Shown here in pieces: positions 1 to 37,988 of a stretch of 37,988 nucleotides of DNA. The DNA lies in NCBI GenBank assembly GCA_018673255.1, contig JABHDC010000231.1, positions 1 to 37,988 on the forward strand, given 5' to 3'. Source of the DNA: Gemmatimonadota bacterium (GTDB lineage Bacteria > Latescibacterota > UBA2968 > UBA8231). The notes below the pieces were generated by a model that worked only from the letters and a program-made list of their open reading frames with translations, did not search any database and had not been told where the DNA came from. Position 1 is the first letter of the stretch. Each line of letters opens with the position of its first letter. The position numbers and the translations under genes were made by a program.

Positions 1-1134
1 CATGTCGATCACGGCAAGACCACGCTGACCGCTGCCATCACACTGCGACTGGCCTCTAGGGGTCTGGCGGAGGCGAAGTCAGTGGACGATATCGACAATG
101 CACCGGAAGAGAAGGCCCGAGGTGTAACGATTAACGTGTCTCATCAGGAGTATCAGACCGAGACACGTCACTATGCACACGTCGACTGTCCCGGCCATGC
201 CGACTATGTGAAGAACATGATCACTGGTGCGGCCCAGATGGACGGTGCGATCCTGGTGGTGAGTGCGGCGGATGGTCCGATGATCCAGACGCGTGAGCAC
301 ATCCTGCTGGCTCGTCAAGTCAACGTGCCGAAGATCGTCGTCTACATGAATAAGGTCGATCAGGTCGATGATCCTGAATTGCTTGACCTCGTCGAACTCG
401 AGACGCGTGAGTTGCTGTCAGAGTATGGTTTCCCCGGTGACGATCTGCCGATCCTCCGTGGCTCGGCTCTCAAGGCCGTCGAGGGTGATGATGGCGAGGT
501 CGGCAATCTGTCGATCGACGCCTTGATGGACGCAGTCGACGAGTATGTTGACCTGCCGGAGCGCCCTGTGGATCAGCCGTTCCTGATGCCGGTCGAAGAC
601 GTCTTTTCGATCACCGGCCGTGGAACAGTCGGTACGGGTCGCATCGAGCGTGGTGTCGTGAAGGTCGGCGAGGAAATCGAGATCGTCGGTATTCGTGAGA
701 CGCGTAAGACAACCTGCACTGGCGTCGAGATGTTCCGCAAGTTGCTCGACACGGGTGAGGCGGGCGACAACGTGGGTATCTTGGTTCGTGGCATCGACAA
801 AGATGATCTGACGCGTGGCATGGTTCTCTGCAAGCCCGGCACGATCACACCCCACACGAAGTTCAAGGCAGAGGTCTACGTCCTGACCGCCAAAGAGGGT
901 GGCCGTGAAAAGCCCTTCTTCACCGGTTATCGGCCGCAGTTCTTCTTCCGCACGACGGATGTGACTGGCAACATCGCGCTGCCCGAGGGCACCGAGATGG
1001 TTATGCCTGGTGACAATGTGACGATGGACGTCGATCTGATTCAGCCGATCGCCGTTGAGACCGGACTGCGTTTCGCTATCCGCGAGGGTGGTCGGACCAT
1101 TGGCTCCGGCGTCGTTACTGAGATCACCGAGTAA
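1..1134 (+). CDS. tuf: Elongation factor Tu, 5'-truncated by window edge
   Basis: EF-Tu is the GTPase that carries aminoacyl-tRNA to the ribosomal A site. The reading frame is open from base 1, which falls inside the G1 P-loop (HVDHGKTT), so about 18-19 N-terminal residues lie outside the window. The 377 visible residues bring the total to about 396, normal for the family. Visible motifs are the switch I segment [10 protein letters not shown]3 DCPGH, G4 NKVD and G5 SALK, followed by beta-barrel domains 2 ([12 protein letters not shown]) and 3 ([15 protein letters not shown]), ending in VTEITE. The normally invariant GPMPQTREH reads GPMIQTREH: codon 283-285 encodes Ile where E. coli has Pro113. 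The gene lies 67 bp before rpsJ, the usual str-S10 junction. Identity is certain; the start codon is not visible. Confidence 0.98.
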
Positions 1135-1175
1135 TTGAGTTTCCAGGTAGTTGAGTTTCTGAAGTTTCGAGTTTC
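1135..1175 (+). repeat. Three 9-bp direct repeats at 16-bp period in tuf-rpsJ spacer
   Basis: TTGAGTTTC occurs at 1135-1143 and 1151-1159, and TCGAGTTTC (one mismatch) at 1167-1175, so the repeat starts are exactly 16 bp apart. They fill most of the 67-bp spacer, just before the GAGGAGAGGG ribosome-binding site (1184-1193) of rpsJ. The function is unknown; this could be slippage or a binding array. Confidence 0.6.
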
Positions 1176-1201
1176 TGGGATCCGAGGAGAGGGAATAGCC
1201 C

Positions 1202-1510
1202 GTGGCTGTTGATAGAATTCGCATTCGGTTGAAGGCATACGATCACGCGGCACTGGATCGGTCGGTGGATGAGATCGTCCAGACCGTCCGACGCAGTGGC
1301 GCGCGCATCGCCGGGCCGATCCCTCTGCCTACGGACCGTACGATCTATACGGTCCTGCGTGGTCCTCATGTAGACAAGAAGTCTCGCGAGCAGTTTGAGA
1401 CCCGCGTGCACAAACGGCTGATCGATATCTATGAATCCACACCGCAGACGGTGGATTCACTGATGAAGCTCGATCTACCTGCCGGCATCGGCATCGATAT
1501 CAAGGTCTGA
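1202..1510 (+). CDS. rpsJ: 30S ribosomal protein S10
   Basis: S10 is a 30S head protein, and in many bacteria also the transcription antitermination partner NusE. The 102-residue product has the family length and the typical segments [16 protein letters not shown] and the C-terminal GIGIDIKV. The GTG start at 1202 is chosen because a strong Shine-Dalgarno GAGGAGAGGG ends 8 bp upstream. The gene opens the S10 cluster. Unusually, only 8 bp separate its stop from rplD, leaving no room for rplC, which normally follows rpsJ. Confidence 0.98.
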
Positions 1511-1518
1511 GATAAGTC

Positions 1519-2151
1519 ATGGCGTCCGTCGAAATCCTCAGTACTGCAGGTCAGAAGTCAGGGAACATCGATCTTCCGGCAGAGCTGTTCGAGGCGAAAG
1601 TCTCCGAGCACGCGATTCACAGTGCTGTGGTTGTATATGAGGCCAATCAGCGACAGGGCAATGCGTCGGTGAAAGGTCGTTCCGAGGTTGCGTACTCCAA
1701 GCGCAAGCACCATCGGCAGAAGGGTACGGGTGGGGCACGACGAGGTACAGTGGGTTCGCCCATCCTCCGAGGCGGCGGTGCCGCTTTCGGGCTTCCGAAG
1801 CCCCGATCCTATTCGAACCGTTTGCCGAAAAGCATACGTAAGCGTGCGCTCGCTTCTGCGCTGAGTGTAAAGGCAGCTGACGGCAAGATCATTGTCGTGG
1901 ATGACCTGAAGTTGACCGCACCGAGCACCAAGGCTTTCGCGGCTATGCTGAGCGCGTGTGGCGCAACGGGTGGTAAGATTCTGTTCGTCCAGGCGACGGC
2001 AGATACAGCTGTGGTAAAATCGGGTCGCAATATCGCCGGCGTCACGATGACCACGGCTGGCACGGTGGGAACTTATGAGATCATGGCCAGCGACATCCTG
2101 GTGTTGACGTCATCCGGCGTCGAAACACTTGGTCAGGTCCACGGGGCCTGA
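1519..2151 (+). CDS. rplD: 50S ribosomal protein L4
   Basis: L4 is a 50S protein whose extended loop lines the exit tunnel; in gamma-proteobacteria it also represses the S10 operon. The 210-residue product has the conserved loop with KHHRQKGTGGARRGT and SPILRGGG (about residues 62-85), then a globular C-terminal part containing KIIVVDDL. The ATG at 1519 lies 8 bp after rpsJ, so the two are probably translationally coupled. Its direct adjacency to rpsJ is what shows that rplC is missing. Length and motifs are otherwise ordinary. Confidence 0.98.
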   Translation: MASVEILSTAGQKSGNIDLPAELFEAKVSEHAIHSAVVVYEANQRQGNASVKGRSEVAYSKRKHHRQKGTGGARRGTVGSPILRGGGAAFGLPKPRSYSNRLPKSIRKRALASALSVKAADGKIIVVDDLKLTAPSTKAFAAMLSACGATGGKILFVQATADTAVVKSGRNIAGVTMTTAGTVGTYEIMASDILVLTSSGVETLGQVHGA

Positions 2152-2162
2152 GGAGAGATACG

Positions 2163-2447
2163 ATGGCATCAGAGCGCTCAGTCTTGCGATCGCCGGTGAT
2201 TACAGAGAAGGCGACGGCTCTACGAGACGGCAATACATATACCTTCCGCGTCGACGTGCGGGCCAACAAGATCCAGATTCGCCAGGCGGTGGAGTCGATC
2301 TTCAAGGTGAAAGTCGAAGCAGTGCGCACCTTGCCTGTACCGCGCAAGACGAAGCGACAGGGCCACCATGTGGGCACAACCTCAGCAGCGAAAAAGGCCT
2401 ACGTGAAGTTGCGGGCCGGTGATTCGATCGAACTGGTGGAGAGCTAG
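2163..2447 (+). CDS. rplW: 50S ribosomal protein L23
   Basis: L23 sits at the exit-tunnel rim and docks trigger factor and SRP. The 94-residue product begins with [13 protein letters not shown], the family signature, and contains [13 protein letters not shown] followed by the basic loop [11 protein letters not shown]. The ATG at 2163 is preceded by GAGGAGAGATACG, a good ribosome-binding site. It sits 11 bp after rplD and 7 bp before rplB, as in most S10 clusters. Nothing unusual was seen. Confidence 0.97.
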
Positions 2448-2454
2448 AATACTC

Positions 2455-3294
2455 ATGCCGATCAAACGGTTTCGGCCCGTTACGCCGATTCAGCGATACC
2501 GTACCGTCAATTCCTTCGATGAAGTGTCGACGGATGCACCGCACAAGGCTCTGACCGATACGGTCACGAAGTCGGGTGGGCGCAACAATCGTGGACGTAT
2601 CACCTCGCGCCGTCGTGGTGGTGGGCACAAGCGCCGTTATCGCATTATCGATTTTAAGAGAGACAATGTGGGCGTGCCCGGACGCGTGGCGACGATTGAG
2701 TATGATCCCAATCGCTCCGCGTTCATCGCTCTCGTCTTCTACAAGAATGGCGACAAGCGATACATATTGGCCCCCAACCGCCTGGGCATCGGCGATGAGG
2801 TGATGGCCGGTCCTGATGCTCCGGTCACCGTCGGCAACGCACTGCCGTTGTCACGGATCCCGGTAGGCACTCTGGTTCACAATATCGAGTTGAATCCAGG
2901 ACAGGGCGGCCGTATGGCTCGATCTGCCGGCGTCGAGGTGCAGATCATGGGTCGTGATGAGGATGAAGGCGGTCGCGTTCAGTTGCGTATGCCTTCCGGA
3001 GAAATCCGTGAAGTCCTGCGGACCTGCTATGCCACAGTCGGCCAGGTGGGTAACGTGGATCACGCCAATGTGGTCGGAGGCAAGGCTGGACGTAGTCGTT
3101 GGCTCGGTCGCCGGCCGAAGGTTCGTGGCGTGGTGATGAATCCTGTCGACCATCCGCATGGTGGTGGCGAAGGCAAGTCCTCTGGTGGGCGTCATCCAGT
3201 GACTCCATGGGGTAAGCCGACCAAGGGTTACAAGACACGCAAGCGCAAGAAGTTATCCAATGCTTGGATCTTGCGTCGACGCAATCGTAAGTAG
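2455..3294 (+). CDS. rplB: 50S ribosomal protein L2
   Basis: L2 is a core 50S protein needed for subunit joining and peptidyl-transferase assembly. The 279-residue product starts [11 protein letters not shown] and contains GRNNRGRIT and [12 protein letters not shown] near the N-terminus. The highly conserved [10 protein letters not shown] (residues 231-240), which holds the histidine implicated in peptidyl transfer, is intact. The C-terminus is the basic tail ending in RRRNRK. The ATG at 2455 is preferred over an in-frame start 36 bp upstream because that one overlaps rplW and adds residues not found in the family. Confidence 0.98.
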
Positions 3295-3349
3295 TTGCGT
3301 GATCGCAATCGCAGATAGCCAGCGGTAGAGATCACGAATGGACATTCGT
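3295..3349 (+). other. Two small hairpins in rplB-rpsS spacer
   Basis: The 86-bp spacer begins with TTGCG/CGCAA (3295-3299 and 3304-3308, 4-nt loop) and also carries ACGAAT/ATTCGT (3334-3339 and 3344-3349, loop GGAC). Neither is followed by a T-run, so they do not look like terminators. They may be a processing or translation-control structure ahead of rpsS; function is inferred only from position. Confidence 0.4.
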
Positions 3350-3380
3350 AAGTATCGAAATTGGGACGCTAGGAGAGAAC

Positions 3381-3668
3381 TTGCCACGGTCAATTAAGAA
3401 GGGCCCCTTCATCGATGAGCATTTGGCGTTGAAGGTCGAAGCTCTGAACAAGTCGGGTGACAAGAAGGTCGTTCGCACATGGTCACGACGTTCGACGATC
3501 ACACCTGATTTCGTCGGGCATACGTTGGCCGTCCACAACGGCAACAAGTTTATCCCCGTCTATATCACTGAGAACATGGTGGGTCACAAGCTCGGCGAGT
3601 TTGCGCCGACACGTACCTTCCGCGGACACGCGGGACGATCCACCGAACGCAGCGCCGGCATGCGCTAA
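3381..3668 (+). CDS. rpsS: 30S ribosomal protein S19
   Basis: S19 is a 30S head protein that contacts the A-site finger and S13. The 95-residue product starts [12 protein letters not shown] and contains [22 protein letters not shown] and the tail [12 protein letters not shown], all family hallmarks. The start is TTG at 3381, placed by AGGAGAG 5-10 bp upstream and by the universal N-terminus. An 86-bp structured spacer separates it from rplB, the longest gap in the S10 cluster after tuf. rplV follows 14 bp later. Confidence 0.98.
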
Positions 3669-3682
3669 GGCTGGAAGACGAG

Positions 3683-4075
3683 ATGGAAGCGCGAGCCATA
3701 CAACGACACGTAGGTATCCCCGCCACGAAAGTCCGCCAGGTCATTGACCTGATTCGCGGCAAGTCGGTGGAGGAAGCCTTGTCTATCTTGCAGTATACAC
3801 CGCGGTTTTCAGCGCGGATCATCGAGAAGACGTTACGCTCTGCAATCGCGAATGCTGTAAATCGTGACGAAGAGGTATCCGTCGACGCTGATGAGCTGTT
3901 TGTGAGTCGTATTTTTGCTGACGAAGGACGGACCCTTAAACGGTTGCGTCCCCGGGCACGAGGTACCGCCAATCGTATCATGAAACGGCAAAGCCACGTG
4001 ACCATTATCGTCTCCGATGGTCGTACCGACGAGGCGCCGGTCGCAGAAGCCGTCGTCGACACCGCAGAAGAATAA
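3683..4075 (+). CDS. rplV: 50S ribosomal protein L22
   Basis: L22 is a 50S protein whose beta-hairpin reaches into the exit tunnel and forms part of the macrolide and stalling-peptide constriction. The 130-residue product has KVRQVIDLIRGKSVEEAL near the N-terminus and the hairpin LKRLRPRARGTANRIMKRQSH (about residues 85-105). The C-terminus has a short acidic extension (DEAPVAEAVVDTAEE) beyond the usual end at about 110 residues. It starts at ATG 3683 and lies 15 bp before rpsC. Confidence 0.98.
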   Translation: MEARAIQRHVGIPATKVRQVIDLIRGKSVEEALSILQYTPRFSARIIEKTLRSAIANAVNRDEEVSVDADELFVSRIFADEGRTLKRLRPRARGTANRIMKRQSHVTIIVSDGRTDEAPVAEAVVDTAEE

Positions 4076-4090
4076 GCGAAGGAAACCCAC

Positions 4091-4774
4091 GTGGGTCAGA
4101 AGACACATCCATACGGCTTTCGCCTTGGCGTCATCAAGGGTTGGAGCTCGAATTGGTTCGCAGAGAAAGACTTCGCTGAACTCCTGGCGGAGGACATTAC
4201 ACTCCGCCGCTACATCCGGCAGCGTCTGCAACGCGCTGGTGTAGCCAAGGTGCACATTGAGCGGCAGCCGAAGCGTGTGACGATAGAGGTACACTGCGCT
4301 CGCCCGGGCATCGCCATTGGTCGTCGTGGCGCCGAGGTTGACAAACTGCGTGACGAGTTGAAGACACTGACGCAGAAGGATGTGTCGCTCAATATCCAGG
4401 AAGTGAAGAAGCCGGAGTTGGACGCGCAGTTGGTGGCGGACAATCTCTCCAGACAGCTTGAGCAGCGCGTTGCATTCCGCCGGGCCATCAAGCGGTCCGT
4501 TGCCTCTGCCATGCGGATGGGCGCAGAGGGCATTCGTATAGAGGTCGCCGGACGAGTCGGTGGTTCAGAGATGTCACGCCGGGAGCGTTCGGAGCCCGCT
4601 GGTCGCGTGCCGCTGCACACGCTGCGCGCCGACATCGACTTTGCTCACTCCACGGCCTATACGATTTCGGGCACGGTGGGAGTGAAGGTGTGGATCTGCC
4701 ACGGCGAGGTCGTGGATGAGGTCGTAGAAGAGCAGCAGCAGCCGCAACAGCAACAGCAGCAGCAGAAGCAATAG
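4091..4774 (+). CDS. rpsC: 30S ribosomal protein S3 with glutamine-rich tail
   Basis: S3 lines the mRNA entry channel of the 30S subunit. The 227-residue product begins MGQKTHPYGFRLG, has a KH domain with a GRRG loop (residues 77-80), and a C-terminal domain with GRVGGSEMSRRE and the entry-channel stretch ADIDFAHSTAYTISGTVGVKVW. The start is GTG at 4091. The C-terminus is odd: residues 213-227 form EEQQQPQQQQQQQKQ, encoded by CAG/CAA triplets at 4727-4771. Charged S3 tails vary widely between bacteria, but a polyglutamine tail is uncommon and may reflect triplet slippage. Confidence 0.98.
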   Translation: MGQKTHPYGFRLGVIKGWSSNWFAEKDFAELLAEDITLRRYIRQRLQRAGVAKVHIERQPKRVTIEVHCARPGIAIGRRGAEVDKLRDELKTLTQKDVSLNIQEVKKPELDAQLVADNLSRQLEQRVAFRRAIKRSVASAMRMGAEGIRIEVAGRVGGSEMSRRERSEPAGRVPLHTLRADIDFAHSTAYTISGTVGVKVWICHGEVVDEVVEEQQQPQQQQQQQKQ

Positions 4775-4825
4775 TCGGTCTGCAATAAAACGGTCTAGGG
4801 ACAATAAGGGAAAGAATACAGCACC

Positions 4826-5236
4826 ATGTTGATGCCCAAGAAGGTCGAGTGGCGCAAGCAGTCGAAGGGTCGGATGCGCGGACAGGCCAAGGGAGGCGCT
4901 CTCGTGGCCTTCGGGGAGTTCGGTCTGAAGGCGATGGAGCCAGGCTGGATTACCAGCCGGCAGATCGAAGCCGCCCGTATCGCGATCAGTCGCGCCATGA
5001 GTAGAAGTGGAAAAATGTGGATTCGTATTTTTCCGGACAAGCCGCGAACGAAGAAACCGGCTGAGACCCGAATGGGTAAAGGCAAAGGCGCACCCGAAGA
5101 CTGGGTTGCCGTTGTGAAGCCTGGACGGATTATGTTTGAGTTGTCCGGTGTAGAATTAGAGATCGCCAAGGAGGCGCTGCGACTGGCTGGTCACAAGCTT
5201 CCCATCAAGACGAAGTTCGTGGAGCGCCTGGGCTAG
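4826..5236 (+). CDS. rplP: 50S ribosomal protein L16
   Basis: L16 is a late-assembling 50S protein that positions A-site tRNA. The 136-residue product starts [19 protein letters not shown], close to the canonical MLxPKR start, and contains [19 protein letters not shown] and the segment [25 protein letters not shown], which includes the Arg-Met-Gly region hydroxylated in E. coli. The first of two nearby ATGs is chosen because family members begin with ML. A 51-bp spacer separates it from rpsC. Confidence 0.98.
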
Positions 5237-5252
5237 GGCTGAGGAACGACCG

Positions 5253-5510
5253 ATGAATGCCAGTGAAATGAGAGAGCAGAGCGTCGAGGAGCTGAAGGGG
5301 CGCCTCGACGAGTTGGAAGAGGAGAGTTTCAATCTTCGATTTCAGCACACGCTCGGACAGTTGAGCAGCCCCATCCGCATGCGTGACGTTCGGCGGGAGA
5401 TTGCCCGCGTCAATACGCTGTTGCAGGAACACGAACAAGGGCTCCGCATGCTTCCCGGCGGTGTCGCGACCGAAGGTGCGGTTGCAACCAAAGGTGCGAA
5501 GGACGAATAG
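5253..5510 (+). CDS. rpmC: 50S ribosomal protein L29
   Basis: L29 is a small helical-hairpin protein next to L23 at the tunnel exit. Residues 1-65 match the family: MREQSVEELKGRLDELEEE, FNLRFQHTLGQL and IRMRDVRREIARVNTLL. The product is 85 residues, about 18 longer than usual, because of a glycine/alanine-rich tail (GGVATEGAVATKGAKDE) containing two ATxGA-like units. It starts at ATG 5253 and its stop lies 3 bp before rpsQ. Confidence 0.95.
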   Translation: MNASEMREQSVEELKGRLDELEEESFNLRFQHTLGQLSSPIRMRDVRREIARVNTLLQEHEQGLRMLPGGVATEGAVATKGAKDE

Positions 5511-5513
5511 GTA

Positions 5514-5780
5514 ATGGCAGAGAATAGTGATTTCGGCGGTCGGGTCATTGAGGGCCGCGTAGTCAAGGCCGGAAGTGAGAAGACCCGTGTCGTCGCGATC
5601 GAGTCACGCACGGCACACCGTCTATACGGTCGCCAGATTGCACAGACGACGAAGGCCGTCACACACGACGAGTCCAATCAGTCGGCTGTTGGAGACACCG
5701 TTCGTATTCGTGAGTGCCGCCCAATCAGCAAGACCAAGCGTTGGCGCCTGATTGAGATCGTCGCCCACGGCGAGGCTTGA
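5514..5780 (+). CDS. rpsQ: 30S ribosomal protein S17
   Basis: S17 is an OB-fold protein that binds 16S rRNA early in assembly. The 88-residue product has [22 protein letters not shown], then [16 protein letters not shown] and a C-terminal [21 protein letters not shown], the diagnostic family block. ATG 5514 lies 3 bp after rpmC, the standard neighbour, implying coupling. Nothing unusual was seen. Confidence 0.97.
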
Positions 5781-5814
5781 GCCCGAGCGTAGACGAAGAA
5801 AGAATAGAGAACAG

Positions 5815-6183
5815 ATGGTTCACGAATACACAATCTTGCGGATGGCAGACAATGCCGGTGCCCGCAGCGCCAAATGCATCCGCGTCCTTGGTGGCTCGAA
5901 GCGTCGTTACGCTGGCGTGGGGGATCTCATCGTCGTTGCCGTACACGACGTGTTGCCCAATGGCCCACTGAAGGAAGGCGAAGTGGCACGCGCCGTCGTG
6001 GTACGCACGAAGAAAGAGTTTCGTCGTCCAGATGGCTCCTACATCCGCTTCGACGAGAATGCGGCAGTCCTACTGGACGCCAACAATGAACCACGGGGTT
6101 CACGTATTTTTGGACCCGTTGCCCGCGAGCTCCGCGATCGTCAGTTCATGCGTATCGTCTCCCTCGCTCCTGAAGTGGTGTAG
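5815..6183 (+). CDS. rplN: 50S ribosomal protein L14
   Basis: L14 is a beta-barrel protein at the subunit interface that forms bridges to 16S rRNA; RsfS binds it to block subunit joining. The 122-residue product has exactly the usual length, with [31 protein letters not shown], the [23 protein letters not shown] block and the C-terminal GPVARELR. The ATG at 5815 is chosen because it gives the conserved N-terminus; an in-frame start 63 bp upstream overlaps rpsQ. The gene opens the spc-type cluster. Confidence 0.98.
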
Positions 6184-6195
6184 GAGGCTATAGCG

Positions 6196-6513
6196 ATGAA
6201 GATCAAGCGTGATGACACCGTCCTGGTGATTAGTGGCAACGACAAAGGCAAGCGTGGCCGTGTTCTTCGGGTCGTCCCTGAGCAGGACCGAGTGCTCGTT
6301 GAAGGGGTGAGAATGATGAAGAAGCACACCAAGCCGACGCAGCGTGATCCGCAGGGAGGCATTGTCGAGCGCGAAGCGCCGATTCATGTCTCCAACATTA
6401 TGGTCATCGATCCGCACAGCGATGAGCCGACTCGTGTCGGCAAGAAGCGACTCGATGACGGCCGCAACGTTCGGGTCGCCGCGCGCAGCGGCGAAATGAT
6501 CGATTCGGAGTAG
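6196..6513 (+). CDS. rplX: 50S ribosomal protein L24
   Basis: L24 is an assembly-initiator protein with a KOW motif. The 105-residue product has [25 protein letters not shown] (KOW, about residues 2-26), [23 protein letters not shown] and a normal C-terminus. The ATG at 6196 follows rplN by 12 bp with AGGAGG-like TAGGAGG upstream. Its stop nearly abuts the rplE start, so the pair is probably translationally coupled. Confidence 0.97.
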
Positions 6514-6517
6514 AGTG

Positions 6518-7063
6518 ATGACGACCACCCGCCTTAGACAGAATTACGATACCGAGGTAGTCCCGGCTCTCCGTGAGCACTTCGAGTATGCGAATGCGAT
6601 GCAGGTGCCGCGCTTACAGAAGATCGTCGTCAATGCTGGCGTCGGTGAGGCCGTACAAGAGCCGAAGGCGCTTGAGAATGTGCTGGCCGAACTGACCGCC
6701 ATCACGGGGCAGAAACCTGCCGTTCGCCGAGCCAAGAAGGCGATCTCGAATTTCAAGTTGCGTGAGGGAATGCCGATCGGTGCGATGGTGACATTGCGCC
6801 AAGAGCGCATGTATGAGTTCCTCGACCGGCTTGTGAATTTTACGCTGCCGCAGGTGCGAGACTTCCGAGGGGTGCCATCGCGAGGCTTTGACGGCCGAGG
6901 GAACTACAATCTCGGCATTCGTGAGCAGATCATCTTTCCGGAAATCGAGTACGATCGTATCGACAAGATCCGTGGTATGAACATCACCTTCGTCACTTCA
7001 GCAAATACTGACGAAGAGGCCAAAGAGTTGTTGCGACTCTTCGGCATGCCTTTCAGCAACTGA
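6518..7063 (+). CDS. rplE: 50S ribosomal protein L5
   Basis: L5 binds 5S rRNA and contacts P-site tRNA. The 181-residue product has [20 protein letters not shown], the [22 protein letters not shown] block, [10 protein letters not shown], and [18 protein letters not shown] near the C-terminus. ATG 6518 is preferred; a GTG three bases upstream would add one residue. The spacing from a GGAG at about 6507-6510 fits ATG better. The start lies 4 bp after the rplX stop. Confidence 0.97.
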
Positions 7064-7080
7064 CGACGAGAGACGGGCGA

Positions 7081-7266
7081 ATGCCAAAGAAGTGCCTGAT
7101 CATCAAGGCCTCGCGCAAGCCGAAATTCAACGTGCGCAAGTACACCCGATGCCAGCGTTGTGGCCGGCCTCGCGCCGTATACCGCAAATTCGGCCTGTGC
7201 CGGATCTGCTTCCGTGAGCTCGCCCTGCGTGGTGAGATCCCCGGTGTCACGAAGGCCAGTTGGTAG
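7081..7266 (+). CDS. rpsN: 30S ribosomal protein S14, zinc-binding type
   Basis: S14 is a late-assembling 30S head protein. This is the short zinc-binding form: 61 residues with the paired motifs CQRC (24-27) and CRIC (40-43) in the context [27 protein letters not shown], ending GVTKASW. The long zinc-free paralogue (about 100 residues) is not present here. ATG 7081 lies 17 bp after rplE in the normal spc order. All four zinc ligands are intact. Confidence 0.98.
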
Positions 7267-7278
7267 GAGCCTAAACAT

Positions 7279-7677
7279 ATGAGCATGACCGACCCCATCG
7301 CCGATCTGCTGACGCGGATCCGCAATGCCAGCAGTGCCCAACATCGTAGTGTTGATATCCCTGCTTCCGGCATCAAGCGAGAGATTTCTCGCGTCTTGGC
7401 CGAGGAGCGTTTCATCGACAACTTCGCCTATTATGAAGATGGCAAGCAGGGCCAGTTGCGTCTGTATCTTCGGTATGACGACAAGAGCAGAGGACTCATT
7501 CGTGGGATCCGGCGCGCCAGTCGCCCGGGTCTTCGGCGTTACGCGTCGAAGAGTGAGTTGCCCCGCATTCGTCGTGGCCTGGGTATCGCCATCGTTTCCA
7601 CATCTCGCGGCGTGATGACTGACCGAGATGCCCGCAAGATGGGTGTCGGCGGCGAAGTCCTCTGTAGCGTCTGGTAG
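7279..7677 (+). CDS. rpsH: 30S ribosomal protein S8
   Basis: S8 is a central-domain assembly protein and, in E. coli, the spc-operon translational repressor. The 132-residue product starts [17 protein letters not shown] and ends with the diagnostic [20 protein letters not shown] then VLCSVW. The middle matches the family with IKREISRVL. An ATG at 7279 is used; a second ATG two codons later (7285) is a possible alternative. The gene sits between rpsN and rplF as expected. Confidence 0.98.
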
Positions 7678-7699
7678 TGAGAAAAAGGAGCTTCTGAAC

Positions 7700-8257
7700 G
7701 TGTCGCGAGTAGGTAAGCAGCCCATCCCGATCCCAAGTGGTGTCGAGGTTTCTGTGTCGACTCCAGTGGTGAAGGTCAAGGGCCCCAAAGGTGAACTGCA
7801 GGTGAGTTACCGTGACGAACACATCGATGTTCGAGTCGATGGTTCCGAGGTGGTCGTCGGTCGCAAGGGCGATATCAAAGTGGCGATGGCTCTGCATGGC
7901 TTGACCCGGTCTCTGTTGGCGAATGCGGTTGAGGGTGTGACGGATGGATTCAGCAAGGTCCTCGAAGTCCACGGTGTCGGCTACCGAGCCGACGTACAGG
8001 GCGGCAAGCTGACACTTAACATCGGCTTCTCTCACACCGTCGTATATGATGCGCCTCCAGGTATTGAGATCGAGGCAGCGGACGGGACGGGCGGTGTGCA
8101 GGCTCGGATCACGGTGAAAGGGATCGACAAGCAGTCAGTGGGACAGGTTGCCGCTGAGATCCGCAGTTCGCGCAAGCCTGACCCCTACAAGGGTAAGGGA
8201 ATCCGCTACGTCGACGAAGTCATCCACTGGAAGGCCGGCAAGACGGCTACCGCTTAG
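7700..8257 (+). CDS. rplF: 50S ribosomal protein L6
   Basis: L6 is a two-domain 50S protein near the sarcin-ricin loop. The 185-residue product starts with SRVGKQPIPIPSGVEV, contains KGPKGEL, and ends with the conserved PDPYKGKGIRYVDE. The start is GTG 7700, preceded by AAAAAGGAG at about 7 bp; the longer in-frame version beginning at 7628 overlaps rpsH and is rejected. The duplicated beta-sheet layout of the family fits the length. Confidence 0.97.
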   Translation: MSRVGKQPIPIPSGVEVSVSTPVVKVKGPKGELQVSYRDEHIDVRVDGSEVVVGRKGDIKVAMALHGLTRSLLANAVEGVTDGFSKVLEVHGVGYRADVQGGKLTLNIGFSHTVVYDAPPGIEIEAADGTGGVQARITVKGIDKQSVGQVAAEIRSSRKPDPYKGKGIRYVDEVIHWKAGKTATA

Positions 8258-8304
8258 ATCGCATCGACCGGTCTATTCGACATTTACAACAGGGTTAACA
8301 GGAC

Positions 8305-8670
8305 GTGGCTAACAGGCACCAGAAACAGAAGGCCGTCGCTCTCCGTCGACGCAGATTCCGAATTCGCAAGCGGATTTCGGGAACGGCGCAGCGCCCGAGG
8401 CTGGTCGTTCGTCGAACACTGCGCAATATAGAAGCGCAGCTCGTCGACGACGATGCAGGTCACTCGATCGTTGGAATCTCGACACAGGCCAAGGGATTCG
8501 ACAAGAGTGTTCCTCGGACTGAGCAGGGACGTGAATTGGGCAAACTGATTGCGTCCAAGGCACAAGAACAAGGCGTGGAGAAGGTCGTTTTCGATCGCGC
8601 CGGATTGATCTACCACGGCGTCATCCGCGCCGTCGCCGAGGGTGCCCGCGAGGGCGGCCTCCAGTTCTGA
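8305..8670 (+). CDS. rplR: 50S ribosomal protein L18
   Basis: L18 binds 5S rRNA with L5. The 121-residue product has RRFRIRKRISGTAQRPRLVV near the N-terminus, then NIEAQLVDDD and the C-terminal VVFDRAGLIYHGVIRAVAEG followed by AREGGLQF, all characteristic. GTG 8305 is used with AACAGGAC just upstream. Spacing from rplF is 47 bp, longer than most neighbours in this operon. Confidence 0.97.
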   Translation: MANRHQKQKAVALRRRRFRIRKRISGTAQRPRLVVRRTLRNIEAQLVDDDAGHSIVGISTQAKGFDKSVPRTEQGRELGKLIASKAQEQGVEKVVFDRAGLIYHGVIRAVAEGAREGGLQF

Positions 8671-8720
8671 AGTCATAATCGCGTTGATCTAGCGTTAAGC
8701 GTCCAGGAACAGGAAATACG

Positions 8721-9224
8721 TTGGCAAAAAACGATTCCAATTCGTCTGAACTCAACGAAGTCGTCGTCCAGAACAGCATTCGTCGTGTGTCCCACGTGCG
8801 TAAGGGCGGCCGGAACTTCTCTTTCACTGCGATGGTTGTCGTCGGTGATCGGGCCGGTAGCGTCGGTGTGGGCTCCGGTAAGGCCGGGGAAGTTGCCGAG
8901 GCGATTCGCAAGGCGACGGAAGACGCAAGAAAACGAGTATTCAAGGTGCCTGTCGTCGAAGGTACGATTCCCCACGAGATCATCGGCCGCTTCGGTGCCG
9001 CCCGTGTGTTGTTGAAGCCAGCATCGCCGGGAACCGGCGTGATCGCCAGTGGTGGTATCCGTATCGTCCTCGACCTGGCGGGCGTCAATGACATTCTGAC
9101 CAAGTCGCTTGGGTCGGCAAATTCCCAGAACACGATCAAGGCGACCCTGGAAGGATTGCGCGAGTTGCGCGATGCTGAGACGATTTCGCGTGTTCGTGGT
9201 GTGCCGATGGAGAATTTGAGATGA
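8721..9224 (+). CDS. rpsE: 30S ribosomal protein S5
   Basis: S5 lies at the mRNA entry site and affects decoding fidelity. The 167-residue product has [21 protein letters not shown] (about residues 27-46, the rRNA-binding loop), [16 protein letters not shown], and the C-terminal domain with [20 protein letters not shown] and [11 protein letters not shown]. The start is TTG 8721 after CAGGAA. The stop TGA overlaps the rpmD ATG in an ATGA junction, indicating coupled translation. Confidence 0.97.
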
Positions 9225-9400
9225 AGCTGTCCATCACACAGACCCGTAGCGCGATCGGTCGCAGCCAGAAGCAGCAGGGTACAATCCGCGCGCTCGGAAT
9301 TCGGCGACTCCATCACACGGTGGTCCACGATGACACACCACAGATTCGTGGGATGATCAATCGAGTCGTCCACCTGGTCAGCGTCAAGGAAGAGGCATAA
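9221..9400 (+). CDS. rpmD: 50S ribosomal protein L30
   Basis: L30 is a small, non-universal 50S protein. This short frame encodes 59 residues beginning [19 protein letters not shown] and continuing [20 protein letters not shown] and [14 protein letters not shown], which is the family pattern (two beta strands, helix, conserved GLGLRK-like turn). It starts on the ATGA overlap with rpsE and stops 4 bp before rplO, so both junctions fit spc order. Length and position make the call secure. Confidence 0.95.
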
Positions 9401-9404
9401 GAGT

Positions 9405-9860
9405 ATGAAGCTGGGAGACTTGAGTCCGGCGCCCGGATCGCGGCGTTCGGCCAAGCGTAAAGGAAAGGGCCCCGGGACCGGCAATGGTAAGACGGCTGGT
9501 CGTGGCCATGGGGGACAGCGTTCGCGTTCGGGCGGCATGCGCGGTTCGCGTGTCGGTTTCGAGGGTGGGCAGATGCCATTGCATCGTCGCCTCCCGAAAG
9601 TTGGCTTCTCAAATGCTAAGTTCCGCACGACGTATCAGGTCGTGAATGTTGGAGAGTTGCAGAAGGCCGGTCTCGAAGGTGAAGTAGGCCCCGAGGAGAT
9701 GGCCAAGGCGGGTCTCATACGCAAGGCGACTTCGACGATCAAGGTCCTTGGAGATGGGGAATTGACGACGTCGTTGACGATCCGTGCACACGCGTTTTCC
9801 AAGTCCGCTCGTAGCAAGATCGAGGGCGCGGGTGGTTCGGTACAGGGCATTGAAGGCTAA
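9405..9860 (+). CDS. rplO: 50S ribosomal protein L15
   Basis: L15 is a late-assembly 50S protein. The 151-residue product has the glycine/arginine-rich N-terminal extension (GTGNGKTAGRGHGGQRSRSG, about residues 25-44), then GFEGGQMPLHRRLPKVGF and the C-terminal SARSKIEGAGGSVQGIEG, matching family consensus closely. ATG 9405 follows rpmD by 4 bp. Together with rpmD it leads directly into secY, the standard order. Confidence 0.97.
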   Translation: MKLGDLSPAPGSRRSAKRKGKGPGTGNGKTAGRGHGGQRSRSGGMRGSRVGFEGGQMPLHRRLPKVGFSNAKFRTTYQVVNVGELQKAGLEGEVGPEEMAKAGLIRKATSTIKVLGDGELTTSLTIRAHAFSKSARSKIEGAGGSVQGIEG

Positions 9861-9883
9861 CCAGAAAGCGCCGGCAGAATAAC

Positions 9884-11218
9884 GTGCTTCAAAGTATCCA
9901 AAATTGTTTCAAGATACCCGATCTGCGTCGGAAGATCCTGTTCACGATCGGCATCCTGATCGTCTACCGGATCGGCGGCCAGATCACCGTGCCTGGAATT
10001 CGTTCCAGCGTGCTGCAGGAGTTCTTTGCCAGCGCGGGGGGCACGATCTTCGGACTCTACGACATGTTCGTCGGTGGTGCCTTTACGCGGGCAACTGTTT
10101 TTGCCCTCGGCATCATGCCTTACATCTCGGCCTCCATCATTCTGCAGTTGATGGGTGCCGTCGTCCCCTTCTTCCAGAAGCTGCAAAAAGAAGGAGAAGA
10201 GGGGCGCAAGAAGATCAATCAGTTCACCCGGTATGGGACCGTCGTCCTGGCAGCTGCACAGTCACTCGGAGTCAGCTATTTCCTCGAGAGTATTCGAGGT
10301 CAGAGTTCAGGCATGGAAGCGGTGATTGACCCCGGATGGGGTTTCCGCCTGCTGACGATGGTGACGATCACGACGGGAACGATCTTCATCATGTGGCTGG
10401 GTGAACAGATCACCGAGCGTGGTATCGGCAACGGGATTTCCCTGATCATTTTTATCGGTATTGTTGCTGAGTTGCCCTACGCGATCAAGAGTGAGTGGAA
10501 TCATTACCTCATCAATCGCGGCTTCAGCAAGAGCCTGATAGAGGAACTTTTCCTTCTGGCGTTGATCGTCGTCGTCGTTGCATTCGTTGTGCTGATGACT
10601 CAGGGCCAGAGAAGAATACCGGTGCAGTATGCCAAGCGAGTCGTCGGGCGCCGTGTTTACGGCGGGCAAACGACGCACATTCCGATGCGCATTAACGCCG
10701 CCGGGGTGATCCCAATTATCTTTGCGCAGTCGATCATGTTCCTGCCAGGGACGTTGACCCAATTCTGGCCGGAGAGCGAGCTCATGCAGAACATGGGCAC
10801 CTATTTCTCTACGAACTCGCTCTTCTACTGGTTCGTCTATGGAATGATGATCGTCTTCTTTACCTACTTCTATACCGCCATTGTGATGGATCCAAATCAG
10901 TTGGCGGATAACATGAAGAGGCACGGTGGATTTATTCCGGGAGTGCGTCCCGGGAAGCGCACGGCCGCCTACATCGACAGCATCCTCACACGGATTACTC
11001 TACCCGGGTCTTTCGCCTTGGCTGCCGTCGCTATCTTCCCCTTCTTCGTGATTGAGCAGTTCAATGTGACACCATCATACAGTCAGTTTTTCGGTGGCAC
11101 AGGTCTGCTGATCATCGTCGGTGTCGCACTCGATACACTTCAGCAGGTTGAATCCCAGCTGATGACGCGACACTACGAGGGCTTCATGAAGAAGGGCCGT
11201 ATCCAGGGCCGCCGGTAA
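9884..11218 (+). CDS. secY: Protein translocase subunit SecY
   Basis: SecY is the channel subunit of the SecYEG translocon in the inner membrane. The 444-residue product has about ten hydrophobic segments, the N-terminal [20 protein letters not shown], the plug/TM2 region [34 protein letters not shown], and the cytoplasmic C5-type loop [20 protein letters not shown] that contacts SecA and the ribosome. GTG 9884 gives the normal N-terminus; the ribosome-binding site is weak. In most bacteria adk, map and infA follow secY; here rpmJ follows after 41 bp. Confidence 0.98.
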
Positions 11219-11259
11219 CGGCAGGCTGGCAGTCGTCAAGAGCAAGAGAGACAAGAGAC

Positions 11260-11376
11260 GTGAAAGTCAAAGCATCCGTCGGCAAGCGTTGTGCCGATTG
11301 CAAGATCATTCGTCGTCACGGTGTGGTGCGCGTGATCTGCAAGCGGAATCCACGACACAAGCAACGCCAGGGCTGA
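11260..11376 (+). CDS. rpmJ: 50S ribosomal protein L36, zinc-binding type
   Basis: L36 is the smallest 50S protein. This short frame encodes 38 residues: [20 protein letters not shown], then [18 protein letters not shown]. Zinc ligands C11, C14, C27 and H33 are all present, so it is the zinc-binding (C+) form. The start is GTG 11260. It lies between secY and rpsM with no infA upstream, where many bacteria have secY-adk-map-infA-rpmJ. Confidence 0.96.
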
Positions 11377-11409
11377 TCGGCGACAAGCCGACCTAGGAGA
11401 CTGAAATAG

Positions 11410-11790
11410 ATGGCACGTATCGCCGGGGTCGATCTTCCCCGTGACAAGAGCATCCGCATCGGGCTGACCTACATTTATGGTATTGGCCGCACCTCGGCTG
11501 ACGCCATTCTCGCAGAGTCGAGACTCGACCCGATGTCGAAGGTGCACTCCCTCACCGAGGAGCAGGTGACGCAGTTGCGCAATATTATCGAGCGCAACTA
11601 CCGCGTTGAAGGCACACTGCGTGGTGAGGTCAACATGAATATCAAGCGGCTGATGGATATCGGCTGCTATCGTGGTCTACGTCATCGGCGTGGATTGCCG
11701 GTCCGTGGCCAGCGTACTAAGACCAATGCTCGCACACGCAAGGGTCCCCGGCGCTCGATCGCCGGGAAGAAGAAGGCGCCCCGGAAGTAG
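11410..11790 (+). CDS. rpsM: 30S ribosomal protein S13
   Basis: S13 is a 30S head protein that contacts P-site tRNA and L5. The 126-residue product starts [20 protein letters not shown], has the helix-turn motif [12 protein letters not shown], and the basic [20 protein letters not shown] tail. ATG 11410 is preceded by CTAGGAGACTGAA. It begins the alpha-type cluster. An unusually long 171-bp structured spacer follows before rpsK. Confidence 0.98.
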
Positions 11791-11863
11791 GGGCAGGTGC
11801 CCTGTTGTAGGGGCTGCATCGGAGGATTGGTTGTGTCAATACTCCGGGCATACATGGGGAACT

Positions 11864-11930
11864 GACGAACCGCATGTTCGTCGAAACGAACCGCAGGTTC
11901 GTCATGCGCGTTGCATACGGCGTCGCGCAT
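11864..11930 (+). promoter_or_regulatory. Tandem triple hairpin in rpsM-rpsK spacer, possible leader control element
   Basis: Three stem-loops lie almost back to back. The first is GACGAAC/GTTCGTC (11864-11870 and 11876-11882, loop CGCAT). The second is ACGAACC/GGTTCGT (11886-11892 and 11896-11902, loop GCA). The third is ATGCGCG/CGCGCAT (11904-11910 and 11924-11930, 13-nt loop). The first two are near copies. They lie 32 bp before the proposed rpsK start and have no T-run. S4 is encoded downstream and represses the alpha operon in E. coli, so a role in autoregulation is possible but is inference. Confidence 0.5.
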
Positions 11931-11961
11931 CCTTACAGACTTTAGCAGGACATTAGAAGAG

Positions 11962-12354
11962 TTGCCAGCAGAGAGAGGCCGTCGCCGGCGCAAGAAGTCT
12001 AAGAAGGTAGAAGCCCTGGGTGTGGCGCACATCCTTTCTACTTTCAATAACACGATCATCACCCTCACTGACGTAGAGGGCAACGTGATTTCCTGGGCGA
12101 CGCCGGGCAAGGTCGGTATCGGCGGCAGCCGAAAGTCGACGCCATTCGCCGGTCAGTTGGCAGCTGAACGTGCTGCCCAGGAAGCAGTCAGCATGGGGTT
12201 GCGCCGAGTCGAGGTCTGGGTCAAGGGCCCGGGAGTTGGCCGTGACTCTGCCATCCGCGCACTTCAGAATGCGGGTTTGGAGATTTCTGCAATCCGTGAT
12301 GTCACGCCGGTGCCGCACAACGGTTGCCGTCCTCCTAAGCGTCGACGTGTCTGA
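11962..12354 (+). CDS. rpsK: 30S ribosomal protein S11
   Basis: S11 is a 30S platform protein near the Shine-Dalgarno helix. From TTG 11962 the product is 130 residues, the family length, with a basic N-terminus ([14 protein letters not shown]), [55 protein letters not shown] and the near-invariant C-terminus [19 protein letters not shown]. The start is uncertain: a TTG at 11911 would add 17 residues but lies inside the third hairpin, while 11962 gives the expected length and has AGGA about 12 bp upstream. Identity is secure. Confidence 0.95.
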
Positions 12355-12400
12355 TCGCCATGTATAGGCGACGATACCAGAAAATCGAGACGACCAGAAC

Positions 12401-13027
12401 ATGAGCAGGTATACAGGTCCCAACTGTCGTTTTTGCCGCCGCGAGGGAGCCAAGCTTTTCCTCAAGGGCGAGCGCTGCAATCTCGAGAAGTGTGCCTTCG
12501 AGCGTCGTTCCTATGCGCCCGGACAGCATGGCCAGGGAATGCGTCGCAAGCAATCGGAATACAGTGTCCAGCTGCGGGCAAAGCAGAAGATGGCCCGCAT
12601 CTACGGTATTCGCGAAGGCCAGTTCCGGAAGTATTACAAGGAATCCACGCGGATCCAGGGTGTCAGCGGTGAGAACCTGTTGCGCCTTCTTGAGGGGCGT
12701 CTGGACAACGTAGTTTTCCGTCTGGGCCTTGCACCCTCACGCAAGGCTGCGAGGCAATTGGTGCGCCACAATCACTTCACTGTGAATGGCCGCCGAGTGA
12801 ACATTCCCTCCTACATGGCTTCACCTGGTGATGTGATTTCAGTTGCCGAGGGGAGCCGCCAGCTGGAGGTGATCCAGGAGTCGATGCGGCGCTCGCGTGA
12901 ATTGGTCCCCTGGCTCACGGTAGATAAGGCAAATCTGGTCGGTACCGTGTCAGATCGCCCGAATCGTGGTGATATTCCGACACCGGTGGAAGAACAGCTC
13001 GTTATCGAGTTCTACAGCCGCGTCTAA
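12401..13027 (+). CDS. rpsD: 30S ribosomal protein S4, zinc-binding type
   Basis: S4 nucleates 16S rRNA 5'-domain assembly and is the alpha-operon repressor in several bacteria. The 208-residue product has an N-terminal zinc site of four cysteines (C9, C12, C26, C31), as in Thermus-type S4, then RRSYAPGQHGQGMRRKQSEY and an S4 RNA-binding domain (LEGRLDNVVFRLGLAPSRKA, NHFTVNGRRVNIPS, about residues 95-150). ATG 12401 lies 46 bp after rpsK. A 181-bp structured spacer follows before rpoA. Confidence 0.98.
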   Translation: MSRYTGPNCRFCRREGAKLFLKGERCNLEKCAFERRSYAPGQHGQGMRRKQSEYSVQLRAKQKMARIYGIREGQFRKYYKESTRIQGVSGENLLRLLEGRLDNVVFRLGLAPSRKAARQLVRHNHFTVNGRRVNIPSYMASPGDVISVAEGSRQLEVIQESMRRSRELVPWLTVDKANLVGTVSDRPNRGDIPTPVEEQLVIEFYSRV

Positions 13028-13098
13028 GACAACATCTTTTCTCGGGCCATAAGTTGGCTCGTCCATGGTGATCTGAACATAGGTCTCCACATCAGCGT

Positions 13099-13153
13099 CT
13101 TCGACGCCGAAGCTTTTCGACGCCGAATGCCGGCGGCGGTGATCGTCGCCGGC
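13099..13153 (+). promoter_or_regulatory. Tandem hairpin doublet plus GC-rich stem in rpsD-rpoA spacer
   Basis: The 12-mer TTCGACGCCGAA occurs twice (13100-13111 and 13116-13127); each copy folds as TTCG/CGAA around ACGC, and the first extends to CTTCG/CGAAG. Directly after it lies a strong GCCGGCG/CGCCGGC stem (13129-13135 and 13147-13153, 11-nt loop). There is no T-run. The element sits 55 bp before rpoA and repeats the doublet-plus-stem layout of the rpsM-rpsK spacer, though with different sequence. Attenuation, RNA processing or protein binding are all possible. Confidence 0.5.
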
Positions 13154-13208
13154 CTACGGAACCCACAACCATTCACTCTCCTCAGCTCATTGGGGGATAG
13201 AGATCTAT

Positions 13209-14225
13209 ATGGCCCTTGAAGGTCTGCAGATGCCCAGGCTGCTCGAGATCGACCAGGACAGCCTCACCGATACCTACGGCCGCTTTGTATTGCAGCCGCT
13301 GGAACGTGGTTTTGGCGTCACTGTCGGTCATGCCCTGCGCCGCGTACTCGTTTCTTCGATTCAAGGAGCAGCAATCAAGTCCTTGAACATCGAAGGCGTG
13401 CAGCATGAGTTTTCCGTCGTCAAGGGGGTCCGCGAGGACATCCCCGAGATCGTCCTCAATTTGAAGGAAGTTGCGCTTCGGTACCATGGCGACGAGGATC
13501 GTACGATCCGCGTCCAGGCCACGGGCCCCTGCGTGGTGACAGCCAAAGATCTGGCCGTCGATGCTTCTGTGGACGTGATGAATCCAGATCTGCACATTGC
13601 GACGCTTGGCAAGGATGCGGAACTGAAGATGGACCTGACCGTCGGCACAGGTCGTGGTTATGTCTTCGCCGAAGACAATAAGATGCCGGACCAGCCAATC
13701 GGGACGGTTCCACTCGACGCCAATTTTTCGCCTGTGTTGAAGGTGAACTATGAGCTCGAAAATGCCCGCGTCGGCCGCCGTACCGATTACGATCGTCTGA
13801 CCCTCGAGGTCACGACGGACGGTGCGCTGTCTCCGGAGGACGTGGTTGCTCAGGCAGCACGCATCCTCATCGACCACTTCGGTCTGGTTGCCAACTACGA
13901 GCAGGAACCGGCACCAGCTGAAGAGAAGGAAGTCGACGAAGAGACCAAGCGTGTGGCTCGGATGCTGGCCATGCCCGTTGACGAACTTGAGTTGTCCGTG
14001 CGTTCGGCAAACTGCCTGCGTGCTGCAGGGATCTCGACACTTCAGGAGTTGGTCTCAAAGAGTGAAGCCGAGATGCTGAAGTTCAGGAACTTTGGCCGCA
14101 AGTCGCTCAACGAACTTGGCGATATTCTCACTTCTCTCGACCTGATCTGGGGTATGGACATCTCGAAGTATGAGGATGTCGAGGTCGAGGACGAGCCCGC
14201 CAGTTCGCTGGCTGAGGACTTCTAG
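13209..14225 (+). CDS. rpoA: RNA polymerase alpha subunit
   Basis: The alpha subunit dimerises to start RNA polymerase assembly and contacts UP elements and activators. The 338-residue product has an N-terminal domain with YGRFVLQPLERGFGVTVGHA, LRRVLVSSIQGAAI and GYVFAEDNK, an acidic linker (EEKEVDEETK, about residue 240), and a C-terminal domain with LELSVRSANCLRAAGI, which holds the DNA-contact arginine, and FRNFGRKSLNEL. The tail is acidic (EDVEVEDEPA). ATG 13209 is preceded by TGGGGGATAGAG. The alpha-operon position between rpsD and rplQ is standard. Confidence 0.98.
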   Translation: MALEGLQMPRLLEIDQDSLTDTYGRFVLQPLERGFGVTVGHALRRVLVSSIQGAAIKSLNIEGVQHEFSVVKGVREDIPEIVLNLKEVALRYHGDEDRTIRVQATGPCVVTAKDLAVDASVDVMNPDLHIATLGKDAELKMDLTVGTGRGYVFAEDNKMPDQPIGTVPLDANFSPVLKVNYELENARVGRRTDYDRLTLEVTTDGALSPEDVVAQAARILIDHFGLVANYEQEPAPAEEKEVDEETKRVARMLAMPVDELELSVRSANCLRAAGISTLQELVSKSEAEMLKFRNFGRKSLNELGDILTSLDLIWGMDISKYEDVEVEDEPASSLAEDF

Positions 14226-14247
14226 GAAATACAAGGACTGACCTACA

Positions 14248-14670
14248 ATGCGACACGGAAAGAAAACGGCCAAGCTCGGTCTCGGTAGAAGTCATCGCAA
14301 AGCGATGATGGGAAATATGGCAGCCTCCCTGTTCGAGCACGAGGTCGTAACCACGACCAAGGCCCGGGCGCGCGCGCTGCGCAGTACGGCCGAGAGTCTG
14401 ATCACTTTTGCCAAACGGGGTGACCTGCACGCGCGGCGCCAGGTCCTGCGTGTCATCGCCAACAAGGCAGTTGTGAAGAAGCTCTTTGATGATATCGGTC
14501 CTCGTTTCACAGAGCGGCCAGGTGGTTATACACGTATTGTGAAGACTGGGCCCCGCCGTGGTGATGGGGCGGAAATGTGTCTCGTCGAACTCGTTGAACG
14601 CGCCGGAGCGACAGTGGCTGAGGAACCGGCAGCCGCAGAAGCTGAGGAGAGCAAGGACGCCGAGGCGTAG
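14248..14670 (+). CDS. rplQ: 50S ribosomal protein L17
   Basis: L17 sits at the 50S back near the exit tunnel. The 140-residue product starts MRHGKKTAKLGLGRSHRKAM and has ASLFEHEVVTTTKARARALR and GGYTRIVKTGPRRGDGAEM, then the family LVEL motif. An alanine/glutamate-rich tail (about residues 121-140, EEPAAAEAEESKDAEA) extends past the normal 115-120 residues. It is the last gene of the superoperon, with the terminator 82 bp downstream. Confidence 0.97.
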   Translation: MRHGKKTAKLGLGRSHRKAMMGNMAASLFEHEVVTTTKARARALRSTAESLITFAKRGDLHARRQVLRVIANKAVVKKLFDDIGPRFTERPGGYTRIVKTGPRRGDGAEMCLVELVERAGATVAEEPAAAEAEESKDAEA

Positions 14671-14752
14671 TCGCCGCCACCGAACTTTGGACGGGACCGG
14701 TTGACTGGTCCTGCCGGGTTTGGCTGCGAATGCACGACACAGCGTGATTCTT

Positions 14753-14791
14753 ACGAGACGGGAGCCCGAGTTGCTTCCGTCTCGTTTTTTT
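14753..14791 (+). terminator. Intrinsic terminator of the ribosomal protein superoperon
   Basis: A 13-bp stem (ACGAGACGGGAGC at 14753-14765 with GCTTCCGTCTCGT at 14773-14785, one G-T wobble) with loop CCGAGTT runs straight into seven T (14785-14791). This is a strong rho-independent terminator. The next gene starts only 33 bp later, so that gene depends either on read-through or on a promoter within or before this element. Confidence 0.93.
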
Positions 14792-14824
14792 GTCAGAGGC
14801 GTGAGAAGGGACGATTCACAGCAG

Positions 14825-16210
14825 ATGAAGCGTGGCGAGCACATCACTCTCGATATTGATCGGCTCAATGCCAAGGGCGATGGTGTCGGTATCTGCGACG
14901 GTCGTGAGGTGGTCGTTCCTCGCGCCGTCCCCGGCGACCGTGCCCTCGTTTACTTGCGGCGAAAGAGGAAGGGCAGGTTCGATGGTGTCATCGACGATCT
15001 GCTCGAGCCAGGGGTTCCCCGTATCGATCCCGCCTGTGCCCACTTCGGTGTGTGCGGCGGCTGTCGCTGGCAGGATGTGGCCTATCAAGACCAGTTGCAG
15101 CTGAAGCAGAATCTGGTTCGGAGCCTGCTCGATGCCCGCGACCTGTGTGTTGGGGAGTGGAGGGAAATTCTGCCAAGCCCCACGCAGGAATTCTATCGCA
15201 ACAAGATGGAGTTTTCCTTCGGCAGCGATCGAGAAGGGACGCCACAACTCGGGCTGCACATGCGTGGGCGATTCAACCGCATCTTCGATCTGGAAACATG
15301 TCTGCTTCAGTCCGAGGTATCGAATCGGCTAGTCGACAGTGTGCGCAAGCACGCGACCCGCCTCCAGTTGCCGGTATATGACCTGCACAGTCACGAAGGA
15401 CTCCTTCGTTTCCTCGTCGTGCGCGATGCCAAACGGACAGGCGAGGTGATGGTGAACCTCGTCGTTGCCACCTATCCCGATGCCCGGGTCGACGATCTGC
15501 TGTCGGGGGTGCTTGACGATGTGGGTGAGCAGATCACGTGCTGCCTCGTCACGCGTCACTCAGGTATGGCGCAGGTTGCCAAGGGCGAAGAGGAGTTCGT
15601 GATCCGTGGGCAGGGGCACATGTGGGAGAAGTGCGGCGATGTGGAATATGCCATTTCTTCACAATCGTTCTTCCAGACCAATACACTGGCAGCAGAGCGT
15701 CTCTATGCGACTATCTGCGATATGGCCGGCGACCTGTCTGACCGTGACGTGCTCGATGTCTATGCCGGCACGGGGGGGATCTCGCTGCATCTGGCAGAAC
15801 ATGCGCGTTCCGTCGTCGGTGTTGAATCGGTTCCAGAGGCCGTGGCAGACGCCATAGGGAACGCCGAACGCAATGGGATCGGTAATTGCACCTTTGTGAG
15901 CGCTCAGGCAGAGGATCTGCTGACCGAAGCTGCTGATCAGGGACGCAGATACGATCTGGTCGTCGTCGATCCGCCACGGGCAGGGCTGCACAAAAAGGCG
16001 CGCAGGGGTATCCTGGATCTGGGACCGGATCGTCTGCTCTACGTGTCCTGCAATGCCGATACCTTGGCAGATGATCTGAGTGAATTCGTCGCAGGCGGAT
16101 ACAAGCTCGGGATCGCCCAGCCCGTCGACATGTTCCCTCACACGCCCCACTGTGAAGTGATCGTCACGTTGAATCGTACGCCAGAATGGCAGCCCTCCGC
16201 CGTATTGTGA
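14825..16210 (+). CDS. 23S rRNA/tRNA m5U methyltransferase, RlmD/TrmA family
   Basis: This family methylates C5 of a uridine in 23S rRNA or tRNA using S-adenosylmethionine. The 461-residue product has an N-terminal TRAM domain (about residues 1-60), cysteines C71, C77, C80 and C159 spaced like the RlmD 4Fe-4S ligands, FYRNKMEFSFG, QSFFQTN, the SAM motif DVYAGTGGISL (about 311-321), DPPRAGL (382-388), the catalytic cysteine in YVSCN (C409) and a conserved glutamate in HCEVIV (E444). ATG 14825 is chosen because it starts the TRAM fold; a longer frame runs upstream through the terminator. The exact target base cannot be told from sequence; the Fe-S cysteines favour RlmD-like over TrmA. Confidence 0.93.
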   Translation: MKRGEHITLDIDRLNAKGDGVGICDGREVVVPRAVPGDRALVYLRRKRKGRFDGVIDDLLEPGVPRIDPACAHFGVCGGCRWQDVAYQDQLQLKQNLVRSLLDARDLCVGEWREILPSPTQEFYRNKMEFSFGSDREGTPQLGLHMRGRFNRIFDLETCLLQSEVSNRLVDSVRKHATRLQLPVYDLHSHEGLLRFLVVRDAKRTGEVMVNLVVATYPDARVDDLLSGVLDDVGEQITCCLVTRHSGMAQVAKGEEEFVIRGQGHMWEKCGDVEYAISSQSFFQTNTLAAERLYATICDMAGDLSDRDVLDVYAGTGGISLHLAEHARSVVGVESVPEAVADAIGNAERNGIGNCTFVSAQAEDLLTEAADQGRRYDLVVVDPPRAGLHKKARRGILDLGPDRLLYVSCNADTLADDLSEFVAGGYKLGIAQPVDMFPHTPHCEVIVTLNRTPEWQPSAVL

Positions 16211-16226
16211 AGCGGATTCGGCGTGT

Positions 16227-16255
16227 TTGACGATTTGTAGAAGTTTGGCTATCGT
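16227..16255 (+). promoter_or_regulatory. Candidate sigma-70-type promoter for the 16320 gene
   Basis: TTGACG (16227-16232) and TATCGT (16250-16255) are separated by exactly 17 bp, matching 5/6 and 4/6 of the -35 and -10 consensus. A transcription start near 16262 would leave a leader of about 58 nt before the GTG at 16320. Only the sequence match supports this. Confidence 0.45.
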
Positions 16256-16319
16256 TAATGGAATCAACAAGTTCGGCCAATTTGTTCTACTGTGAATTGA
16301 CCCCAGAAAAGGTCTGATT

Positions 16320-17696
16320 GTGGGTAAGGTGAAGGTCAAGAAGAAGAAGGTCGTCAAGAAGAAGGCTGAAGCAGGAGAGGCGGCAGCCAAGGCCCCGGCT
16401 GAGAAGCCGGTCGTCAAGCCTTTCTCGCGACCTGAACTCTTCACCAAAGCAAAAGAGCTCCAGACTCTGTTTGCGCCATTCCGTGATGCAGAGGTCAACG
16501 CCGAGATCCTGCGCCCCCGCATGCAGACCGAGTCTGTCGAGCATGGTCGTGGCCAGGGACTCCTGCGTGGGTTCACATTCCGCAAGTTCAAGGAAGTGCC
16601 CAAGGCTGTCGTGTTTCTGAATGCACCTCGGTCCAAGGGTGGGGGGGCATTTGAGCCGACGGATCGTCTGCTCACACCTGGTGAGCAGGTTCGCCTGACC
16701 TACACGACCACGGTGGGTGAGTCAGATGGCCCTGTCTACTTCCTCGCCAAGGGGTTCTTTCTCCGTAAGTCCTTCTATATCAAGGAAGATCCGAACAACC
16801 CCGGCAAGCATTGGGCCGGTCCCCGCGAAGAGGCGGAGAAGAAGTTCACAAAGGATGTCCTCGTGCGTGGTGACGACATCATGGAAGTCCGTGTCGACAC
16901 AGTGAACTCCTTTCCCGGTGGCCCGGGACGGACGGACAGACAGATCCTGGAAAGATACCTGTCAAGCGTTAAGCTCTACATCATTCCAGGTGGCGGTGCC
17001 TGGAATCAGAAGAGCACTCAGGGGAACTTCTTCGACAGCATTCGCGATCCTCTCGACAAGTACGTCGAGAAGGACAATCTGAAGATCATCGACAATATCG
17101 TCATCGACGAATTCGCCAATACGGGTGATGTTGCACTGATGATCAAAGAGCGGCTGGTCGAGGGGGTGGACCATGAGGTCGCCCGCCCGTCTGTCATCAA
17201 GAAGCCCAATGAGAATATTGGCGAAATCAACATAAAGCTCGGCTTCCTACTCTACTTCCGAATGGACGAGGGAATTGCCGAATCCCTTGCGCGTGGTTTT
17301 CCGAAGAAGGCGGGCAAGGAAGTTGATTGCTGGCTGCCATTGCTGCTTGAACAGGTCCAGGACGCTCGCGAACAATACCGCGTGACCTTCCGTGTGTTTC
17401 CGCGTGACATCGTAGAAGAGCGCGGCAAGTCCATGAAGCGGGGCATGCAGTTCATGCCGCCCTATGCCTTGCACCAGGGCGCTGAGAATCAGAACACCTA
17501 CAGCAAGCTGTTGATCCTGCTCAATCAGCGATTCCGTGAGGACGAGAAGCCGGACGATGAGAAGCTGAAGAGTGAGAAGCTCAAGGCATCGGTCGACAAA
17601 CGTATCGCCGATCGGAAGTCCCACTTCACTGATGACAAGGTGAAGTCAGCTTTCTCTGATCGCCAGTCGGCGAAGAAGCGCAAAGAAGAAGGCTAG
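16320..17696 (+). CDS. Hypothetical protein, lysine-rich, family not recognised
   Basis: I do not recognise this 458-residue protein. Residues 1-35 are very basic, with runs of KKKK-type lysines and alanine (VKKKAEAGEAAAKAPAEK); the C-terminal 60 residues are also highly charged (DEKPDDEKLKSEKL, SAKKRKEEG). The middle looks globular, with GFFLRKSFYIKEDPNNPG, YIIPGGGAWNQKSTQGNFF, IDNIVIDEFANTGDVALM and LLYFRMDEGIAESLARGF. No signal peptide or membrane segment is seen, so it is probably cytoplasmic and possibly nucleic-acid or polyanion binding. GTG 16320 is chosen with AAAAGG 7-8 bp upstream. It converges on the PilZ-like gene; a shared role is possible but unsupported. Confidence 0.8.
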   Translation: MGKVKVKKKKVVKKKAEAGEAAAKAPAEKPVVKPFSRPELFTKAKELQTLFAPFRDAEVNAEILRPRMQTESVEHGRGQGLLRGFTFRKFKEVPKAVVFLNAPRSKGGGAFEPTDRLLTPGEQVRLTYTTTVGESDGPVYFLAKGFFLRKSFYIKEDPNNPGKHWAGPREEAEKKFTKDVLVRGDDIMEVRVDTVNSFPGGPGRTDRQILERYLSSVKLYIIPGGGAWNQKSTQGNFFDSIRDPLDKYVEKDNLKIIDNIVIDEFANTGDVALMIKERLVEGVDHEVARPSVIKKPNENIGEINIKLGFLLYFRMDEGIAESLARGFPKKAGKEVDCWLPLLLEQVQDAREQYRVTFRVFPRDIVEERGKSMKRGMQFMPPYALHQGAENQNTYSKLLILLNQRFREDEKPDDEKLKSEKLKASVDKRIADRKSHFTDDKVKSAFSDRQSAKKRKEEG

Positions 17697-17763
17697 ATCG
17701 GCAGGAGCGTCAGGGGTCGCTGACCGACTCGACAGTAGGTTGGGTTGGGGTGCAAAAGAAAGA

Positions 17764-17797
17764 GGGGTAGCGGATCTGCAGATCCGCTACCCCTTTT
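17764..17797. terminator. Bidirectional intrinsic terminator between convergent genes
   Basis: A perfect 30-bp palindrome (17764-17793; half-site GGGGTAGCGGATCTG) is followed by TTTT (17794-17797) on the plus strand and preceded by A-rich AAAGAAAGA, which gives a U-rich tract on the minus-strand transcript. It lies 67 bp after the stop of the 16320 gene and 31 bp from the stop of the minus-strand PilZ-like gene, so it can terminate both. Confidence 0.92.
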
Positions 17798-17828
17798 CTA
17801 TCTGTGTAGGTTGTTCTGTGCCCCGATC

Positions 17829-19334
17829 CTAAGCTGCTGAGTCACCCTCGCGACGAGGACGTGACCGCTGCAGGTCTTTGGCACGATTCTCGAGGTGGCC
17901 GATCAACTGACTCAGGTGCGTGTGACATTCACGAAGGTGCACGTTGTCTTTCATGAATCGCGTGTAACGCCAGTTGACGATCTCGTCCGCTTCCATCGGG
18001 ACGCCCTGGGCATCATAGGCGAACTGAATACCGTGCTGGAGAACGCGACGCTCGCCGTAACGCGACATGTGTGTGCGAACCACCTGGCCGACAATGGAGA
18101 ACTTTGAGGGCAGTTCGGGCTCGAATTTCTTGACCGTCTCTGGGAACGCCATCTTCGGATAGAAAGACAGGTGCAGCATAGGCACCTTGAGTTCCTCGAA
18201 AGCGCGTTGCCAGTAGTCGCCGTCGTAGTCGGCTTCGTCTTCGACATTTGGCGGACACTTGTCTCCCAGGGCCAGCTTCAGAAAACTGGGACTGGATTCG
18301 ATCAGCAGTCCGCCAATCGAGTAGTCGAGAACGTTGAAGGACAGGCCGGTTTCCTCGCGTGCGTATTCGAGGGGGCGCACGACTTCATTCTGCGTCCGGG
18401 CCTCCATCACTTCAGAGAGCATCTCGTAGTGCTTCTCGTCATGGGAGAAACGAGTGATGATGCGCTCGCCAGGATGCAGATTGTACGGATTCTCGGCGCC
18501 CTTCTTGACGCCCGCTTTCTGTGACTTCTTCAGATAGAGAACATCGCGCAGGGACTCCATCTCCAAGCCGAGGATGTTGATGTCTCCCAACAACAACTCC
18601 TCGTCCGGTTTCTTCACCATGCTCGACGAGGTGTCCCGAATGACCTTGGTCACATTCACCGATCGGTCATGGGCCTGCTTCTTCAGCATCTGATCGCGGA
18701 ACTCATTTATACTGTCGCGAGTGGTGAAGGTGCGATGACCAGGAGGATCGTGGTAGGGTGCGGCCTGCAGGTCGTTGAGCAGCACCGGGGGAGCGCCTTC
18801 AGCGTTGAAGTCGTGGTTCGTCCGCTTCACATACGTGTCGAAGGTGATGTGCGTCGTGAGCGGGATCCGCGTATCGCCGTAGTTCTGCACGGAATAGCGG
18901 TAGTACTGCCGTTTCTCTTTCTTGGAGATCTTGCCTACGGGTAGCAGCTTGTAGGCGGATTTGGCATTGAAATCGAGGGTCTCAACGACTTCTGGCAACA
19001 GGCGGAAGCGACCGATGATCCGGCATTCAAGTGTATGCGGAACGCGACGACTGAAGAACTGCAGGCGAACCACTTTGCTGTTGAGACTGTTGTCGGTGGT
19101 CCCCGACTTCAGATTGTCCGGCGAGGTGATATAGATGTTGGCACCCTCGCTGTAGATTTTCTTGTCCCGTCGAAGGAAGAAGGACTTACCGAGCTCATCC
19201 ATCTCGTCGTCATCGCCAGGTATTGGCATGTAGACGAGCGTCGACGGCGGGCTCATCTGCCCCAACTGTGAAATCTCGACTCGAGGGTCGAAAGCCGGGC
19301 CTTTGCGCTTCTTTCGGGTCAGGAAATCGAACAT
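17829..19334 (-). CDS. PilZ-like (YcgR-type) protein with a long internal insertion
   Basis: PilZ domains bind cyclic di-GMP through an RxxxR motif and a following D/NxSxxG. In this 501-residue product RQYYR (142-146) follows a YcgR-N-like beta-rich region (about 50-135), and DYSIGG (337-342) followed by MLHLSFYP, VGQVVRT and HGIQFAY resembles the PilZ beta barrel. The two motifs are usually 20-30 residues apart; here they are about 190 apart, filled with charged, unrecognised sequence. The start MFDFLTRKKR (ATG at 19332-19334) is chosen because upstream in-frame residues look non-coding; no clear ribosome-binding site is seen. The C-terminal 50 residues look helical. Assignment to PilZ is moderate; a divergent relative that does not bind c-di-GMP is possible. 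Confidence 0.6.
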   Translation of the reverse strand: MFDFLTRKKRKGPAFDPRVEISQLGQMSPPSTLVYMPIPGDDDEMDELGKSFFLRRDKKIYSEGANIYITSPDNLKSGTTDNSLNSKVVRLQFFSRRVPHTLECRIIGRFRLLPEVVETLDFNAKSAYKLLPVGKISKKEKRQYYRYSVQNYGDTRIPLTTHITFDTYVKRTNHDFNAEGAPPVLLNDLQAAPYHDPPGHRTFTTRDSINEFRDQMLKKQAHDRSVNVTKVIRDTSSSMVKKPDEELLLGDINILGLEMESLRDVLYLKKSQKAGVKKGAENPYNLHPGERIITRFSHDEKHYEMLSEVMEARTQNEVVRPLEYAREETGLSFNVLDYSIGGLLIESSPSFLKLALGDKCPPNVEDEADYDGDYWQRAFEELKVPMLHLSFYPKMAFPETVKKFEPELPSKFSIVGQVVRTHMSRYGERRVLQHGIQFAYDAQGVPMEADEIVNWRYTRFMKDNVHLRECHTHLSQLIGHLENRAKDLQRSRPRREGDSAA

Positions 19335-19385
19335 ATCAAGGCCGGGGAAGCTGGGTACTGACAACAAAAAGGACCCAAAGGCGAC

Positions 19386-19403
19386 GTGTGCCAGATGGCA
19401 CAC
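19386..19403 (-). other. Leader hairpin upstream of the PilZ-like gene
   Basis: GTGTGCC/GGCACAC (19386-19392 and 19397-19403) is a perfect 7-bp stem with loop AGAT. It lies between the candidate minus-strand promoter and the ATG at 19334, so it would be in the 5' untranslated leader. Function is unknown. Confidence 0.4.
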
Positions 19404-19472
19404 ACTGGGCGCAGGTTCGTGCACGAAAGGGCACAAAACGTGGCCCCGAAAACGACGGAAGTTAACATGGCT

Positions 19473-19500
19473 AAGATACTTACATCAGATTGACTGTCAA
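19473..19500 (-). promoter_or_regulatory. Candidate sigma-70-type promoter for the PilZ-like gene
   Basis: On the minus strand a perfect -35 TTGACA (19500-19495) is followed after 16 bp by TATCTT (19478-19473), 4/6 of the -10 consensus. Transcription would start near 19466 and give a leader of about 130 nt. It lies in the 407-bp intergenic region 19335-19741, in which I saw no gene and no convincing plus-strand promoter for lon. Confidence 0.45.
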
Positions 19501-19741
19501 GAAGATCCTACTGCCTTCGGCTCCATAAGCGAGGCGAACGGGGCCCCTGTCGACACCCGGCAAGCAAATCGGATGAACTCACGAATGCGAGCAGTCGCTG
19601 CCATTGCAGTGCCAGATTGGCAGAGCTGATCCTTGGCAGGAGTGCCCACTCGAGAGGCTACGCGGATGGTACGGCAATTGCAATCCTTCGCGATCCGACC
19701 CGACGATGGCAGTCGGACCTGCCAATCCAGGAGAGCGACAA

Positions 19742-22111
19742 ATGGTTGCCACCGCAGCACCGTCCATCCCGATCCCGTCCAATGTGCTGGCCCTTCCGGT
19801 GACGGAGCCAGTTCCTCTGCCGAACCAGCAACCCCGCCCGATGGCGATCACCGATCCGATTCTGGGCCGGGTACTGGAGGCGAAACTGTCAGAAGGCGAG
19901 AGACTCGTCGTTCTCGTGCCGACAGATGCCGATGGCGGGGTTCGGGCTGCAGTGGAGCTGGTCGGCGTGCTGGCCACCGTGCACCAGTCTATGCGCTCGG
20001 CAGAGGGTCACTTGCAGGTTCTCATTCGACCCATGCAGCGAGTCCTCGTCGAAGCCTGGTTGAGAACAGAGCCTCACGCTGTGGCACGAATCGAGTCGAT
20101 CCCCGATGAAGACTGGCAGGATGACGAGACGCAGGCACTTGCCCGAACCCTCGCGCAACAATTTGATCGCTGGCTTGATCTGCAGCCACAGGTCCCCGAT
20201 GAGATTCGGTCTCAGATCAGCGGGTTGACCCGTCATCCTGGCCTGTTGAGCGACGTCGTAGCCAGCAGTCTGGATCTGGATGCGACAGGCCAGGAGTCGA
20301 TGCTCAACCTGCGCTCTGTTCGTCTGCGTCTGGATCTGCTTCTGCCGATCATGGAACGCGAGCTGCAGTTGCTGGAGATGGGTGAGAAGATCCAGCAGGA
20401 AGTGCGTCGCGAAATGGGCCAGAATCAGCGCGAGCACTATCTGCGTGAGCAGATGAAGGCGATCCAGAAAGAGCTGGGGGCGTCTGATGTCGACGGCCAG
20501 GACGAGCTTCGGCAGGCAGTGGAGAAGGCCAGGTTGTCGGTCGATGCACGCGCCGCAGTTGATCGAGAGCTTGTTCGGCTGGAGCAGATGCAACCCGGCA
20601 CTGCCGAGGCGTCCGTTATCAGGACATACATCGAGACTCTCGTCGAGTTACCCTGGGAGCGACGGGGACGGGAGCGTCTGGACGTCGAGTATACCCGGAA
20701 GATCCTGGATCGGGATCACGAGGGCCTCGACAGCGTGAAGGAGCGCATCTTCGAATATGTTGCGGTTCGCAAGCTGGGCGGTGGGGCAGCCCGCGGCCAG
20801 ATCCTGCTTTTCGTTGGTCCCCCGGGCGTGGGCAAGACGTCACTGGCGCGCAGTATCGCTCAGGCACTGGGACGCAAGTATCTGCGACTGTCTCTGGGCG
20901 GCGTGCGCGATGAAGCCGAGATCCGTGGACACCGCCGCACGTATGTTGGCGCCATGCCAGGGCGTCTGCTGCAGGGCTTGCGATCGGTGGGGCAGTGCAA
21001 TCCAGTGATCGTCCTTGATGAGATCGACAAACTCGGTGCAGATTTCCGAGGTGATCCTGCTTCGGCACTGCTCGAGGTGTTGGATCCAGAGCAGAACCAC
21101 GCTTTCCTCGATCACTATCTCGACGTGCCATTCGATCTGTCTCAGTCGATTTTCATCGCCACGGCCAATTCTCTGGACACGATTCCTGCTCCCCTGCTGG
21201 ATCGCATGGAGGTGATCCAGTTGCCGGGGTATTCTGACGAGGACAAGGTCCGTATCGCGCGCAAGCACTTGCTGAGGCGTCAACTCAAATCCAATGGCCT
21301 CGGCCGTCGCCGTGTGGAGATATCCGACGAAGCCTTGCAGCAGATCATCCGCGGCTACACCCGCGAAGCCGGTCTGCGGAATCTCGAGCGAGAGCTGGGC
21401 AAAATCGGTCGTCGTCTCGCGCGACAGGTCGTGGAGGGTCGACGTGGCAGATTTGATATCCATGTCGATGACTTACCGGCGTATCTTGGCCCCCCCAGGA
21501 GCCACGATGGAGATGATGAGATCGATGGTGGATTGCCCGGTGTCGTCTCAGGGCTGGCCTGGACACCGGCCGGTGGAGAGGTGATGGTCGTCGAGGCGAC
21601 CAGCATGCGTGGAAAGGGGTTGCAGTTGACCGGGCAACTTGGCGACGTCATGAAGGAATCTGCCCGAATCGCGCTCTCTTACGTGCAGGCCCATGCAGAC
21701 CAATGGGGAATCGACGAGTCACGATTCGATGAGGAGGCCCTCCACATTCATCTCCCGGCTGGTGCTGTACCGAAAGACGGACCATCGGCAGGCGTGGCTC
21801 TGGCATTGTCGTTGTTGTCTCTCATGAGTGCTCGACCCGTGAGACCGGATCTGGCACTGACCGGCGAGCTGACCCTGCGTGGGCGTGTTCTGCCCGTGGG
21901 GGGCATCGAACAGAAAGTGTTGGCGGCCAGGCGAGCAGGGAAGAAGATGGTCATTTTGCCGCGGCGCAATGAGCGTGACCTGGACCAGCTGGCGACGGAA
22001 GTGCGAGAAGCTCTGAGTTTCGTTTTCGTTGATCGATTCGAGGATGTTGTGGAGCTTGCTCTCGAGGCTGCACCGGCGCGGAATCTCGCCAAGCCACGGG
22101 ACGTGGCCTGA
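19742..22111 (+). CDS. lon: ATP-dependent protease Lon
   Basis: Lon is a cytosolic AAA+ serine protease that degrades misfolded and regulatory proteins. The 789-residue product has an N-terminal substrate domain (about 35-235), a helical linker with EHYLREQMKAIQKELG (231-246), an AAA+ module with Walker A GPPGVGKT (359-366), Walker B VIVLDEIDK (422-430) and GLRNLERE sensor 2 (544-551), and a protease domain with catalytic Ser682 in KDGPSAG and Lys725 in EQKVLAA. The catalytic Ser-Lys dyad is intact. ATG 19742 is chosen for its AGGAGAG ribosome-binding site; in-frame upstream codons look non-coding. The next gene starts 11 bp downstream, so the two are probably co-transcribed. Confidence 0.97.
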   Translation: MVATAAPSIPIPSNVLALPVTEPVPLPNQQPRPMAITDPILGRVLEAKLSEGERLVVLVPTDADGGVRAAVELVGVLATVHQSMRSAEGHLQVLIRPMQRVLVEAWLRTEPHAVARIESIPDEDWQDDETQALARTLAQQFDRWLDLQPQVPDEIRSQISGLTRHPGLLSDVVASSLDLDATGQESMLNLRSVRLRLDLLLPIMERELQLLEMGEKIQQEVRREMGQNQREHYLREQMKAIQKELGASDVDGQDELRQAVEKARLSVDARAAVDRELVRLEQMQPGTAEASVIRTYIETLVELPWERRGRERLDVEYTRKILDRDHEGLDSVKERIFEYVAVRKLGGGAARGQILLFVGPPGVGKTSLARSIAQALGRKYLRLSLGGVRDEAEIRGHRRTYVGAMPGRLLQGLRSVGQCNPVIVLDEIDKLGADFRGDPASALLEVLDPEQNHAFLDHYLDVPFDLSQSIFIATANSLDTIPAPLLDRMEVIQLPGYSDEDKVRIARKHLLRRQLKSNGLGRRRVEISDEALQQIIRGYTREAGLRNLERELGKIGRRLARQVVEGRRGRFDIHVDDLPAYLGPPRSHDGDDEIDGGLPGVVSGLAWTPAGGEVMVVEATSMRGKGLQLTGQLGDVMKESARIALSYVQAHADQWGIDESRFDEEALHIHLPAGAVPKDGPSAGVALALSLLSLMSARPVRPDLALTGELTLRGRVLPVGGIEQKVLAARRAGKKMVILPRRNERDLDQLATEVREALSFVFVDRFEDVVELALEAAPARNLAKPRDVA

Positions 22112-22122
22112 AAGAGGATGCA

Positions 22123-23505
22123 TTGACCCCCACCGACCTGGCGTCGCCCCCACGTGTCCTGCTCGTGCTGCCCCAGGAAGAGGGTGTTGCGCAGTTGGAG
22201 TCGTACCTGCGCGAGCAAGGCTATGAAGTCTTGCGTGCCCATGAGGGCGCGGCCGGGTACGACGTGCTCGATCGTGAGCCCGTGGATGTGCTGATCTGCT
22301 ATCTGCACACGGCACGCATTGATGGTCTTCGACTCATCCAGCTTGCCCGGCAACGCAATGCCGAGATCTGCGCCATCGTGCTGGCCTCCAGTGACGAGAT
22401 CGAGCTGGGCACTGAAGCCATGAGACATGGCGCCTACGACTTCCAGGTCCGTCCGGTAAATCTGACAAAGATCGGCGCTGTCCTCGAACGCGGCCTGTCG
22501 TACCAGCGGTTGGTTGGCGAGGTGACCGATCTCCAGCGTCGTCTCGATGATCGCTACCGCATGGGTCGAATCCGCCGACGCTCATCAGCCTGGCATCGCA
22601 TCTACGCTCAGGCTGAGCAGGTTGCCACATCACGCGCCACGGTACTGCTGATGGGGGAAACCGGTACGGGTAAGGGGGAGATGGCCAAGGCGATTCATCA
22701 ACTGAGTCCGCGGCGCGATCAGCCCTTCGTGGAGACCAACTGTGGCGCCCTGCCAGACAGCATCGTCGAGAGCGAGTTGTTTGGGCACGAGCGGGGTGCG
22801 TTCACCGGTGCCAGTACGTCACGCAAGGGTCGGTTCGAGCTCGCCGACACGGGCACACTCTTCCTGGACGAAATCGGTGATCTGTCCGGGGCGACGCAGG
22901 TCAAGCTTCTGCGCGTGATACAGAATGGTGAGTTCGAGCGTGTGGGCGGAACGCAGACGCTGCGCGTCGACTCGCGACTGATCACCGCCACGAATCGCAA
23001 TCTGGAGCAGATGGTGGAGGACGGTCACTACCGGCAGGATCTGTTCTACCGGCTGAATGTGGTGACCATCAAGATTCCGCCTCTACGGGAGTGCCGAGAT
23101 GACATTCCTCTTCTCGTCAACGAGTTCCTGCGTGAATTCTGCGTGGAGAATGAGAAGGAACTCCGTGGTATCAGCGCAGAAGCGATGGATCTGCTGATGG
23201 ACTATGACTGGCCGGGGAATGTGCGAGAGTTGAAGAACTGCCTGGAAGGCATGGTCGTTATGGCGAAGGCCGGAGTCGAGCTCCAGGAGGCCGACATCCC
23301 TGCCCCGATCCGTCAGGCACCCAGACCGACCCGCGCCGGCCTGCAGGCGGGGATGACGATGAAGGAGATCGAGCGCGAGGCTATCGTTTCGACCCTGCAG
23401 GCTGTCAACTACGATCGTCGTCGGGCGGCCAAGATGCTCGATATCGGTCTGAGCACGTTGTACCGGAAAGAGAAGGAATACGGTCTGCGCATCGATCCCA
23501 GGTAG
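22123..23505 (+). CDS. Sigma-54-dependent activator with degenerate receiver domain
   Basis: This is an NtrC-type enhancer-binding protein that would open sigma-54 promoters. The 460-residue product has an N-terminal receiver-like domain (about 11-125), a central AAA+ domain with Walker A GETGTGKG (178-185), the sigma-54 contact loop GAFTGA (225-230), Walker B LFLDEIGD (246-253) and a C-terminal Fis-type helix-turn-helix (about 420-455, RRRAAKMLDIGLSTLYRK). The receiver cannot work normally: the phosphoacceptor aspartate position is Tyr60, the acidic pair is replaced (VLLVLPQEE) and the conserved lysine is Arg110. TTG 22123 follows lon by 11 bp with AGAGGA upstream. Activation is probably phosphorylation-independent, as in FleQ-type proteins. 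Confidence 0.93.
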   Translation: MTPTDLASPPRVLLVLPQEEGVAQLESYLREQGYEVLRAHEGAAGYDVLDREPVDVLICYLHTARIDGLRLIQLARQRNAEICAIVLASSDEIELGTEAMRHGAYDFQVRPVNLTKIGAVLERGLSYQRLVGEVTDLQRRLDDRYRMGRIRRRSSAWHRIYAQAEQVATSRATVLLMGETGTGKGEMAKAIHQLSPRRDQPFVETNCGALPDSIVESELFGHERGAFTGASTSRKGRFELADTGTLFLDEIGDLSGATQVKLLRVIQNGEFERVGGTQTLRVDSRLITATNRNLEQMVEDGHYRQDLFYRLNVVTIKIPPLRECRDDIPLLVNEFLREFCVENEKELRGISAEAMDLLMDYDWPGNVRELKNCLEGMVVMAKAGVELQEADIPAPIRQAPRPTRAGLQAGMTMKEIEREAIVSTLQAVNYDRRRAAKMLDIGLSTLYRKEKEYGLRIDPR

Positions 23506-23529
23506 GCGCCCCACGCACTGGCTGCGATC

Positions 23530-25041
23530 TCAACCTCGACTGGCGTAGTACTCGCGAATCATTCGGTCGAGGGTGTCAGCCGGCGCGCGCGCGATGGCAT
23601 CGTCAATCTCGAGTTCATCGATCTCAAGCAGCTTGAGGCCGTGGCCATAATCGGCGAAGAGTTCTGAGCACAGCTCATCAGGCTGGCGTTGTTGCTGCGC
23701 AGCCGTTTCCACCAGCCAGGAACTTGCTCCGTCGGTGAAGTGCAGATTCACACCGTGGTCGGCCTGAAAACGACGACGGTAGCTCTCGATCGACTGCTCC
23801 TGTACGAAACTCTCGAGCATGCCCTCGGGGTCGGCGACGATCTGCTCGGTCACGCGGAAATGCTCAACGTCGAGCGATGGCAGACGGCACTCATAGCTGA
23901 GCAGGACCTTCTCCACCGCGGAGACCAGGCCGCGGGCACCGGTTCGTTCCTCCTGCGCCCGATCTGCAATACCTTGCAGGGCGCCGTCGGTGAACTCGAG
24001 TGCGATGTCGTACGCCTGGAAATCCCTGATCTTGGAGAGTACGACACTGCTGTTCGGGCTGCGCAGAATCTGTAACAGCTCCTCTCGGCCCAGGGGATCC
24101 AGGACCGCCATGACAGGCAGTCGTCCGATGAACTCAGACTCGAATCCGTATTCCATGAGATCCTCCGCCCTCACATGCCGCAGCAGATCCTCATCTTCCG
24201 TCGCCAACTCGTCTTCGTCGGTTGGCCGGAATCCCATCGTGCCACTGTGAAGACGATGGCGGACCAGTTCGTCGAGTCCGGAGAATGCGCCACTGACGAC
24301 AAACAGGATGTCTCGTGTGTTGACCTTCTTGTGCTCCACCTTACCTGTGCGCTGCATCTGCATGACCGACTCCATTTGCGACGACAGGTCATGGGGTGAG
24401 CGCAGGTCGACTTCGGTCTCCTCCATCAACTTCAGGAGATTGCGCTGAACACCTGTACGCGAAACGTCGGGCCCGGAGGAACGGCCGCTGGCGGCAATCT
24501 TGTCGATCTCGTCGACGTAGATGATCCCGTGTTCGGCCAGCTCGATATGCCCGTCCGCCTCGCTGACCAGCTCTCGAACCAGGTCCTCTACGTCTCCGCC
24601 AACATATCCGGTTTCCGAGAATTTGGTCGCATCGGCTTTGACGAAGGGGACGCCCAGACGCCGGGCGATGAGTTTGATGAGGAAGGTCTTGCCGACGCCG
24701 GTTGGACCGATCATGAGTACATTGTTCTTGATCCGGCCGACGATATCCTCGTCCGTATCTTGTGGCAGGCGGAGTCGGTTGAAGTGAGTACAGATCTTCG
24801 TCGACAGCACCGCTTTTGTCCGTTGCTGGCCGACAACGTATTTGTCGAGATGCTCGATCAGTTCGCCAGGCTTGAGATGAAAGTCCATCTGCGGCACATC
24901 GGTCTCAGCCGGACCATCGCTGTGGGCACCGGAGGTTTCGCTGCCTGCATTCTCAGGTGGCTCTGATTCAGTTTCCTGGCCGGTCAGGATCCGACGCAGT
25001 TGTTCCGGGTCCAGACCCGGCTTCTCCATTCGAAAGGACAT
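23530..25041 (-). CDS. ClpX-like AAA+ unfoldase lacking the zinc-binding domain
   Basis: ClpX unfolds proteins for ClpP. The 503-residue product has the ClpX/HslU-type AAA+ core: LDKYVVGQ (65-72), Walker A GPTGVGKT (112-119), pore loop GYVG (145-148), Walker B IIYVDEIDKIA (173-183), SGAFSGLDELV, EFIGRLPV (303-310) and sensor 2 TGARGL (367-372). Differences from ClpX are clear: no N-terminal four-cysteine zinc domain (instead a variable acidic 60-residue N-terminus), the ClpP-docking IGF loop reads MGF (269-271), and about 100 extra residues follow the small domain (about 405-503). The start at 25041 is the first likely ATG; 25029 is an alternative. It converges on the sigma-54 gene, 24 bp apart. 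It may act alone or with a different protease. Confidence 0.88.
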   Translation of the reverse strand: MSFRMEKPGLDPEQLRRILTGQETESEPPENAGSETSGAHSDGPAETDVPQMDFHLKPGELIEHLDKYVVGQQRTKAVLSTKICTHFNRLRLPQDTDEDIVGRIKNNVLMIGPTGVGKTFLIKLIARRLGVPFVKADATKFSETGYVGGDVEDLVRELVSEADGHIELAEHGIIYVDEIDKIAASGRSSGPDVSRTGVQRNLLKLMEETEVDLRSPHDLSSQMESVMQMQRTGKVEHKKVNTRDILFVVSGAFSGLDELVRHRLHSGTMGFRPTDEDELATEDEDLLRHVRAEDLMEYGFESEFIGRLPVMAVLDPLGREELLQILRSPNSSVVLSKIRDFQAYDIALEFTDGALQGIADRAQEERTGARGLVSAVEKVLLSYECRLPSLDVEHFRVTEQIVADPEGMLESFVQEQSIESYRRRFQADHGVNLHFTDGASSWLVETAAQQQRQPDELCSELFADYGHGLKLLEIDELEIDDAIARAPADTLDRMIREYYASRG

Positions 25042-25047
25042 GGTTCG

Positions 25048-25075
25048 TTGACTCGCGATCAGGGGGGGATTCAAT
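25048..25075 (+). promoter_or_regulatory. Weak candidate promoter for the 25111 gene
   Basis: TTGACT (25048-25053), 16 bp, then TTCAAT (25070-25075) match 5/6 and 4/6 of consensus. They lie in the 69-bp spacer between the divergent ClpX-like and exported-protein genes. A start near 25082 would fit the GTG at 25111. Support is sequence match only. Confidence 0.3.
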
Positions 25076-25110
25076 CGGCACCGTTGGCGCCACTGGGGAT
25101 CAAAGCAGAC

Positions 25111-27372
25111 GTGCGGCCGTCGGGTCTGGTTCCGGCCGGGTCGTGTTCGCACGGGCTCCTGCGCGAATGTAACCGTGCTCCCCGAACCCAACAAGGCAGA
25201 GCTGGATGGCATCGATGGCTTCTGCTCGGATGCATGATCCTGTGGGCGGTCCCGGTATTCGCCGCGCGACTGTCTCCACAGGCTGACCGCGACTTCGAGC
25301 GGGGCTTACGCGCCTACGAGGAAGAGGATCTGAAAGAGGCGCGAAAGCGTTTCGAGTCGATCGTCGAAGAGCCTGAAAACCAGCGTACAAGCGCGGCGTT
25401 GTTGATGCTGGCGCGCACGTTATTGCGCGGTGAGAAGTTCCGCCCGGGCCTGGATGCTGCCAAGCAGCTGGAACGCGACTTCCCCCGCAGTCGGTATGCC
25501 GCCGATGTGCAACTGCTGATCGGTGACAGCTATCTCGGACTGCAGCGCAATTACGAGGCAGCCGTCTACTACGCTCGTCTGCTCGACGACGCGACAGCTC
25601 CAATCGATCTGCGTGCCAGTGCCGCAGAGCGGATGACGATCCTCTTCTCCAATCACCTGATTTCCTTGGACGCTCAACGGGATCGAATTGCTCCCCGGGT
25701 GACCACCGAGGGCCTGCTGCAAGAGGCTCTCCTTTTTGGCGAGGGGCGCTGGTATGCCCGACTTGGTTGGGAGCCGCAGAGTCGGGATCGCCTGACGCGG
25801 TATCTGCGCCAGCATTCGGAAGGCGTGTTTGCCCCTTTGGCACGTAAGCGCCTGGGCAGCCTCGGAGGGGCCCTGATGCCCGCGGTTGTTCAGCGTGACA
25901 CGACAACTGTCCAGGAGGGAGAGGAGTGGCAGACGGGACCCTCTCGACCCGGTGTGCCCCGAATCGGGGTTCTGCTGCCGCTGACCGGACAGAGCGAAGA
26001 AGATGCTGCCATCGCCTCAGTGGGGCGCGAGATCCTGGATGGGATACGCTTTGCCAATGAAGAGGCGGGCGAGCCATTCGATCTCTTCATCGTTGATACG
26101 GGTGCTAAGTTCGTCGATTTCGAGGGTGAAGTGTTGCCCGTGCGTCAGAGTGAGGGCAGCCGATTGATTCGTGTCGTGAGTGGTGCTCGACGTCTGATCG
26201 AAGAAGCCAGCGTCGAAGCGATCATCGGTCCCATCTACAGCACATCCTGCGTCGTGGCTGCTGCTGTGGCCGAAGCGGCAGGTGTTCCCTTGCTGGCGCC
26301 CCTCGCCCAGCAAAGCGGCCTGGACTCTCTGGGAAGCCACATCTTCCAGCTGAATACGATTGCCGAAGTGCAGGGCCAGGCTCTGGCCGAATACGCGACG
26401 CTCGTCCTCGGACTCGAGACCCTGGCGATCCTCTCGCCTCTGAGTGACTATGGAGCAGCTTTTGAGCGCAGTTTCACAACTGCGGCGACTCTGAATGGTG
26501 GGCGGATCGTGCTCAGCGATCAGTATTTCCCGCAGGAGACGAAGGATTTCCATCGGCAATTCGAGTCGCTTCGCCGCGTCGGATTTGATCTGTTGCCCGC
26601 CGTCGCGCGTCGAGATTCCCTGGCGACGCTCGATTCGCTGGCCGTGGCTCTTCTGGATACGACTCTGGAAGGGGAGTGGACCTTCATCGAGGTCGTCGAA
26701 GGTATCGTGGATGAGGAACCACCTGACTCCAGCGAGATCTTTCTCGGTACCGTCGATGGCTTTGCCGTCATCGTGGAGCACTTCGACGATGCGAAGACGA
26801 TTGCGCCACAACTGCATTTCCATCGCCTCGAGACCCAGATGCTGGGGAATGACATCTGGTACGATCCTGAAGCGATCCACGCCATGGGCGCTACGGAGCG
26901 TGGCCATCTATCAGGGTGTATCTTCGTGACCCGTCGGCAGGGGGGGGTGGCGGAGCAGGACTTCCTCAATCGATACCGTGGGCAACGTCAACGCGACCCG
27001 GGTTATGCGGCAGACGGCTACGACGCGGCGAGCCTGCTGCTGGACGGCTGGCACGCCGGCAACGGCAATCGACGTCAGTTGCGAGAGTGGTTGTCACAGG
27101 TTCGTGCGTATGACGGTGCCTCCGGGCGCATCTCGTTTTCTGGTGAACGGCGCGTGAACAGCGCCCTCGCGTTGCTGCGAATCGACTCGGACGGATTGGC
27201 CCAGGCGCTGGATGAGAGCGAACTTCCCGAAGTTATCCGTGTTGCAGAGACGTCCGATCTGCCTTCCGCTGACCTGCTGCCGGAGGGAGAGGCGGCGTGG
27301 GAGTCGATGCCGATCGACGAGGACGTCATGCCTGGTGGAGATGAGTTTCGGCCTGCTGACAGGGACGAATGA
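25111..27372 (+). CDS. Exported TPR plus periplasmic-binding-fold protein (LpoA-like layout)
   Basis: The product (about 753 residues from GTG 25111) has a hydrophobic signal segment (about 35-51, WLLLGCMILWAVPVFAA), a helical-repeat region resembling TPRs (about 55-240: RGLRAYEEEDLKEARKRFES, ALLMLARTLLRGEKF, YAADVQLLIGDSYLGLQ), and a type I periplasmic-binding fold starting PRIGVLLPLTGQ and continuing through AIIGPIYSTSC and VPLLAPLAQQSGL. TPR plus this fold is the layout of LpoA-type penicillin-binding-protein activators; amino-acid ABC binding proteins share the fold. The tail is acidic. No lipobox is seen, unlike LpoA. The start is uncertain: no good ribosome-binding site, and TTG 25084 is an alternative. 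It may act in cell-wall synthesis or ligand sensing. Confidence 0.8.
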   Translation: MRPSGLVPAGSCSHGLLRECNRAPRTQQGRAGWHRWLLLGCMILWAVPVFAARLSPQADRDFERGLRAYEEEDLKEARKRFESIVEEPENQRTSAALLMLARTLLRGEKFRPGLDAAKQLERDFPRSRYAADVQLLIGDSYLGLQRNYEAAVYYARLLDDATAPIDLRASAAERMTILFSNHLISLDAQRDRIAPRVTTEGLLQEALLFGEGRWYARLGWEPQSRDRLTRYLRQHSEGVFAPLARKRLGSLGGALMPAVVQRDTTTVQEGEEWQTGPSRPGVPRIGVLLPLTGQSEEDAAIASVGREILDGIRFANEEAGEPFDLFIVDTGAKFVDFEGEVLPVRQSEGSRLIRVVSGARRLIEEASVEAIIGPIYSTSCVVAAAVAEAAGVPLLAPLAQQSGLDSLGSHIFQLNTIAEVQGQALAEYATLVLGLETLAILSPLSDYGAAFERSFTTAATLNGGRIVLSDQYFPQETKDFHRQFESLRRVGFDLLPAVARRDSLATLDSLAVALLDTTLEGEWTFIEVVEGIVDEEPPDSSEIFLGTVDGFAVIVEHFDDAKTIAPQLHFHRLETQMLGNDIWYDPEAIHAMGATERGHLSGCIFVTRRQGGVAEQDFLNRYRGQRQRDPGYAADGYDAASLLLDGWHAGNGNRRQLREWLSQVRAYDGASGRISFSGERRVNSALALLRIDSDGLAQALDESELPEVIRVAETSDLPSADLLPEGEAAWESMPIDEDVMPGGDEFRPADRDE

Positions 27373-27443
27373 CGGGGACACTTTCTGCCCGCGCTCGGAT
27401 TTGCTGCACCGAAAGCTGACGGCTACCTTTTACTGTTTCACCG

Positions 27444-27460
27444 CCGCCCGCACCGGGCGG
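27444..27460 (+). other. GC hairpin upstream of the FmdB-type gene
   Basis: CCGCCCG/CGGGCGG (27444-27450 and 27454-27460) with loop CAC is a perfect 7-bp stem in the 117-bp spacer after the exported protein. No T-run follows, so termination is not supported; it may be a weak or factor-assisted stop or a leader structure for the next gene, 29 bp away. Confidence 0.4.
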
Positions 27461-27489
27461 TCAGGCAGCACGCGAAAATAGAGCAAATC

Positions 27490-27795
27490 ATGCCGAATTA
27501 CGATTACGAGTGCCCGAAGTGTGGCCACCAGTTTGAGACCTACCAACCCATCACTGATGATCCCCTTACGAAGTGTCCTGAGAAGGGGTGCCGCGGAAAG
27601 ATTCGCCGGCTGATCGGTAGTGGGGGTGGTCTGCTGTTCAAGGGATCCGGTTTCTACATCACCGATTACCGGTCTGACAGCTACAAGAAGGCTGCCAAAG
27701 CCGATTCCACGAGTTCATCCTCGTCGTCATCGGGTGAGAGCAAGTCGTCATCGAGTGATAGTAAGTCGTCGTCCACTTCGTCGACGTCCGACTGA
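27490..27795 (+). CDS. FmdB-family zinc-ribbon protein with serine-rich tail
   Basis: FmdB-type proteins are small zinc ribbons of uncertain regulatory role. The 101-residue product starts MPNYDYECPKCGHQFETYQP with C8 and C11, then TKCPEKGCRGKIRRLIGSGG with C29 and C34, giving four cysteine ligands. It continues with LLFKGSGFYITDYRS, typical of the family. The last 30 residues are almost all serine with some Lys, Asp and Glu (SSSSSSSGESKSSSSDSKSS), a common low-complexity tail in this family. ATG 27490 has GAGCAAATC just upstream, a weak site. Confidence 0.93.
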   Translation: MPNYDYECPKCGHQFETYQPITDDPLTKCPEKGCRGKIRRLIGSGGGLLFKGSGFYITDYRSDSYKKAAKADSTSSSSSSSGESKSSSSDSKSSSTSSTSD

Positions 27796-27908
27796 CCTTG
27801 CCCATTCCGGGAACTGACTTGCCCGTTCTGGGAACCAGGCGTCGACTCGTGCGTCGACGTTCATCGAGAAGAGAACCAATCCAAACCTCTCACAACCGAA
27901 CATTGCAG

Positions 27909-28475
27909 ATGTCCTTTCGACCGATGACCCCCGCTTCGGAGACCGCCAGCCGACGCAGTTCGTTGACCAGCCGATGCAGTTCGTTGATTCCGGTTCTGTC
28001 TGTGTTTCTGCTGGCGCTGTCCGCCTGTTCCAGTCCTACACCTCAGCAGCAACTGGCCACTGCCGAAGCGGCCGCCCAGGAGGCGGCCCACGATGGTGGC
28101 AAAGTGGTCCAGGCAGTGGCGCTGCTCGAAGCTGTCGTCGCCGGCCACGCTGAGACGCCCGAAGCGCCCAGAGCTCTCAAGGCCCTGGCCATGCTCCGGC
28201 AGCAGCACGGCGAGATGGAGGGGGCGATCTCGACATATGACCGTCTCCTGGCATCCTATCCAGCCAGCGACGAGGCCGTAGAGGCCCAGTTCATGACGGC
28301 CTTCATCTACGAAGAGCATCTGGCAGACTTCGCTGCCGCCCGGCAAGCGTATCAGAAGGTCATCGACAACTACCCAGGTACTGAACTGGCGGCCAATGCG
28401 CAGATCCTGCTGCCGAACGTTGGTCGTGCTCCCGAAGAATACGTGAATTTTCAGGACGACCCACCCACCCACTGA
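27909..28475 (+). CDS. TPR-containing outer-membrane-type lipoprotein
   Basis: The 188-residue product has a basic N-terminal region, a hydrophobic segment and a lipobox LSAC with the lipidated cysteine at C40 (PVLSVFLLALSAC), then TPR-like repeats: AAHDGGKVVQAVALLEAVVA, APRALKALAMLRQQHGEMEG, AEAQFMTAFIYEE and ARQAYQKVIDNYPG, resembling the Tol-Pal YbgF or BamD tandem-repeat style. The N-terminal region contains a 21-bp in-frame tandem duplication (27946-27987), giving SRRSSLT then SRCSSLI. ATG 27909 is preferred over the earlier in-frame start at 27798. The partner is unknown; it lies 119 bp before moxR, so it may be a separate unit. Confidence 0.85.
   Translation: MSFRPMTPASETASRRSSLTSRCSSLIPVLSVFLLALSACSSPTPQQQLATAEAAAQEAAHDGGKVVQAVALLEAVVAGHAETPEAPRALKALAMLRQQHGEMEGAISTYDRLLASYPASDEAVEAQFMTAFIYEEHLADFAAARQAYQKVIDNYPGTELAANAQILLPNVGRAPEEYVNFQDDPPTH
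27946..27987 (+). repeat. 21-bp tandem duplication inside lipoprotein gene
   Basis: Two adjacent 21-bp units, beginning CCAGCCGACGCAG and CCAGCCGATGCAG, differ at one base. The period keeps frame and adds seven residues to the signal-peptide n-region. It looks like a recent slippage duplication. Confidence 0.8.
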
Positions 28476-28515
28476 TTTCTTGTACCGGACCACGATGATC
28501 GATTGCCTGAGGAAC

Positions 28516-28542
28516 CGTGGATGCAGGTTTGTCGCATCCATG
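28516..28542 (+). other. Hairpin in the leader region of moxR
   Basis: CGTGGATGC (28516-28524) pairs with GCATCCATG (28534-28542), nine base pairs including one G-T wobble, with a 9-nt loop. It lies in the 119-bp spacer 52 bp before the moxR start, with no T-run. It may be a leader structure or the weak end of the lipoprotein transcript. Confidence 0.4.
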
Positions 28543-28594
28543 AAGTCTTCGCGCGATCTGTGACATATCCGTATCTGTGAGGGATGAATAGAGA

Positions 28595-29590
28595 ATGCAG
28601 ACCAGTCCTGATATCACCGCACTGACCGCCAGGATACAGGAGGAAAGCCAGCTCGTGGAACGAGCACTGGCCGAGATGGATCGTGTGATCGTCGGTCAGC
28701 GACCGATGGTGGAACGCATCATGATCGGCTTCCTGTGCGGTGGCCACATTCTGCTCGAAGGAGTACCGGGGCTGGCCAAGACGCTGACCGTCAGCAGTCT
28801 CTCGCGCATCATCAAGGCAAGCTTCCATCGGCTTCAGTTCACGCCCGACCTCTTGCCGGCAGACCTGACAGGTACGCTGATCTACGAACAGAACTCGGGA
28901 GAATTCGTGGCCCGGAAGGGACCGATCTTCGCGAATCTGATCCTGGCTGATGAGATCAACCGCGCGCCGGCCAAGGTGCAAAGTGCGCTGCTGGAGGCGA
29001 TGCAGGAACGGCAGGTGACGATCGGTGATGAGAGCTTCGCCCTCGACGATCCCTTCCTGGTCATGGCGACGCAGAATCCAATCGAGCAGGAGGGGACGTA
29101 TCCGCTGCCTGAAGCACAGGTCGATCGCTTCATGCTCAAGGTCAAGGTTGACTATCCGACCAGAGACGAAGAGCGCCAGATCCTGGAGCGGATGATGGAT
29201 GGTGGCGACGAGGAACTGGCTTCGATCATGGATGTTGACGATATACGTCGCCTGCGGGATGCGGTCCGCCTTGTGTATACGGACGACAAGATCAAGGACT
29301 ATATCGTGGATCTGGTGCAGGCGACCCGCGACCCGGCTGCGGCCGGGCTGGAAGAACTGGCCCCGCTGATCGAATACGGTGCATCACCGCGGGCGACCCT
29401 CTTTCTGGCAAGGGCAGCAAGGGCTCACGCCTTCCTGCGTAAGCGCGGCTACGTCACGCCGGAGGATGTGAAGGCGATCGGTCTGGATGTCCTGCGCCAT
29501 CGGGTTGCTATCAGCTATGAAGCTGAGGCAGAGCAGATGGACGCCGATCACATCGTCGAGCGGCTTTTCGATCACATCGAAGTTCCGTAA
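28595..29590 (+). CDS. MoxR-family AAA+ ATPase
   Basis: MoxR ATPases act as chaperones, often with a vWA partner encoded next door, to insert cofactors or assemble complexes. The 331-residue product has Walker A GVPGLAKT (56-63), the MoxR signature FTPDLLPADLTGT (82-94), Walker B LILADEINRAP (115-125), sensor 1 ATQNPIEQEGTYPLPEAQ (158-175) with VDRFM, and a C-terminal lid (YGASPRATLFLARAARAHAF). ATG 28595 is used. The DUF58 partner follows after 13 bp, the most common MoxR gene pair. Confidence 0.95.
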   Translation: MQTSPDITALTARIQEESQLVERALAEMDRVIVGQRPMVERIMIGFLCGGHILLEGVPGLAKTLTVSSLSRIIKASFHRLQFTPDLLPADLTGTLIYEQNSGEFVARKGPIFANLILADEINRAPAKVQSALLEAMQERQVTIGDESFALDDPFLVMATQNPIEQEGTYPLPEAQVDRFMLKVKVDYPTRDEERQILERMMDGGDEELASIMDVDDIRRLRDAVRLVYTDDKIKDYIVDLVQATRDPAAAGLEELAPLIEYGASPRATLFLARAARAHAFLRKRGYVTPEDVKAIGLDVLRHRVAISYEAEAEQMDADHIVERLFDHIEVP

Positions 29591-29603
29591 GAGCACGGTT
29601 CCG

Positions 29604-30485
29604 ATGATCCCACGTGAGATTCTCGACAAGGTTCAGCAGATCGAGATTCAGACGGGTCGGTTGGTGAACAACCTGTTTGCCGGCGAATACCACTCGGTCT
29701 TCAAGGGACACGGGATGGAATTTGCGGAGGTCCGCGAATACCAGCCTGGTGATGACGTGAGGGCCATCGACTGGAATGTGACGGCCCGTGCCGGTGGGAA
29801 GCCCTTCGTGAAGGTCTATGACGAAGAGCGCGAACTGACCGTTGTCCTCGTCGTCGATGCGAGCGCCTCAGGCGCGTTTGGATCGGATGCGCGTCTCAAG
29901 GGGGAGATCGCCGTTGAGATCTCTGCCGTATTGGCATTTTCGGCTATCAAGAACAACGATCGCGTCGGTCTCCTGATCTTCACCGATGAGGTCGAGGTCT
30001 TCGTGCCACCAAAGAAGGGGAAGCGTCACGTCCTTCGTGTGATACGTGAACTGCTGTATCACGAGCCTCGGAATCGGCGAACGTCGATCGCCACCGCTGC
30101 CGACTATCTGGACCGGGTCGTACGTCGGCACAGTGTCGTCTTCCTGTTGTCTGATTTCCTCGACGAGGATTACGAGGGTGCGCTACGACGGTTGCGACGT
30201 CGCCATGACCTGGTGGCGGTGACGATGCAGGATCCTCGAGAGGCGCAGATGCCCGACGTGGGACTCCTCGAACTGGAAGATGCCGAGACGGGCACTTTCA
30301 CCGTCGTCGACAGCCATCACGAACCCACTCGCAAGGCGTACGCGCAACGCTGGCGCCGTCAACAACGCGAGCGACAGAAGCTGTTTCGTCGCCATGATAT
30401 CGATGAGATCGAGATCGATACGACACAACCATACGTGCGGCCTCTCGTCCGTTTCTTCGAGGGTCGGATGACCCGAAGTGGCTGA
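29604..30485 (+). CDS. DUF58 / von Willebrand factor A-like protein
   Basis: DUF58 proteins are paired with MoxR, contain a vWA-like fold and are thought to be its partners. The 293-residue product has the signature REYQPGDDVRAIDWNVTAR (44-62) and a MIDAS-like DASAS (85-89). Conserved ANNDRVG-like AIKNNDRVGLLIFTD follows. It lacks membrane segments, so it is probably cytoplasmic or membrane-associated through partners. ATG 29604 is chosen over an in-frame start at 29487 inside moxR. A 43-bp gap precedes the ABC ATPase. Confidence 0.93.
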   Translation: MIPREILDKVQQIEIQTGRLVNNLFAGEYHSVFKGHGMEFAEVREYQPGDDVRAIDWNVTARAGGKPFVKVYDEERELTVVLVVDASASGAFGSDARLKGEIAVEISAVLAFSAIKNNDRVGLLIFTDEVEVFVPPKKGKRHVLRVIRELLYHEPRNRRTSIATAADYLDRVVRRHSVVFLLSDFLDEDYEGALRRLRRRHDLVAVTMQDPREAQMPDVGLLELEDAETGTFTVVDSHHEPTRKAYAQRWRRQQRERQKLFRRHDIDEIEIDTTQPYVRPLVRFFEGRMTRSG

Positions 30486-30528
30486 CAATCCAACACGCTC
30501 TGAACTACACGCTGGGAGGTAGTGGACT

Positions 30529-31470
30529 GTGATCGAAGTAGATCAACTCTCCAAACACTACGGTGACGTGACGGCCGTCGATGCCGTCTCCTTTCGCGCC
30601 GATCGCGGCCAGATTCTCGGATTTCTCGGCCCCAATGGCGCGGGGAAGACGACGACCATGCGCATTCTGACATGTTATCTCCCGCCATCGTCCGGCACGG
30701 CCAGTGTTGATGGTCATGACGTGAACGAGGCCTCGATGGAGGTCCGTCGTTGTATTGGCTATCTGCCCGAGTCGCCACCGGTCTATATGGACATGACCGT
30801 CGATGCCTATCTGGGATTCGTGGCGCGTATCAAAGGCGTGGCTTCAGCCCAGATGCGTGGTCGGATCGATGAGACCATGGAGAAGACGGGGATCGCTCAC
30901 GTTCGCAGCAGTGTCATCGGGCACCTGTCCAAGGGCTACCGGCAGCGTGTCGGGCTTGCCCAGGCACTGGTACACAATCCGAGCGTCCTCATCCTGGACG
31001 AACCGACAGTTGGTCTGGATCCGAAGCAGATTATCGAGATCCGTGAAGTGATCAAGTCATTACGGGGTGAGCACACGATCATCCTCAGTACGCATATCCT
31101 GCCCGAGGTCAGCATGACATGCGACAAGATCGTCATCATCAATCAGGGACGGATCGTGGGAGAAGGAAGTCCTGAGAGCCTCACAGCCCAGTTGCAGGAG
31201 GGAGACGTGTTGCGCGCCTTGGTAAGGGGGCCGTCGGACGCGGTTGGGGCAGCCCTGCGATCCATCGACGGCGTGCTCGAAGTGCAGCACGAGGATGGTG
31301 GTGGTGATCAGGACAGCTGGCGTGTCACATCCGTCCCCGGTCAGGATGTTCGCGAAGCGGTCGGTCGCGTCATCATCGATGGCGGGTTCAGTTTGCGTGA
31401 GTTGCGGTCTCTCGACATGACGCTGGAAGACATCTTCCTGCGTCTGACCACCGAAGACATCAGGGCTTAG
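30529..31470 (+). CDS. ABC transporter ATPase, GldA-like
   Basis: This nucleotide-binding subunit of an ABC exporter has 313 residues with Walker A GPNGAGKT (34-41), Q-loop region around GYLPE, signature LSKGYRQR (133-140), Walker B LILDEPTVGLDP (154-165), and H-loop STHI. A C-terminal domain of about 80 residues follows the core. The closest layout is the GldA/NosF/CcmA-like group that pairs with a GldF permease and GldG, encoded next. GTG 30529 has GGGAGG 9 bp upstream. The permease starts 11 bp after its stop. Substrate cannot be told from sequence. Confidence 0.93.
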   Translation: MIEVDQLSKHYGDVTAVDAVSFRADRGQILGFLGPNGAGKTTTMRILTCYLPPSSGTASVDGHDVNEASMEVRRCIGYLPESPPVYMDMTVDAYLGFVARIKGVASAQMRGRIDETMEKTGIAHVRSSVIGHLSKGYRQRVGLAQALVHNPSVLILDEPTVGLDPKQIIEIREVIKSLRGEHTIILSTHILPEVSMTCDKIVIINQGRIVGEGSPESLTAQLQEGDVLRALVRGPSDAVGAALRSIDGVLEVQHEDGGGDQDSWRVTSVPGQDVREAVGRVIIDGGFSLRELRSLDMTLEDIFLRLTTEDIRA

Positions 31471-31481
31471 GGGAGGCGAGA

Positions 31482-32264
31482 ATGCGCAATCTGCTGGCTA
31501 TCTACAACAAGGAACTTCGGTCCTACTTCGTCTCACCGGTGGCGTACGTCATCGCTGGTGTGTTCCTGTTCCTCTCCGGTTACCTGTTCCGCAACATCCT
31601 CATGCAGTTCAACTTCTGGTGTCAGCAGGTCAGCCAGAGTTCCCAGTACATGCAGGGGGGAATGCCGAACCTGAATCTCAACGAGATGGTGGTGACCCAA
31701 TTTTTCGGTGTCATGGACTTCATCTGGCTTCTCGTCGTTCCCATGCTGACCATGCGCCTGCTGGCAGAAGAGAAGAAGAATGGGACGATGGAATTACTCA
31801 TGACATCTCCCATTTCCACCGTCGAGATCCTGCTGGGCAAGTTCTTCGCCTGTCTCACCCTCTACATGACGATCGTGGCGCTGACGCTCGTGTATTGCCT
31901 CATCCTCGAGATGTATGGTGATCCCGACTGGGGGCCCATCTGGTCGGCGTATCTGGGGTATCTGCTGCTCGGTGGAACATTCATCAGTGTTGGTATGCTC
32001 GCTTCATCATTGACGGAGAACCAGATCGTCGCCGTCCTGTTGTCTTTTGGCGCTCTGCTGCTGCTGTGGCTCATCGACTGGTCGGCGAGTTTTGCTGGTC
32101 CCACGACGGCGAAGGTCCTCCAATACATGTCGATCATCGCACACCTGCAGGACTTTCAGCGCGGTGTCATCGACACGAGTGATGTCATCTTCTACCTCTC
32201 CTTCATCTTTTTCGCCCTGTTCGTGACGACGCGGGTCGTTGAGTCCCGGCGCTGGCGGCGCTGA
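31482..32264 (+). CDS. ABC transporter permease, GldF-like
   Basis: The 260-residue inner-membrane protein has about six hydrophobic segments, with YNKELRSYFVSPVAYVIAGV at the N-terminus, the ABC-2 coupling region RLLAEEKKNGTMELLMTSPI (about residues 88-107) and SLTENQIVAVLLSFGALLLL. This is the ABC-2/GldF family. It is encoded directly after the ATPase and before the double GldG protein, matching gldA-gldF-gldG order. Its TGA overlaps the start of the strong AGGAGGAAGAGGAGAGG site of the next gene. Confidence 0.92.
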   Translation: MRNLLAIYNKELRSYFVSPVAYVIAGVFLFLSGYLFRNILMQFNFWCQQVSQSSQYMQGGMPNLNLNEMVVTQFFGVMDFIWLLVVPMLTMRLLAEEKKNGTMELLMTSPISTVEILLGKFFACLTLYMTIVALTLVYCLILEMYGDPDWGPIWSAYLGYLLLGGTFISVGMLASSLTENQIVAVLLSFGALLLLWLIDWSASFAGPTTAKVLQYMSIIAHLQDFQRGVIDTSDVIFYLSFIFFALFVTTRVVESRRWRR

Positions 32265-32283
32265 GGAGGAAGAGGAGAGGGCG

Positions 32284-35200
32284 ATGAACTTGCACGTCAA
32301 GAAATACAGTGCTGCCATCAGCGCCGTCGGAGCCGTCCTGCTGCTGGCCGGCTTCCTGTCGCTTGTACTGCGTTCCGGAGACAGCTCACTGCCATTCTAC
32401 GTGGCAGGACTGGGCATCGCATGTCTGGTCCCGGCTGTACTCATCGATGCTGACCTGTTCAGACGTTATGGACGCTGGCTGAATGCATTCTGGGGCACCG
32501 CCATGGTACTGGCCATCGTGGGCATGCTCAATTTCCTCGGGCAGCGCTACAGCGAGCGTATCGATCTCACGGAGGGGCAACTTCACAGCCTTGCAGACCT
32601 CACGGTGCAGACGCTGGAGGGGCTGGACCGCGATGCTCAGGCTCTTGCATTCATGGAGGGGGGCGCTCATCCCGAATTGCGGTCGCTCCTCGAGCAATAC
32701 GTCGTGCATGGTGGCGGCCGTTTTGGATTCGAGTTCATCGATCCAGATCGGGATCCGACCCGTGCCGATGCCTATGGCATCACGGCGTACAACACGCTCG
32801 TCATTGAAGTCGATGGGCGTCGCCAGAATGTGACAGAGTTGACGGAGAAGGAGATCACCAATCGTCTTCTCAAGGTCGTCCGTGACCGGCAGGAGGTCGT
32901 GTATGTAGCCGTCGGCCACGGTGAGGTGCCCCTGACTGGACAGGAGGGGGGCGCGCTGGGCCGCATGCGGCAGCGTCTGCAGGAAATCGACTATGTCGTA
33001 AGGGACTCCCTGTTCCTGGCTCGGGAAGGCAGAGTGCCCGACGACTGCCGCGTGCTCATTATCGCTGGTCCCCAATCTCCATTGTTGCCCATGGAAGCGG
33101 AGGCGGTCAGCAACTTCCTCGATGACGGGGGGGCTGTTCTGCTGCTGACCGATCCGGGTGCAATCACGGGGATGGAATCCCTCGTGGAGCGCTGGGGGGT
33201 GATTCTGGGTGATGATTTCGTCATCGACACCAGCGGCATCGGCAGCCTCTTTGGCCTCGACTTCACCATACCGGTAGCGACCCAGTACGATGACGGGCAC
33301 CCGATCACGCGCAAACACCGATCCGGTACCGTCACGAGTTACGAATTTGTGCGCTCCGTGCAACTCGATTCCCAGGCGGTGGCCACGACGCAGATGGAGG
33401 CGGCAGCTCTGGTCTTCACCTCAGATCAGAGCTGGGGAGAGGTCGATCTGGAGGCTCTGCGCCCTGGCCGCGGTGAGGTTTCGGTCAGTTTTGACGAAGC
33501 GGATCTTCCAGGACCGGTGTCGCTGGCCGTAGCTGTCCGCGACAGTGCCCGGGCCGGGGGGCGACTGGTCGTGTTTGGCGATTCCGACTTTGCTACGGAT
33601 GGCTATTTCGATCTGCAAGGGAATGGAGATCTTCTGCTCAACGCCATCAGCTGGCTGGCTGAAGACGAGCAGCTGATTGCCATCCGGCCGCGAGATCCGG
33701 GATTCCGTCCCATCGCCCTGAACGAATCTCAGTCTGAGTGGGTGTTCTGGCTCACCGTCGTGCTGCTGCCAGGTGTCGTGGCAGCTCTTGGGTTCTTTGT
33801 CGTTTCTCGGGGCGGGCGTTGGAGCCTGCGAGATCTGGTCACAGCTGCAGTCGGTGTTGCGCTCTCCCTGGGTGTGGTGGCACTGCTCAACGTAATCGGT
33901 GACCGGTACCACAAACGATTCGACGTTACCCAGGACAACCTGTTCACACTTTCGTCGCAGAGTCAGGATGTACTGACCCAACTCGACCAGAGCGGCAAAC
34001 GGGCAACTCTGCGTGTGTTCATGAACGAACAGGAGGGCGGCAGATACCAGGAATTACTGCGCGAATTTGAGTACGGATCCGATGCCTTCGACTTCGAGGT
34101 CATCGACCCGCAGAAAGAAGCACTGCAGGTGCAGCAGTACGGTATCCGCGACCGCGGTTCATCCATTCTCGAAGTCAGCGGTGGCGGCCAACTCGCCAGC
34201 GAGCGTTTCAGTGAGCAAACCGAACAGGCTCTCAGCAATGCCCTGCTCAGGGCGATGGGGGCAGGGGAGCGACGTCTCAGATACACCACGGGGCACGCTG
34301 AGACAGATCTGACGCAGGTGGACGGTGAGGGCTTCAGTATCCTGAGTGGACGTCTCAAGGAGCTGAATGTGGAGATCTCGCCGATCGCCTCGATCACGGA
34401 ACTCGGCGAAGGCGACACCGCCGATGGGCAGGTCCTCGCACTCCTGGGACCTCAATCGGCTCTGAGTGCCGCAGAACAGGTGGCCCTGCGTCGGTATCTG
34501 GAGCGTGGTGGTGATCTACTCCTGCTTGTGGATCCCGGAGTTGTCCTCGGCATCGAGGACCTTCTTGCTGAAGGATATGGCATCGATCTGGGTGATGACT
34601 TCATTGTAGATCTGTCTGGGTTGGGGCAACTGCTGGGAACCGATGTCTCGGTACCGGTCGTCATCTCATACGCCGATCATCCGGTGACAGAGCAGATGGG
34701 GCGCAGTGGCATGTCCTACTTCCCCCTGGCGCGAACCGTCACCTCGTCGCCTGGCGCGATGGGCGTGACGGAACTGGCTTTCACCGATCAGCGGGCCTGG
34801 GGAGAATCCGATCTCTCGCCTCTGTTCAGCTCTGATGGGGGAGGCGCCGTCGAATACAATGCCGATCGTGATCGCCCCGGCCCCTTGTCCCTGGCCGTCG
34901 CCGTTTCTGCGCAGGGCGACTCGGCTGCTGGTGAAAACCTGACACGGATCGTCGTGATCGGTGACAGCGATTTCGCCCGGAACCAGCATTTCTCTCAGCA
35001 AGGCAATGGCGAGTTACTCGTGCATGCGGGCCGCTGGCTCATCGAGGGTGAGGATGCGTTGAGTATTGCCGAGCGCATGCCTCGATTCAATCCTCTCATG
35101 CTTGAAGATGAGGCCAGTGACTGGATCCTGTGGCTCTCGGTTTTCCTTTTGCCCTTCGCCGTCGCGTTGTCTGGATTCGTCATCATGCTCCGACGTGGTT

Positions 35201-35595
35201 ACGAAACCTATGCTTCCGGATTTGTTGCCTGGCTGGTTTATACCTTCGGGGCGGCTGGTCTTTTCTACTTCTGGGTTGGCGTTGTGGGTGCGACCGAGGG
35301 GGGGCTGATTCGAACGCCCGTGGGGCTTGGCCTTTCACTTCTCAGTGGCGCCATCGCCTACGGTCTGTATCGGCGCTCGACACTGAGTTGGCCGGTGGCA
35401 CTATCGACAGCGATCGGCAATGTGGGCCTGGCCTTCGTACTCGTGCCCAATGACGTGCTGCAACTGGTCGCGGCGGGGATCTTCGTCGCCAATGCCTGCA
35501 TCCTGATCTGGATCCGCCATGATTTCCTGCCGAGCGACCACGACGGCATGCCAGGTGGGCAGTCGACATCAGCACCCGTGAACCCGGAGAAGTGA
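32284..35595 (+). CDS. Tandem-duplicated GldG-like transporter auxiliary protein
   Basis: GldG-type proteins are auxiliary subunits of Gld ABC transporters. A single GldG is usually about 500-560 residues; this product is 1103 and holds two homologous halves. Copy 1 (about 66-510) has GQRYSERIDLTEGQL, VFGDSDFATDGYFDLQGNGD and a TM at about 485-508. Copy 2 (about 520-970) has GDRYHKRFDVTQDNL, VIGDSDFARNQHFSQQGNGE and a TM at about 946-968. Offsets between matched motifs are steady at 453-461 residues. Three TMs precede copy 1, one lies between copies, and about four follow copy 2, so roughly ten in total. ATG 32284 has a very strong ribosome-binding site. The rest of each half is predicted periplasmic. 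Confidence 0.92.
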   Translation: MNLHVKKYSAAISAVGAVLLLAGFLSLVLRSGDSSLPFYVAGLGIACLVPAVLIDADLFRRYGRWLNAFWGTAMVLAIVGMLNFLGQRYSERIDLTEGQLHSLADLTVQTLEGLDRDAQALAFMEGGAHPELRSLLEQYVVHGGGRFGFEFIDPDRDPTRADAYGITAYNTLVIEVDGRRQNVTELTEKEITNRLLKVVRDRQEVVYVAVGHGEVPLTGQEGGALGRMRQRLQEIDYVVRDSLFLAREGRVPDDCRVLIIAGPQSPLLPMEAEAVSNFLDDGGAVLLLTDPGAITGMESLVERWGVILGDDFVIDTSGIGSLFGLDFTIPVATQYDDGHPITRKHRSGTVTSYEFVRSVQLDSQAVATTQMEAAALVFTSDQSWGEVDLEALRPGRGEVSVSFDEADLPGPVSLAVAVRDSARAGGRLVVFGDSDFATDGYFDLQGNGDLLLNAISWLAEDEQLIAIRPRDPGFRPIALNESQSEWVFWLTVVLLPGVVAALGFFVVSRGGRWSLRDLVTAAVGVALSLGVVALLNVIGDRYHKRFDVTQDNLFTLSSQSQDVLTQLDQSGKRATLRVFMNEQEGGRYQELLREFEYGSDAFDFEVIDPQKEALQVQQYGIRDRGSSILEVSGGGQLASERFSEQTEQALSNALLRAMGAGERRLRYTTGHAETDLTQVDGEGFSILSGRLKELNVEISPIASITELGEGDTADGQVLALLGPQSALSAAEQVALRRYLERGGDLLLLVDPGVVLGIEDLLAEGYGIDLGDDFIVDLSGLGQLLGTDVSVPVVISYADHPVTEQMGRSGMSYFPLARTVTSSPGAMGVTELAFTDQRAWGESDLSPLFSSDGGGAVEYNADRDRPGPLSLAVAVSAQGDSAAGENLTRIVVIGDSDFARNQHFSQQGNGELLVHAGRWLIEGEDALSIAERMPRFNPLMLEDEASDWILWLSVFLLPFAVALSGFVIMLRRGYETYASGFVAWLVYTFGAAGLFYFWVGVVGATEGGLIRTPVGLGLSLLSGAIAYGLYRRSTLSWPVALSTAIGNVGLAFVLVPNDVLQLVAAGIFVANACILIWIRHDFLPSDHDGMPGGQSTSAPVNPEK

Positions 35596-35599
35596 GGTC

Positions 35600-37069
35600 A
35601 TGCGTCTGAAGACGAACTTTGTCATCAGTGTGGTCTTCGCGGCTCTACTCGCCTTCGTCTATTTCTACGAGATCAAGGGTGGCGATGAGCGTGAATTGGA
35701 TGCCGAGAGAGCCCGTCAGGTCATCGATTTCAGTGATCACGAGGCACAGCGCCTGACGATCGCCGGGCCCGAAACGACCCTTGTGATCGAACGTCGCGAA
35801 ACGGGTTGGGAGATCCGCCAACCGATTGAGACCCATGCTGATTCAGAATCGATCGATCGGTATCTGAGAAACCTGAAGGAGACCGAGATTGAAGGCGAGC
35901 CCGTGCAGGACTCTGCCGCCGTCGCCGGCGACTCGGGTCTGCTCGCCCCTTACGGGCTGGATAGTCCGCGGTTGAGTGTGCACGTGGCGTTGGCTCCCAG
36001 CGCAGGAACCGAACTCGACACACTTCAATTCGGAATCGACACACCGACCCAGCGCTTCACCTATGTGCAGCTATCGGGTAAGAATCCGGAAGTTCGCACG
36101 GTGCGGGCCTGGCGGTATGACAATCTCGAGAAAGGGTTGTTCGATCTTCGCGACCGGCAGGTGTTGCATCTGGATCGTGATCAGGTCACCGAGTTGCGGC
36201 TGCAGCGCGTGGGGATGGCTGAGGAGGAGCAGATTGTCGCCATGCGTCGGGGAGGCGGATGGGAGCTGACATCGCCTCTGAAGGTGGCGGCAGAGGATGC
36301 TGCAGTCGACGAAATCCTCAACCGGCTCGGCAATGCAAAGATCGAGTCCTTCATCCATGAGCAGCCATCTGAAGCCGATCTGGAGCAAGCAGGTCTCGCC
36401 CCGGATCAGCACTTCATCCATCTCACGTTGCTGGAAGGAGAGGCGCATTCGGAGAGACATCTGAGAGTTGGCTCACGTCAGCAGCGTGGGGACCACTACG
36501 CCATGGATGTCAGCCGAACCCCCGTCTTCGTCGTCGATTCGACCCTCGTGTCGCAGCTGTCGAAGTCCCTTCAGGAACTGCGCGACCACCGTCCTTTCCG
36601 GGTGACGCCGACGGTTGACGGCATACAGATGACGCGACAGGGTGAGAGTCTCTATCGAGCTGTTCGGGATAGCAGTGGCGGATGGCGATTTGCTTCGCAC
36701 CCGGATCGTGAAGCCAAGGCATGGCGACTCAACGACTTGCTGACTGCTCTGGACGCAGTGCAGGTCGAAGAGTTCGTTGCCGATGCCGAGGATCTGAACA
36801 GCCTCGACGCTGGGGCCTACGGATTCGACAAGCCAGACCTGCAGCTTGGTCTGGAGCGCGATGATGGCGAACGCTTCCTGGTCGAGCTTGCCGAAGTGGA
36901 TGGCATGGTGTACGCCCGACGGTCGGATGTGCCGAGCATCTATGCGGTAGCTCAACAGAGCCTGACGGACCTCTCGCCTGATCTCGAGGAAGTTGCACTG
37001 GCCGTCGCCACCACGACCGCCGACAGCACGGCGGCGGGAGATGGTCAGTCGGGGAGTCGCGGGCAGTGA
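35600..37069 (+). CDS. DUF4340 protein, probable membrane-anchored partner of the GldG-like subunit
   Basis: DUF4340 genes commonly follow gldG-like genes, with unknown biochemical role. The 489-residue product has an N-terminal anchor (residues 7-24, FVISVVFAALLAFVYFYE) followed by a periplasmic region with repeated DUF4340-style units, for example ARQVIDFSDHEAQRLTIAG, GWEIRQPI and later GGWELTSPLKVAAEDAAVDE and GGWRFASHPDREAKAWRLND. Three such units suggest repeated domains. ATG 35600 is 4 bp after the GldG stop. Its TGA overlaps the next GTG, so translation is probably coupled. Confidence 0.88.
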   Translation: MRLKTNFVISVVFAALLAFVYFYEIKGGDERELDAERARQVIDFSDHEAQRLTIAGPETTLVIERRETGWEIRQPIETHADSESIDRYLRNLKETEIEGEPVQDSAAVAGDSGLLAPYGLDSPRLSVHVALAPSAGTELDTLQFGIDTPTQRFTYVQLSGKNPEVRTVRAWRYDNLEKGLFDLRDRQVLHLDRDQVTELRLQRVGMAEEEQIVAMRRGGGWELTSPLKVAAEDAAVDEILNRLGNAKIESFIHEQPSEADLEQAGLAPDQHFIHLTLLEGEAHSERHLRVGSRQQRGDHYAMDVSRTPVFVVDSTLVSQLSKSLQELRDHRPFRVTPTVDGIQMTRQGESLYRAVRDSSGGWRFASHPDREAKAWRLNDLLTALDAVQVEEFVADAEDLNSLDAGAYGFDKPDLQLGLERDDGERFLVELAEVDGMVYARRSDVPSIYAVAQQSLTDLSPDLEEVALAVATTTADSTAAGDGQSGSRGQ

Positions 37070-37988
37070 GTCGTCGCGCAGTCATCCGCCGGCTGTGCAT
37101 GGTGGCTGTCTGTGCCGTGCCCGGCTGGGTGTCCGCCGCTGCCATCGGGCAGCTCGGGATCGCCGCCACGGTCGATACGCACCAGGTCCACATTGCAGAT
37201 CCGGTTCGGCTCCACCTGCGCGTCGAGGGACTTGAGGTGTCGCAGCGAGCCCACTTTCCCCAGGACCTGAGTGCACAGTTACCTGAGCATGTGGTGGCTC
37301 GTCGGCTCGGCCCCATCGCAGCAGCTGACAGCGTGGCCAGCTACGATCTTCGCCTCTTCGAAGTCGGAGATGTGACGATTGAAGCACTGGATGTGAGCAT
37401 CATCGATGGGGGTGACACGCTCACGTTGCAGACCGCGCCCATCGATCTGCGTGTTGTCCCCCTGCGTGAAGAAGGGGAGACGGATCTGCGGCAGATCAAG
37501 CCGCCCTGGGCCATTGGTGGGGGCATCCCTATCTGGCTCGTCGTCCTCTTCGTCGTCTTGCTGATTGCGGCACTGGCCTGGGTCGCCTCGCGGTATCTGC
37601 TGAACCGTGCGCCTCCCGCTGTGAGGTTGCAACCATCGGCACCGACAGATTTCTCTCGCGAATTCTCTCGTATCGAGTCGATGGGATTGCTCGAACGGGG
37701 TGCCCTTAAGCTTTACTACACACACCTGGCTGATGTGCTGCGGCGATTGCTCGAAGAGCAGCTGCAGATCGAGGCGAGCGAGCGAACGACACAGGAGATC
37801 GCCACGGATGTGGCGCGACATTCATTGGCCTCCGAGGCTATCCATCGACAGATCCTGGAATTTCTGTCCGCAGCTGACCTGGTGAAATTCGCGCGTGCCG
37901 AGCCCCCGATCCAAGAGGCTCGAGCCATGCCGGCCCGTGGCCGACAGATCGTGATGGACCTCGCAGCACAACAGGCCGCCCGGGTTGC
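37066..37988 (+). CDS. BatD/DUF4381-like membrane protein, truncated by window end
   Basis: The frame is open to the last base; 307 codons are visible. It starts at GTG 37066 in a 4-bp overlap with the DUF4340 stop. Features are a signal peptide (about 1-25, ending GWVSAAA), a periplasmic beta-rich domain, DLRQIKPP (140-147, like the IKPP motif of BatD proteins), a single TM (about 153-176), and a cytoplasmic helical region with YYTHLADVLRRLLEEQLQIE and TTQEIATDVARHS, typical of DUF4381/BatD C-termini. These are normally found in MoxR-DUF58-Bat operons, so the MoxR pair at 28595-30485 is its likely partner. The remaining C-terminus is outside the window. Confidence 0.85.
   Translation, partial: MSRRAVIRRLCMVAVCAVPGWVSAAAIGQLGIAATVDTHQVHIADPVRLHLRVEGLEVSQRAHFPQDLSAQLPEHVVARRLGPIAAADSVASYDLRLFEVGDVTIEALDVSIIDGGDTLTLQTAPIDLRVVPLREEGETDLRQIKPPWAIGGGIPIWLVVLFVVLLIAALAWVASRYLLNRAPPAVRLQPSAPTDFSREFSRIESMGLLERGALKLYYTHLADVLRRLLEEQLQIEASERTTQEIATDVARHSLASEAIHRQILEFLSAADLVKFARAEPPIQEARAMPARGRQIVMDLAAQQAARV

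Follow-up and report, generated by a model that had tools for sequence, protein, structure and literature searches.

A GldA-GldF-GldG-DUF4340 transporter cassette joined to Bat operon genes in several bacterial phyla

The Bat proteins and a Gld-type ABC transporter with its DUF4340 partner probably work together, since their genes are packed in one string across several deep bacterial branches, among them the one represented here by the window (the whole stretch of 37,988 nucleotides that was analysed). To our knowledge, no molecular function has been agreed on for the Bat proteins or for the GldAFG-DUF4340 transporter. For the Bat proteins, a 2012 paper says the same (PMC3557215). Their conserved merger, at different joints and in several phyla, makes each the other's likely partner in a directly testable way, and a lineage in which the string is split within the transporter serves as a natural experiment showing which pieces are kept side by side. 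Our leading reading, which we hold tentatively, is that the string is one envelope-machine operon, with the GldA-GldF-GldG-DUF4340 cassette built into a Bat operon and MoxR and the vWA proteins acting on the ABC complex.

The earlier note on this DNA had described seven co-directional genes separated by gaps of 13, 43, 11, 19 and 4 bp and then a 4-bp overlap, which is exact by the ORF coordinates (Table 1), the DUF58 and GldG-like starts each being picked inside a longer ORF. MoxR carries the P-loop GVPGLAKT and the motifs LILADEINRA and ATQNP and has a solved relative (2r44, E 1.6e-106); DUF58 has a MIDAS-like motif, DASAS, at residue 85; and the Walker A, signature and Walker B motifs of the GldA-like ATPase are all intact. 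The GldG-like protein further matches the Pfam families DUF4350 (54.7 bits, passing the cut-off) and IFT52_GIFT (51.7 bits). A TPR lipoprotein-like gene such as the one in Table 1 is the usual gene immediately upstream of MoxR in relatives (labelled TPR0 in many linked loci). A promoter consensus scan of positions 27300-37988 returned a single promoter-like site, at 27533, upstream of the string, versus 3.1 in shuffles, a result that carries little weight. An assembly joint was rejected: the identical order is found in many contigs, some longer than 1 Mb.

Table 1. Genes and one joint of the string in the window.
Feature	Position	Strand	Evidence
TPR lipoprotein-like gene (YbgF/BamD-like TPRs)	27798..28475	+	Pfam TPR_6 46.3 bits; 119 bp before MoxR
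MoxR-family AAA+ ATPase, 331 aa	28595..29590	+	Pfam AAA_3 215.7 bits, AAA_lid_2 79
DUF58 protein with vWA match, 293 aa	29604..30485	+	PF01882 270.3 bits, VWA_2 54.2
Joint DUF58-GldA, 43 bp	30486..30528	+	GGGAGG before GldA
GldA-like ABC ATPase, 313 aa	30529..31470	+	ABC_tran 104.9 bits
GldF-like ABC-2 permease, 260 aa	31482..32264	+	ABC2_membrane_2 55.7 bits; six TM helices predicted (hydropathy)
GldG-like protein, 1103 aa, GIFT/DUF4350-type domains with TM segments	32284..35595	+	PF09822 (ABC_transp_aux) 139.8 bits, two stretches
DUF4340 protein, 489 aa	35600..37069	+	PF14238 181.1 bits, three stretches
BatD/DUF4381-like gene	37066..37988, open at window end	+	ORF; 4-bp overlap with DUF4340

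The nearest relatives go on with the vWA genes BatA and BatB, then BatC, BatD and BatE, and the Gld block therefore sits inside a full Bat operon; the placement of the transporter block within a Bat-type block, claimed by the earlier note, is borne out both by the order in the window and by these closest relatives. The vWA genes that it predicted downstream fall outside the window. Among relatives whose GldG is fused and whose sequence runs on for 2.5 kb or more past DUF4340, 16 of 19 rows continue with BatA/BatB; as L096 is a repeat of L003, and L091 and L015 overlap, this amounts to 15 of 17 distinct records. The gene-order survey likewise found the combination kept in relatives: the order MoxR-DUF58-GldA-F-G-DUF4340-BatDl-BatA-B-C-D-E, where BatDl is the BatD/DUF4381-like gene, was read in L001, L002, L004, L008-L010, L012, L013, L015, L016 and L019, the first vWA gene scoring best as BatB in some. 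On both counts, what the earlier note had named as refuting its reading did not occur. In L002, the MIDAS motifs are DVSSS (BatA) and DLSRS (BatB), with Pfam matches to VWA and BatA; BatD scores 126.9 bits, and of two further proteins, one has TPRs and the other TPRs with a weak SH3 match (BatC/BatE). The relatives' locus set comprises 80 of 522 confirmed places, more distant loci lying outside it, and the window's scores against the locus profiles are not independent, because these profiles were built from the same loci, window included.

The features of a Bat (Bacteroides aerotolerance) operon seen here are MoxR followed by DUF58 in the window and BatA/BatB, BatD and BatC/BatE in the relatives, where the vWA pair, the TPR proteins BatC and BatE, and BatD share one string with MoxR and DUF58; the difference is the ABC transporter, GldG and DUF4340 inside, and an extra short BatD/DUF4381-like gene. 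For Parapedobacter indicus, batA-E, a hypothetical gene, moxR and pa3071 are reported (PMC7500135). The Bat/gld string shows no module boundary: its joints are mostly below 60 bp, with overlap or near-overlap between DUF4340 and BatDl. The DUF58-GldA joint has a median of 28 bp (24 of 29 loci having 60 bp or less) and the DUF4340-BatDl joint a median of -1 bp (29 of 31 having 60 bp or less), L015 and L091 being one record; all these gaps are minima, because longest-ORF starts were used.

Is the joined form a peculiarity of this locus? Among the matches listed, DUF58 lies next to DUF4340 on the same strand in 34 of 64 genomes from the phylum of the relatives, in 16 of 40 of a Calditrichota-type phylum and in at least 22 of 61 of a Marinimicrobia-type phylum, the last figure being a lower bound, as L100 (G110) has the cassette yet gave no match in the scan behind the count; in the linked genomes, DUF4340 is always downstream of DUF58. 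Where a genome carries no name, its phylum is that in the record titles of the loci through which it was reached. Linkage is also present in L036/G002, a phylum group of one genome. These counts use the stronger DUF58 rows and omit most second copies, weak vWA rows and some second DUF4340 fragments; in some unlinked genomes DUF58 and DUF4340 lie at contig ends, and G035, counted as having no DUF4340 match, carries weak Pfam DUF4340 matches. They overstate the number of events, because genomes within one phylum are kin. In the Acidobacteriota control (60 genomes, 44 with DUF4340), no same-strand neighbours were found among the matches listed, nor did a check by eye of the omitted weak rows against the DUF4340 contigs add any; in G185, the two genes are 7.4 kb apart on opposite strands. 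From gene numbers and genome sizes entered by hand, the chance of linkage per genome in these three phyla is put at roughly 0.7-1.3%, and a chance neighbourhood was rejected on these counts. The Fisher values for the contrast with the control are nominal, since they take related genomes as independent. The view that the two kinds of cluster usually occur separately, put forward in the earlier note, stands for Acidobacteriota, within the matches listed, and fails for the other three, in which the two are often joined.

A shared ancestry of the neighbourhood has to be weighed here: the gld cassette may have entered the Bat operon in one or two events in ancestors of these phyla and been kept by slow rearrangement with no functional tie. 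We consider this improbable; the linkage state needs just 3 changes on the GldA+GldF tree (22 of the 77 rows being omitted because a contig end was too close) and the phyla contain many closely related genomes, as such a history would have it, but three phylum groups and L036/G002 show linkage, with different joints, the gaps are still tight, and the 44 Acidobacteriota genomes with DUF4340 have no linkage among the matches listed.

The joints themselves vary. In the Calditrichota-type loci L111-L115, the cassette lies between BatDl and BatA; the same string is seen, minus the cassette, in L104 and L105, and L103 holds a small unlabelled ORF at that joint. In Marinimicrobia-type loci, the cassette is joined to MoxR-DUF58-BatDl only, BatA-E not following in the fetched flanks. 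In a split lineage of five genomes, for which both halves were read, the break falls inside the transporter and each half stays beside its Bat neighbours, namely MoxR-DUF58-GldA-GldF (L081, L082, L083, L123 and L124) and GldG-DUF4340-BatDl-BatA-BatB (L027, L120, L033, L122 and L121); on single contigs of 6.5 and 5.7 Mb, DUF58 and DUF4340 are separated by 0.52 and 1.27 Mb, respectively, and physical linkage of the halves is dispensable there. Such different joints per phylum, together with the strings without a cassette and the split inside the transporter, argue for a functional tie between Bat and gld, which is also favoured because the linkage recurs beyond this locus, in three phyla, versus none seen in the Acidobacteriota control.

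Gld cassettes whose fetched flanks hold no Bat gene occur in loci labelled Acidobacteria or KSB1 and in L031 (Calditrichota-labelled), and strings without gld in L086 and L101-L105; therefore, neither module strictly requires the other. L003 and L092 have a fused-GldG cassette and lack BatDl-BatD, and L094 reads gld-BatDl-BatA-BatB, its genome (G009) having no strong DUF58 match among the matches listed. It is a real possibility, if not our first choice, that two independent ATP-driven machines are transcribed together and serve one envelope process, with a periplasmic client or a stress in common, while not touching each other; the linkage would then reflect shared regulation and dosage. The occurrence of each module alone and the distances in the split lineage are in line with it, as is the scoring of a DUF4340 domain as essential in Verrucomicrobium spinosum in a paper whose main text does not name MoxR, DUF58 or Gld (PMC12283558). 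It accounts less well for a split that falls within the transporter rather than at the module border, or for the tight DUF4340/BatDl joint retained in distant clades, and the varied insertion joints with a constant cassette order suggest more than a common promoter.

The cassette resembles the GldAFG gliding transporter in its ABC_tran, ABC-2 permease and ABC_transp_aux families and in gldG following gldF, and differs from it by its DUF4340 partner, its tandem-fused GldG and its sub-equivalog scores: GldA reaches 324.1 bits against TIGR03522 (cut-off 402.6), GldF 159.9 against TIGR03518 (288.5) and GldG 89.5 against TIGR03521 (389.85). In Flavobacterium psychrophilum, gldG lies between gldF and dnaN (PMC5682007) and, unlike that of the window, not among Bat genes. 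That the string is a gliding-motility or type IX secretion (T9SS) accessory transporter with an attached Bat operon is very improbable: GldA, GldF and GldG are the best NCBIfam names, and F. psychrophilum gldD and gldG mutants are described there as poorly secreting some T9SS-exported proteins (PMC5682007), but all three scores are clearly under the curated cut-offs, and the cassette with DUF4340 is present in Acidobacteria- and other-labelled loci. Membership by names alone was rejected on these cut-offs.

A further comparison is with an archaeal operon, arCOG01314 (DUF4350/GldG-like), for which a secretion or membrane-remodelling complex was predicted (PMC5898192). It combines a membrane-anchored GldG-like protein with a MoxR ATPase, vWA and Ig-like proteins, and GldG-like/DUF4350, MoxR and vWA genes were all found in the window and its relatives when compared with that text (PMC5898192). 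The differences are that it is archaeal, that its Ig proteins are S-layer proteins where Bat proteins are found here, and that the ABC ATPase/permease and DUF4340 are not named in the portion available (PMC5898192). The suggestion of an “undescribed envelope system” must be narrowed: the idea is partly in print, through the 2015 prediction of a secretion complex for archaeal MoxR-vWA-GldG-like operons (PMC5898192). Around the Bat/gld string, the Ig proteins identified are of Bat type only.

MoxR-DUF58-DUF4381-vWA operons also exist, and the joint gene in relatives of the window resembles BatD-Ig plus DUF4381; we know of no such operon with a gld cassette, and our literature search found no paper with MoxR and DUF4381 together. 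NosDFY-type ABC machines combine an ABC-2 permease, an ATPase and a periplasmic partner, and act on a protein client; the cassette may be built alike, and they serve here purely as a model of mechanical work.

On the reading of one composite envelope machine, which pairs a chaperone-like MoxR-vWA set with an ABC transporter, GldA and GldF would form the ABC engine. Its cycle would be transmitted to GldG and DUF4340, the large arms in the periplasm, as mechanical work across the membrane instead of the usual movement of a solute. MoxR would, via the vWA proteins DUF58, BatA and BatB, assemble, remodel or reset the ABC membrane complex; the assembly or remodelling of the transporter by MoxR-DUF58 is what we infer from the string. 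The BatD/DUF4381-like protein could link both modules, its Ig domain outside and its conserved helical bundle inside, and the likely job would be to maintain or mature envelope proteins when the cell is under stress. A bolder version, possible but doubtful, is a machine spanning the envelope and powered by two ATPase types, in which a MoxR ring, acting via vWA proteins of the cytosol and the membrane, and an ABC-2 engine, joined by a BatD/DUF4381-type linker, would drive large periplasmic GldG/DUF4340 arms, the GldG arms being fused as a built-in pseudo-dimer in the window's clade; if true, the archaeal MoxR-vWA-GldG-like operons would share its principle.

The AlphaFold model of DUF4340 (pLDDT 93.7, pTM 0.84) has a long N-terminal TM helix and three alpha/beta repeats, and the protein is predicted to be periplasmic. 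The window's BatDl protein matched no Pfam family at 1e-3 and is 50% identical to its L002 homologue, itself with no Pfam match at 0.01; the model of this homologue (pLDDT 85.9) has an Ig-like domain, one TM helix and a helical C-terminal domain. The BatD/DUF4381-like label of the earlier note is fair but borrowed from relatives: more distant ones (L036, L053, L057 and L065) match BatD and/or DUF4381, the latter above the cut-off in L065 only.

The GldG-like protein, whose fusion does not appear in the earlier note, is a tandem of two GldG units, with halves 37% identical over 464 aa, and the fused length is common, 100 of 111 GldG matches measuring 995-1117 aa.

The seven co-directional genes that the earlier note placed at the end of the window, with gaps of 13, 43, 11, 19 and 4 bp and one 4-bp overlap, all match window ORFs in strand and spacing. 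Their Pfam families are AAA_3 (MoxR), DUF58, an ABC ATPase, an ABC-2 permease, two stretches of ABC_transp_aux and three of DUF4340. The naming of the transporter as “Gld-type” also holds: the nearest NCBIfam entries are GldA, GldF and GldG, and all score under the curated cut-offs, so that the scores justify “Gld-like” but do not establish “gliding transporter”. MIDAS motifs are intact in the window's DUF58 protein, DUF58 being also the family of pa3071 in P. aeruginosa, and in BatA and BatB of L002, the locus of a near relative used as main reference; ABC motifs are intact in the window's GldA, and the MoxR P-loop reads GVPGLAKT, the Ala preceding Lys being usual for MoxR. The last gene has no Pfam match of its own; it is 50% identical to its L002 homologue, which has none at 0.01, and more distant relatives match BatD and/or DUF4381.

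Two GldG units fused in tandem account for the 1103 aa of the GldG-like protein, whose halves are 37% identical over 464 residues. Among the best 7993 candidates scored, 100 of the 111 GldG proteins found (the window's own included) measure 995-1117 aa; the organism names they carry, where given, are Gemmatimonadetes/Gemmatimonadota or Latescibacteria/Latescibacterota, and the window's protein is listed under a Gemmatimonadetes MAG. The 19 fused-GldG rows form a single clade with full support in the GldA + GldF tree. Labels within it are mixed: L002's genome is labelled Gemmatimonadetes, yet its phylum group includes the Latescibacterota-labelled genomes of L019 and L027. The window is therefore probably of Latescibacterota type.

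To scan genomes, 20 fused GldG proteins were aligned; 80 of 522 confirmed places were taken, and gene order was labelled with profiles made from the window and L002. At its fullest the order reads TPR, MoxR, DUF58, GldA, GldF, GldG, DUF4340, BatD/DUF4381-like, BatA, BatB, BatC, BatD, BatE; in L002, Pfam confirms vWA, BatA, TPR, BatD and a weak SH3. MoxR and DUF58 are present in 16/16 fused-GldG rows with at least 4.5 kb upstream (window counted). As the earlier note had predicted for the sequence beyond the window, vWA genes do follow in relatives: BatA/BatB occur in 16 of the 19 fused-GldG rows with at least 2.5 kb past DUF4340, the exceptions being L003, its duplicate L096, and L092. The missing Bat genes of L003 and L092 could reflect either a deletion or an assembly fault.

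Coordinates of features in the window and in relatives' loci (L handles)
Sequence	Positions	Feature	Remark
Window	1-14225	Elongation factor Tu, ribosomal protein L2, SecY, RNA polymerase alpha	
Window	19604-25212	Lon protease; sigma-54 response regulator; Clp-like AAA protein (minus strand)	upstream of string
Window	25000-27795	Peripla_BP_6 protein, also scoring with TPR0 profile; FmdB-type zinc ribbon protein, Zn_ribbon_8	upstream of string
L003	5616-7962	TPR-SH3 (BatE-like) gene after DUF4340, then glycosyltransferase	Bat genes missing down to BatE
L092	6804-11043	ORF of similar size after DUF4340	no Bat gene labelled
L036	7002-8231	TPR/PpiC-rotamase protein	in DUF58-GldA gap
L065	4489-5697	TPR gene after DUF58	SurA_N match slightly under cut-off
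L076	4464-11506	two gld cassettes in tandem	Marinimicrobia-type
L116	245-8670	two gld cassettes in tandem	Marinimicrobia-type

The survey for the combined order, as called for in the earlier note, showed DUF58 and DUF4340 joined in three phyla, that of L002 included. Among the matches listed, L002's phylum group has DUF4340 in 64/64 genomes, DUF58 in 63/64 and both as same-strand neighbours in 34/64, DUF4340 being the downstream gene and its match starting 3.9-6.7 kb from that of DUF58. The Calditrichota-type phylum is linked in 16/40 genomes (DUF4340 match in 29/40) and the Marinimicrobia-type one, among the matches listed, in at least 22/61 (DUF4340 in at least 29/61); some pairs counted as unlinked sit at contig ends. 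No such neighbours occur among the matches listed for 60 Acidobacteriota genomes, 44 of them with DUF4340. For the three phyla with linkage, chance adjacency is roughly estimated at 0.7-1.3% per genome; one has to keep in mind that genomes of one phylum are kin, so that linkage counts are not independent events.

The GldA-GldF-GldG-DUF4340 cassette sits at different joints. In the window's phylum, DUF58 precedes it and the BatD-like gene follows; in Calditrichota-type loci (L111-L115) its neighbours are the BatD-like gene and BatA; in Marinimicrobia-type loci (L100, L106-L110) it comes after the BatD-like gene, and BatA-E are absent from the flanking sequence examined. Strings free of the cassette exist in all three: L086 in the window's phylum, L101 and L102 of Marinimicrobia type, and L104 and L105 of Calditrichota type. 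The last two have nothing at the BatD-like/BatA joint, where L103 carries a small unlabelled ORF. The joints are tight, with a median of 28 bp for DUF58-GldA (at most 60 bp in 24/29 loci) and of -1 bp for DUF4340-BatD-like (at most 60 bp in 29/31), and each of the three large DUF58-GldA gaps (L036, L088, L093) contains another ORF. The TPR genes of L036 and L065 come after DUF58 and before GldA or the BatD-like gene; by its domains (PpiC rotamase in L036, SurA_N-like in L065), each would encode a periplasmic folding factor inside the operon. The tandem cassettes of L076 directly follow MoxR, DUF58 and the BatD/DUF4381-like gene, the first having a short DUF4340.

On the GldA + GldF tree of 77 loci (55 rows scored for linkage, 22 near contig ends set aside), the linked state changes at least three times. 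Linked Calditrichota-/Marinimicrobia-type rows lie apart from the window's clade and cluster, with moderate support (85), with unlinked KSB1-/Calditrichota-labelled rows; this grouping and the different joints suggest that the cassette and the Bat string were joined twice or more, or once with rearrangement.

Could these be two self-contained modules, side by side by habit? In one lineage the break in the string falls within the transporter, and this fits that reading poorly. Both halves were read in five genomes: TPR-MoxR-DUF58-GldA-GldF in L081, L082, L083, L124 and L123, and GldG-DUF4340-BatD/DUF4381-like-BatA-BatB in, respectively, L027, L120, L033, L121 and L122. BatC is labelled in 5/5 second halves and BatD and BatE in 3/5 (L121 stops at a contig end; L033 lacks a BatD/BatE label). 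No GldA/GldF precedes GldG in L024 or L027, and the latter has aldolase, sulfatase, MFS and acetate kinase genes there. On one 6.5-Mb contig DUF58 and DUF4340 stand 0.52 Mb from each other, and on another, of 5.7 Mb, 1.27 Mb; in six more genomes listed near these (G037-G041, G043), read for contig placement alone, they are on different contigs.

Content, order and recurrence of the combined string are direct observations, and the Bat and gld combination is real, conserved and new as a variant of two known systems. A functional tie between the two parts seems to us quite probable. MoxR, DUF58 and the membrane vWA proteins might remodel or assemble a membrane complex, which would include an ABC engine with GldG/DUF4340 arms; we hold this mechanism tentatively, doubting it slightly more than believing it. 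The DUF4340 model (pLDDT 93.7, high confidence) combines a long membrane helix at the N-terminus with three alpha/beta repeats, and has no clear relative among solved structures. In that of the L002 BatD/DUF4381-like homologue, an Ig domain covers about residues 32-137; there is also one membrane helix, and a helical bundle carries the conserved Arg228, Asp273 and Lys276. The signal-like N-terminus of this protein may indicate the membrane sidedness of these domains.

Among the PubMed Central open-licence papers searched, none has MoxR, DUF58 and GldG together, nor DUF4340 and GldG; MoxR and GldF are co-mentioned only for Flavobacterium psychrophilum, where MoxR is one surface-proteome table row, absent in the gldD mutant (PMC5682007). 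The closest prior idea among them is that of Makarova, Galperin and Koonin (2015), who described archaeal operons with a GldG-like DUF4350 protein, MoxR and vWA proteins and predicted a secretion or membrane-remodelling complex (PMC5898192). Unlike the relatives' Bat operon, which encloses the gld cassette, that of Parapedobacter indicus has eight named genes, with no gld gene among these (PMC7500135). In Leptospira biflexa, moxR and htpG share an 11-gene cluster with the bat genes, and independent promoters were inferred (PMC3557215), which cautions against assuming a single transcript. The name DUF4340 protein is given to PA4040 of P. aeruginosa (PMC8088628), and pa3071 is a gene name from a Bat cluster (PMC7500135); the locus numbers suggest that in P. 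aeruginosa the two modules are well separated. For Verrucomicrobium spinosum, a DUF4340 domain is reported as essential (PMC12283558).

A second DUF4340 gene stands elsewhere in two clade genomes (L097, L098), beside large ORFs scoring with TPR profiles. In the window itself, the Peripla_BP_6 protein presumably has an LpoA-like make-up, and the genes listed for the first positions indicate that the window begins in a ribosomal-protein region.
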